The notes under the pieces: model-generated
The model's input: the letters and a program-made list of their open reading frames with translations, nothing else
Databases searched by the model: none
What the model was told of the DNA's origin: nothing
Position numbers and translations under genes: made by a program
Shown: positions 1 through 45,139 of the stretch, piece by piece
Layout of the letters: every line of letters begins with the position of its first letter
Position numbering within the stretch: position 1 is the stretch's first letter
Source of the DNA: Chitinophagales bacterium
Lineage (GTDB): Bacteria; Bacteroidota; Bacteroidia; Chitinophagales; Chitinophagaceae
DNA: 45,139 bases
Assembly: GCA_030832085.1 (NCBI GenBank)
Contig: JAURJU010000091.1
Coordinates: 1 to 45,139 of the forward strand
Reading direction: 5' to 3'

Positions 1-110
1 CGTCTTATCTTACCTCTAACCATCTTACGACGGTTATTTGAGTGTTACTGCTTTCCAAACTTTCAAAGATCTTTCAGCCTCTCGCGAAACCGCCCAACGA
101 ATTGGGAGTG
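1..110 (-). other. Leader of a stable-RNA (probably rRNA) operon lying left of the window
   Basis: On the minus strand this stretch follows a consensus promoter and carries no plausible gene. It holds a CCCAA-TTCG-TTGGG hairpin (93-106, UUCG-type tetraloop) and then a boxA-like GATCTTTGAAAG (60-71), the kind of sequence found in Bacteroidota rRNA leaders upstream of 16S. The transcript would run out of the window at position 1. The rRNA itself is not visible, so its identity is inferred from leader style and the tandem promoters. It could instead be the leader of another stable RNA or a ribosomal protein gene. Confidence 0.45.
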
Positions 111-142
111 CAAAATTAGCTGTTTTGAGTTATATCTGCAAA
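111..142 (-). promoter_or_regulatory. Bacteroidota sigma-A promoter P2, reading leftwards
   Basis: The minus strand has a -33 element TTTG (139-142), a 20-nt spacer and a perfect -7 element TAATTTTG (111-118), matching the TTTG-N17-23-TAnnTTTG consensus of Bacteroidota. Transcription would start near position 104-107 and enter the hairpin and boxA-like leader. It is the downstream member of a tandem pair. Confidence 0.55.
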
Positions 143-215
143 TTTTTGATAAAATAATTTCCAAAAATTTGTGATGCTTTTTTCAAGAACTACCCCCGGT
201 TTGACCAGCGGGATG

Positions 216-248
216 CAAATATAGGAAGCATTTGCCATACGTCCCAAA
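216..248 (-). promoter_or_regulatory. Bacteroidota sigma-A promoter P1, reading leftwards
   Basis: The minus strand has TTTG (245-248), a 21-nt spacer and TATATTTG (216-223), again a full match to TTTG-N-TAnnTTTG. It sits about 105 bp upstream of P2 and faces the same way. Tandem strong promoters without a nearby start codon fit a stable-RNA operon. The rest of 1-327 is AT-rich and shows no other gene. Confidence 0.5.
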
Positions 249-327
249 TTAAATTGATTTGTTTTTTTCACAAATTGCTGAAAATCAATCTAGACAAGGG
301 TTTAGGAAAAAATAAATATTGACTTTC

Positions 328-1080
328 TCAGCGCAGCAATGACGCAATTTCTTCAGGATAAATGACATCATCCAAAAACAAACCATGTCCTGGTGCAGAG
401 AAATCAGCCATGGCACTGTCTTTCGAAATCAATACCCGATGAAAGTCTTGCGTGCCAAGTTTGTTGCGGCCTACTTTTACCATGGTTCCCACCAATGCCC
501 TTACCATGCCACGAAGAAACCTATTGCCTTCTACCGTAAAAATCCAACCCTCCTCTGTAGCCTGCCATTCGCAGACTGCAATGTTGCACAAGTGGGTATA
601 TACTTGGGTTCTTCTTTTTGCAAAACTGGTAAAATCATGTTGCCCCAAGAGAGATTGTGCGACCGCATTCAGTGCATCGAGGTCCATTGGGTAAGGATAA
701 TACCAGGACCGGTCATTTAAAAAGGGATTCTTCCGGTTGTAGATGTGGTAGCAATACCTGCGCCCTATGGCGTCAAACCTGCTGTGACTTCCCTCAGGTA
801 CAGGGTATATGCCGGTCAGTGCTATGTCTTGGGGAAGGATCGCATTGACATGGTAAATGAATTCATCGTCGAGGGAGCAATCGATCGTGAAATGAAAAAA
901 GTTTCTGTTGGCATGAACGCCTGCATCAGTGCGTGAAGAGCCTGTAAGTTCCACCGTTTGCCTCAAGTAGGTGGCCATCGCCCTTTCCACCTGGCCCTGT
1001 ATGGTGATGGCATTGTCCTGGATCTGAAATCCTGCAAAGCGGGTACCCTTGTATGCAAGTGCCAAAAAATAAGTTGCCAT
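328..1080 (-). CDS. truA: tRNA pseudouridine(38-40) synthase TruA
   Basis: Cytoplasmic enzyme that isomerises uridine to pseudouridine at positions 38-40 of the tRNA anticodon stem-loop. The 250-residue protein has the family signature SSRTDAGVHA, with D52 as the expected catalytic aspartate (the usual motif is GRTDAGVHA). Further family landmarks are SRFDAIGRRYCYHIYN, ending near residue 114, the HDFTSFAK segment, and FLRGMVRALVG near residues 187-198. Length is normal for bacterial TruA. It starts 14 bp downstream of the DUF4476 gene, so the two are probably co-transcribed. Nothing about it is unusual. Confidence 0.97.
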   Translation of the reverse strand: MATYFLALAYKGTRFAGFQIQDNAITIQGQVERAMATYLRQTVELTGSSRTDAGVHANRNFFHFTIDCSLDDEFIYHVNAILPQDIALTGIYPVPEGSHSRFDAIGRRYCYHIYNRKNPFLNDRSWYYPYPMDLDALNAVAQSLLGQHDFTSFAKRRTQVYTHLCNIAVCEWQATEEGWIFTVEGNRFLRGMVRALVGTMVKVGRNKLGTQDFHRVLISKDSAMADFSAPGHGLFLDDVIYPEEIASLLR

Positions 1081-1094
1081 TCCTGTGGTTTAGA

Positions 1095-2216
1095 TCATTT
1101 GCCCCCAAAAAATAGTGCCCTGAAGGCGCTTATGTTTTCTTCTTTGAAAAAGGATGATTCCAGATCTCTGAAAGAAACAGGATCAGCAATCAAGGGTTTC
1201 AACAATGTGAATAGTTTGAGCCGACTCTTTTCATCCACAAAAAACCAACCAATTTCAAGTGCCTGCTTTGTATTGAAACATTTCTGTCCAAATACTTTGA
1301 CTGCATAAGCCAGCTGTTCTTCTTCCCCGGTCATGCCCAACAGTTTTCTCTGCAAGGACCTGATATCCTTGTAGTCTCCAAATGGCCTGTCGCAAACAAC
1401 AATAGGATTTGTCCTGATTGCCGGGGATGTCGATACATCAGGTTTTTGAATGCCGGCATCAGGTGATTTCACAATTGAAAAACTGCTGTCCGGCTTTGGC
1501 ATTGCTGCCTTGGGGATGGAGTTGCTTTTTACTTTATCGATTTGTACCAAAACAGTGTCGGCCTTGTCTGCAGATGACTTTTCTATAAAAACAATTTGCT
1601 TGATGAATTCATTGTCAATCTCGGTTGAAGCGGTAATCATCGGTGCCTTTACTGCATCCTTTAGGGGCAATGTTTCTTTAGGGGTTGTCTTTGCAGTGGA
1701 GATGGTTGAATTGGTCCTTGATTTTGCAGTAGAAGGTTTTTGAACGTTTCCATTTGTCGGCAGTGGCGTCAACAGCGATTTGTCGTCCGTTGCTGCTGAT
1801 AAAAACGCTCCAAAACTGCCTTGGTTCTTTTTATCAATGTGCAGTTGGGTAGCATCATTGGCTCCGGCGTCTCCCTTGATCATTTCTAAACTGGACCGAT
1901 CAAAAAGACACCATCCCTGAACTTCAAAATTCCTCAGCTGAAATCCCCGGTCCCTGTCCGTACCGTTGATGTAAAAAGAAATTTCCGGATATGCATTTTT
2001 AGGAAAGCCAATGGTGAACTCCATTTCGGATGAGGTAATTTTCGGGACAATCAAAAAACCCATGGACGAGGAAGAAACCATGCTTGTTCCCTTTTTCAGG
2101 TAAAAAGGCTGTTGCCCTTCAGCTTCAATAAAGATATAGTGCTGGGCTTTCACTGCATTGAAAAGCATTATGGCAAACAACAGAAATAGTTTCCGGATGC
2201 AGGAATAAGTAGACAT
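1095..2216 (-). CDS. Secreted DUF4476 domain protein
   Basis: A 373-residue exported protein of unknown function. Residues 1-24 look like a signal peptide ending in VKA before QHYIF. The N-terminal 120 residues are beta-rich. The middle (about 150-270) is low-complexity, rich in Ser, Thr, Lys and Pro, and probably a disordered linker. The last 95 residues (from PFGDYKDIRSLQRKL) match the helical DUF4476 domain, widespread in Bacteroidota and often C-terminal in such proteins. It lies upstream of truA with a 14-bp gap. The role is not known and the pairing with truA may be incidental. DUF4476 is recognised from its pattern of leucine/alanine helices and the closing F-rich SSFFKEENISAFRALFF. 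Confidence 0.75.
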   Translation of the reverse strand: MSTYSCIRKLFLLFAIMLFNAVKAQHYIFIEAEGQQPFYLKKGTSMVSSSSMGFLIVPKITSSEMEFTIGFPKNAYPEISFYINGTDRDRGFQLRNFEVQGWCLFDRSSLEMIKGDAGANDATQLHIDKKNQGSFGAFLSAATDDKSLLTPLPTNGNVQKPSTAKSRTNSTISTAKTTPKETLPLKDAVKAPMITASTEIDNEFIKQIVFIEKSSADKADTVLVQIDKVKSNSIPKAAMPKPDSSFSIVKSPDAGIQKPDVSTSPAIRTNPIVVCDRPFGDYKDIRSLQRKLLGMTGEEEQLAYAVKVFGQKCFNTKQALEIGWFFVDEKSRLKLFTLLKPLIADPVSFRDLESSFFKEENISAFRALFFGGK

Positions 2217-2220
2217 GGTA

Positions 2221-2228
2221 CAAATCTA
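2221..2228 (-). promoter_or_regulatory. Possible -7 element for the DUF4476-truA operon
   Basis: The minus strand reads TAGATTTG immediately before the ATG at 2216, a full match to TAnnTTTG. No -33 TTTG is seen at ideal spacing; the nearest, at 2243-2246, leaves only 14 nt. If used, the transcript would be leaderless or nearly so. Confidence 0.3.
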
Positions 2229-2271
2229 ACAAAAGTATGATTCAAAACAGGAGTATTTGACCATCCATCAT

Positions 2272-2308
2272 TTTGGGCCAAGTGGGATGGCATCGAGCTA
2301 TATATTTG
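2272..2308 (+). promoter_or_regulatory. Promoter of the M1 aminopeptidase gene
   Basis: TTTG (2272-2275) is followed after 25 nt by TATATTTG (2301-2308), a full -7 match with a slightly long spacer. The start site would fall near 2313, giving a leader of about 14 nt before the ATG at 2327. This supports that ATG over the in-frame ATG at 2273, which would lie upstream of the transcript. Confidence 0.45.
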
Positions 2309-2326
2309 CAACTTAAATACATTGAA

Positions 2327-4807
2327 ATGAAGCAATACCTTATTTTGTTCCTCGCCATTACGCTTTCTTCCCTTGGACTTTCCCAGGAAAAAGTGGCTGT
2401 TGACTCGAGTTGGAAAAAAACACCCAGGCTCACCCCTACCCGGATCAATAATCTCGTGCATACAAAGCTGGATGTGAGATTCGACTACGAAAAAACTTCT
2501 GTTTTGGGCAAGGCCTGGATTACATTGACACCACATTTCAACGCTACTGACTCATTAAAGCTGGATGCGAAGGGAATGGACATCAAACAGGTTTCCCTTG
2601 TTCAACCAGACAAGTCGCTGAAGGACCTGCAATATGGTTATGATAGACAACAGCTGACCATCACCCTTCCAAAAGCCTATAAAAAGGGAGAAATGTACAC
2701 TGTGTACATTGACTATGTCTCAAAACCAAATGAATATGAAAAAGAGACTGGCGCCGATCCCATGTTGGGCGTCAAGGGTCTTTATTTTATCAATCCTAAA
2801 GGCGAAGAAAAGAAAAAACCCATTCAAATCTGGACCCAGGGTGAAACAGAATCAAACTCTGTATGGTTTCCGACCATTGACCAAACACAACAGAAAACAA
2901 CCCAGGAAATTTACATGACAGTACCCTCGAAGTATGTTAGCTTGAGCAATGGAAAACTGGTAAGCCAAAAAATCAACAAAGATGGCACCAGAACCGACTA
3001 TTGGAAAATGGACCTTCCCCACTCCCCCTATCTTTTCTTCATGGGAGTTGGTGATTATACAGTGGTCAAAGACACATGGAAAGGAAAAGAAGTCAACTAC
3101 TATGTGGAAAAGGAATATGGTCCGGTAGCCAAAAAGATCTTTGGCAATACCCCGGAGATGATGACCTTCTTCTCCAGGATCACAGGAGTGGAGTACCCCT
3201 GGGTCAAATACAGCCAAATAACAGGAAGGGAATATGTTGCTGGTGCAATGGAGAATACAACAGCGACCATACACCAGGAAACGGCACAACAGGATGCAAG
3301 GGAACTGACAGATGGAAACATTTGGGAAGGAACCATCGCACATGAATTGTTTCACCAATGGTTTGGTGATTATGTCACTGCAGAAAGCTGGAGCAATCTC
3401 ACGCTCAACGAATCATTTGCCGACTATAGCCAAACCCTGTGGGATGAATATAAATATGGAAAGGATGCTGGGGATGCAGAAAATTTCAACGGCTTGCAGG
3501 GCTATTTGAATGGCGATAATTCCAAAAAGGATTTGGTTCGTTTTTTCTATGAGGACAGGGAGCAAATGTTTGATGCTGTCAGCTATCAAAAAGGTGGGCG
3601 GATTTTGCACATGTTGAGAAAACATATCGGAGACAGTGCTTTTTTTAAAGGGTTGAACCTTTACCTCAGCAGCAATAAATTCAAGTCGGCAGAAGCACAC
3701 CATTTGCGACTGGCACTTGAAGAAGTAAGTGGAATGGATCTTACATGGTACTTCAACCAATGGTATTTTGGAAGCGGGCATCCAATATTGGACATCCAAT
3801 ACAACTACAATGAGAGCACAAAAATGGCCAACGTTGTAGTAAAACAAACACAGAAAACGGGAAAGATTTTCAGGCTGCCCACCTTCATTGATATCTACAA
3901 TGGTAAAACCAGGACAAGGAAGCAGGTGTGGGTTGAACATGCAATAGATACTTTTTCTTTTGCTGCTGTTACAAAGCCTGACCTGATCAATTTTGACGGA
4001 GACAAAATCTTGTTGTGTGAAAAGAAAGAGAACAAAAACCTTGACAACTACATTCATCAATTCTACAACGCTGGAAATTACATGGACAGAAGGGAAGCAG
4101 TGGAATTCTGTGGTAAAAAAATGGATGATCCCAAAGCCATTGCATTGTTGAAAGATGCCATCAATGATCCTTATCATGGCATAAGAATGCTGGCACTCGG
4201 AAAGATTGACATGAAAAAAGAAAACATCAGAGAAGCATTCGAAAAGCAACTTTCATCAAATGTAAACAAAGAGACCAACAGACCTGTAAAGGCTGCAATA
4301 ATCGGCTTATTAGGGTCCACTGCCCATCAGGAATACAAGGCGCTATATGAGCGCAACATCAATGACTCTTCCTACTCGGTTGCCGGTATATCTCTGGAGG
4401 CCTTGTCCAAATTGGACACTGCGCTTGCATTGAAACATGCACTGGAAATGGCCAACACACCTGCAAAAGGAAAATTGGACATGGCCATCAATACGATTCT
4501 GGTGGCTTCCGGGAAAGAGGAAGTATTTGACAAGCTTGCAGATAAATTTATTTCACTTGGGCTGACCAATGAGAAGTTCATGTTGATGCAACAAATTGGT
4601 GAAATGACAGGATCGATGAAGAGCAATGAAAGAATAAAAAAGTCAATTGACCTGATCACCGCATTCAGGGATGAAATACCCGAACAGGTAAAAGAGCAAA
4701 CAAATCCATACATCAATGGTATGATCCTTGGCGGCATCATGAACAAATTGAAAAAAGCCGGCAATGCTGATATGGTAAAATACCTGGAAACCAAACTGGT
4801 CAAGTAA
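2327..4807 (+). CDS. Secreted M1 family zinc aminopeptidase
   Basis: Removes N-terminal residues from peptides, probably in the periplasm or at the surface. The 826-residue protein starts with a signal peptide (MKQYLILFLAITLSSLGLSQ). The exopeptidase motif VAGAMENT precedes the zinc site HELFHQWFGDYVT, with H339, E340 and H343 and the third ligand E362 in NESFADY (HExxH-x18-E). The N-terminal beta domain covers about residues 20-270 and the thermolysin-like domain 270-500. The last 230 residues are helical, HEAT-like repeats as in other M1 enzymes. The ATG at 2327 is preferred because it opens the signal peptide and follows the promoter; an ATG at 2273 would add 18 non-signal residues. Specificity is not visible. 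It adjoins the hydroxyproline cluster but is convergent to it. Confidence 0.93.
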   Translation: MKQYLILFLAITLSSLGLSQEKVAVDSSWKKTPRLTPTRINNLVHTKLDVRFDYEKTSVLGKAWITLTPHFNATDSLKLDAKGMDIKQVSLVQPDKSLKDLQYGYDRQQLTITLPKAYKKGEMYTVYIDYVSKPNEYEKETGADPMLGVKGLYFINPKGEEKKKPIQIWTQGETESNSVWFPTIDQTQQKTTQEIYMTVPSKYVSLSNGKLVSQKINKDGTRTDYWKMDLPHSPYLFFMGVGDYTVVKDTWKGKEVNYYVEKEYGPVAKKIFGNTPEMMTFFSRITGVEYPWVKYSQITGREYVAGAMENTTATIHQETAQQDARELTDGNIWEGTIAHELFHQWFGDYVTAESWSNLTLNESFADYSQTLWDEYKYGKDAGDAENFNGLQGYLNGDNSKKDLVRFFYEDREQMFDAVSYQKGGRILHMLRKHIGDSAFFKGLNLYLSSNKFKSAEAHHLRLALEEVSGMDLTWYFNQWYFGSGHPILDIQYNYNESTKMANVVVKQTQKTGKIFRLPTFIDIYNGKTRTRKQVWVEHAIDTFSFAAVTKPDLINFDGDKILLCEKKENKNLDNYIHQFYNAGNYMDRREAVEFCGKKMDDPKAIALLKDAINDPYHGIRMLALGKIDMKKENIREAFEKQLSSNVNKETNRPVKAAIIGLLGSTAHQEYKALYERNINDSSYSVAGISLEALSKLDTALALKHALEMANTPAKGKLDMAINTILVASGKEEVFDKLADKFISLGLTNEKFMLMQQIGEMTGSMKSNERIKKSIDLITAFRDEIPEQVKEQTNPYINGMILGGIMNKLKKAGNADMVKYLETKLVK

Positions 4808-4865
4808 TCGAGAGAGGCCAGCATAAACGTTTTTGGTGCTGGAGACAAGAAGGCTGTGCACATCA

Positions 4866-4908
4866 AAATAAAAGGCACAAGGTATTGATTGCCTTGTGCC
4901 TTTTATTT
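4866..4908. terminator. Bidirectional intrinsic terminator
   Basis: A perfect 17-bp inverted repeat (4866-4882 pairing with 4892-4908) encloses a 9-nt loop, with core AAAAGGCACAAGG. A/T runs at both ends of the stem supply a U-tract in each direction. It lies between the convergent aminopeptidase and SMP-30 genes and should end both transcripts. Confidence 0.85.
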
Positions 4909-4920
4909 CAAAGAAAACGT

Positions 4921-5754
4921 TTATTGGAGCTGATAGGCCGCCACATGGTTCTTCCAGAATGTGGGCACGTAGACAATTTTATTTTTCTTATCAAATCCAA
5001 TGTCGGCTGTATTCATTCCCTCTTTTCTGCTATCCAACAATAATTTCTTCTCACCATTTGTCTTTACCAGCCAAATGGAACCTGCCCAACAGGAAACCAG
5101 AAGCGTATTTTCATCCACTTGTTCAATGCCATCGGTGCCTCCTTCCATTCCATCCGCAATCAGGATTTTTTCCTTGTCTTTTCCAAATTTATACAGACCC
5201 CCAGCATCCGTAAAGAAAAGGGTCTTGTCAACATAATGCAACCCGTTAGGGCCATTCAGCCCTTCAGCATACAAACTCACTTCCAATTTGTTAACGTCGA
5301 TGTAGTGGATTTTTTTGGTCTTGGAATCTGATACATACATGTTACCCCGCTTGTCAGAGGTTATGTCATTCAGGGCCTTTGCCCCTTCGACGTAAATTTT
5401 CTTGACGATTTGTGCCTTGGTCACTTCAATGATTGCAACAGAATCCACATCGGCAACTACCAGAAAATCACCAAACATGGTCATGCCTTTAGGCGCATGC
5501 AATCCTTTTATCCACTCGGGATTGAGAATTTTTCCTGAAAGGGTAAGCAGAGAAATGGAACCCTTTCCGTCTTTGTCCCAGGCACCTTTGCCATCTATGT
5601 TGGTGACATAAAGGCGCTGGTTTTTGCTGTCCAGCAATACAGATTCAGGAACTTTCAGTGTTGTGTCTGTGGCCCACAATTTCTTGAGTTCCTGACCAAT
5701 TGCAACTGATCCCATAGACAACAACAGAGACAATAAAAGCATTGTTTGTTTCAT
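4921..5754 (-). CDS. Secreted SMP-30/gluconolactonase-like beta-propeller protein
   Basis: A 277-residue protein with a signal peptide (MKQTMLLLSLLLSMGSVAIGQ) and repeated propeller strands of the SMP-30/gluconolactonase/LRE type. Possible metal-site residues in family positions are E37 (VPESVLLD), N129 or D130 (ALNDITSD), N170 (GPNGLHY) and D208 (GTDGIEQ). Family members hydrolyse sugar lactones or other esters; many secreted Bacteroidota members have no known substrate. It is the last gene of the epimerase-GH95-GH127-dehydrogenase run, 16 bp after the dehydrogenase. A role on an aldonolactone from released arabinose or fucose is possible but is inference only. Confidence 0.75.
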   Translation of the reverse strand: MKQTMLLLSLLLSMGSVAIGQELKKLWATDTTLKVPESVLLDSKNQRLYVTNIDGKGAWDKDGKGSISLLTLSGKILNPEWIKGLHAPKGMTMFGDFLVVADVDSVAIIEVTKAQIVKKIYVEGAKALNDITSDKRGNMYVSDSKTKKIHYIDVNKLEVSLYAEGLNGPNGLHYVDKTLFFTDAGGLYKFGKDKEKILIADGMEGGTDGIEQVDENTLLVSCWAGSIWLVKTNGEKKLLLDSRKEGMNTADIGFDKKNKIVYVPTFWKNHVAAYQLQ

Positions 5755-5770
5755 AAAAGAGATTTATTTT

Positions 5771-7012
5771 TTATCGTTCAACATTGAATGCATTGATATC
5801 CATGCTCATTTTTTCTCCTCCGACAATTTCCTCGACAAGCTTGCCTGTTGCAGCTGCCAGCGACAAACCAAGCATTGCATGTCCTCCTGCCATGACGATG
5901 TTGTCATATTTTGAATGCCTGCCAATGTATGGAAGGCCATCGGGGCTCAAAGGCCTCAATCCATACCAAATCTTGTCCTGTGCAGGAAACGTTACGGGCA
6001 GATCAGGATAATAATTTTTTGCGGCCTTGAAAATCGCCTGAACCCTTTTCATCAGCATGGGTGAACCGATGCCACTGATCTCCATGGTTCCACCCATCCT
6101 GAGATCTGCGCCCATCGGAGTCATCGCAACCCTGTCATCGACAAGAATTGCAGGATAATGAAGATTTTTTTCGACCGCGTTAAAAGTCATGCTATATCCC
6201 TTTCCTGCTTGAAGGAGAAGGTCTATACCCAGATCTCGGCTGGTTGCAGGCAACCATGATCCTGTAGCCAAAACAACCTCATCACCAGAAAAATCACCTT
6301 TATCTGTCAATACTTTGGTTACTTTTCTTCCTTGCTTTTCAAATTCGGTGATGGTTGTTTCCAGTTGAAACTTCACACCCGATTTTTGAAGGGCTTCATG
6401 GATGGTATGCATCAGGTCACCAGGATGCAAATGGGCATCGATGGGATACAGTACCCCTCCCCTTACATTGACCTCCACCTCCGGCTCCATGTCCTGAACC
6501 TCTTTGGCACTGAATATTCTTGTTTCAATGTTCAGGGCCGCAGCTTCTTTTGCCAGTTCAATCTCATGCTTCTCAGTCAAAGCACTTTTGTACAACATGA
6601 AACATCCTTTTTCCTCCATCCGGAAATGATTGCCCAAATCATTTCTCATTGTTGATGTGAGTTCCCGGCTCAGGTGAAGAATATTGTTGAGGTGGGGAAT
6701 GTTTCTTTCCATGGTAGACTTTCCGGAACGCTTCCAAAAAGTCAATGCCCATCGAATAAGGTCAAGATCCAACCTTGGTTTGATATAAAATGGGGAACTA
6801 GAACTCAGCATCCATTGCAAACCTTTGGCAACAATCCCTGGAGACGCAAGGGGAATAAAATGACTTGGTGAAATATAGCCTGCATTGCCAAATGAAGTGC
6901 CTTTTTTCAGGTCACCCTTTTCAATGAGTATAACCTCATGACCTGCCTTGTTCAAATAGTATGCCGCACACATCCCTATAACACCTCCACCAGCTACGAT
7001 TACCTTGCCCAT
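5771..7012 (-). CDS. FAD-dependent D-amino-acid dehydrogenase, probable cis-4-hydroxy-D-proline dehydrogenase
   Basis: A 413-residue DadA-like flavoenzyme. The FAD Rossmann motif GGGVIG is at residues 8-13, followed by the acidic strand end ILIEK. ATGSW lies at 249-253, and the C-terminal FAD contact regions are GLRPLSPDGLPYIG (351-364) and GGHAMLG (376-382). Such enzymes oxidise D-amino acids to imino acids and pass electrons to the respiratory chain. Because the 4-hydroxyproline 2-epimerase, the DapA-like deaminase and the semialdehyde dehydrogenase are in the same region, the likely substrate is cis-4-hydroxy-D-proline, giving 1-pyrroline-4-hydroxy-2-carboxylate. It has no signal peptide and acts in the cytoplasm. 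It lies 55 bp after GH127 and 16 bp before the SMP-30 gene. It is the single-subunit type rather than a multi-subunit hydroxyproline oxidase. Specificity is inferred from context. Confidence 0.85.
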   Translation of the reverse strand: MGKVIVAGGGVIGMCAAYYLNKAGHEVILIEKGDLKKGTSFGNAGYISPSHFIPLASPGIVAKGLQWMLSSSSPFYIKPRLDLDLIRWALTFWKRSGKSTMERNIPHLNNILHLSRELTSTMRNDLGNHFRMEEKGCFMLYKSALTEKHEIELAKEAAALNIETRIFSAKEVQDMEPEVEVNVRGGVLYPIDAHLHPGDLMHTIHEALQKSGVKFQLETTITEFEKQGRKVTKVLTDKGDFSGDEVVLATGSWLPATSRDLGIDLLLQAGKGYSMTFNAVEKNLHYPAILVDDRVAMTPMGADLRMGGTMEISGIGSPMLMKRVQAIFKAAKNYYPDLPVTFPAQDKIWYGLRPLSPDGLPYIGRHSKYDNIVMAGGHAMLGLSLAAATGKLVEEIVGGEKMSMDINAFNVER

Positions 7013-7067
7013 TGATCCGTTTTTTTCGAAGTTAGTTTAATTAAAAATCACCCATTGCAGACTGGGC

Positions 7068-9038
7068 CTAGTAATTTATTTTGACATCCCTTACAGCGGT
7101 GGGCAACCATACCTGCATGGGATTGCTCCCACGGTTGCACCATGCATAATAAGGAATGGCACGAACTTTTTGGTTGACCATTTTTGTTGACTGCCCATCA
7201 GCGTCAATCTGCAATACAGGCAACTCAGCAACAAGGCTAATTAGTTTTTCATCCAACACATTAAAATTTTCGGTCTCAAAAACAGCAGTTGTTGGCGTAA
7301 ATATATTCCATGCCTTTCCATTGTTGTCTGCTCCTTCAACGCAATAGACAATTGGACCCCTTTGCAGCGCAACCCTGTCATTGTTGTACACCAACTCATT
7401 TCTTGCCTTGATTTTACGAAGCTCCATGGGCATCAGGTATTCTACCTTATCTCCATCTGCCCATTCTTTTTCAACAATGGCATACCCATTTTCTTCTTTG
7501 AAGGCTACGGCTTTACCATTTACAAGTAGCGTTGGATTTGCATTGGATTGGTTGGTGAAAGCATAAAGATCACCAGGTGCTGGTGCATTCCTGAGCCATC
7601 CGGGAATCCTGAATGCAAGTGAAGCTTTTTCTTTTTTGCTGATGGAGATCTTACAACTGACATTTCCCTGCCATGGATATGATGTAGTTGTTTTAATTTT
7701 CATGGTTGAATTTGCCAAATCAAATGACGATTCGCTGCCCACAAAAAGATTGATGTAGATCTTATTGTGTTCTTGCCCGTAGACATAGCCTCCAACCGAG
7801 GTAATCAATCTTGCAATGTTTGATGGACAGCAAGCGGTTCCGAACCATTCTCTTCTGCTGTGATTGCCTTGTGATGCAAGTGGATTGCCATAGAAAAAAC
7901 GATCACCACTCAAAGAAAGTCCATCCAATGCACCATTGTATAAACTCCTCTCCAAAACATCGATGTATTCTGCTTTACCAGTAAGGCTGTTCATCCGTTG
8001 GTTCCAAAACACCATCCCAACAGAGGCACAGGTTTCACAATAGGCCTGCTCATTGGGAAGATCAAAATCCTTGGAAAAACCTTCGTTTTTACCTGCAGAC
8101 CCAATGGCTCCGGTGATGTACATGTTGCGAAATACAACATCCTCCCAAACCCTTCTCATTGCAACGAGATAGTCACTGTCGCCGGTATGTGTAGCCACAT
8201 CTGCAGCACCTGTATACAGGTACATCGCACGTACTGCATGTCCTGTTATTTCTGACTGCTCCTTCACTGGAAACAAATCTTGTGAATAGTCGGTTCCCTT
8301 GTTGTTTTTCCATTGGGAGCCTATTCCGTGTTCCTTCCCTCTTTCTGAAAGTAGCCAATCGGCCAGCTTAAGGTATCTCTTCTCACCTGTGGTTTTGTAC
8401 AGCTTAACCAAAGCCAGCTCCAGCTCCTGGTGGCCAGTCACCCAGTTTCTTTTTCCAGGACCAAATGTTGCATCAAAATGATCAGCCCAACGCTTGGCGA
8501 CTTCGAGAAATTTCTTTTTTCCAGTCGCATCAAAATAAGCAACAGCTGCTTCAACCATATGCCCACCACAATAATCTTCGTGCTTGTCCATGTCTGACCA
8601 ACGCTTGTCCAATCCTGTGAGTGTATAATAGGTATTGAGGTATCCGTCCGGTTGCTGTGCAGCTGCAATCTTGTCAATCCACTCATCGGCTTTATCCTCA
8701 AGTGTCTTGTTTCCTGTAAGCTTTATGGCATAAGCCATTGCTTCAATCGCTTTATATACATCTGAATCATCGAAAAAAATGCCTTCGTGTTTTTCGCCCT
8801 TTCCTCTTGCGGCCTTTTCAAAATTTCGTATCCGTCCGGTGTTCACTTCCGTTTGGTAAATGCATGCTGATAATGTTTTTGTTGCGACCTTATCAATTTT
8901 GGGTTTCCAAAAATCATCATTGACAATTACCCTGGAAAAATTGACAGGATCAATGTGGACATTGACCTGCTGGGCATTACCTAGAAAAGCATTCAACATT
9001 AAAAGTCCAGTCTGAAAAATTCTGGTATTGGATATCAT
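7068..9038 (-). CDS. GH127 family beta-L-arabinofuranosidase, secreted
   Basis: A 656-residue exported glycosidase of the DUF1680/GH127 family. Characterised members release beta-L-arabinofuranose, notably from hydroxyproline-linked arabino-oligosaccharides of extensin; another member works on aceric acid of RG-II. By alignment from memory to Bifidobacterium HypBA1, the zinc ligands are E335, C337 (CETCASVG), C403 and C404 (GTACCPSN), with C403 the nucleophile and E319 the acid/base; the E319-E335 spacing of 16 matches. An (alpha/alpha)6 barrel covers about residues 60-420 and beta-sandwich domains follow. The ATG at 9038 opens a signal peptide (ending LGNAQQ) and leaves 14 bp after GH95. The reading frame runs open 66 codons further upstream, but that part lies inside GH95. 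It shares a gene run with hydroxyproline catabolic genes, which supports the Hyp-arabinoside substrate. Confidence 0.92.
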   Translation of the reverse strand: MISNTRIFQTGLLMLNAFLGNAQQVNVHIDPVNFSRVIVNDDFWKPKIDKVATKTLSACIYQTEVNTGRIRNFEKAARGKGEKHEGIFFDDSDVYKAIEAMAYAIKLTGNKTLEDKADEWIDKIAAAQQPDGYLNTYYTLTGLDKRWSDMDKHEDYCGGHMVEAAVAYFDATGKKKFLEVAKRWADHFDATFGPGKRNWVTGHQELELALVKLYKTTGEKRYLKLADWLLSERGKEHGIGSQWKNNKGTDYSQDLFPVKEQSEITGHAVRAMYLYTGAADVATHTGDSDYLVAMRRVWEDVVFRNMYITGAIGSAGKNEGFSKDFDLPNEQAYCETCASVGMVFWNQRMNSLTGKAEYIDVLERSLYNGALDGLSLSGDRFFYGNPLASQGNHSRREWFGTACCPSNIARLITSVGGYVYGQEHNKIYINLFVGSESSFDLANSTMKIKTTTSYPWQGNVSCKISISKKEKASLAFRIPGWLRNAPAPGDLYAFTNQSNANPTLLVNGKAVAFKEENGYAIVEKEWADGDKVEYLMPMELRKIKARNELVYNNDRVALQRGPIVYCVEGADNNGKAWNIFTPTTAVFETENFNVLDEKLISLVAELPVLQIDADGQSTKMVNQKVRAIPYYAWCNRGSNPMQVWLPTAVRDVKINY

Positions 9039-9052
9039 AAAAAATGATTGGA

Positions 9053-11434
9053 TTAGAATTGAATGGACAGGGGTTTGCTGGAACTGATCTGCCAGGTTTT
9101 TGCACCATACCTGACCTGCTTGTTGATGGCGGTTGATGGTCTGACATTTGCAGACTTGAGCTTCCCATTTTCCCATACAATATCCACCGTCAAATTGCCC
9201 CTTGCTTTCAAACCCTTTACTGAACCATTGGGCCACTCAATTGGCAACGCCGGTAACAAAAGGATTTCATCATCATGGCTCTGCATCAGCATTTCAGCGA
9301 TTCCTGAAGTGGCACCAAAATTTCCATCAATCTGAAAAGGAGGATGCGCATCAAACAAGTTGGGATAGGTTCCGCCACCCGCCATTTTCACTTCATTGCG
9401 GTCTGCTGGATAATAGGTAAGAATGGTCTTGATGGCATCATAGGCCCTTTCACCATTATGCAGCCTTGCCCAGAGGTTGATCTTCCAAGCAATGGACCAT
9501 CCCGTACCATTGTTTGTTCTCAGTTCCAGTGAACGCTTAACGGCATCGGCCAAAGCCGGTTGTTTGGACATTGTTATCGATGCACCTGGATACAAACCGA
9601 AAAGATGAGAAACATGGCGGTGGTTGGGATCATTGTCGGCCCAATCATAGTACCACTCCTGCAAATTTCCTTTCTTCCCCACCTGATAAGGATGAAGCTG
9701 CGCCAAAGCCTGTTTCAATTGTATTGAAAATGCAGGATCCTGTTTCAGTATGTGCTCAGCATCAATAACATTGGCAAACAACTCCCGGATCATGGCCAGG
9801 TCTGCTGTGCCGCCAAACAATACAGCGCCTTTCTGTCCCTTATCAGTAATGAATACGTTTTCCGGGGATGTTGATGGAGCTGTCACCAAATTACCTTTGG
9901 AATCTTTCACCAAAAATTGCAGACAAAACAAGGCCGCCCCTTTCATGATGGGATAAGCCTCCTTTTTCAGGAATGCAGTATCATTTGAAAAAAGAAAATG
10001 CTGCCAAAGATGTGTCGTCATCCAGGTTCCGCCCATCGTCCAGTTGGCCCACACAGGATCCCCCTTGCCAAAATCACCAACAGGATTTGAAATGCCCCAG
10101 ATGTCAGAGTTGTGGTGGGCCACCCATCCATCCAGCCCATAGAATGATTTCGCAGTAACGGCACCTGTTTTACTCAGGTTCTTGATAAAGCCCATCATGG
10201 GTTGATGAAACTCGGACAGGTTCGTGGTTTCCACCGGCCAATAATTCATCTCGGTATTGATGTTGATGGTATAATTGCTGCTCCAGGGTGGACGGACCTG
10301 TTCGTTCCAAATGCCCTGCAAGTTGGTGGGTACTCCTGGCGTGCGGGAGGAACTGATCATCAGGTATCTGCCAAACTGGAAATACAGCGCCACCAGCGCA
10401 TTGTCACGCGCACCTTTTGAAAAATTTTTCAAGCGCTGGTCAACAGGCAAAAGTTGTTCTGCTGAAGAACCCAGGTCCAAAGAAACACGGTTGTAATAAT
10501 TTGAAAAATCAGCAACATGCTTTTTTAGCAGTATGTCGTATTGGGCTGATCCGAGTTTTTGCAATGCCGCTTCAGCCATGCGCTTCTCGTTTCTGCCTTG
10601 TTGCACAGGATGTTTATCAAAGCCATTGAAACTGGTTCCCAGTGAAATGGCCAAGAGTATTTCATTCGCATCCGAAACCTGAATGGTGCTGTCAGAAATG
10701 GTTTGATGGCCGTTGGTGGACAAGACTTTTATAAGACTGGTGAAACGCATGGCATTGGCACTGTCGTATTGTACTGCATTCGGCATGTTGCCCCTGTAAC
10801 TGGGTTCAGCAAGTGAAGGTGCCAATCCATTCATGGACAGACCTGCAGGAGACATTTCCACTTTGTGTCGAAGCAAACTGTTCATGGTCAGTACAACATC
10901 CATCTTGTTTTTTCCTTTTGCACTGAGTTTTACAAACATCAGCTGGTCGGGATGGGAAACCCAATATTCGCGGGAATACCTTGTTTCATCCGCTTCAACC
11001 AAGACAGTGACCACCGCCCTTGCCAGGTCCAGCATCCGTGAATATTTGGAAGGTTCCTTGATGTTGAAATTCATGAAAAGGTTTCCGAGGGGTGCATAGG
11101 ATGCCGAGAACTTTCCCTGGATGAATTTTGTAAGGCTGTCTGCCTTTTTGTAGTTACCAGCAAAAAGTGCTTCTCTCACCAATGGAAGATATTGCTTTGC
11201 ACCAGGATTCATGTTAGGATCTACAGGATAACCGGCCCAAAGGGTTGCCTCATTCAAGGATATCCGGTCTTTGCTGACACCACCATACACCATTCCACCT
11301 ATGCGTCCGTTGCCTATTGGAAGGGCATCCTCAAAATAAGCTGCAGGCTTATCAAATACCATCTGATCTTTCTGTTGTGCATTGGCAACCCCCGCGGCAA
11401 GCAGCAAAAAAAATAAAATGTTTTTATTCATCAT
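9053..11434 (-). CDS. GH95 family alpha-L-fucosidase or alpha-L-galactosidase, secreted
   Basis: A 793-residue exported inverting glycosidase. The signal peptide is MMNKNILFFLLLAAGVANAQ. The N-terminal GH95 beta domain begins with ALPIGNGRIGGMVYGG (37-52) and SLNEATLWAG. The (alpha/alpha)6 barrel carries N391 and N393 in NINTEMNYWP and D703 in QIDGNFGATSG, matching the Asn/Asn/Asp site of Bifidobacterium AfcA; E525 in STSPEN is the probable general acid. Family members remove terminal alpha-L-fucose, and some prefer L-galactose, from plant xyloglucan, arabinogalactan proteins or RG-II and from host glycans. It lies 9 bp after the hydroxyproline epimerase and 14 bp before GH127. Terminal fucose on arabinogalactan-protein side chains would fit the neighbours; the exact substrate cannot be read from the sequence. 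Confidence 0.93.
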   Translation of the reverse strand: MMNKNILFFLLLAAGVANAQQKDQMVFDKPAAYFEDALPIGNGRIGGMVYGGVSKDRISLNEATLWAGYPVDPNMNPGAKQYLPLVREALFAGNYKKADSLTKFIQGKFSASYAPLGNLFMNFNIKEPSKYSRMLDLARAVVTVLVEADETRYSREYWVSHPDQLMFVKLSAKGKNKMDVVLTMNSLLRHKVEMSPAGLSMNGLAPSLAEPSYRGNMPNAVQYDSANAMRFTSLIKVLSTNGHQTISDSTIQVSDANEILLAISLGTSFNGFDKHPVQQGRNEKRMAEAALQKLGSAQYDILLKKHVADFSNYYNRVSLDLGSSAEQLLPVDQRLKNFSKGARDNALVALYFQFGRYLMISSSRTPGVPTNLQGIWNEQVRPPWSSNYTININTEMNYWPVETTNLSEFHQPMMGFIKNLSKTGAVTAKSFYGLDGWVAHHNSDIWGISNPVGDFGKGDPVWANWTMGGTWMTTHLWQHFLFSNDTAFLKKEAYPIMKGAALFCLQFLVKDSKGNLVTAPSTSPENVFITDKGQKGAVLFGGTADLAMIRELFANVIDAEHILKQDPAFSIQLKQALAQLHPYQVGKKGNLQEWYYDWADNDPNHRHVSHLFGLYPGASITMSKQPALADAVKRSLELRTNNGTGWSIAWKINLWARLHNGERAYDAIKTILTYYPADRNEVKMAGGGTYPNLFDAHPPFQIDGNFGATSGIAEMLMQSHDDEILLLPALPIEWPNGSVKGLKARGNLTVDIVWENGKLKSANVRPSTAINKQVRYGAKTWQISSSKPLSIQF

Positions 11435-11443
11435 GTGTCGATT

Positions 11444-12496
11444 TTAAATTACCTGAAATCCATGGGCATATGGATCGTCGTTGGCCTCAATAGAAATGGT
11501 ATTGTGACCATAAATTTTAGCCCATCCCTCAATGGAAGGACGCATGGCAGGTTTGCCATTCACTGTGGTCTCCTCGACGATCCTACCAATAAACTTACTG
11601 CCAATGATGCTTTCGTGTATGAATTCATCTCCTTTTTTCAAGATCCCTTTTGTATACCATTGGGCCATGCGCGCGCTGGTACCTGTTCCACAGGGTGATC
11701 GGTCTATCGCCTTATCCCCATAAAAAACAGCATTGCGTGCAGTTGATGTGGCATCGATGACGGCACCACACCACAAGATATGGCTGCAGGAATGAATTGT
11801 TGGATCCTCAGGATGAATGAATTGGTACAAAGCATTGATATTGCTGCGAAGCTGCCTTGCCATGCTCACCAGTTGGTCAGCAGTAAAATGCTCCAAGCCG
11901 GGAAAGTTTTTTTGGACATCAACGATGGCATAAAAATTCCCACCATACGCAACGTCTACATGGATGGTGCCAAGCCCTGGACATTCGACGGGAAGATTGG
12001 ACTGGTCCAGGTATCCCGGAACGTTGGTCAGCCGGACAGCACTTACCTTTTCTCCTTTCATCTGGTAGGTGATGTGTACCAGACCAGCTGGTGCTTCCAT
12101 TCGAACCTGTCCACTGATCTTTGGCTTTACCAACCCCGACTCGATGGCTGCAGTGATTGTACCAATTGTTCCATGCCCACACATGGGCAAACACCCACTG
12201 GTTTCTATAAAGAGTACTGCGAAATCATTTTCAGGATCATGTGGTGGATAAAGTATACTGCCGCTCATCATGTCATGGCCCCTTGGCTCAAACATCAGTC
12301 CCTTTCTGATCCAATCAAATTCCCTCAAAAAATGCTGCCGTTTTTCACTCATGTTTCGGCCTTCCAAAGCAGGACCACCTGAAACAACCAGCCTGACCGG
12401 ATTCCCGCAGGTATGTGCGTCAACACACTCGAAAACATGTCCCGACAAATGGTGCGAAACATGGCGCAACGGCAGGGAAAGTGCTTTTGTATACAT
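11444..12496 (-). CDS. 4-hydroxyproline 2-epimerase (proline racemase family)
   Basis: Converts trans-4-hydroxy-L-proline to cis-4-hydroxy-D-proline, the first step of bacterial hydroxyproline catabolism. The 350-residue protein has both catalytic cysteines of the family: C106 in MCGHGTIG and C269 in DRSPCGTGTSA. This marks it as a racemase/epimerase, since 3-hydroxyproline dehydratases carry threonine at the second position. The family opening VDAHTCGNPVRLV is at residues 25-37. No signal peptide, so cytoplasmic. Proline racemase is the main alternative, but linked D-hydroxyproline dehydrogenase, DapA-like deaminase and KGSA dehydrogenase make the hydroxyproline enzyme far more likely. It is the first gene of a minus-strand run, 9 bp before GH95, and diverges from the sterol-desaturase-like gene over about 52 bp. 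Confidence 0.92.
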   Translation of the reverse strand: MYTKALSLPLRHVSHHLSGHVFECVDAHTCGNPVRLVVSGGPALEGRNMSEKRQHFLREFDWIRKGLMFEPRGHDMMSGSILYPPHDPENDFAVLFIETSGCLPMCGHGTIGTITAAIESGLVKPKISGQVRMEAPAGLVHITYQMKGEKVSAVRLTNVPGYLDQSNLPVECPGLGTIHVDVAYGGNFYAIVDVQKNFPGLEHFTADQLVSMARQLRSNINALYQFIHPEDPTIHSCSHILWCGAVIDATSTARNAVFYGDKAIDRSPCGTGTSARMAQWYTKGILKKGDEFIHESIIGSKFIGRIVEETTVNGKPAMRPSIEGWAKIYGHNTISIEANDDPYAHGFQVI

Positions 12497-12548
12497 AGAA
12501 GTACAATTTAATTAAAATGAACGAAATTAGCTGTCTAATCAGGTGTTT

Positions 12549-13820
12549 ATGGAGACATATGGAAAGATTCTTTTGGTTGCCATGCCAATATTTTTGCTAT
12601 TGGTTTTGTTTGAAAAATGGTATGGCTGGCGAAAAGGAAAAGACACGGTCCAAATTATGGATATGGTTTCGTCGCTTTCGTCCGGTGTCACCAATGTAAC
12701 AAAGGACGTACTTGGCCTCAGTGTAGCCATCCTGGGATATGGATGGATGGTGGACCACCTTGCTTTCATGCACATTGAGGAAGGCATTGTCGTTTATGTC
12801 ATTGCTTTCATTGCCCTGGACTTTTCAGGCTATTGGATCCACCGGATTCAACATACCACCAATGTTTTTTGGAATGCGCACATCATCCACCACAGCAGTG
12901 AGGAATTCAATCTGGCCTGTGCATTGCGACAAAGCATTTCTGTTTTTTTCAAGCTTTTTACTTTTTTTCTGTTTCCTGCAGCACTGCTCGGAGTACCTGG
13001 CAATGTGATTGCAGTTGTAGCACCGATTCACCTTTTCATTCAGTTCTGGTACCATACCCAACACATTGGGAAAATGGGCATTCTGGAAAAAATCATTGTA
13101 ACTCCATCACATCACAGGGTTCACCACGCGATCAATCCTGAATACATCGATAAAAACTATTCACAGGTTTTTATCATATGGGACAAGCTTTTCGGCAGTT
13201 TTCAGGAAGAGAAAAACCAAATACCCCCGGTGTATGGCATCACACATCCTGTTTCCACCTGGAATCCGATAAAAATCAATTTTCAGCACATCTTTTTATT
13301 GGTTTCGGACGCTTGGAAAACAAGAAACTGGATAGACAAGGTCCGGATCTGGTTCATGCCTACTGGTTGGAGACCTGCTGATGTCGCCCAACAATTTCCC
13401 CGGTTGAAAATTGAAAATGTATATGACTTTAAAAAATACAACCCGAAAAGCAGCAAGGGGCTGGAAGCTTGGTCGTGCATTCAACTTTTGTTGTTGCTGT
13501 TCTTCGTATCCTACCTGTTTGGGCATATTGCTCAAATTGGCAGTCCAGGCATTTTTCTCTATGGACTTTTCATTTTCCTCTATATCTATGCATTGACATC
13601 GCTGATGGATAATGACAAGGATGCCCCTGTTTGGGAAGGCATGAAATTGCTTACTGGAATTTACCTGATATATTCAACTGGGGGATGGTTCGGTGCAGAA
13701 AAATATCATCTTGCAATTCCCTATGCAGTAGGCGCTTATCTGTTCGCTGCAATGTATTTATCCACCAACTTTTCCATCAAACGCAGTGTAAGCGTGCCCT
13801 CTGAAAGCAACATGTCGTGA
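12549..13820 (+). CDS. Sterol desaturase / alkylglycerol monooxygenase-like membrane di-iron protein
   Basis: A 423-residue integral membrane protein of the fatty acid hydroxylase superfamily. The histidine clusters that bind the di-iron centre are HRIQH (98-102), HIIHH (111-115), YHTQH (168-172) and SHHRVHH (187-193). Membrane helices flank them at about 5-22, 55-70, 80-97 and 130-165, with a further hydrophobic C-terminal block (about 315-415), as in AGMO-like proteins. The class oxidises lipid C-H bonds with O2; the substrate here is unknown. An in-frame GTG at 12543 is an alternative start; ATG is preferred. It is the only plus-strand gene within the hydroxyproline region, and its last 85 bp overlap the 3' end of the DUF885 gene on the other strand. 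No functional link to its neighbours is apparent. Confidence 0.88.
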   Translation: METYGKILLVAMPIFLLLVLFEKWYGWRKGKDTVQIMDMVSSLSSGVTNVTKDVLGLSVAILGYGWMVDHLAFMHIEEGIVVYVIAFIALDFSGYWIHRIQHTTNVFWNAHIIHHSSEEFNLACALRQSISVFFKLFTFFLFPAALLGVPGNVIAVVAPIHLFIQFWYHTQHIGKMGILEKIIVTPSHHRVHHAINPEYIDKNYSQVFIIWDKLFGSFQEEKNQIPPVYGITHPVSTWNPIKINFQHIFLLVSDAWKTRNWIDKVRIWFMPTGWRPADVAQQFPRLKIENVYDFKKYNPKSSKGLEAWSCIQLLLLLFFVSYLFGHIAQIGSPGIFLYGLFIFLYIYALTSLMDNDKDAPVWEGMKLLTGIYLIYSTGGWFGAEKYHLAIPYAVGAYLFAAMYLSTNFSIKRSVSVPSESNMS

Positions 13821-15460
13821 AACTGTCTAACATCAAATTTTTCTCCCAAGATTGAATTGGCCCGCTTGCGCAGTTCCTTTATTTTCAGCTCTCCCATTTT
13901 GTACGCAAGGGCCTGACCAGGCCAGGCGATGTAACGGTTGATTTCAGTATTGACTTCGTGCATGGAAAGTGCCGTATTTTCAGCAAGATATTCCACTGCC
14001 TGATCACGTGTCCATCCTTTTGCATGAAGACCTACATCAATCACCAACCTGCAGGCCCTCCACATGTCATAGGTGAGTTGACCGAAGCTGCTGTATGGGT
14101 CCTGGTAAAGGCCAATTTCATAGCCCAAAGATTCTGCATACAATCCCCATCCCTCCCCAAAGGCATTGACATAGAGATTTCTTCTAAAGGTGGGCAGGTT
14201 TTCAAGTTCCTGGGTGAGTGACATCTGCAGGTGGTGACCTGGAACAGCCTCATGGAGTGTAAGGGCTTCCAGGGTATATAAACTTCTTGATGGGAGGTTG
14301 TAAAGATTGACCCAATAGTTTCCTGCACGGGTGCTTTTGATGGATGAAGGTGAGTAGCGGCCTGCGGTATAAGTAGGTGCAATGTCCGCTGGTACCGGCT
14401 CAATGCCGTAGGGTTGACGTGGCAGACGACCGAACAGGAGTGGTAGTTTTCCATCAATTTTTTTAGCAATGAAAGAGGCCTCCTTGAGCAATGCATCTCC
14501 AGTAGTGGGATAAAATTTGGGGTCAGTCCGCAGTGATTGAATGAATGCCTTCATATCACCCTGAAAACCGACTTGCAATTTGATTTCCTCCATTCCTTTT
14601 TTTATCCGATAGACTTCTTTCAAACCAATCTGAAAAATGGAATCATAACCCAGATCCGTAGTGGTGAAATGCTTCACCCTTTCCTGGTAAAATGCCAATC
14701 CCTCCGGGAAAAATTGGGCTCCGGGGTTTTTCGGTGCCCTGCCGAGGTACTCGTTTTCAAAAAAAGCCTTTACTTTCCTAAAAGCCAATACTGCACTGGA
14801 AAGAATGGCATCCTCCCCTTTTTTTTGAATGGATTGCCAAACGGTCTGGTCAAGGTTGCCTGGCTTTTTTGAGAATGGTTTCCAAAAGGTTGACAGCTTT
14901 GGATCTGTTACGATATGAACTTCATAGGTATTTGAAAAGCCTTTGACCACATCGCTGGGCTGTGCGATTCCAAGCCTTAACCCTTCACGCATGAGTTCGA
15001 AATGTTCCTCCATGAAACGTGGCAAATCATTCAACTTGGCAATGTATGCCTCAGCATCCTTTGTTGTTCGAATGGTTGTATTGGCAATGCCTGTGACATT
15101 GGTAAAAAAACCACCTTCAGAGAGGATTGGATTGAGGTAGGATTTAAAAGCATAATCAGATATCTCATCCTCAAAGCTATAGCAAAGCAGTGCTGCATTG
15201 ATTTCATCAGTAAAATCCAGCTGCAATGGATCAATGGCCTTGATTTCCCGGTCCAGTGCAACATAAAAATCATGTCTTCTTTTTGCCTCAGCAGCCCCAT
15301 GAAGCCCAAGGGGAAATCCAGTGGCCTGTTCCAGCTTCCGTTCTTGTTCATTGAATGATGCAATCTTTTTCAAAGCCGACTTCAAAACAGGATGTGCAGG
15401 TTCAGGCTGTGCCTGGCAGAAATTTGCTGCGAACAGCAAGAAAAGAAATATAAATTTCAT
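13736..15460 (-). CDS. Secreted DUF885 family putative zinc peptidase
   Basis: A 574-residue exported protein with signal peptide MKFIFLFLLFAANFCQAQ. It has the DUF885 metallopeptidase-like motif LTLHEAVPGHHLQ (HEAVPGHH at 403-410) followed by EGWGLYAE (436-443), a likely zinc site with a downstream glutamate. DUF885 proteins are poorly characterised and generally annotated as peptidases. The gene starts 9 bp after the KGSA dehydrogenase gene and is third in the deaminase-dehydrogenase-DUF885 run. A role in trimming hydroxyproline- or proline-containing peptides after arabinose removal is an attractive inference, but nothing in the sequence proves it. Its last 85 bp overlap the convergent sterol-desaturase-like gene. 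Confidence 0.82.
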   Translation of the reverse strand: MKFIFLFLLFAANFCQAQPEPAHPVLKSALKKIASFNEQERKLEQATGFPLGLHGAAEAKRRHDFYVALDREIKAIDPLQLDFTDEINAALLCYSFEDEISDYAFKSYLNPILSEGGFFTNVTGIANTTIRTTKDAEAYIAKLNDLPRFMEEHFELMREGLRLGIAQPSDVVKGFSNTYEVHIVTDPKLSTFWKPFSKKPGNLDQTVWQSIQKKGEDAILSSAVLAFRKVKAFFENEYLGRAPKNPGAQFFPEGLAFYQERVKHFTTTDLGYDSIFQIGLKEVYRIKKGMEEIKLQVGFQGDMKAFIQSLRTDPKFYPTTGDALLKEASFIAKKIDGKLPLLFGRLPRQPYGIEPVPADIAPTYTAGRYSPSSIKSTRAGNYWVNLYNLPSRSLYTLEALTLHEAVPGHHLQMSLTQELENLPTFRRNLYVNAFGEGWGLYAESLGYEIGLYQDPYSSFGQLTYDMWRACRLVIDVGLHAKGWTRDQAVEYLAENTALSMHEVNTEINRYIAWPGQALAYKMGELKIKELRKRANSILGEKFDVRQFHDMLLSEGTLTLRLMEKLVDKYIAANR

Positions 15461-15469
15461 GCCGCAAGT

Positions 15470-17017
15470 TTATTCTATCACCCTGTTGATCATCAGCGGA
15501 TTTTCTGATTTCAATGCATCAGGCAACAAAGCATCCGGATAATTTTGGTAAGAAAGAGGACGGGCAAAACGCTTGATGCCGTCAGCACCCACTGAAGTAA
15601 ACCTGGAGTCTGTTGATGCTGGAAATGGACCGCCATGTTGCATGGCAAGACAAACTTCAACGCCAGTTGGCACGCCATTCATGATGATGCGGCCACATTT
15701 TCCTGAAAGGGTATCAACAATATCCATGTTGCCCAATGCCTCGTTTTCTGTTGCCATTATTGTTGAAGTCAGTTGACCTTCCATTGCAGTGGCAACAGCT
15801 TTCATCTCATTTGTATTGTTGCACATCACGACCAATGAAAACGGACCAAATACTTCTTCCCCCAACAAGGGGTTTTCCAAAAATTCAGCTGCTGGTACTG
15901 AGGCCAGCAAAGGGCGAGGAACAGGGATTGGGGCTTGTCCGGACAATGCGGAAACAGATGAGACCCCTTTTTGCTGTAAAACTGCTTCAGCCTTGTTGAC
16001 AAAGGCTGCTGCAATACCTGGATGAAGCATCTTGCCAACGCTGATGGCGTCCATCTTTTCTCCCAACAATGAAACAAAAGCCTGCATTGCTGCGGAGTCA
16101 ACACCAACTATGATACCAGGATTTGTACAAAACTGACCTACACCCAGTGTTATTGATTCAGCAATCATTTTTGCAATACCAGCAGGGTCAGTTGATAGTT
16201 TTTCTTCAAATAAAAATACTGGATTGGTGCTGCCCATTTCTGCAAACACAGGGATGGGCACCTTCCGTTGATTTGCCCAAATGAATAATGCCATTCCCCC
16301 AGTGAAAGAACCCGTAAAGCCTACTGCCATTGCTGCTGGATGCTTTACCAACGCCTCGCCAACTGCATGGGAGGCACCATGCAGGTGAATGAAAATGTCT
16401 TGCGGCATATCAAGCTTTGAAATTGCTCTGCTGATGGCACCCGCAACCAGTTCAGATGTTTCTGGGTGGGCTGGATGCGCCTTTACCACAACAGTACATC
16501 CGGCAGCCAGTGCAGATGCAGTGTCTCCACCTGCGGTTGAATAAGCGTAAGGAAAATTGCTGGATCCAAATACCAGAACAGGACCCAGGGGTACGAGCAT
16601 TTTCCGAATATCAGGCCTGGCTGGTACTTTATCCGGAACTGCAGTGCAAATTCTTGCTTCCAGCCAATCGCCCTTTTCGCATGCATCCGCATAACTTTTC
16701 AGCTGAAACATTGTCCGGGCTTTCTCACCTTTCAACCTTGGTTCAGGAAGATTTGTCTCGCGCATGGTCACATGGATCAGCTCCTCTCCCAGCGCATCGA
16801 TTTCATCTGCAATGGCACGCATCAATGTCGCCCGTTGTTGCAAGGATGATTTGGAATAGGCCTTGAAAGCCTTTCCAGACCTCATCATGGCTTCATTCAC
16901 CTGTTCTGTAGTTGCATCTGAAAACATGTTGCTATTTTCTGTTGTTGATTGGAATATTGTTTGTGTCAAAAAGGAACTTGGATTGAAATCAAAGGATGGG
17001 TCTTGTTGCAATTCCAT
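15470..17017 (-). CDS. Alpha-ketoglutaric semialdehyde dehydrogenase
   Basis: A 515-residue aldehyde dehydrogenase superfamily member that would oxidise 2,5-dioxopentanoate to 2-oxoglutarate with NAD(P)+, the last step of hydroxyproline catabolism. Catalytic residues are N154 (SSNFPYAYS), E260 (FAEMGSTNP) and C297 (GQFCTNPG). GFTGSFTGG (233-241) is the cofactor loop. The motifs GQFCTNPG and AEMGSTNPVF are typical of the KGSA dehydrogenase branch used in hydroxyproline, arabinose and glucarate pathways. If the ATG at 17017 is used, the gene overlaps the upstream deaminase gene by 29 bp, suggesting translational coupling. An ATG at 16927 is a shorter alternative, but the residues before it look like normal ALDH N-terminal sequence. 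The same product could also serve an oxidative L-arabinose pathway. Confidence 0.9.
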   Translation of the reverse strand: MELQQDPSFDFNPSSFLTQTIFQSTTENSNMFSDATTEQVNEAMMRSGKAFKAYSKSSLQQRATLMRAIADEIDALGEELIHVTMRETNLPEPRLKGEKARTMFQLKSYADACEKGDWLEARICTAVPDKVPARPDIRKMLVPLGPVLVFGSSNFPYAYSTAGGDTASALAAGCTVVVKAHPAHPETSELVAGAISRAISKLDMPQDIFIHLHGASHAVGEALVKHPAAMAVGFTGSFTGGMALFIWANQRKVPIPVFAEMGSTNPVFLFEEKLSTDPAGIAKMIAESITLGVGQFCTNPGIIVGVDSAAMQAFVSLLGEKMDAISVGKMLHPGIAAAFVNKAEAVLQQKGVSSVSALSGQAPIPVPRPLLASVPAAEFLENPLLGEEVFGPFSLVVMCNNTNEMKAVATAMEGQLTSTIMATENEALGNMDIVDTLSGKCGRIIMNGVPTGVEVCLAMQHGGPFPASTDSRFTSVGADGIKRFARPLSYQNYPDALLPDALKSENPLMINRVIE

Positions 17018-17888
17018 CCTTGATGACTTTCAGGATTCTCTCCCTCTCCTCACCCACCAACGGGAGTCGTGGAGCACGAACATGCTCCGAACCTATGCCT
17101 GTTTGGGCAGCTGCCAGCTTGATGTACTGAACCAATTTGGGATGTATATCCAATTCAAGCAAGGGCATGAACCAACGGTAAATTTTGATGGCCTCCTCCA
17201 TTTTTCCTGATTTCACAAGGTTGTACATGACAACTGTTTCCTTGGGAAATGCATCCACCAGGCCTGCAACCAGTCCGTCAGCCCCTAATGCAAGTTCCTC
17301 TACGGTAAGTGGATCGACGCCACAGAGTACTGCAAAGCGATCACCGAACCTGTTCTTGAGCCGGGTAATATTGGTTACATCACGGGTAGATTCTTTGATG
17401 GCATTGATGTGCGGAATGGATGCCAGTTCAGCAAACATGTCCAATGTTACATCGATCTTGTAATCCACAGGATTGTTGTAGATCATGATGGGCAGATCAG
17501 TATTGGCTGCAACGGCTTTGAAAAATTCCACTACTTCCCTGTCATCGGCCTTGTAGCGCATAGGAGGAAGCAGCATAATACCATCCGCGCCCCATTCCTT
17601 GGCCAAAACGGCCTGATGAACAGCATCCCTGGTTGAACCCTCGGCAATATTCATGATTACCGGAAGTTTACTCCCCAATTTTTTGACAGAAAACCTGACC
17701 AACTGCTCTTTTTCTGCCAATGTTAGTGAGCTTGCTTCACCCAAGGAACCACCAATGATGATTCCATGAATTCCTGCTTCCACTTGGGCATCAAGATTTT
17801 TCTCGTACATAGCAAGGTCTAGCTGGTCGTTGGCATCAAAAGGGGTAAGAAGGGCTGGAAAAACGCCTTTCCATTGAAATGAAGACAT
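16989..17888 (-). CDS. DapA-family lyase, probable 1-pyrroline-4-hydroxy-2-carboxylate deaminase
   Basis: A 299-residue class I aldolase-type TIM barrel. The Schiff-base lysine is K165 (NAIKESTRD) and the conserved tyrosine Y137 (MIYNNP). Residues 46-51 read GGSLGE instead of the GTTGE of true dihydrodipicolinate synthase, pointing to another branch of the superfamily. Next to the epimerase, D-amino-acid dehydrogenase and KGSA dehydrogenase, the likely reaction is deamination of 1-pyrroline-4-hydroxy-2-carboxylate to alpha-ketoglutarate semialdehyde. 2-keto-3-deoxy-L-arabonate dehydratase makes the same product and is the main alternative. The ATG at 17888 begins MSSFQWKGVFPALLTPF, the normal family start; an in-frame ATG at 17939 adds a non-conserved stretch. 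First gene of its run. Confidence 0.87.
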   Translation of the reverse strand: MSSFQWKGVFPALLTPFDANDQLDLAMYEKNLDAQVEAGIHGIIIGGSLGEASSLTLAEKEQLVRFSVKKLGSKLPVIMNIAEGSTRDAVHQAVLAKEWGADGIMLLPPMRYKADDREVVEFFKAVAANTDLPIMIYNNPVDYKIDVTLDMFAELASIPHINAIKESTRDVTNITRLKNRFGDRFAVLCGVDPLTVEELALGADGLVAGLVDAFPKETVVMYNLVKSGKMEEAIKIYRWFMPLLELDIHPKLVQYIKLAAAQTGIGSEHVRAPRLPLVGEERERILKVIKDGIATRPIL

Positions 17889-17970
17889 ATTGTTGTTTTT
17901 TTTCAAACTTAAACAAAAAATGGGAGTCCGGAATTGCAAGATGAAAATCTACGTTCTACCGCTTGTGGAA

Positions 17971-18004
17971 TTGTCGTTCCAAAGATGATAAACAGTATAT
18001 TTTG
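17971..18004 (+). promoter_or_regulatory. Possible promoter for the ECF sigma operon
   Basis: TTG (17971-17973) precedes TATATTTTG (17996-18004) by 22 nt. The -7 element is one base longer than TAnnTTTG, so the match is imperfect. The leader would be about 30 nt. An ECF-specific promoter, if autoregulated, cannot be recognised from one copy. Confidence 0.25.
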
Positions 18005-18038
18005 TGACTATCTTTAGATCGATACAAATAGAATCGTT

Positions 18039-18608
18039 TTGACTGAGCAGGAGCTTATATTGCGGTTAAAGTCTGGGGATGGCATCGCCTTCAGGGAATT
18101 GGTTGAAACAAGACAGTCGCTTGTTTTTAATACCGTATTGGGGTTTCTCCAAAACAATGAGGATGCTGAAGATGTCACCCAGGATGTGTTCATCAAGGTA
18201 TTTGAATCAATCCATCAGTTCAAAAGCGAGTCTGCCCTCTCCACATGGGTCTACAGGGTTGCAGTAACGACCGCTTTGGAATACATCAGAAGAAAAAAAA
18301 GAAAAAAAAGGTTTGGTTTTTTAAGCCCCATTTTGGGCGATAACAATGAACCAACCATAGAACTCGCTGACTTTAACCATCCGGGGGTGACATTGGACAA
18401 CAGGGAAAAGTCAGCAATCCTTTTCAAAGCGATTAAAGAGTTGCCTGAAAATCAACAGATTGCATTTGTATTGAACAAAGTAGAGGGTCTCAGCTACCAG
18501 GAAGTTGCTGAAATCATGAAAACCAGCCTTTCTGCAGTAGAGTCTCTTCTGCACAGGGCAAAGACAAACCTAAAGGAAATATTAAAAAACTTTTATAACT
18601 TGGATTAA
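18039..18608 (+). CDS. ECF-family RNA polymerase sigma factor
   Basis: A 189-residue alternative sigma factor. Region 2 (about 10-90) includes the DAEDVTQDVFIKVF segment and STWVYRVAVTTALEYIRR. A basic linker RRKKRKKR follows, then an acidic spacer. Region 4 (about 125-182) has LPENQQIAFVLNKVEGLSYQEVA and the helix-turn-helix SLSAVESLLHRAK. The only start in frame after the upstream TAG (18015-18017) is TTG at 18039, which is unusual. Its stop overlaps by one base an ATG of the next frame. Neighbours are a small membrane protein and a CpxP-like protein, giving a stress-type sigma operon. It is not of the FecI/FecR type that controls SusC/D loci. An A8-G-A8 tract (18293-18309) encodes the linker. 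Confidence 0.93.
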   Translation: MTEQELILRLKSGDGIAFRELVETRQSLVFNTVLGFLQNNEDAEDVTQDVFIKVFESIHQFKSESALSTWVYRVAVTTALEYIRRKKRKKRFGFLSPILGDNNEPTIELADFNHPGVTLDNREKSAILFKAIKELPENQQIAFVLNKVEGLSYQEVAEIMKTSLSAVESLLHRAKTNLKEILKNFYNLD

Positions 18609-18643
18609 TGCCGCAATATCCAGTAAAAAAAGGCATCTACTAT

Positions 18644-18650
18644 AAGGAGG
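18644..18650 (+). promoter_or_regulatory. Strong Shine-Dalgarno that fixes the start of the next gene
   Basis: AAGGAGG lies 8 nt before the ATG at 18659. Such a strong site is rare among the genes of this window. It favours 18659 over the in-frame ATG at 18608, which overlaps the sigma-factor stop codon. Confidence 0.75.
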
Positions 18651-18658
18651 GAAACCAA

Positions 18659-18976
18659 ATGAACCAGAAATTTACATCCGAAGAAGTCATCAACAGCCTG
18701 GAGGGAATCCAAAGGGCAGAGGGCAACCCCTTTCTTTTTACCCGGATACAAGCCCGGATGAAAAAAGAAGAAAGTCGTCCTGAAATGGTGTTTTTCAGGC
18801 TCATCACCCGACCTGCACTGGCACTAACCATTGCGGTTTTTTTCATTGGCATCAATGCATATCTCGTTTCTAACAACATGAATGCAAAATACTCCACTGA
18901 TGAGATGGGACAACCCCTCGCCGTCGAGTATGTACAGCACGAAGTAAATCCTTACGAAACAAACGAACTTCCATAA
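18659..18976 (+). CDS. Small single-pass membrane protein, candidate anti-sigma factor
   Basis: A 105-residue protein with a cytoplasmic N-terminal part (1-50, charged, FTSEEVINSLEGIQRAEGNP), one transmembrane helix (about 52-71, ALALTIAVFFIGINAYLV) and a short outer tail. Its place directly after the ECF sigma gene and its N-in topology fit an anti-sigma factor that holds the sigma at the membrane. No zinc-binding HxxxCxxC motif is visible, so this assignment is by context. The ATG at 18659 is chosen for its strong ribosome-binding site. The stop overlaps the next start by one base (TAATG), so translation is coupled. Confidence 0.75.
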   Translation: MNQKFTSEEVINSLEGIQRAEGNPFLFTRIQARMKKEESRPEMVFFRLITRPALALTIAVFFIGINAYLVSNNMNAKYSTDEMGQPLAVEYVQHEVNPYETNELP

Positions 18977-19431
18977 TGACCCAAACAAGATACAGGTGGA
19001 TGCTTTTTTTGGTAATCATTCTGGTTGCCTCCAACGTTTTGCTTGGTTACCTGCTGATGCAATCCAATGGAAAACCTTCGGAAAAAAAACGGAAAAACAC
19101 AGAAGTGTCAGCCTGGTATGCAGAAGTTGGCCTGGAGCAGGGACAGATAGATAGTTTCAAAATATTCAAGGAAGAATATTTCAATGACATCAAGCCTATT
19201 TGGGCCGAGACAAGACAACTAAAGGATAGTCTTTACAAAGGGTTGTACAAGGGAGATGACGACAGCACATCCAAGTCAATCTTGTTGAAAATCAGCCAAA
19301 AGAACCTGGAGGCGGATACCAGAACATTTGCTCATTTTAGCAAGCTTCGCAGGTTTTGTACACCTGAACAGCAAACCAGGTTTGATACCATCATTCCCAA
19401 ACTTGTCAATCGAACAGGCAGAAGACGCTGA
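18976..19431 (+). CDS. CpxP/Spy-like membrane-anchored periplasmic protein
   Basis: A 151-residue protein with one N-terminal transmembrane helix (about 8-28) and a highly charged helical outer domain. The pattern is like the Spy/CpxP or heavy-metal-sensor (CnrX-like) group found beside ECF sigma factors in Bacteroidota: an LEQGQIDSFKIFKEEYFNDIKPIW helix, then LKDSLYKGL, then a late CTPEQQTRFDTI helix similar to the L-x-P-x-Q-x-x-x-F motif of that group. It probably senses envelope stress and modulates the upstream sigma/anti-sigma pair. Start and upstream stop overlap by one base. It abuts the convergent GDSL gene with no gap. Confidence 0.72.
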   Translation: MTQTRYRWMLFLVIILVASNVLLGYLLMQSNGKPSEKKRKNTEVSAWYAEVGLEQGQIDSFKIFKEEYFNDIKPIWAETRQLKDSLYKGLYKGDDDSTSKSILLKISQKNLEADTRTFAHFSKLRRFCTPEQQTRFDTIIPKLVNRTGRRR

Positions 19432-20139
19432 TTATTTTTTAACCCTTCTAATCGCATCTTCCAGCAAAGGCTCCATGACCTTGTAGCCCTCTACTGTTGG
19501 GTGAACCCCATCGCTTGCATATTCTTTTCGCATGCCTTTGTTGTCATCTACCACTGCGCTGTACAAATCCAAGTAGTAGAACTTATTTGCGTCAGCAAAC
19601 TTTTTTATTTCCTGGTTGAGTGCAATGACCTTATCTCCTGGCGCCAGTCCTGGTCGCCATTTGAAATCATTTGCGGGCAGCACTGAACAAAGGATTACCT
19701 TGATCTTGTTAAACCTCGCCAATTGGGCCATGGCCTTGATATTGTCCAGCGTATGCGCTGGATCATATGGTGCATTGTTTTCGGCAATGTCATTGATACC
19801 TGCTTTGAGTACCATGATCTCAGGTTGTAAGGCAAGTACGTCATCATGCATCCGCAGCAACATTTGGGGCGTGGTTTGACCGCTGATTCCGCGGTCGTAA
19901 TAGGGTTTTCCAGCAAAAAAATCAGGTCGCAACCTGATCCATCCCTCAAAAATGGAATTACCCATGAAAACAACGCGCTTTTCATTTTTCAAAGGTGCTT
20001 CCACCTTTTTGTTTTCTGATGCGTATCGCTTGAAATTTGCCCAGTCTATCCAATTGTCATTTATTTTTTTTTGTGCCATGGACGATGAAGACAGGAGAAT
20101 GGATAAGACAATGATTGGAATAGAAATTGTTTTTCTCAT
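19432..20139 (-). CDS. Secreted SGNH/GDSL hydrolase (acyl esterase)
   Basis: A 235-residue exported esterase. After a signal peptide (MRKTISIPIIVLSILLSSSSMAQ) come the four SGNH blocks: GNSIFEGW (S62 nucleophile), GISGQTT (G87), GINDIAENN (N116) and SDGVHPT (D210, H213). The substrate cannot be read from the sequence; carbohydrate acetyl esters are common for secreted Bacteroidota members. The ATG at 20139 begins the signal peptide; an in-frame ATG at 20178 would overlap the upstream reductase. It is last in the symporter / small membrane protein / reductase run, with a 22-bp gap to the reductase. Confidence 0.88.
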   Translation of the reverse strand: MRKTISIPIIVLSILLSSSSMAQKKINDNWIDWANFKRYASENKKVEAPLKNEKRVVFMGNSIFEGWIRLRPDFFAGKPYYDRGISGQTTPQMLLRMHDDVLALQPEIMVLKAGINDIAENNAPYDPAHTLDNIKAMAQLARFNKIKVILCSVLPANDFKWRPGLAPGDKVIALNQEIKKFADANKFYYLDLYSAVVDDNKGMRKEYASDGVHPTVEGYKVMEPLLEDAIRRVKK

Positions 20140-20161
20140 TTGACATGTTTTTTGTTTTTCG

Positions 20162-20893
20162 CTAACCGTACAATTCAAAATGAATTGATTTCTTGTCTAC
20201 ACCAAGGTCTTGGATGCGCTGACGGGCCTCTGTGATCATGTCTTTCCAACCGCAAAGATAGAAATGGGGCATTTCTGCTTTTCCTTCCATCAGTTTTTCA
20301 TAGACCCCATGGACATATCCAATATTGAGCCCTTCGGCCACTTTTTCCTCTCTGGAAAATGTGGGAAAATAATGAAAGCCTGGAAGCTGTTGCTTGAGGT
20401 CCAACAATTCCTGCAGGTACAGGGCATCCGCACATTTTCGGGTTCCATAAATGAGATAAATATCCTTGTGCGGAATCTTGTTGTGCTGGATATGCTGGAT
20501 CATGGATCTGAATGGAGCGATGCCTGTTCCTGTGCAAACCATGAAGATATCAGTGGTGATTGGATCGTTCAAAACAAAATGCCCTTGTGGACCGCGTACT
20601 GGGAATTCTGTTCCCACGGTTGCTTCATTGAAAAGATAGGTTGTTCCCAACCCTCCTTCCATCAGCACAATCACCAATTCAAAGATGTTGCTCCCGTCTG
20701 GTGCTGATGCAATGGAATAGCTTCTCCAGCGCTTGTTTGGTTGTTCATGAATTGGGAGATCGAGCGTAACGAATTGTCCTGGGACAAAATCAAAACTTTC
20801 GATCTCCGGAATTTGCACCCAAAACTTCTTGGTGGAGGCTGTTTCGTTTTCAATGCGAATGATTCGCCCTGTTCGCCATGGTTGAGCTGCCAT
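20162..20893 (-). CDS. Ferredoxin-NADP reductase-like flavoprotein
   Basis: A 243-residue cytoplasmic FAD/NAD(P)-binding oxidoreductase. The FAD site is RSYSIAS (57-63) with GGLGTTYL (80-87); the nucleotide site is CTGTGIAPFRS (120-130) and YLCGW (212-216). The C-terminus ends in FELYG. It lacks a 2Fe-2S domain, so it must pass electrons to or from a separate ferredoxin, flavodoxin or oxygenase. The gene follows the 57-residue membrane protein by 43 bp in the symporter run and is divergent from inositol oxygenase. A role in keeping the di-iron inositol oxygenase in its active redox state is possible but is inference; a general reductase role is equally likely. Confidence 0.87.
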   Translation of the reverse strand: MAAQPWRTGRIIRIENETASTKKFWVQIPEIESFDFVPGQFVTLDLPIHEQPNKRWRSYSIASAPDGSNIFELVIVLMEGGLGTTYLFNEATVGTEFPVRGPQGHFVLNDPITTDIFMVCTGTGIAPFRSMIQHIQHNKIPHKDIYLIYGTRKCADALYLQELLDLKQQLPGFHYFPTFSREEKVAEGLNIGYVHGVYEKLMEGKAEMPHFYLCGWKDMITEARQRIQDLGVDKKSIHFELYG

Positions 20894-20936
20894 ACATTTT
20901 AATGTTAAAGTTTATTTGTTTAACTGTCGATGTTGT

Positions 20937-21110
20937 TCAGGCTTTCAGTCGTATCATGATCAATCCGAAAACCATCATTCCCAGACCTGTATAAAGATTG
21001 ATTGAATGCTTCAGTGAGGTGGTTGTGGCATATCCGATCAGCAATACAAGGGCCACCAGTATAAAAAAAACGCCAATGACAAAACTGAGCTGGTTTAATT
21101 TTTCTGACAT
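20937..21110 (-). CDS. Small two-helix membrane protein (57 residues)
   Basis: A complete short gene: ATG at 21110, 57 codons, TGA at 20937-20939. The product begins MSEKLNQLSFVIGVFF and ends MIRLKA. Two hydrophobic helices (about 8-27 and 37-54) are joined by a short polar loop with TTTSLKHS. It starts 10 bp after the symporter stop and ends 43 bp before the reductase start, all on the same strand, so it is very likely co-transcribed. It resembles the short two-helix hypothetical proteins common in Bacteroidota, but I do not recognise the family. It could be a small subunit or partner of the symporter. Confidence 0.72.
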   Translation of the reverse strand: MSEKLNQLSFVIGVFFILVALVLLIGYATTTSLKHSINLYTGLGMMVFGLIMIRLKA

Positions 21111-21120
21111 GGTTGTTTAT

Positions 21121-22782
21121 TTAGAAAAAGATGATGTTCAAAAGGATGGTGATGACCAAAAGGATGATGCTCAATGGTGCTGGCCTCAGGTACCAACGCT
21201 TCTCAGTACCATATACCTTTTCGGTGAGGGAATAAACCAGCCCCCGTAATTCCTCGTCAGATTTGGGCTTGGTGAACAAGCTTACGGCAATGGTTGTGAG
21301 GAAATTTGCAATCCAAGAGAATGATGCTACTATAAAGGCCTGTCCCATGCCACTGCTTACAGGATAGATGGGAGATATCCATCCGCCCTTGCCCTCTGCA
21401 ATGGTCAACCCGTGGGTGACTGCTGCAGCAAGGGTACCCGCAACCAACCCCCAAAAGGCACCATGACCAGTCGTTCGCTTCCAGAACATGCCCAGTAAAA
21501 AAGTTGCGAACAAAGGTCCATTCACAAAGCTGAAAACCAGTTGAAGAAAATCATTGATGTTGTTAAAACTGGCTGCTATATATGCAGTGCCGATTGAAAA
21601 CAAGATGCCAAACAGGGTTACGAGTTTACCTACATTCAGGTAATGCTTGTCTGATTTGTTTTTGAAAAAATAGGCCTGGTAGATGTCATAGGTGAAAACC
21701 GAATTGAATGCTGTAACATTACCGGCCATGCCACTCATGAATGATGCTATCAGCGCAGTGATGCCCACACCCAGCAGACCACTGGGATAGTAGTATGCAA
21801 TCAATGAAGGCAGGGTCATGGTATAATCGTATCCTCCTGCAGCATCTGAAGGAATTCTGTAATCACCGGCGTCCATGGCTGATTTTGTAAGGGCAATGGC
21901 AATAACTCCAGGAAGAACAACAATCAGGGGCATGAACATTTTTGGGATGGCGGCAATGATGGGAGTGCGTTGTGCAGCACTCATGTTTTTCGCAATCATG
22001 GCACGCTGGACCACCAAAAAATCGGTACACCAGTATCCAAAAGACATGACAAAACCAAGTCCAAATATCAGGGACATGAATTGTATGCCCATAGGGTTTG
22101 AATCAGGTGATCCCATGTACTTCCATGCATGTGTCAGTTGTGGCTCAAGATTCGTTTTAATCGTATCCCACCCTCCTGCATCCTGCAGTGCAACAATGAC
22201 CAAGGGTGACAAACCCAAAACGATCAAAAAGAACTGCAGTACCTCATTGTATACTGCACTGGTCAAGCCCCCCAGTAATGTATAGGCCATCACGATGCCC
22301 GCTGCAATCCAAATGCAGAGATCAAAATTCCAATGCAGGATTACCTCAAGTAGTTTTGCCAATGCATACAAGGAGATGCCCGATGAAAAGATGGTCATTG
22401 CTGCAAAGGTGAGTGCATTCAGCGCCCTTGTCTTTTCATCAAAACGCAGGAAAAGGTATTCTGGCACGCTTCTCGCCTTGCTGCCATAATAAAATGGCAT
22501 CATGAACACTCCAAGAAAAATCATGGCAAAAATCGCACCCACCCAATAAAAATGGACGGTCATGATGCCGTACTTTGCGCCAGAGGCCACCATCCCCAGC
22601 ACCTCCTGCGCACCCAGGTTTGCTGAAATAAAAGCAAGGCTGGTGATCCAAAGGGGAATGCTTCGGTTGCTGTTCAGAAAATCATTGCTAGAAGTGATTT
22701 TTTTCTTGATGATGAATCCTACGGCAACAACAAAAACAAAATAAATGAAAATGACAAGGTAATCGGCAAAATGAAGACTCAT
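21121..22782 (-). CDS. Sodium:solute symporter (SSS/SGLT family), possibly for myo-inositol
   Basis: A 553-residue inner-membrane transporter with about 13-14 helices. SSS signatures include the N-terminal ADYLVIFIYFVFVVAVG helix, ANLGAQEVLGMVASGAKYG, the SVPEYLFLRF segment, YTLLGGLTSAVYNEVLQFF and GYWCTDFLVVQRAMIAKN. It is of the SGLT-like branch that takes up sugars, inositol and related polyols with Na+. The inositol oxygenase gene diverges from it over a 144-bp gap, so myo-inositol is the best guess for substrate. A uronate or hexose is possible. First gene of a run with a small membrane protein, a flavin reductase and a GDSL esterase. Confidence 0.9.
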   Translation of the reverse strand: MSLHFADYLVIFIYFVFVVAVGFIIKKKITSSNDFLNSNRSIPLWITSLAFISANLGAQEVLGMVASGAKYGIMTVHFYWVGAIFAMIFLGVFMMPFYYGSKARSVPEYLFLRFDEKTRALNALTFAAMTIFSSGISLYALAKLLEVILHWNFDLCIWIAAGIVMAYTLLGGLTSAVYNEVLQFFLIVLGLSPLVIVALQDAGGWDTIKTNLEPQLTHAWKYMGSPDSNPMGIQFMSLIFGLGFVMSFGYWCTDFLVVQRAMIAKNMSAAQRTPIIAAIPKMFMPLIVVLPGVIAIALTKSAMDAGDYRIPSDAAGGYDYTMTLPSLIAYYYPSGLLGVGITALIASFMSGMAGNVTAFNSVFTYDIYQAYFFKNKSDKHYLNVGKLVTLFGILFSIGTAYIAASFNNINDFLQLVFSFVNGPLFATFLLGMFWKRTTGHGAFWGLVAGTLAAAVTHGLTIAEGKGGWISPIYPVSSGMGQAFIVASFSWIANFLTTIAVSLFTKPKSDEELRGLVYSLTEKVYGTEKRWYLRPAPLSIILLVITILLNIIFF

Positions 22783-22926
22783 GGCAATCGTTGGCTTGGG
22801 TTAATTATGCTTTAAAATAAGCAAAAAATAATTAAATATCCCCGATTGGGTCTAAAATATAGGCGCCGGTTGAACAATTCTTGCATTTAATTTTTAACTT
22901 TATTTCAATAAATCAAATCAACTGCA
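22783..22926. promoter_or_regulatory. Divergent intergenic region between symporter and inositol oxygenase
   Basis: This AT-rich 144-bp gap must hold promoters for both genes. On the plus strand TTG (22870-22872) and TAACTTTA (22895-22902, one mismatch to TAnnTTTG) are spaced 22 nt apart, a fair candidate for the oxygenase gene. On the minus strand only TATTTTTTG, one base too long, is seen for the symporter. No clear operator palindrome was recognised. Confidence 0.3.
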
Positions 22927-23811
22927 ATGCAAAACAATCAATACACTGGTAAAGAGGCCAATCCACTCGCAAGCCTCGACGAATGGGAAGATGACTTGCT
23001 TGAAAGGTATCCTGATCCAGAAAAAATTGCGACCGCAAAAGCCACTGAATCCTACAGGAATTACGAGGAACCTGCGCGTGATACTGTACGTGAATTCTAC
23101 CGCTTGAACCACACGTACCAGACCTACGATTTTGTAATGGAGAAAAGGAGGCAGTACCTGTCGTTTGATAAAAAGGAAATGCCCATCTGGGATGCATTTG
23201 ATTTCCTGAATGAACTGGTGGACGATTCCGATCCTGATACTGATCTCGATCAGTTCCAACACCTGCTTCAAACCTCTGAAGCCATCAGAAAAGATGGCCA
23301 TCCGGATTGGATGGTACTTGTGGGCTTGATGCACGACATGGGAAAAGTATTGTGCCTTTTTGGAGAGCCACAGTGGGCTGTAGTTGGTGATACTTTCCCA
23401 GTCGGATGTGCTTATTCGGACAAGATCATTTATCCTGAATTCTTCAAGGACAACCCTGACTTCAACAATCCGCTGTACAATACCCAATATGGCATTTATG
23501 AGCCCAACTGTGGGCTGCGCAATGTGCACATGAGCTGGGGGCACGATGAATACATCTATCAAATGATGAAGGACCATCTTCCTGAATCAGCCCTGTACAT
23601 GCTTCGCTATCATTCATTCTATGCATGGCACCGCGAAGGGGCTTACGAACATCTTCTGGATGATCACGACAGGGATATGCTGAAATGGGTGCAGCTGTTC
23701 AATCCATACGACCTTTATTCAAAGTGTCCTGAACCTCCGGATTGGAAAGTATTGAAGCCTTATTATACAGCGCTCATTGAAAAATACCTTCCAAGAACGC
23801 TGAAGTTCTAA
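22927..23811 (+). CDS. myo-Inositol oxygenase
   Basis: Di-iron oxygenase that cleaves myo-inositol with O2 to D-glucuronate in the cytoplasm. The 294-residue protein is close in length to animal and plant MIOX and carries all six expected iron ligands: H112 ([11 protein letters not shown]), H136 and D137 (GLMHDMGK), H206 (SWGHDEY), H229 (RYHSFYAWH) and D262 (FNPYDLYSK). Family text such as [19 protein letters not shown] and [16 protein letters not shown] is nearly intact. Transcribed alone and divergent from the symporter run; it ends at a strong terminator. MIOX is known mainly from eukaryotes and is present in some Bacteroidota. The downstream uronate genes are not in the window. Confidence 0.96.
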
Positions 23812-23815
23812 AAGC

Positions 23816-23848
23816 AAAAGAGATACCTTGATGGTATCTCTTTTTTTT
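23816..23848. terminator. Bidirectional intrinsic terminator
   Basis: A 12-bp stem (23816-23827 with 23833-23844, core AGATACC/GGTATCT) with a 5-nt loop is followed by a run of T on the plus strand. It lies 4 bp after the inositol oxygenase stop. The A-rich left arm also gives a U-run on the minus strand, so it could end the pectin operon from the right too. Confidence 0.85.
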
Positions 23849-23909
23849 ATCTTCTCAGTATGTTATAAGCCTCCCTTTGAAGTTTGCATTTCCAGGACAA
23901 TCCTGCAAT

Positions 23910-24689
23910 TTACTTCTTCACATATTTTTGGAGTTTGGGAACCTTGAGTTTTACGAGGTTTTCCATCACTATCGATGCATTGAGCTTGGCACCATCCAGG
24001 TTGGTATGGGTATGGTCAACGGGAAAGAAAGGCCTGACCTTGTCGGCACCCATTCCTTCATATCTTGCGGCAATGATATCATTCAAATCAATGAACAATG
24101 CACCTTCGGCCAATGCAACTTCCCTGGCCCATTTGGCATAGCTTTCAGTCGACCTCAACACTTTTCCATTTTTCCAATCATTTCTGGGAATGGGTGAGCA
24201 TACGATGGGAATTGCACCCGCCTGTTTGGTATCACGGATGTACTTGCGCATGTACCAACCAAAAGTGTATACGGTTTCATTGATTTTACGGATGGGATTA
24301 TAGGTCTTCGCACTGTCCTCACCAATTCCCCTGATGGTGCCTCTTGCACGGGCGGTATCATCCAACGGACCAGCATCATTGTGCCCAAATTGCATGATTA
24401 CAAAGTCCCCTTTTTTAAGTTTAGATGAAATTCTTTCCCACCGGCCTTCAGTGATGAAAGTACGGCTGCTGCGTCCACCAATGGCATGGTTTTGAACGCT
24501 GAGCTTTGAAGTATCGAAGTAATCGGCGATAAAACTCCCCCACCCCCACTGCTGGCTCTTGCCCGTTCCATCTCCATTTCTTACGGTGGAATCACCAATG
24601 ATGTAGAACGATTTCTTTTCTCGGATGAAGATCGAAAATGAAGATGCCATCAAAAAAGAACAAAGCAGCAAGCCAAAATAATTTTTCAT
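23910..24689 (-). CDS. CE12-type rhamnogalacturonan acetylesterase
   Basis: A 259-residue exported SGNH esterase that would remove acetyl groups from galacturonate residues of rhamnogalacturonan or pectin. The blocks are GDSTVRNGDG (S34), GGRSSRT (G72), FGHNDAGP (N104) and VDHTHTNLDGA (D225, H228), the usual form of family CE12. An N-terminal hydrophobic segment (4-21) acts as a signal peptide or anchor. It is the last gene of the pectin locus; its ATG overlaps the PL11 stop by 4 bp, so translation is coupled. Acting with the PL11 lyase, it would clear esters that block backbone cleavage. Confidence 0.93.
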   Translation of the reverse strand: MKNYFGLLLCSFLMASSFSIFIREKKSFYIIGDSTVRNGDGTGKSQQWGWGSFIADYFDTSKLSVQNHAIGGRSSRTFITEGRWERISSKLKKGDFVIMQFGHNDAGPLDDTARARGTIRGIGEDSAKTYNPIRKINETVYTFGWYMRKYIRDTKQAGAIPIVCSPIPRNDWKNGKVLRSTESYAKWAREVALAEGALFIDLNDIIAARYEGMGADKVRPFFPVDHTHTNLDGAKLNASIVMENLVKLKVPKLQKYVKK

Positions 24690-26572
24690 TTTGTTGTAGA
24701 TTTTTTATTGATCCTGATGTTGGGCAATGGAGGTTGCTTCATTCCATGGCCAAGAAAATAACTGGTATGGGGAGGTTGATTGTAGGCCACATTCTGCCAT
24801 GCAATGCTCACACGGTATTGTGGATCATGCATGAGGGTATGCAATTTGATGTCAGTAGGCACAGAAGTTGAAAAAATCATCAACCGGCTATTGTCGGATG
24901 AACGCACCAGTATTTCTTCACGCCAATCACCCAAAATATCTGCACTGAGGCAAGGGTTGGCTTTTGATCCATTGATGGCTTGTCCTCCAAAATCTTTCCC
25001 TTCAAATATTTTCTCAGCAACACCTGCTTCATGCTTCCACTTGAAAACGGATATTCCATTCAAGACTTCACACAAAGCATCCCCATCCCAATAGATGCCC
25101 ATGTTGCATGCAGGCGATTGTGCTGCAATGGTATTGCCTTTGACATCAAACATCCCCCGAATGCCCGCACCGGCTACCCAACTTTCAGCACCCGGAAAGC
25201 GAGGATCAATGTCGATGGAAAGCGCTCTGCCAGGACCTTCACCATCTTCGCCTGCTCTGATGGAAGCTTTTTTCCAAATGATCTCACCAGTCTTGGCATC
25301 CCTGAAATTGGCTCCTGCATCGCCAAACTTTTCTTGGGTACTGAACACTTCCAATCCTGGCCTTTCCGGATCAAGATCGCTGACATGCAAGGCGTCTGCG
25401 TGTCCAATTCCGGTTGAATACAGCCCCTTGCCATTGTCGTCAATGGTCATCTGACCATAGATGATTTCATGCCTGCCGTCGTTATCTATATCTGCAACGG
25501 TGAGGTTATGATTTCCCTGACCGGCAAATACATTGTTGCCATCGTTGTTTGAATCGAAGGTCCATCGCTGCTGCAGTTTCCCATTTTTAAAGTCCCATGC
25601 AGCCAATACTGTTCTTGTATAGTATCCCCTGCACATCACCAAGGATGGATGAATGCCATCCAGGTAGGCGATGCAGGCAAGAAAACGATCCACCCTGTTT
25701 CCATAGCCATCACCCCAAAGACTTTTCAATTGATCAACACTCGGATGTTCAGTATCCGGGTGACGGGGAGGATTGTAAGCGACGGTATGGATTGCAGCAC
25801 CAGTTAGTCCATTAAAGACGGTAAGATACTCTGGTCCTGAAAGGATATAACCGCGCTGGTTTCTGTAATCCCTTGTGCTGTCACCAATGGGAATACCTTT
25901 CCCGTCAATGGTGCCATCTGCAGTTTTCATTGCAATTTCAGCCTTCCCATCTCCATCAAGGTCGTAGACCATGAACTGTGTATAATGCGCGCCTTCGCGA
26001 ATATTTTTACCCAGGTTGATTTGCCAAAGCATCTGGCCATCCAAAGTGTAACATTGAAAAATAGGAGGATCGGTAAATCCTGCCCTTGAATTGTCAGCAC
26101 CCTTGCCCGCCATGTGGAGCAGGATTTCATATTGGCCATCACCATCCATATCGCCAACACTGGCATCATTGACTGCGTAGCCCGGTGGTGTATGCAATGG
26201 CAGTGAAATATAGGGCGTTGCACGGGCCTTGAGCAAAAATGAATTGCCCCTTTGCTCCTCTTTTCCCGCTCGTACCAATTTTACTGTGTAACGATGGTCG
26301 ACCATTGAATCTTGGCCATCATCTGTAAATCCTGTTGCACCTGCAATTGGGAACTTGTTCAATTTGACGGTTTTTCCGGCAGTAGAGCGGTAGAGGTTGA
26401 ATGTGCTTGCATAGGGCTCATTGCCCAGCAACCTCCAACTTACAAATATCCTTCCGTCGCCACGCTTTATCGCAACAACTCCCCTGTCCAGGAACTCCAT
26501 CTGGTACTGGGCATGGAGGGTTGACCCAAAAAAGAATATAACAGCAAGCAGCAGCTGGATGAATTTACGCAT
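24686..26572 (-). CDS. PL11 rhamnogalacturonan lyase, secreted
   Basis: A 628-residue exported lyase that cleaves the Rha-GalA backbone of rhamnogalacturonan I by beta-elimination. A signal peptide (to LHAQ) is followed by a fibronectin-like N-terminal domain (about 25-115, YQMEFLDRGVVAIKR and ISWRLL-type strands). The eight-bladed propeller carries calcium loops DMDGDG (141-146), DLDGDG (204-209) and DIDNDG (361-366). The catalytic-domain text GDGYGNRVDRFLA and DILGDWREE is characteristic of the YesW/YesX family. Length is normal. It lies 6 bp after GH28 and overlaps the CE12 gene by 4 bp. Confidence 0.95.
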   Translation of the reverse strand: MRKFIQLLLAVIFFFGSTLHAQYQMEFLDRGVVAIKRGDGRIFVSWRLLGNEPYASTFNLYRSTAGKTVKLNKFPIAGATGFTDDGQDSMVDHRYTVKLVRAGKEEQRGNSFLLKARATPYISLPLHTPPGYAVNDASVGDMDGDGQYEILLHMAGKGADNSRAGFTDPPIFQCYTLDGQMLWQINLGKNIREGAHYTQFMVYDLDGDGKAEIAMKTADGTIDGKGIPIGDSTRDYRNQRGYILSGPEYLTVFNGLTGAAIHTVAYNPPRHPDTEHPSVDQLKSLWGDGYGNRVDRFLACIAYLDGIHPSLVMCRGYYTRTVLAAWDFKNGKLQQRWTFDSNNDGNNVFAGQGNHNLTVADIDNDGRHEIIYGQMTIDDNGKGLYSTGIGHADALHVSDLDPERPGLEVFSTQEKFGDAGANFRDAKTGEIIWKKASIRAGEDGEGPGRALSIDIDPRFPGAESWVAGAGIRGMFDVKGNTIAAQSPACNMGIYWDGDALCEVLNGISVFKWKHEAGVAEKIFEGKDFGGQAINGSKANPCLSADILGDWREEILVRSSDNSRLMIFSTSVPTDIKLHTLMHDPQYRVSIAWQNVAYNQPPHTSYFLGHGMKQPPLPNIRINKKSTTK

Positions 26573-26578
26573 GGTTTT

Positions 26579-28015
26579 TTATTGCTTTAGCCTTTCCTCT
26601 TCTGCCAAGTTGGATGCTTTTTTCCGTTCAATTGGTCGGTTGGTAATATCCAATCGTGTTCCTGAGAAATTCCAGTCTTTGGTGAATTCCATTGTTCCAA
26701 GGGATTGTGCTGAAATAAAAGCGTTTTGAAAGCTGAATCCTTCCAAAAAGGAGTTGGGCAGTCCATTGATCTCAAAGGCTTTTACAGCGTTTGTAATGCT
26801 TACATTTTTTATGGTGATATTTTTTGCATGAGGGATACCTTTTTCAACAGGGGAAACCTTTTGAAGCATAGACTTCCAGTGCGCAGGAATTGTTTCCATC
26901 GTATAGCCCTCAGGAAGGGTTGAATAGCTATAAGCAGGATACCAATTGAGGTTGAACTGGTATGCATTCATGACAGCGTCCAATTTAGAATCAACAAACT
27001 GGATGTCTTCTATGGTTCCACCCCTGGTTGTTGCAGATTTGATCCGCAGTCCATTGTCGGTGTGCTGTGCAGAAAGCTCGGATGCATATACATGCCTGAT
27101 GCCTCCAGAAGTTTCACTGCCCAGTGTAAGAAGGCCTGCCCCCCTGCGTGCAATGCTTTTGCGGATGACCACATATTCTGTAGGCCTGTTCACCCGCAAG
27201 CCATCCCAATCACGACCAGCCTTCAGGCAAAAATTATCATCATTGCAATCAATATCACAATTTTCAATCAGTGTCCAGCTTGATGAGTCCACATCAATTC
27301 CATCTGTGCTTGGGCCACTGCCGTCTTCATTGTTTTTGATCGTAATTCCATCAATGGTAAGGTGAGATGAATACAGCAGCTGCACAGTCCAGAAGCCTGC
27401 ATTCTTGAAAGTGAGTCCCTTGACTGTAATGTCTTCTGCATCCTGCACCAGCAATGTCCTTACCCGTTTGGCATCATAGTCTACAATCCAACGCAGTCCT
27501 TTCTTGTCATAATCCTTTCGCATGGCCCAATATTTGTCCCAGCAAAACTTGCCCCTTGCGTTGATGGCTCCCTTTCCCGTAATGGCAACATTTTTAACTT
27601 TTATGGCATTGATCAGTGCGGCTGGCCAAACCATTTCAATGCCTGCAATTCTTGTACTGATGTCCGGGTAATCGTTGAAATCCTGAGAGCCAAAAATGGT
27701 GGTGTTTTCATCAATCCTCAGGTGGACATTGTCCTTTAAAAAAATAGATCCGGAGACATATGTTCCGGGCTTGAAAACAACAACTCCGCCTCCTTTTTTT
27801 GCACAGGCATCAATGGCCTTTTGAATGGATGATGTACACACTGAGGAATCATCTGCAACAGCCCCATAGTCATTGACAGAAAATACAGCTGTTGCATGTG
27901 GCGATTTTCTGGCACCCACTTTTCTTGTCCATTCCGGAGCAACAGATTGTGCAATGAGCATGTTGACCTGAGAAAAAAAGAGCGTCAGAAAAATAACAAA
28001 ACGAAAAGATACCAT
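26579..28015 (-). CDS. GH28 family glycosidase (exo-polygalacturonase or rhamnogalacturonan hydrolase type)
   Basis: A 478-residue exported right-handed beta-helix enzyme that hydrolyses alpha-linked galacturonate. After the signal peptide (MVSFRFVIFLTLFF..., ending IAQ) comes the family opening VNDYGAVADDSS. Catalytic aspartates are in STDGIDVDSS (236-245) and CNDDNFCLKAG (D259, D260). The usual third block G-H-G is GSETSGG (299-305), typical of exo-acting and rhamnogalacturonan-related members, and RIK is at 324-326. The ATG at 28015 opens the signal peptide; an in-frame ATG at 28054 is less likely. It follows the DUF4450 gene after 106 bp and precedes PL11 by 6 bp. The precise linkage cut is not readable. 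Confidence 0.92.
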   Translation of the reverse strand: MVSFRFVIFLTLFFSQVNMLIAQSVAPEWTRKVGARKSPHATAVFSVNDYGAVADDSSVCTSSIQKAIDACAKKGGGVVVFKPGTYVSGSIFLKDNVHLRIDENTTIFGSQDFNDYPDISTRIAGIEMVWPAALINAIKVKNVAITGKGAINARGKFCWDKYWAMRKDYDKKGLRWIVDYDAKRVRTLLVQDAEDITVKGLTFKNAGFWTVQLLYSSHLTIDGITIKNNEDGSGPSTDGIDVDSSSWTLIENCDIDCNDDNFCLKAGRDWDGLRVNRPTEYVVIRKSIARRGAGLLTLGSETSGGIRHVYASELSAQHTDNGLRIKSATTRGGTIEDIQFVDSKLDAVMNAYQFNLNWYPAYSYSTLPEGYTMETIPAHWKSMLQKVSPVEKGIPHAKNITIKNVSITNAVKAFEINGLPNSFLEGFSFQNAFISAQSLGTMEFTKDWNFSGTRLDITNRPIERKKASNLAEEERLKQ

Positions 28016-28121
28016 GTAGTAAAAATTTAAAACCGCATTCGTAAAGTAGTTCATTCAATGGGCCATTGTATCCTGCACCATCCTGCATGACCTTTAACCG
28101 CAAAATAAACAGTGAAACCAA

Positions 28122-31100
28122 TCAATTGATTTCCCTTTTCAAGGTCAATCCCATCATGCCGATGATCACATCATTGGCAATGCTGCGCAGTACCAAGCGA
28201 TCCAATATTTTTTCCTTGTTCAAAGCAAGATCCAATACTGAAGCAGCGCCCCCGTCAACACCAAAACCTGAATACCCCTTGATACCAACATATTTTATCC
28301 TTCCTTCCAATTCCCTTCCTGTCTTGAGCGAAATGCGGATGGGTTTGTTGTCGGCAGTGGTAAATGCATATCCGTCTGAATAAAGGTCCTGTTCAATGGG
28401 CCACCAGTTTTCAGGATTTTTCAATTCAAGTTTTTCAAAAGTCCCATCCTTGTAATACAACAATATTTCACCATTGGTAAGCCTGCTTTGCATGGCATTG
28501 GTGGTACCCGCCATTAAAAAATATGCATACAATGCTTTGCCCTCAAGGGGAATCGAAATTGAATCAGGAAAATGATCCCACATCGATGTAAATGCAATAT
28601 TTTTTTTCTGGCCATCAGCAGGTGTCGCAAAAACAAGTTTATTGCGGGTGACATAGGTGTCTTTTTCCTCTGCCATTTTCCGGAATCCTGAATCATTGAT
28701 TTCAGGATTGATCAAGGGATATGCCCAATTCCCGATGCCCTGAGTGGGAAGTTGCAGCGTGGGAACTGCAGGCCTCGGTGAACTGTATTTGTTTTTGAAA
28801 ATATTCGTCACCTTGTCATTGAAAACCTGACGGAGACTGATGGTGTCAAATTTGGTTTGCTTGGCCACCAATGATGCTGTTGAGGAAAATTTCTGTGATG
28901 GGGTGATGTACAAATCAAGCGGCTGCCACCATTTCATTTGACCCTGCTCAGACAGGAGAAAAATGGTTGCCACGCCATTTCCACTCACAAAAGATGTCAT
29001 CTTGCGCGCACCCAGTTGGGGCAATGACATCACCGATTGTGGGTCCAGGATTTCAGTGAAGCTCCCCCGGTTCCTGGAAACAGAAATGGACTTTCCATTT
29101 TGTACTGTCTTGGGATAGGCTGGAATTTCCAATGGGTGGCCAGCCCAATGCAATTCAACGCTATACTTGTCTGCACGTTGGGCCAATACCCTAACCATGG
29201 GTATTCCAATTGCGTCATTGACCTGTTCCCATCTGGCATTTACACCATTGATTGTAATGGAACCAATCTGGTCCATTCTTGCGGGGATCTCCAAAAAAAC
29301 TTGTATCGAATTGCCCCAAACATGCTTGATGCGGTATTGCTCAATCAGGCCACTGCGTTTGTAAGAAAAATCAATGTCATCTGTTTTCAAGTTGGCGTAA
29401 GGCCAGGTGGAAGGAAACCCCGGCTTGATCAGAATTTTCCCTTTCATCAGATCGGGTTGAATACCAAAAAGCCCTTCTACCAAACTCCTTCCCGTCATGC
29501 CGATGGCATCAGCAAAATCACGGTACAATTCGCCTCTGATGGCATCGTAAAATGTCAGCTGCTGTATATTACCAGGGCTCGCGCCGAGAAACATGCTTTC
29601 CATCAATGAACTTTTCCAGAGCTGAAAGGCGTTTTCCCGCCTCCCTCCCTGCCATTCGGCAAGCGCTACATGCATCAGCTCAGACAAGGCTACATTGTTC
29701 AATGACCAAGTGTAGGGCTGCCAATTCGTTGTAGAAATCGTAAACAATGAAGTATCCTTCAGGCCTTTTGCCAATATTGGAATGTGTGGAATGTGGTGAT
29801 CAATGTAGCGAAGTGCCTGGTAAGACTGAAACGGATTGGCCACTTCCCCATCGATGGCATGGTAGATTGTCCAAATGCCGGGTGCAGCATGGACCAATTG
29901 ATTGCCCAACAAGTCCTTGTATTCTGCATACCAACCCTTCTTTCCCAACCAAAGGGATGCATTGACTGCTTTCAGAATTTTTTCAGCCTCTGATCTGTAT
30001 CTGCTTCCATCCTCACCCAGTATTGCAGCCAATTCAGCAGCAAGTTTATTTGCACGAAAATTGTATGCGGATGAATGGGTGACACCACCCCCACTGTACT
30101 GCAGTGCGTCACTGGCCCAAATGGCTGCATATGCGTCATAAAGCCCATCACCATCCACATCAAAATTGCGTTTTTCCCAATCGAGGTGGCGGGTCAACAA
30201 AGGCCATACTTTTCTAAGAAACACAGAATCACCTGTCCATTTGAAATGATTGAGCAACTGATCAATGAAAACGAGGTTCATGTCGTAATGATGCGCCCGT
30301 TTATCTCCTCCCGGATTTCGGGAAATGTACCCACTGCTGAACAGAGAAGTACCTAATTTTTCTGCCTGTCGCGCCAGGTTGAGTGCTGTATCTGCCTCTA
30401 TTGGGGCTGACAACGGAGCAGTGACCTGTGACTTTGCATAACCCTCGAAATGCATTCTTGCTCTGTAGTGCCAACCCATGACATCAGCAACGTAGGGGCC
30501 TCGCCAACCATTCAGTCGCATCCTCCATGCAACAGCACCATGCATGAAGGATGGCTCCTCCCAAATGGCATCTGCAGCAATTCCCAAAGCCGGCGCCAAA
30601 GCATTGATGTGGACATCGGGTGTATTCACCTGTATCTTCTGGGCAATTTTGTTTCTCAGTGAATCCGTGTACAAAAAATATGCAGGCAGTGCATCGTATG
30701 CAACAGGAGCTTTGTCTTGTTGGACATTGAGGTGAAAGTAAAGAGGATTGCTTGCTGAAACCGGCACCATTCCGCTCAAAACAGGTAGTTCGGCAGCGGT
30801 GGAAGACAAGAATTCTTTCAGGGTATGCTGCAGCTTTGCATCACAAGTTTTCCATGCGGTTGAAGGGGGGAAAACACCATCGATCTTTTTTTTGTTGTTG
30901 TCAAATGCCAGCCTGAACTGATATCCGGCGGTTTCAAATCTGTTGTCAGCGCAGTAGTCAGGCTGCAGGTAAAATGAAGACTCTGGATCGGCTCCAATAT
31001 CGCCATCCCGCGAGAATTTTTTTCCTGTAGCACCGCCATATACCACTACCAACTTGAGTGCCTCAGGCAGACTTGCTCCATCAACTTTCACAGTAAACGC

Positions 31101-31508
31101 CTCACGGTCAAAAGATGCCATTGCTTGGACATAGAGCTTTCCCTTCCCAAACAGATCATCCTCAATCTCATAGCGCATGGCACCAGCATGGTAAACAGCT
31201 TTTATGCGTTTACATTGTATCAACCATTTGGAGGAATCATTCAGGACAATTCCAAACTTCATGTTACCTCCCATCCCTGGAAGATAAAGTGCAAACTCTG
31301 GAAGATCTCCTGCTTCCGCCCGGAATGCTGTATTGCCACCATACAAGGCCCGGTTGAATCTTCGGGTGCCGTTTTCAATGACAATGTCTTTCCCTTCAGG
31401 ATGGTAACGCACGCTGCGTTCAATTCCATGCCAAGGCACTTGTTGTTGGGACCAACCAGATGCACCCAAGCACATAAAAAAAACAATGCCATAAATCCTT
31501 GCCACCAT
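28122..31508 (-). CDS. DUF4450 / six-hairpin glycosidase-like secreted protein
   Basis: A 1128-residue exported protein (signal peptide MVARIYGIVFFMCLGASGWSQ). The N-terminal 250 residues form a beta-rich domain like DUF4450, beginning WHGIERSVRYHPEG. Residues about 320-760 look like an (alpha/alpha)6 barrel of the six-hairpin class, with DVDGDGLYDAYAAIWASDALQYSGGG, NFRANKLAAELAAILGED and NWQPYTWSLNNVAL. The C-terminal 300 residues are beta domains. Related large proteins occur in pectin loci of Bacteroidota, and the GH142 beta-L-arabinofuranosidase domain belongs to a similar fold, but I cannot assign a family number or substrate. Side-chain removal from rhamnogalacturonan is likely from context. 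A 232-bp gap with a gene remnant precedes it. Confidence 0.72.
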   Translation of the reverse strand: MVARIYGIVFFMCLGASGWSQQQVPWHGIERSVRYHPEGKDIVIENGTRRFNRALYGGNTAFRAEAGDLPEFALYLPGMGGNMKFGIVLNDSSKWLIQCKRIKAVYHAGAMRYEIEDDLFGKGKLYVQAMASFDREAFTVKVDGASLPEALKLVVVYGGATGKKFSRDGDIGADPESSFYLQPDYCADNRFETAGYQFRLAFDNNKKKIDGVFPPSTAWKTCDAKLQHTLKEFLSSTAAELPVLSGMVPVSASNPLYFHLNVQQDKAPVAYDALPAYFLYTDSLRNKIAQKIQVNTPDVHINALAPALGIAADAIWEEPSFMHGAVAWRMRLNGWRGPYVADVMGWHYRARMHFEGYAKSQVTAPLSAPIEADTALNLARQAEKLGTSLFSSGYISRNPGGDKRAHHYDMNLVFIDQLLNHFKWTGDSVFLRKVWPLLTRHLDWEKRNFDVDGDGLYDAYAAIWASDALQYSGGGVTHSSAYNFRANKLAAELAAILGEDGSRYRSEAEKILKAVNASLWLGKKGWYAEYKDLLGNQLVHAAPGIWTIYHAIDGEVANPFQSYQALRYIDHHIPHIPILAKGLKDTSLFTISTTNWQPYTWSLNNVALSELMHVALAEWQGGRRENAFQLWKSSLMESMFLGASPGNIQQLTFYDAIRGELYRDFADAIGMTGRSLVEGLFGIQPDLMKGKILIKPGFPSTWPYANLKTDDIDFSYKRSGLIEQYRIKHVWGNSIQVFLEIPARMDQIGSITINGVNARWEQVNDAIGIPMVRVLAQRADKYSVELHWAGHPLEIPAYPKTVQNGKSISVSRNRGSFTEILDPQSVMSLPQLGARKMTSFVSGNGVATIFLLSEQGQMKWWQPLDLYITPSQKFSSTASLVAKQTKFDTISLRQVFNDKVTNIFKNKYSSPRPAVPTLQLPTQGIGNWAYPLINPEINDSGFRKMAEEKDTYVTRNKLVFATPADGQKKNIAFTSMWDHFPDSISIPLEGKALYAYFLMAGTTNAMQSRLTNGEILLYYKDGTFEKLELKNPENWWPIEQDLYSDGYAFTTADNKPIRISLKTGRELEGRIKYVGIKGYSGFGVDGGAASVLDLALNKEKILDRLVLRSIANDVIIGMMGLTLKREIN

Positions 31509-31520
31509 GGTTAAAATATT

Positions 31521-31740
31521 TTATAAAGGGCTTTTGATCAACAATGCATCTACTACATCTACTGCATCTACTGGAAGATGAAGTCTGGATGTGGTCTTGG
31601 TCATCATGGGGTAATCCCAACTCCAGGTTTTGTTCCAGGAGTGTTTTTTTTGAACCAACTTCAGTGTTGCCTTCATGATGGACTTTCCTATGTCATGAAC
31701 AGGCATGCAATTGATTTTTTCATGAGCATGAGCGATTGAA
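31521..31740 (-). pseudogene. Remnant of a six-hairpin glycosidase-like gene
   Basis: The gap between the GH106 fusion and DUF4450 genes keeps a 61-codon minus-strand frame, open upstream to the GH106 stop. It contains KATLKLVQ, then WNKTWSWDYPMM and TSRLHLPVDAVD, and ends VDALLIKSPL. It resembles, from memory, a conserved C-terminal stretch of secreted Bacteroidota six-hairpin proteins (WDWKTTWGWDYPM...AARL...AVDALLM). The rest of that domain, including the expected NGHNYQ segment, is absent and a stop follows. A 9-bp tandem repeat distorts its end. I read it as debris of a lost glycosidase gene rather than a working small protein. Confidence 0.45.
31547..31573. repeat. Three-copy 9-bp tandem repeat
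   Basis: CATCTACTA, CATCTACTG and CATCTACTG stand head to tail. On the minus strand they encode a repeated Val-Asp-Ala/Val unit within the glycosidase remnant, probably grown by replication slippage in decaying sequence. Confidence 0.8.
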
Positions 31741-34700
31741 TTATTGATGTGCGATCAGCACAACCGGCCCCTTGAGGCCAGCTTTAACAGGTGACCACCC
31801 TGAAGCATTGAAGATGCCATTGATGGCATTTTCTTTTTTCCGGGCAGGCATGTTGACGTTGTAAAATATTTTCCATGGCAGGTTATTCCTGTCCATGTAT
31901 GCGATGCGGTTGGCCATCAAACTTGCTACAACAACTTCCAGCTTATTTTCTTTTTGAAGCAGGCTGTCAGGCAGCGCTATCCTGAAAACCGGTCCAATAA
32001 AGCTCCCAAGGGATTTTCCGTTCAACAGCAGCTCTGCTGTTGCAGAAAGTTCGCCAAGATCAAGTGTCCAACGAGAAGCCTTCTGGTCTGGCATGGAAAA
32101 TGTGGTAGTATACCTTGCAGTACCCGAATAATCCTTTGCCCCTGCATTTGGCAGCACACTCCAATACTGCGTGCTATCCATGTTGATGGATGCAGGAATG
32201 CTTGGGCCGCCTTCAAGAAATTCAAGCTTCCATTTTCCCTTCAATGGAAATGACATGGTTACTGCGCCAGGGTAATCGAATTTTTCCAATTGTTCGCTGG
32301 ATGAAATGGACTTGAGGAGAATTGCATCATGCGGACCTAGGGCAATTCTTATGGCAAGTTTCCCGTCTGCGGTAACTTTTGTCATTGGCGCTGTAACCTT
32401 TCCTGACATGGGATCAAAAAAAGCAAAAGATTGGTTTGCCCTTCCAGGAACAACAACCCATTCATCCAGTGCTTTTTCATTGCGGTTGTTGATGAATGTG
32501 ATCTTTCCATCCGGAAGAATCCTTCCAACTGAATGAAATCCCCTTGTCTCAAAAGGTCTTTTATCCAATGCAATTGACGAGAACAATGCGTCCATATCTT
32601 CTGCTAGAATCCATTTTCCTTTTCCTACATTGGCCATTTTCGTTTTTCCCACACTGGTAAACTGCATTATAGACAAAAGATCTTTGAATATTTTTTGTCT
32701 TGCGGGCAGGTTTGCAAATCCGGGAACGTCAGATGGCATTTTTTTGTAAGCCATGATGGTTGCACCCTGCATTGAAAGGTCAACAAGCTTTACCAAGGAA
32801 GATGCATCAAGCAGATCGATGGCGGGCAACAGAATTGTTTTGTAAGCATTCCCTGAAGTCAGAATGGCGTCTTGATTGTACTTGAATTGTTGCAACTGCC
32901 GGTCAGAGAAAAAATCGAAACCAATGCCTTTTTCCTGCATCCACTTTGACAGGTGTTCAAAATCAGAATGCTCAAAATTCTTTTCCATGCCATCGAAATG
33001 CTGTAAAAGCGGGCCACCCGTTTGAGCATACTTGTCAACAATGGGATAATATACAAGCACTTCATTGTCTGGCTTGCCCTGCTGGAGAAATGACTGAACC
33101 TTTGCAATATAAGTGTTAAGGACGTGAAAGTCTTTCCACTGTGGATTGACCTGTTGGAAGTGAACTGCGGCGTAAAAAAGCCATCCAGGCCAGGGAGCAT
33201 CTTTGGGTGAATAGGCTGTTCCATGATAGACAATATGGTTTACCCCACCCAAAAAATAAAGATCAATGGCTTTTTTTACGTCCCCCCACGTTGAAAGAAA
33301 ATGTTCGTTCAACCAGGTCGCTGATTCGGCAGAAACCAATTTTTTACCACTCACGTTTGCAGCAGAAGATGCAAATTTAAACCGCAAGAGATCTGTCCCT
33401 TCTGTTTCTGGTATATCCACAACATCGTAAAGATCCAATGTGTTTGCGGGTGATCCATGCGACTGGTTGCGAAGCATTTTTTGCTTGCCATCACCCCATT
33501 TTTTCCATTCCCTTGTAAAATTGTTTAGGATCAGTTCGTCAATCACTGACCTGTAATCATACAGCACCCTGCTGTTTCTCTCTTTGTCTGCATTTCCAAA
33601 AAGGGCTGGCAGTTGGGTACGCAGGTCATATCCTTTTATTTTTTGAAACTGGGTAAACATGTCATTGGTCCAGTTTGCCTGCCCTCTTGCATCATCAACC
33701 TCATATGAATCATTGAAAAATCCCCTCAGGTATGAAAGGTCATGGCCTAGAAATGCAGTATCGAACTTTTTAAAATAATTGGTGGCTGCCCTGCTCGAAA
33801 AATGATCAATGGCATAGCCTTCGCCACCTGGAGCTGCCCGCTCCACCATCTTGCCGTGGAGCCCACTGAACAGGGCATATACCTTCCAACGGCCTTCTGG
33901 CACAGACCAATTCAACATGCCGGATTGTTCAACTTTTCCAGAGAGGTCAATAGATTGTCCATTTTCATTGTACGCAACAACTGCTTCTATGGGAAGCGAA
34001 CCAGGATACTGAATTTGATCCAGTGCAAGCCCCTGAAGGTCTTTGTTTGCCTGCGGTGGATTCACCAACTGGGCCACATTGACTGTTTTTTGGTTGGCTG
34101 TTCGCACCCAAGGCTCACGCTTGTACTCAATTTTTTCATTGAATGTTGTGCCACCATTTGCATCATAGGTTTTGAAATAAACAGACTTGCTTGCGTCTTC
34201 ATTTCGAACCCAGGGTCCACCAAATGGCCAGCCAGTTGCGTTGGCCAAATCAACGCCCAGATCCAGTTCCCTGGATTTTTTTAGGGTATGTGTAAGCGCA
34301 TCCATCCATGCTGGAGAAAGAAATGAAAGGTATTCCTTTTCCTTTCCTATGGCTCCATAAATGGGTGTAATCTCTACACCGCCCAATCCAGCCTTTTGAA
34401 ACGCCTCCAGGTTCCAAGAAAGGTCCTTTTCATTTACTGCACTTCCCTGCCACCACCAGCGGGTCCAGGGTTTCATGGTATTGTTGATGCTGGGCCATAA
34501 AGTGAGAGTAGTTTTGGATGTGGCAATTTCTACTGCATACACGTTTTCAATGCCTTCAAAATTAGCCCTAAAAATTACCCACTTGTCATCTGGACTGAAA
34601 TGCACATTGGGTTCTAGTTTATAGCCATGGTGTTTCATGTCTACCAGCTTTTCTGCTTCTAATTTATCGCCATTGGGTCTGAACAGATAAATCCATTGTG

Positions 34701-35754
34701 CATTTTGTGCCCGTGCAACCTGGCCAGGATCTGCACCATCTCCACAAAAAAGTTGCTGGTTGTTGGAAAGATTATAATGTATAGACCATTCTTCGCGCTT
34801 AAGGCTGTACTTGATTTCCTTACCGGTTTTGACATCAGCACCTGCAACAAAAAAAGCAGTACTTCTGGGTTGCTGAAGATCAAACCAAATTGTTTTGCCG
34901 TCAGGAGAAGGCCATTCATGGCCTGCAATCTCATTTTCCATGGTGCGCTTGTGCATCAACATGGTTTGTTGTGTTGATAACCGAATGGTCCAAATCCTGT
35001 CAACCTTGTGCCAGGGACCCTCATGACAAAACATGAGGAGATCTGGATCTGTGGTAGAGAATTGCACATGGTTGAGCCATGCAGCATCTGAATGTATTTC
35101 TTTCAACGTTCCTTTTTCAATGTCAATGATGAAGAGGGCACGTGGCAATTTTGCTTCGTAGATGAGGTTGAAATAACTGCTTTTTTGTGGGTTGTTCCTG
35201 AATATTTCACGCTCCTTTTCTTCAACCCTTACCCCTGCTAAGTATTTTCCGTTGGCATTGACAGCAGCCACAGCTCCCCTGTAGCCGTTTTTGAAAACAT
35301 AGACAAGATTGGTTTTTCTGGTTATCGCATTTACCGAAAAAACAGTGTCCTGGATTTGATAAAAAACATTGCCCGACTTTGCGTGTACAATTTCACCATT
35401 CATGGGTTTTTGGTGAAATGTCAACTGCGTTGATTCCAGCGTTTTAAGATCAAGCATGTGCAGTTGCTTGTTCCTTGAATTGACAGAGGAAGTCTCCTGC
35501 TTGGTGATGCCAGCAAGGTTGTTTTTGTCGCTGCTGTAATACACCATTTTATTTCCGATAAATGGATGGTTGTGGAAATAGAATGACAGGTTGCTTGTGT
35601 TTTTTTGCCTTGTCAACTTCACTACCCTGTGACCTGTAGCACTATCGATCCACTCATTGGGCATTTTTTTTCCCCCTGTTGACAATACAGGCTGGGCAAT
35701 GACATTGCTAATATGCAACAAAAAATACAGGCAAAAAACAAGAATCGGTTTCAT
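31741..35754 (-). CDS. Fusion of PL22-like oligogalacturonate lyase propeller and GH106 alpha-L-rhamnosidase
   Basis: A 1337-residue exported two-enzyme protein. Residues 21-412 form a beta-propeller like PL22 oligogalacturonate lyase: VVKLTRQ, the metal-site region FCHEGPWHKVDRIW (H244), EWPSPDGKTIWFDLQ and LEPNVHFSPDDKWVIF (H385). Residues about 420-1337 form a GH106 rhamnosidase beginning PWTRWWWQGSAV, with likely calcium/base glutamate E685 (NDSYEVDD) and acid E810 (SAESATW), and a C-terminal galactose-binding-like sandwich (GELSATAELLLNGKSLG). The join at KTTLTLWPSINNTMKPW has no linker. In the propeller, L380 and N383 stand where I recall Gln and His metal ligands, so lyase activity is uncertain. 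The ATG at 35754 opens a signal peptide; an ATG at 35775 would overlap the upstream stop. It lies 10 bp after the CE12 gene. Confidence 0.85.
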   Translation of the reverse strand: MKPILVFCLYFLLHISNVIAQPVLSTGGKKMPNEWIDSATGHRVVKLTRQKNTSNLSFYFHNHPFIGNKMVYYSSDKNNLAGITKQETSSVNSRNKQLHMLDLKTLESTQLTFHQKPMNGEIVHAKSGNVFYQIQDTVFSVNAITRKTNLVYVFKNGYRGAVAAVNANGKYLAGVRVEEKEREIFRNNPQKSSYFNLIYEAKLPRALFIIDIEKGTLKEIHSDAAWLNHVQFSTTDPDLLMFCHEGPWHKVDRIWTIRLSTQQTMLMHKRTMENEIAGHEWPSPDGKTIWFDLQQPRSTAFFVAGADVKTGKEIKYSLKREEWSIHYNLSNNQQLFCGDGADPGQVARAQNAQWIYLFRPNGDKLEAEKLVDMKHHGYKLEPNVHFSPDDKWVIFRANFEGIENVYAVEIATSKTTLTLWPSINNTMKPWTRWWWQGSAVNEKDLSWNLEAFQKAGLGGVEITPIYGAIGKEKEYLSFLSPAWMDALTHTLKKSRELDLGVDLANATGWPFGGPWVRNEDASKSVYFKTYDANGGTTFNEKIEYKREPWVRTANQKTVNVAQLVNPPQANKDLQGLALDQIQYPGSLPIEAVVAYNENGQSIDLSGKVEQSGMLNWSVPEGRWKVYALFSGLHGKMVERAAPGGEGYAIDHFSSRAATNYFKKFDTAFLGHDLSYLRGFFNDSYEVDDARGQANWTNDMFTQFQKIKGYDLRTQLPALFGNADKERNSRVLYDYRSVIDELILNNFTREWKKWGDGKQKMLRNQSHGSPANTLDLYDVVDIPETEGTDLLRFKFASSAANVSGKKLVSAESATWLNEHFLSTWGDVKKAIDLYFLGGVNHIVYHGTAYSPKDAPWPGWLFYAAVHFQQVNPQWKDFHVLNTYIAKVQSFLQQGKPDNEVLVYYPIVDKYAQTGGPLLQHFDGMEKNFEHSDFEHLSKWMQEKGIGFDFFSDRQLQQFKYNQDAILTSGNAYKTILLPAIDLLDASSLVKLVDLSMQGATIMAYKKMPSDVPGFANLPARQKIFKDLLSIMQFTSVGKTKMANVGKGKWILAEDMDALFSSIALDKRPFETRGFHSVGRILPDGKITFINNRNEKALDEWVVVPGRANQSFAFFDPMSGKVTAPMTKVTADGKLAIRIALGPHDAILLKSISSSEQLEKFDYPGAVTMSFPLKGKWKLEFLEGGPSIPASINMDSTQYWSVLPNAGAKDYSGTARYTTTFSMPDQKASRWTLDLGELSATAELLLNGKSLGSFIGPVFRIALPDSLLQKENKLEVVVASLMANRIAYMDRNNLPWKIFYNVNMPARKKENAINGIFNASGWSPVKAGLKGPVVLIAHQ

Positions 35755-35764
35755 GTATAAAAAT

Positions 35765-37090
35765 TTAATTTCCATCAGGCTTTATGGCATTGACCAGAGC
35801 CCCCATGGGAAGATAGAATTTTTCAAAAGACAATGGATGGCTTGGATCATACGCTTGAAAACCCGGAAGAATGAGGGATCTTAGAGATGAAGAAGCCAAG
35901 GCTGCAGCGACACATTTAGCCAATTCATATGCGCCATAAGTGGAAAAATGGGTATTGTCTTCCAGCTTTTTATCCTGCCCAGGAAAAGTATTCGCAGGAA
36001 AGTGCACGAAAGCCTTGAGTGATTTATCAGGACCCCAGGCCTCATACAATTCCTTGCTCATGGCATTCAAATCAACCAACAAAACATTTTCATCAGCTGC
36101 TGTTTTGCGCATGGCATCCGGATAATCGAGCAATGTATTGACAATCTTACCTGCTGCATCAAAATTCCTCCTGTGCATGGAGGTCACCAGCACAGGCGTA
36201 ATACCACGGCTTCTTGCTTCAGCAATCCATGTTTTAAGGGTAGACATATAGGTAGTGAAAGGATCAAGATGACTTCCACCCGGCTTCTGATCATTGTGCG
36301 CAAACTCGATGAAAAGATAGTCTCCGGGCTTTGCCATCGACCATATTTTTTCAAGCCGTCTTGCAGAAGCAAAAGAACGCATGGCTTCTCCCGATTCTGC
36401 ATAATTTGCGATGATGGCTTTGCCGGGTACAACCATGGCTGGAAACATCTGCCCCCAGGCGGCCCAGGGTTCCTTGTCCTGATCAACCACAGTAGAATTG
36501 CCTGCGAGAAAAATCGTTGGAGTAGTATGATTGGGGGTAATTTCAAGCGCACATATTTTTGGCAATGAGTCGTTGAATTCAAGCGTCAGGAGATTGTCCC
36601 AATGCAAATAAGCAGACTCCCTTGGCTTCAATCTGACCCTTGAAACCACCTTGCCTTCAGGGTTCCTGATCATGCTGTCACGCAGGTGAATGGAAAATTC
36701 TTTTGCAAGAATTTGACCTTTTGCAGTGATGGTTTGGCCGGTCATGAGCCTTCTGCATTCTGCACGGATGATGGTAGAAGAAACACCTTTTTTATCCCCG
36801 AGCAATACTTTGATATCATAGTTGCCCTCAGGTAAAAGCACTGAAAAGTAAATGGGTTTATCTGAGGTGATATACGTTCCTTCCAGGGCATTACCTGCCC
36901 TCATTACGGCCACTGGCGTAGATTGATGGCTGAAACCATAACCAGTTTTGGAAGAAAAAATGGTCTGGGGAGTTACTGCGATAAAACCCTCTGCAGCCTT
37001 CTTAGATCCAAAATCAAAACGGAAAGATTTGCCCTGGGATAAACCCACTGCGTGGAGCAGCGCAAACAGACAAAACAACTGTATTTTCAT
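35765..37090 (-). CDS. CE12-type rhamnogalacturonan acetylesterase with N-terminal beta-sandwich domain
   Basis: A 441-residue exported esterase. Signal peptide to GLSQG. Residues about 20-185 form a galactose-binding-like domain (FRFDFGSKKAAEGF..., HWDNLLTLEFND). The SGNH part has GNSTVVDQ (S199; Asn replaces the usual Asp of GDST), AESGEAMRSF (G234), FAHNDQKPGG (N266) and DNTHFSTYGA (D378, H381). This domain order is common for CE12 esterases in pectin loci. Acts on acetylated rhamnogalacturonan together with the second CE12 at 23910-24689. It lies 60 bp after susD and 10 bp before the PL22/GH106 fusion. Confidence 0.92.
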   Translation of the reverse strand: MKIQLFCLFALLHAVGLSQGKSFRFDFGSKKAAEGFIAVTPQTIFSSKTGYGFSHQSTPVAVMRAGNALEGTYITSDKPIYFSVLLPEGNYDIKVLLGDKKGVSSTIIRAECRRLMTGQTITAKGQILAKEFSIHLRDSMIRNPEGKVVSRVRLKPRESAYLHWDNLLTLEFNDSLPKICALEITPNHTTPTIFLAGNSTVVDQDKEPWAAWGQMFPAMVVPGKAIIANYAESGEAMRSFASARRLEKIWSMAKPGDYLFIEFAHNDQKPGGSHLDPFTTYMSTLKTWIAEARSRGITPVLVTSMHRRNFDAAGKIVNTLLDYPDAMRKTAADENVLLVDLNAMSKELYEAWGPDKSLKAFVHFPANTFPGQDKKLEDNTHFSTYGAYELAKCVAAALASSSLRSLILPGFQAYDPSHPLSFEKFYLPMGALVNAIKPDGN

Positions 37091-37150
37091 GACCCTGCAG
37101 TTTTAACACACCAACACCAGCAGATTTTTTTTGACAACAAAAACAGGTGT

Positions 37151-38899
37151 TTACCACTTGAAAGGAAGGTACCAATCCCTGGCCAACAATTTGGCCCTCG
37201 CAGTTGATGCTGCACCTGCCGAAACACCAGATTTGATCAACTTATTGTACACCTTGTCAGCAACAAACGAGGGATCATTTCTCCTGATAGCAATGCGCAA
37301 CAGGTCGGGCCAGCGTGTTCCCTCAAAAGCATTTTCCAAAGCCGTTTCCTTGATCAAGCCATTTTCAATTGAGAGCAAACTGTCCGATGCTGGAATGGCG
37401 AGATCCACAAGATTTGCCCTTGACCGAATACCAATGTTCCTGTACCAGTCGGCACGGTAATAAGGAACACCTGTACTTCCACTGTTTCTGGCATCAAAAT
37501 TGAATGGGTACGGTTCGTTGAGCGTATTGTGGAAATTGGTCACATCAGAACCTGGCGCCGGGAAGGCACCAGCTATACCGCTGTTCAACAATCCCCAAGC
37601 CAATTTATGTTTTCTTGAGCGGTTGGCTGCTTCAGAAAAGCGCATGTGCAAATGGGTTTGGCGAAACAAAAACCATTTTCCTGTTTTAGCCAATGGATTG
37701 ACAGGAAGCAGAGAGCTGTAGTTTAAGTAATTGTAAAGGTACTTCATGACCACAGGCTGACCTCCAATTTGCTTGGTGCTCAACAGACCACGTGCATCGT
37801 ATGGGATGGAACCACCTTGCGCTGGTTTTTGTGTTTCGGCATTCCACATATCGGTTACCAATTGTGATGGCCGAACAGTATAACTTCCACCAACAGGAGA
37901 AAACAAACGAATCAATGGATTCTCTGGATTGAACTTGCTGTCGAAAGGAAGCACCCATACCCACTCACGGTCAAATCCACTGCTTCCAAATGGCTGTTCA
38001 AACATGATTCTCCATTGTGTATTTTGAACCAATGTCGAAGCGTCGCCGGCACGTGAATAGGAAATATAATGATCTACATCACCATTGCTGTCCCAACCCA
38101 CTTTATACAGGCTGTAATACTGCCCTCCGGCAACACCCTGTGTTCCAGTTTCCATGACTTCACGGTAATTGACAGCTGCACTTTGATAATTTCCTTTCCA
38201 AAGGTAGAGGTCACCAAGAATGACTTTTTTGTTCACAAAGAATTTTTGGGTCTGGTACCCATCGACAGTGATGTTGAGGTTGCTTCCAGCAGGATAAAGG
38301 TCCTTGTAAGGCAGCTTTTCTGTAAAAGCAATCAGCGAATCCAGCAGGGCATCAAATCCGATGACTGGATAGGTATCTGGATTTTTTACTTCGTCCACAT
38401 TTTTGATGCTGCTTGTCACATATGGTACCTTTCCAAAATGAATGCCCAGTTGAAGATAAATAAAAGATCGTAAGGCCCCGATATCAGAGTACCTTTGATT
38501 GAACTCCAATTCAGTCATCTTGTTTTGCACCTTCATTTTTTTGAAATTCTCCAGCACATCGTTGCAGTTGAGGATCAATTCGTAAAAAGGCTTGGGGCTT
38601 GCATACGGATTGTCAACCCCCACTGCATGGGTGCTAATCTGCCTCAGGTTTTCATCGGCATTTTGGGTACAATCCAGCAGATCTCCCCTTAGTTCATTCA
38701 AAATGATGTAGCGGTCAGCCAACCCCATGAATTTGCCATAAATTCCCAGAACTGCGGCATCAGCATCATAAACGTTTTGGTACATCTGGCTTTGGTCCAG
38801 TGTATCTTTGGGCTTGATGTCAAAAATCTTTTGGCATCCTGTTGAAAAAACAGCAGCAACCAAGAGCAGCAGTGCTGTTTCCATCCTACATATTTTCAT
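37151..38899 (-). CDS. SusD/RagB family outer-membrane glycan-binding lipoprotein
   Basis: A 582-residue surface lipoprotein that captures glycan fragments and lids the SusC channel. The lipobox FSTGC places the acylated cysteine at C22. Family features are the N-terminal DIKPKDTLDQSQMYQN segment, TPR-like helices (YSDIGALRSFIYLQLGIHFGKVPYV and KKVILGDLYLWKGNYQSAAVNYREVM), and the C-terminal ENAFEGTRWPDLLRIAIRRNDP and DWYLPF. The ATG at 38899 opens the lipoprotein signal; an ATG at 38920 adds MKRKRDI. It follows SusC by 53 bp and leads the enzyme genes of the pectin locus. Confidence 0.95.
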   Translation of the reverse strand: MKICRMETALLLLVAAVFSTGCQKIFDIKPKDTLDQSQMYQNVYDADAAVLGIYGKFMGLADRYIILNELRGDLLDCTQNADENLRQISTHAVGVDNPYASPKPFYELILNCNDVLENFKKMKVQNKMTELEFNQRYSDIGALRSFIYLQLGIHFGKVPYVTSSIKNVDEVKNPDTYPVIGFDALLDSLIAFTEKLPYKDLYPAGSNLNITVDGYQTQKFFVNKKVILGDLYLWKGNYQSAAVNYREVMETGTQGVAGGQYYSLYKVGWDSNGDVDHYISYSRAGDASTLVQNTQWRIMFEQPFGSSGFDREWVWVLPFDSKFNPENPLIRLFSPVGGSYTVRPSQLVTDMWNAETQKPAQGGSIPYDARGLLSTKQIGGQPVVMKYLYNYLNYSSLLPVNPLAKTGKWFLFRQTHLHMRFSEAANRSRKHKLAWGLLNSGIAGAFPAPGSDVTNFHNTLNEPYPFNFDARNSGSTGVPYYRADWYRNIGIRSRANLVDLAIPASDSLLSIENGLIKETALENAFEGTRWPDLLRIAIRRNDPSFVADKVYNKLIKSGVSAGAASTARAKLLARDWYLPFKW

Positions 38900-38952
38900 G
38901 ATATCTCTTTTCCTTTTCATAAAATTGTTTTTTCAATCCTCATTGCACTGCA

Positions 38953-41900
38953 TTAAAGTCCAATCCTGATGCCCATGGTAACAGACTTGAACAAGGGATC
39001 CAAACCATTGTCGATTCCTTGGGCAAAACCTGCATTACCTGCACTAAACTCAGGATCGTAGCCCATGTATTTTGTGAAGGTGAGCAAGTTGTTTCCCGTC
39101 AAGTATAAAGATGCATTTTTAACAAACTTCTCTTTCAGGAAAAGGTCATAGGAAAGGGTGATGTTGCGAAGCCTGAGGTAGGAACCATCTTCTATCCATC
39201 GGTCGCTGAACCTGTTGTTTCCGCGAGGATCACCAAAAGAAACCTTGGGCATGCTCGTTACCTGTCCCTCGGTGCGCCAACGGTTCACAACACTGTTGAG
39301 TTGATTGTCGGTTCCGCTGGCAGATTCGAGATAGTATCTCAATTGATTGAAGATTTCATTTCCTTGAGAGAATGTAAAGAGTGCATCGATGGTAAACCTT
39401 GCTACTGAAAGCTTGCTTGAAAAACTGCCATGGAAACGTGGCGCAGCGGACCCAAGCTGTTGCATGTCTTTTTCGTCAATAATTTTGTCACCATTGAGGT
39501 CAACAAATTGAACATCCCCGCCTTGAAAATTGGAATAGGATCCATCTGCATTTTTTGTTTTCAACCCTGACGCAACCGCATCTGTTGAATTGGCAAAGAC
39601 ACCATTGGTTTTGTAACCAAAGAAAACATTGGCAGATGCTCCATTTTGTGTTATAATGGTAGCACCATGTGTATTGGTAAGAAATTGGTCATTGGGAACC
39701 TTGATTATTTTATTTCGGTTTGTGGCATAGTTGAAACCAAGATCCCATTTCAGCGCTGGGCGATTGATGGCCCGCATGTTGAACATTGCTTCGAAACCAC
39801 TGTTGCGCATTGCGCCTCCGTTCGTCAACACATTTTCAAAACCAGAACCACTCAATACTTTTTCATATACCAACATGTCTGTGGTTGTGGATGAATAGAG
39901 ATCAAGGCTCATGGCTACCCTGTCATTCCAGAATGCAACATCGATACCTGCATTCGCCTTGGTGCTTGTTTCCCATTGTATGGATGGATTGGGCACACCT
40001 GAACGAACCAATCCCTGCATTCCGAGAAAATTCTGTGAAGTATAGGTCTGACGTGCAGTATAATTCCCAATATCATCGTTTCCAGAGCGGCTCAACGTTG
40101 CGCGCAACTTGAACAAGTCAACGCGCGATGATGTTCCAAAGTCGGACCCGGATGAAACGATCCATGCTGCACCCAATGATGGCATAAAAGCATATCTAAC
40201 ACCATTGATGCCCAGCCCGGATTTTGCATCAGGGCCAAACCTGGAAGACCCATCCATGGCCGCACTGAATGTGAGGAACAACCTTTCTTTGAATCCATAC
40301 TCGGTGCTGAAATAGCTGTTCATCCAATTCCACTCATTGATACCACCACCAGTCTGCCTGAGCGCACCCACACCATTTTGAACACTGATCAGCTCATCAG
40401 TGGCAGAATTGTACCCAAGGGTATAATCCTGTTCAGCAGCATTCTTCTGATAGCGGAGACCAATGCGAGAAGCAACTTGATGATCATTGTTGATGGTTTT
40501 GTCATATTCCAATTTGGCATCAAAATATGTAGAAAATAGCCTTCTCACCTGTGTCCCCAATCTGCTGTCTGCAATGGCATTGCTCAGGGTATCGTCAGCT
40601 ACACCTTTTCGTGGCAAAAAAATATTCTCCCGGTTTTTATCATAGAAAACACCAATCATGGCGGATGCTTTCAAAGATTTGGCAAGATCATAGTTGAAGG
40701 TGTAAGATCCGGCAAAACGGTAGTTCTTTGAAGTTCCTTGTGCTTTTTCAATCAATACAGAAGGATTGCTAACCCCGAAGATATCTGTATCACCCAGGTT
40801 GGGAGAAAAAATTCCCTTTTCATTTACCTCATTTGCAACCAGCAATGGAGATTTTGTCAATGCAACAAACAAGGGTGATGTTTTGGCATCAATCCCCTGT
40901 GTACGCAAACTTTGTTCATTATAAGTGAATGCCAAATTGGCTTGACCGGTTAGGCGTTTTGAAAAGTTGAAAGCAGCATTGAAGCGGGTGTTGTACTTGG
41001 TAAGGTTATTGCTCTTGAGCACTCCCTCCATGTTGGTGAAGCCGATGCTAAGGGCATAGGTGGCGATATTGTCTCCACCGGTCACTTTGAGGAAATAGTT
41101 CTTGTTGATGCTGTTCCTCAATACCTTATCCTGCCAATTGGTATTGTTATGGTATTTGAAATACTCACTGTTGGTCAAAGAGTCGTCGCGCATGTAAGGC
41201 ATTGCCGCAATGGCGGAGATGCCCATGCCCTTGCTTTGCAGGATCTCTCCGAGGTATACCCGGTAATCGGAGGCATTCATCATGGGGAGCTGGTCAGGCA
41301 TTTGGTTGTAAGAACCATATACGCCAAAGTCAATGCTGGTGGCTTGGCGTTTGGCCCTACCCGTAGTGATGATGATTGCACCGTTTGCTCCTTTTGCACC
41401 ATATTCTGAACTTGCATCCTTGATGACCGAAACGTTATCGATGTCTTGTGAATTGATCAGGGAAAGTGGATTGGTATGGTTTCCGCCCATCAAACTGTTA
41501 CCATAGTCAGATGGATCAAATATCATTCCATCCACAATGACCAAAGGCATATTGGATCCATACAGGGAATTTTGTCCTCGGAGCAACAGGTTTGCACCTT
41601 TTGAAGTTGCACCCGATCTGCGTATCGATTGGAGACCTGTTACCTGACCTTGCAATAGCTCGTCAATCGACTCAAATGGCCTGTTCCAGTTACCATTGAA
41701 TCCTATGGATCCGATTGATGCTGTATTCTTTCGCATTGGTTTGCTTTCATGATGCAATACTGCATTTTGCTGAAATGATTTTCCAGTTTCAGTGAGCATT
41801 GAAATAGAAAGTTCTGATCTTCCTTTCAATGAAACCTGTCTTGGCTCAAAACCTTCCGCTTTCAAATGGAGTTCAACATCCAAACTTGGTACTTTAATAG

Positions 41901-42144
41901 AGAAGATGCCTTTTTCATCAGTAAGGTCGGCTGCAATGTCTGCATAACTTACAGTTATACCAGCAAGGGGCTTGCCAGTTGAATGGTCATTTACCACTCC
42001 TGTCACTGTCATTCGTTGTGCAGCAACCACGCTTGGCTTTTGTTTTACAATTTGCTTTTTTTGGGCAAGGGTTGTTTCACCCACCAAGACGAAAAGCAAA
42101 AGAACAGATGCCTTGCTGATGTGTTTCAAATTTGAATGTATCAT
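38953..42144 (-). CDS. SusC/RagA family TonB-dependent outer-membrane transporter
   Basis: A 1063-residue TonB-dependent importer of oligosaccharides. Signal peptide to LAQ. A carboxypeptidase-D-like regulatory domain follows (about 45-115: TVTGVVNDHSTGKPLAGITVSY, DEKGIFSIKVP). Next is the plug with PFESIDELLQGQVTGLQ, LLLRGQNSLYGSNMPLVIVDG and the SusC signature VSVIKDASSEYGAKGANGAIIITT, then a 22-strand barrel ending MGIRIGL. The ATG at 42144 is used; a TTG two codons earlier is possible. It lies 24 bp after the fasciclin lipoprotein gene and 53 bp before susD. Substrate inferred from neighbours: rhamnogalacturonan fragments. Confidence 0.96.
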   Translation of the reverse strand: MIHSNLKHISKASVLLLFVLVGETTLAQKKQIVKQKPSVVAAQRMTVTGVVNDHSTGKPLAGITVSYADIAADLTDEKGIFSIKVPSLDVELHLKAEGFEPRQVSLKGRSELSISMLTETGKSFQQNAVLHHESKPMRKNTASIGSIGFNGNWNRPFESIDELLQGQVTGLQSIRRSGATSKGANLLLRGQNSLYGSNMPLVIVDGMIFDPSDYGNSLMGGNHTNPLSLINSQDIDNVSVIKDASSEYGAKGANGAIIITTGRAKRQATSIDFGVYGSYNQMPDQLPMMNASDYRVYLGEILQSKGMGISAIAAMPYMRDDSLTNSEYFKYHNNTNWQDKVLRNSINKNYFLKVTGGDNIATYALSIGFTNMEGVLKSNNLTKYNTRFNAAFNFSKRLTGQANLAFTYNEQSLRTQGIDAKTSPLFVALTKSPLLVANEVNEKGIFSPNLGDTDIFGVSNPSVLIEKAQGTSKNYRFAGSYTFNYDLAKSLKASAMIGVFYDKNRENIFLPRKGVADDTLSNAIADSRLGTQVRRLFSTYFDAKLEYDKTINNDHQVASRIGLRYQKNAAEQDYTLGYNSATDELISVQNGVGALRQTGGGINEWNWMNSYFSTEYGFKERLFLTFSAAMDGSSRFGPDAKSGLGINGVRYAFMPSLGAAWIVSSGSDFGTSSRVDLFKLRATLSRSGNDDIGNYTARQTYTSQNFLGMQGLVRSGVPNPSIQWETSTKANAGIDVAFWNDRVAMSLDLYSSTTTDMLVYEKVLSGSGFENVLTNGGAMRNSGFEAMFNMRAINRPALKWDLGFNYATNRNKIIKVPNDQFLTNTHGATIITQNGASANVFFGYKTNGVFANSTDAVASGLKTKNADGSYSNFQGGDVQFVDLNGDKIIDEKDMQQLGSAAPRFHGSFSSKLSVARFTIDALFTFSQGNEIFNQLRYYLESASGTDNQLNSVVNRWRTEGQVTSMPKVSFGDPRGNNRFSDRWIEDGSYLRLRNITLSYDLFLKEKFVKNASLYLTGNNLLTFTKYMGYDPEFSAGNAGFAQGIDNGLDPLFKSVTMGIRIGL

Positions 42145-42168
42145 TACCAATATCTTTTTTAATCGCTA

Positions 42169-43620
42169 TTATAAACTCGGTACAAGTTTGATATAATCAC
42201 AAACAAGTGGATTGGCAGCATTGGCTGTACTATTGGCCGCTGTCAGGTAAAAAGAAAGGACTGGAGAATATCTTGTCAATGAAAATTCACCCAGGTATAT
42301 TTCGCCTTTTACATTGGCCGCCACATTAACGTAAGGCAAGAGTAAGGCATCTGGAGAACCTACACCAAGTTTTTGTGTGAATGTTGCAGTCTGAAAATCA
42401 TTTACGGCTACCCAATAGGCCTTGTACTTGATCGCCGGAATTTCAGCCTGGTCATATCGAAGATTGAACATGGCAACACCATGGTTGAGCACCAACACAT
42501 CCGTAAAAAACTTTTTGCTCAGGTCATTGTAGCGGTCCCTAAAATAAGTCACAGAACGCCGGTCAGTACTTGATGCTGCATATTTTTCAGCTTCTATGAC
42601 CCTTGTGGTGAATCTCAATACAGGAGCGACTGGGAGTGTGCTCATCACGTACACATAACCATTGCTGGTTTTGATGGAAGCAACAATTGAGCTCTTATTG
42701 ATGGGAAGCTTGGCGCCAAATTTAGATACTACCGTGTCTGGAAGTCCTGCAGGCGTATACAGTGTATCCACTGCAAAATCACGTACGATGTTCCATGCAG
42801 TGGCAAAAGCTGTACTATCTGCTGTCCCCGTGGCAAAATATTTTGCATATGCAGCCTGTTCCGCATCCCAACCTCCATCAGCCAAAACGAATACCGTGAA
42901 CTGTTTAGACTCGTCGCGAAGGTCATGAACATTCCTCAAGAACATATTTGCATATACGGAGTCGGTTCCCTTTTGATAAATGGGATCGCCTGTAATTGGA
43001 TTGATTCCTACCACTGTTGCGTTGGTTGGATCAAAAACATTTCTAAAAAGGGACTGCAAGAAATTGCGTTGTTTCAAAGGTGCAGCAGCATTCCCAGCAA
43101 TGAATTCCCAACAATTCTCCAATGCATTCACAGACATGTTGATGGTATGTAAAATGCCATTGCTGGCATATTGGTTCGCTTGACTTGATACAGCCGACTC
43201 AATGGAAAAAGGAGCAATGCTATTGAACTTTCCATTCAACATCATGATTCTTTTTTTTGGTGTACTTGAAGAGTAACTGACCAGCTCTTCAGATATATGG
43301 TTGGCAATGAATTGTTTCAGTTTTGCAGGATTTCCTTTGATGGATGCATCCAAGAGGATCAACGATTCATTGGATGGTGCAAATACTGTATAGGATTTTG
43401 ACGAAACCAGAACCTTATCCAAGCCGGTTTCAACAAGATACTTGGAGAAAGTAGAAAGGGATTGGTTTTGGGAAATCACTTCAAAAAGATTTTTCTGAAG
43501 CATTGGATCACCAACAGCATTGTACTCATCCGTCATCTTCTTGCAACCCACCGACATGAGGATAACTACCCCCAATAGTGCACCAAGCTGTAGTTTGCGA
43601 TTGTATTTCATGCTATTCAT
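42169..43620 (-). CDS. Fasciclin-domain lipoprotein with C-terminal beta domain
   Basis: A 483-residue lipoprotein; the lipobox LMSVGC gives the anchored cysteine near residue 26. A FAS1 domain covers about 40-165 (TVFAPSNESL, then GILHTINMSV). Another FAS1-like region covers about 180-320 (FTVFVLADGGWD). The last 150 residues, with TTRVIEAEKY..., a run of strands and the end NPLVCDYIKLVPSL, look like a carbohydrate-binding-type sandwich. Its place directly before susC, where SusE/F-like proteins normally sit near SusC/D, suggests a surface glycan-binding role; this is inference. An ATG three codons downstream (43611) is an equally good start. Confidence 0.82.
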   Translation of the reverse strand: MNSMKYNRKLQLGALLGVVILMSVGCKKMTDEYNAVGDPMLQKNLFEVISQNQSLSTFSKYLVETGLDKVLVSSKSYTVFAPSNESLILLDASIKGNPAKLKQFIANHISEELVSYSSSTPKKRIMMLNGKFNSIAPFSIESAVSSQANQYASNGILHTINMSVNALENCWEFIAGNAAAPLKQRNFLQSLFRNVFDPTNATVVGINPITGDPIYQKGTDSVYANMFLRNVHDLRDESKQFTVFVLADGGWDAEQAAYAKYFATGTADSTAFATAWNIVRDFAVDTLYTPAGLPDTVVSKFGAKLPINKSSIVASIKTSNGYVYVMSTLPVAPVLRFTTRVIEAEKYAASSTDRRSVTYFRDRYNDLSKKFFTDVLVLNHGVAMFNLRYDQAEIPAIKYKAYWVAVNDFQTATFTQKLGVGSPDALLLPYVNVAANVKGEIYLGEFSLTRYSPVLSFYLTAANSTANAANPLVCDYIKLVPSL

Positions 43621-43648
43621 TTGTTCATTTACATTTTATGTGTTGCGC

Positions 43649-45139
43649 TTATTGGAACAACAGGGAACCATCTGGTTTGAACCTTGGGAGAATCTGGTTC
43701 TGATCAATCGGAATGAAATGAATCATGTCAAGATTATTGTTGTTCTGTGTTCCGTTCAGTGGGGTAATTCGAATGATCTGCTGCTGTGTGGTCAGGAAAT
43801 CAATCACGCCTACCTGCTTTGCAGCAAATACGTTGACCGTATTTTCTGTATAACGCTTCCACCCTATCGCCTCCAACTCTGCATCGGTTCCAGCAGGACG
43901 ATTCTCGGTAAAATTCATGGTCCTTTGCATCAAGGTTCCATTTACTTCAACCTGACAGAGCATGTTGGAACTGCTCGATTGTTTCTGCGCCCTGTAACAG
44001 ATCCATACCTTGTACTTGCCCTTGACAATGGGCGGTGTTCTCATTTCCCAATACACAGGCCGGCTGGGAAGACCCAAGGGCAACATGTTTACATCATTGT
44101 TGACTGCGTAATTGGTAATTGAACTTGATGAAGAATAGGTATACGTCATTACATTGGTTCCGGCCAGTGACCCCCACCCCCAGTAGTGATCTTTGATGGG
44201 ATTGTCGGCTTCTGTTGCCCTGGTGAAGTTATAATTGGCTTTCTTGTAATAAGCAGGTAGTTTTTTTATTTCGGTGAAGGATGAAACATCCCAGAACAGC
44301 GGAGCAGGTTTTCTGAACTTCACCCTGTAGTGGGCAGCCATGTCATGAACAACGCCATTCGTTGCGGCGATATCACTTTTATCCCGGGTAATTTTAACAC
44401 CCTTCTCAACAATACCATTGAACTCATCTTCGTTGAGTACCACATCCTGGTCAATCAACTTGATGCTGACCACTTCTTGTGGCAAGAGCGTTTCATGCGT
44501 CGGTACAGTGATGATGTCTCCCAGGAATTTCAACCCTGAAGAGATGTGGTAGGCCACATACATGTTCAGGCTGTCCAACGGATTGGTTGGATTTCCGGTT
44601 TTGGAAAACCTTGTCTTCAAAGCGGCATATGTAGCAAATCCACTGTCTGCCAATGCCTTGTTGCTTTCTGCAAAAACGGTGATCCATCTTTTTGAAAGGT
44701 CAGGATCAACAACATTCAACTTGGCAAAATATCCTGTTTCTTTCATGGCCTGAACGAAAATGGAATATTCCGGCTTACTCTCCAACTGTTGAGAAATTGT
44801 TTTGGTGGCAGGCGTCAACACCTGATTGATGGCATGGATGATGCCGTTTCCCACCCTGATATTGGATTTCACAACAGCACCCTGCCTGTTGATGACATAA
44901 CTGGAAACACCAGCCGTGTTGACCACTGATGTAATCAGGAATTGTCCATACATGGTAATTACAGGTAACTTGCCATCAGTGAAAGAATTGGTATAAATGG
45001 TGTCCTCCAACAAATGAAGCCTTACCATGTCTTTCAGTGTTGCCAGATCTGCAGTTTCCACTGAAGTTGCACCAAGGTTTTTTAAATACGTTTTCACACC
45101 ACTGTTGGTGGGCGCAAAACAGGTATAAGAGCCATAGGC
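43649..45139 (-). CDS. Fasciclin-domain protein, 5' end outside the window
   Basis: At least 496 codons, open to the right edge, so the start and any lipoprotein signal are missing. The visible part begins AYGSYTCFAPTNSGVKTYL, the conserved FAS1 box 1 (YTVFAPTN), so at least one FAS1 domain is cut at its N-terminal side. It ends at NGIIHAINQVL, about residue 105 of the visible part. A second FAS1 domain (SIFVQAMKETGYFAKL to TNGVVHDMAAHYRV) follows. A C-terminal domain of about 220 residues has strands PVYWEMRTPPIVKGKYKVW and the end NNLDMIHFIPIDQ, similar in layout to the next protein. It lies 28 bp before the second fasciclin gene and heads the visible pectin operon. A GTG at 45097 is internal, not the start. 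Confidence 0.82.
   Translation of the reverse strand, partial: AYGSYTCFAPTNSGVKTYLKNLGATSVETADLATLKDMVRLHLLEDTIYTNSFTDGKLPVITMYGQFLITSVVNTAGVSSYVINRQGAVVKSNIRVGNGIIHAINQVLTPATKTISQQLESKPEYSIFVQAMKETGYFAKLNVVDPDLSKRWITVFAESNKALADSGFATYAALKTRFSKTGNPTNPLDSLNMYVAYHISSGLKFLGDIITVPTHETLLPQEVVSIKLIDQDVVLNEDEFNGIVEKGVKITRDKSDIAATNGVVHDMAAHYRVKFRKPAPLFWDVSSFTEIKKLPAYYKKANYNFTRATEADNPIKDHYWGWGSLAGTNVMTYTYSSSSSITNYAVNNDVNMLPLGLPSRPVYWEMRTPPIVKGKYKVWICYRAQKQSSSSNMLCQVEVNGTLMQRTMNFTENRPAGTDAELEAIGWKRYTENTVNVFAAKQVGVIDFLTTQQQIIRITPLNGTQNNNNLDMIHFIPIDQNQILPRFKPDGSLLFQ

What the first reader, a model, noticed from the sequence alone, without database searches (positions are those of the whole stretch)
4921..17888. 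A complete hydroxyproline catabolic pathway interleaved with GH127 and GH95: a candidate hydroxyproline-rich glycoprotein utilisation system
The epimerase, GH95, GH127, D-hydroxyproline dehydrogenase and SMP-30 genes are in one minus-strand run with gaps of 9, 14, 55 and 16 bp. The deaminase, KGSA dehydrogenase and DUF885 peptidase form a second run just upstream (29-bp overlap, 9-bp gap). GH127 enzymes are known to release beta-L-arabinose from Hyp-linked arabinosides of extensin, and the four catabolic enzymes would take the freed hydroxyproline to 2-oxoglutarate. Linking glycan removal and imino-acid catabolism in one operon suggests that plant extensin or arabinogalactan protein is eaten as both sugar and nitrogen source. 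I do not know of this exact combination being described.
Basis: partly seen in the sequence, partly recalled or inferred. Interest (0 to 1): 0.88.

Follow-up and report, generated by a model that had tools for sequence, protein, structure and literature searches.

The report
Plant-glycoprotein sugar and hydroxyproline operon
Soil and freshwater bacteria repeatedly pack enzymes that look able to strip arabinose from plant cell-wall glycoproteins into the same gene cluster as enzymes that burn hydroxyproline, the amino acid carrying that sugar, which suggests they eat both halves of the molecule.

Summary
In detail: all eight genes and every stated gap are real. The 4-hydroxyproline epimerase (HypE) passes a curated cut-off, and GH127 keeps the HypBA1 active-site and zinc residues. 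In 80 HypE-bearing genomes, 47 of 241 GH127-domain genes (GH127 or GH146 type) lie within 8 kb of HypE, against 0.9 expected; 34 of 80 genomes have one. The window's GH127 ortholog is beside hydroxyproline genes in 25 of 48 genomes. Other arabinosidases and peptidases occur beside HypE in other arrangements. The shared logic points to Hyp-O-arabinosides of plant hydroxyproline-rich glycoproteins. Eight searches found no paper describing it.

Limits: GH95's role is unknown and it is rare in these clusters. The window has two runs split by an opposite-strand gene. No transporter lies in the runs. 53 of 92 HypE loci lack such an arabinosidase within 8 kb, and a same-genus genome kept GH127 without HypE. 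Outside the family the link was seen in 4 of 35 HypE genomes, all one genus. Extensin versus arabinogalactan protein is unresolved; no activity was tested. Every enzyme family is known; the composite is a new variant.

The parts
4921..5754 (-). SMP-30/gluconolactonase-like beta-propeller, signal-peptide-like N-terminus by eye; role unknown
   Evidence: Weak Pfam SGL, below cut-off; model pLDDT 92.3; best PDB fold match Cj1041c of Campylobacter jejuni, TMq 0.80; relatives within 8 kb of HypE in 10 of 92 loci
5771..7012 (-). FAD-dependent D-amino-acid dehydrogenase, probable D-hydroxyproline dehydrogenase
   Evidence: Pfam DAO 213.5 bits, NCBIfam D-amino acid dehydrogenase subfamily below cut-off; within 8 kb of HypE in 72 of 92 loci
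7068..9038 (-). GH127 beta-L-arabinofuranosidase-like enzyme, signal-peptide-like N-terminus by eye
   Evidence: 13 of 14 HypBA1 positions printed are identical, among them H142, Y145, H194, R273, E322, E338, C340, C417, C418; C415 is T. Linked to hydroxyproline genes in 25 of 48 orthologs
9053..11434 (-). GH95 alpha-L-fucosidase/alpha-L-galactosidase-like enzyme; substrate unknown
   Evidence: Pfam GH95 598.9 bits; PDB best 2rdy 713 bits; cluster c28 within 8 kb of HypE in 4 of 92 loci, of which only the window and L114 have it directly after HypE
11444..12496 (-). 4-hydroxyproline 2-epimerase (HypE)
   Evidence: NCBIfam PRK13971 574.2 bits, cut-off 376; only PF05544 match in the genome
12543..13820 (+). 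Fatty-acid hydroxylase family gene between the two runs, opposite strand
   Evidence: Pfam FA_hydroxylase 94.9 bits; relatives within 8 kb of HypE in 29 of 92 loci
13736..15460 (-). DUF885 family putative metallopeptidase, signal-peptide-like N-terminus by eye
   Evidence: Pfam DUF885 504.8 bits; two DUF885 clusters near HypE, 14 and 2 of 92 loci, no overlap
15470..17017 (-). Aldehyde dehydrogenase, probable 2-oxoglutarate semialdehyde dehydrogenase
   Evidence: Pfam Aldedh 151.4 bits; PDB best 3v4c and 1eyy, about 400 bits; near HypE in 67 of 92 loci
16989..17888 (-). DHDPS-family enzyme, probable pyrroline-4-hydroxy-2-carboxylate deaminase
   Evidence: Pfam DHDPS 208.1 bits; 189.7 bits against the dapA equivalog cut-off of 206.15; near HypE in 74 of 92 loci

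Best explanation
This is a catabolic locus for hydroxyproline O-arabinosides of plant hydroxyproline-rich glycoproteins (extensins, possibly arabinogalactan proteins). Inferred steps: exported GH127 (in relatives also GH146, GH51, a GH5-like enzyme and others) removes L-arabinofuranose from Hyp in the periplasm or at the surface; DUF885 and other peptidases shorten the deglycosylated peptides; trans-4-hydroxy-L-proline enters the cell through a carrier not in the cluster. HypE epimerises it, the FAD enzyme oxidises it to pyrroline-4-hydroxy-2-carboxylate, the DHDPS-family enzyme deaminates it to 2-oxoglutarate semialdehyde, and the ALDH makes 2-oxoglutarate. Shown here: gene families, active-site conservation, and gene linkage far above chance and recurrent in relatives. 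Inferred: substrate, localisation, transport, co-expression and the role of GH95.
For: HypE equivalog and pathway families. GH127 residues. 47 of 241 GH127/GH146-type genes within 8 kb of HypE in 80 genomes against 0.89 expected; 34 of 80 genomes. Ortholog group (at least 54% identity, 48 genes): 21 within 5 kb of HypE plus 4 beside a contig-cut HypE or beside the D-Hyp dehydrogenase. In 16 of the 21 the order HypE - GH127 - dehydrogenase is seen on one strand. Other families recur within 8 kb of HypE (named from one Pfam-scanned or BLAST-matched member each): GH146 type in 20 of 92, GH51 in 6, GH27 or GH36-like in 7, DUF885 in 16, S9 and M24 peptidases in 9. PMC10850190 (passages) cites a GH146 acting on Araf-beta-Hyp; PMC6085000 (passages) reports Xanthomonas enzymes acting on Hyp-arabinosides and a neighbouring (broken) prolyl oligopeptidase gene. 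The genome's other GH127 is an aceric acid hydrolase equivalog (1047.6 bits, cut-off 950), whereas the window's is not (423 bits).
Against: 53 of 92 HypE loci carry no arabinosidase of the four kinds within 8 kb. 23 of 48 GH127 orthologs are not seen beside hydroxyproline genes, including basal ones, though some lie on short contigs; 13 are in genomes without a HypE hit at 1e-60, one of which (G137) has a HypE cut by a contig end. G053, same genus, kept GH127 and SMP-30 at the syntenic place without HypE. GH127 is closer in sequence to 6ex6 and 4qjy than to HypBA1. No transporter lies in the runs. No L-arabinose isomerase was found in the genome. Neither GH121 nor GH43 was recognised in the neighbourhoods, but the family tally shown was cut at 25 of 122 and GH121 was not searched for by name.
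Confidence: 0.72

Rival explanations
1. The GH127 and GH95 belong to pectin (rhamnogalacturonan II or I) breakdown, since a rhamnogalacturonan utilisation locus lies at 24-45 kb, and they merely sit beside a hydroxyproline operon.
For: Window genes 23910-45097 include PL11, GH28, GH106-like, GDSL-type and SusC/D-like proteins. GH127 and GH95 members act on RG-II in Bacteroides (recalled). The best NCBIfam model for the window GH127 is aceric acid hydrolase, below cut-off.
Against: Within about 10 kb of the other 91 HypE genes, of eight pectin-locus proteins only a GH28 at 25% identity and distant SusC matches appear. In the window the locus itself begins 11 kb from HypE, so I also read 10-30 kb on both sides in 10 of the 21 linked genomes: none of the pectin enzymes, one distant SusC. 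The genome's true aceric acid hydrolase is elsewhere, on C8.
Confidence: 0.12
2. Neutral or regulatory clustering: the family is rich in glycosidases, and GH127 was caught in a stable, unrelated hydroxyproline (for example collagen-derived) operon.
For: 53 of 92 HypE loci lack arabinosidases; one same-genus genome kept GH127 without HypE.
Against: Roughly 50-fold enrichment; several different families and gene orders; the linked state is scattered over the GH127 ortholog tree, needing 9 changes of state with corrected labels, so it has been kept, lost or regained many times. No matched control anchor was run.
Confidence: 0.08
3. The target is arabinogalactan protein rather than extensin, with GH95 as an alpha-L-fucosidase and GH127 taking terminal beta-L-Araf as BT3674 does.
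For: GH95 is present in the window; PMC10850190 (passages) says BT3674, a GH127, aids larch arabinogalactan breakdown. That 6ex6, the best PDB hit, is BT3674 is recalled, not checked.
Against: No exo-galactanase family was seen among the families shown for the arabinosidase-bearing HypE neighbourhoods, but only 25 of 122 were shown. Release of free Hyp fits the short Hyp-arabinosides better (inference).
Confidence: 0.3

Closest known systems
Bifidobacterium longum HypBA1/HypBA2/HypAA system and GH146 Bll4HypBA1
   Same: GH127/GH146 cysteine glycosidases; removal of beta-L-Araf from Hyp of plant glycoproteins (PMC10850190: passages; PMC7263609: search listing only)
   Different: There arabinose use is described; no hydroxyproline catabolism appears with it in what I saw. 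No GH121 was recognised in the window locus.
Xanthomonas euvesicatoria XeHypBA1/XeHypBA2/XeHypAA
   Same: Hyp-arabinoside enzymes with a prolyl oligopeptidase gene nearby (PMC6085000, passages)
   Different: XeHypBA1 is GH146 and XeHypAA GH43; no hydroxyproline catabolic genes mentioned in the passages ('catabol' does not occur in the text)
Bacterial trans-4-hydroxyproline catabolism (HypE, D-Hyp oxidase/dehydrogenase, deaminase, 2-oxoglutarate semialdehyde dehydrogenase)
   Same: Same four reaction families (pathway recalled)
   Different: The genome-neighbourhood study PMC4113996 has no occurrence of 'glycoside', 'glycosyl' or 'arabino' in its main text (find only); here arabinosidases are interleaved
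Bacteroidota polysaccharide utilisation loci
   Same: Co-clustered glycosidases with export signals; a SusC-like cluster (named from size and BLAST) within 8 kb in 13 of 92 HypE loci
   Different: The core here is an amino-acid pathway, and no SusC/D pair lies in the window's runs

Membership tests
4-hydroxyproline epimerase | Curated equivalog score | tested here: met
   PRK13971 574.2 bits against 376
GH127 beta-L-arabinofuranosidase | GH127 catalytic, middle and C-terminal domains | tested here: met
   PF07944, PF20736, PF20737 over cut-off
GH127 beta-L-arabinofuranosidase | Zn ligands, Cys nucleophile, Glu acid/base and substrate residues of HypBA1 | tested here: met
   13 of 14 positions printed identical; the exception, C415 to T, is not one of the named ligands (ligand numbers partly recalled)
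GH127 beta-L-arabinofuranosidase | Activity on beta-L-Araf linked to Hyp | not testable with these tools
   Needs enzyme assay
Aceric acid hydrolase (RG-II GH127) | Curated equivalog score | tested here: not met
   423.1 bits against 950 for the window protein; met by the genome's other GH127, 1047.6 bits
GH95 | GH95 catalytic, N and C domains | tested here: met
   PF22124, PF14498, PF21307
GH95 | Fucosidase or L-galactosidase specificity | not tested
   No specificity residues examined
Hydroxyproline catabolic pathway | Epimerase, D-Hyp dehydrogenase, deaminase and semialdehyde dehydrogenase together | tested here: met
   All four families in the window; last three assigned by family and context, no equivalog cut-off reached
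Polysaccharide utilisation locus | SusC/SusD pair in the cluster | tested here: not met
   None within 4921-17888; the SusC/D-like pair at 37-42 kb lies in the pectin locus

The most novel reading that the evidence does not exclude
A repeatedly assembled Hyp-glycoside utilisation locus exists in the window's family, probably Chitinophagaceae. Arabinosidases (GH127, GH146, GH51), alpha-galactosidase-like enzymes, peptidases and still unassigned families (a 350-aa clan GH-A-like enzyme and a GtaA/DUF4964-type protein) are combined with hydroxyproline catabolism, so both sugar and imino acid of plant wall glycoproteins are eaten. In the window's genus, where no L-arabinose isomerase was found, arabinose might even join hydroxyproline at 2-oxoglutarate semialdehyde.
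Probability: 0.5. Interest if true: 0.75.

Novelty: new variant of a known kind. Interest (0 to 1): 0.62.

Why it matters
Hydroxyproline-rich glycoproteins are tough, abundant plant wall proteins (recalled), and I found little on how soil and freshwater bacteria recycle their nitrogen. A locus joining sugar removal and imino-acid breakdown gives a genetic marker for the trait, named isolates to test, and candidate new glycosidase groups whose substrate can be guessed from context.

Tried and rejected
Rejected: pectin origin of the linkage, as far as tested. Rejected: window GH127 as aceric acid hydrolase. Weak and left open: arabinose and hydroxyproline converging on 2-oxoglutarate semialdehyde. 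AraA was not found in 3 of 3 genomes of the window's genus, and the window genome has a sugar-acid dehydratase next to a GntP permease scoring 862.8 bits against the 882-bit L-arabinonate dehydratase cut-off, so the cut-off is not met. Over the 48 genomes the two genes are not anti-correlated: AraA in 33 of 48, the dehydratase (E 1e-180 or better, none over the cut-off) in 29 of 48, in 7 of the 15 without AraA. The SMP-30-like fold search gave no lactonase assignment. The GH5-like model (pLDDT 78.4) shows a clan GH-A-type barrel with low TM-scores, and no such gene was found in the window genome at 1e-50.

Mended on checking: the first tblastn table used an out-of-frame GH127 query; its GH127 identities are ignored. 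The tree count of 11 changes labelled four linked genes as unlinked; with these corrected and three contig-limited genes left out it is 9 (51 rows, 31 linked, 20 not).

Data dropped or capped: one search kept the best 80 of 593 relatives. The density count used 80 of the 92 HypE genomes because the tool takes at most 80 handles; I left out 12, eight of them under 90% complete, including two with linked GH127 (G152, G191). Its expectation uses rounded genome sizes. One search received 79 of 97 unnamed ORFs: 13 of the 18 left out come from loci that look like near-copies of loci kept (L123, L200, L202; not measured), four from L179 and one from the window were simply left out. Searches scored at most 6 and 3 candidates a genome. 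Searches covered 10 of the 21 linked genomes.
Full report
OBSERVATION. The window is contig C66 of a 2.89-Mb, 111-contig assembly. Families were confirmed by Pfam and NCBIfam. HypE is the only proline-racemase-family match of the genome and passes the PRK13971 4-hydroxyproline epimerase cut-off (574.2 against 376 bits). The dehydrogenase, DHDPS-family and ALDH genes are assigned by family and context; none reaches an equivalog cut-off. The ALDH is closest to 3v4c and 1eyy; the dehydrogenase to glycine oxidases, under 100 bits. A fatty-acid-hydroxylase gene on the other strand separates the two minus-strand runs. N-termini of GH127, GH95, DUF885 and the SMP-30-like protein look like export signals by eye; no predictor was run.

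GH127. It has the three GH127 domains and best PDB matches 6ex6 (501.5 bits), 4qjy (478.1), HypBA1 (350.8) and 5mqo (252.7). Mapping the printed HypBA1 alignment, 13 of 14 positions looked at are identical, including the substrate residues H142, Y145, H194, R273 (named in PMC10850190, passages) and E322, E338, C340, C417, C418 (roles recalled); C415 is T. The genome has one further PF07944 gene, on contig C8, which is a clear aceric acid hydrolase (1047.6 bits, cut-off 950). The window copy is not (423.1 bits).

IS THE LINK MORE THAN CHANCE? A scan of GTDB contigs with HypE gave 593 relatives, of which the best 80 were kept. ORF clustering showed GH127 orthologs after HypE in several, with GH95, a GH5-like protein, a GH146-type protein or GH51 in some. 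I then drew 195 genomes of the window's family: HypE (E 1e-60) in 92 of 195. The window GH127 has a clear ortholog group of 48 genes in 48 genomes at 54% identity or more, with the next full-length hits at 48% or less (a short fragment in G177 not counted). Twenty-one of the 48 lie within 5 kb of HypE. All 92 HypE neighbourhoods, about 10 kb each side or to the contig end, were fetched (the window for G000) and mapped: 20 of the 21 are on the strand of HypE, and in 16 the dehydrogenase follows on the same strand. Fetching the remaining orthologs added four beside hydroxyproline genes: G137 with a HypE cut by the contig end, and G126, G059 and G120 beside the dehydrogenase. So 25 of 48 are linked, and some of the rest lie on short contigs that cannot tell.

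A density control used 80 of the 92 genomes: 241 PF07944 genes (GH127 and GH146 types), 47 within 8 kb of HypE against 0.89 expected from genome size; 34 of 80 genomes have at least one, 0.88 expected. The expectation ignores clustering of glycosidases, shared ancestry and contig ends, so the Poisson tail printed there is not a fair p-value, but an about 50-fold excess is not explained by that. No matched anchor gene was run as a control. Across all 92 loci, within 8 kb (disjointness checked): GH127 in 30, GH146 type in 20, either in 37; GH51 in 6 (two clusters, 2 and 4), GH5-like in 7, GH95 in 4, GH36-like in 4, GH27 in 3, GtaA-type in 4, DUF885 in 16 (14 and 2), S9 in 4, M24 in 5, SusC-like in 13. 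Any of the four arabinosidase kinds: 39 of 92. So 53 of 92 have none. Clusters were named from one Pfam-scanned member each, the smaller GH51 cluster and SusC from likeness to scanned or window proteins.

GH95. It directly follows HypE in the window, L114 and the GTDB loci L002, L003 and L004. Two further HypE loci have a 47%-identical GH95 elsewhere within 8 kb (L157, L184). It is thus a local addition.

INDEPENDENCE. On a tree of 68 GH127 proteins (quick method) the hydroxyproline-linked state is scattered over the ortholog group: 9 changes of state with corrected labels, and the basal orthologs are unlinked. The count cannot tell gain from loss. A second GH127 type (about 800 aa, 40-48% identity to the window's), GH146-type proteins and GH51 lie near HypE in other orders. 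Outside the family, in 395 genomes of the class, HypE occurs in 40, of which 35 lie outside the family; by position, GH127 within 6 kb was seen in four of these, all of genus g184 (at most 3 candidates scored a genome). Three GTDB loci, two named Mucilaginibacter (L059, L063) and one unnamed Bacteroidetes (L064), show GH127 about 5 kb from HypE. The link is thus a feature of this family with at least one further occurrence, not Bacteroidota-wide.

COUNTER-EVIDENCE. G053, same genus, keeps GH127 next to SMP-30 in the same synteny but has no HypE hit (its other hydroxyproline genes were not searched genome-wide), so GH127 can be useful without hydroxyproline catabolism or is a relic. Thirteen of the 48 GH127 orthologs are in genomes without a HypE hit, G137 among them. 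No transporter lies in the runs; an SSF symporter at 21121-22782 is a candidate only. L-arabinose isomerase was not found in the window genome nor in two same-genus genomes, but is in 33 of 48 genomes with the ortholog, so the fate of arabinose in the window organism is open.

PECTIN RIVAL. A rhamnogalacturonan-type locus lies at 23910-45097. Of eight of its proteins, within about 10 kb of the other HypE genes only a GH28 at 25% identity and distant SusC matches were found. As that locus begins 11 kb from HypE in the window, I also read 10-30 kb on both sides in 10 of the 21 linked genomes: one distant SusC, nothing else.

MECHANISM. Exported arabinosidases free Hyp from its arabinofuranosides, peptidases release Hyp, and the four cytoplasmic enzymes convert it to 2-oxoglutarate. 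The literature seen supports the chemistry: a GH146 takes the last Araf from Hyp, and HypBA1 is a GH127 (PMC10850190, passages); Xanthomonas XeHyp enzymes act on the same glycans and have a broken prolyl oligopeptidase gene nearby (PMC6085000, passages). Galactosidase-like genes in some relatives would fit Ser-linked galactose of extensin (recalled chemistry). GH95 does not fit extensin well and may point to arabinogalactan protein.

LITERATURE. Eight full-text searches listed no paper that I could see joining hydroxyproline catabolism with these glycosidases in one cluster. I opened five papers, by word search within the text only; one of them, PMC6085000, came from a reference list. PMC4454575 (passages) infers extensin use by Latescibacteria from GH127. 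PMC4113996 on proline-racemase neighbourhoods does not contain 'glycoside', 'glycosyl' or 'arabino'. PMC4598101 on Chitinophaga pinensis does not contain 'hydroxyproline' or 'GH127'. The library lacks most subscription journals and preprints, so absence is weak evidence.

VERDICT. Real, well above chance, and sensibly explained as a Hyp-arabinoside utilisation locus; known enzyme families in a combination that appears new.

Noticed in passing
12543-13820: A fatty-acid-hydroxylase-family gene lies within 8 kb of HypE in 29 of 92 HypE loci, mostly on the opposite strand just beside it; no obvious link to hydroxyproline.
   Followed up: partly
31741-35775: A 1344-aa protein joins an N-terminal oligogalacturonate-lyase-like domain (PF14583) to a GH106 alpha-L-rhamnosidase-type domain, in a rhamnogalacturonan locus with PL11, GH28 and SusC/D-like genes.
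   Followed up: no
L132:6400-7458 and relatives (alignment A1): A 350-aa clan GH-A-like protein, weak Pfam GH5; 9 of its 14 closest family members (63% identity or more) lie beside hydroxyproline genes: a candidate new glycosidase group.
   Followed up: partly
L115:12639-15047 and relatives: GtaA/DUF4964/DUF5127 six-hairpin proteins next to GH127 in several HypE clusters; named glutaminase-like in Pfam but could be a glycosidase.
   Followed up: no
L236:9736-12826 (G000 contig C36): Sugar-acid dehydratase just under the L-arabinonate dehydratase cut-off, next to a GntP permease, in a genome without an L-arabinose isomerase match.
   Followed up: partly
L205 (G053:C98): Same-genus genome with GH127 and SMP-30 retained at the syntenic place but no hydroxyproline genes there and no HypE hit.
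   Followed up: partly
42169-45097: Two fasciclin-domain genes follow the SusC/D-like pair of the pectin locus.
   Followed up: no
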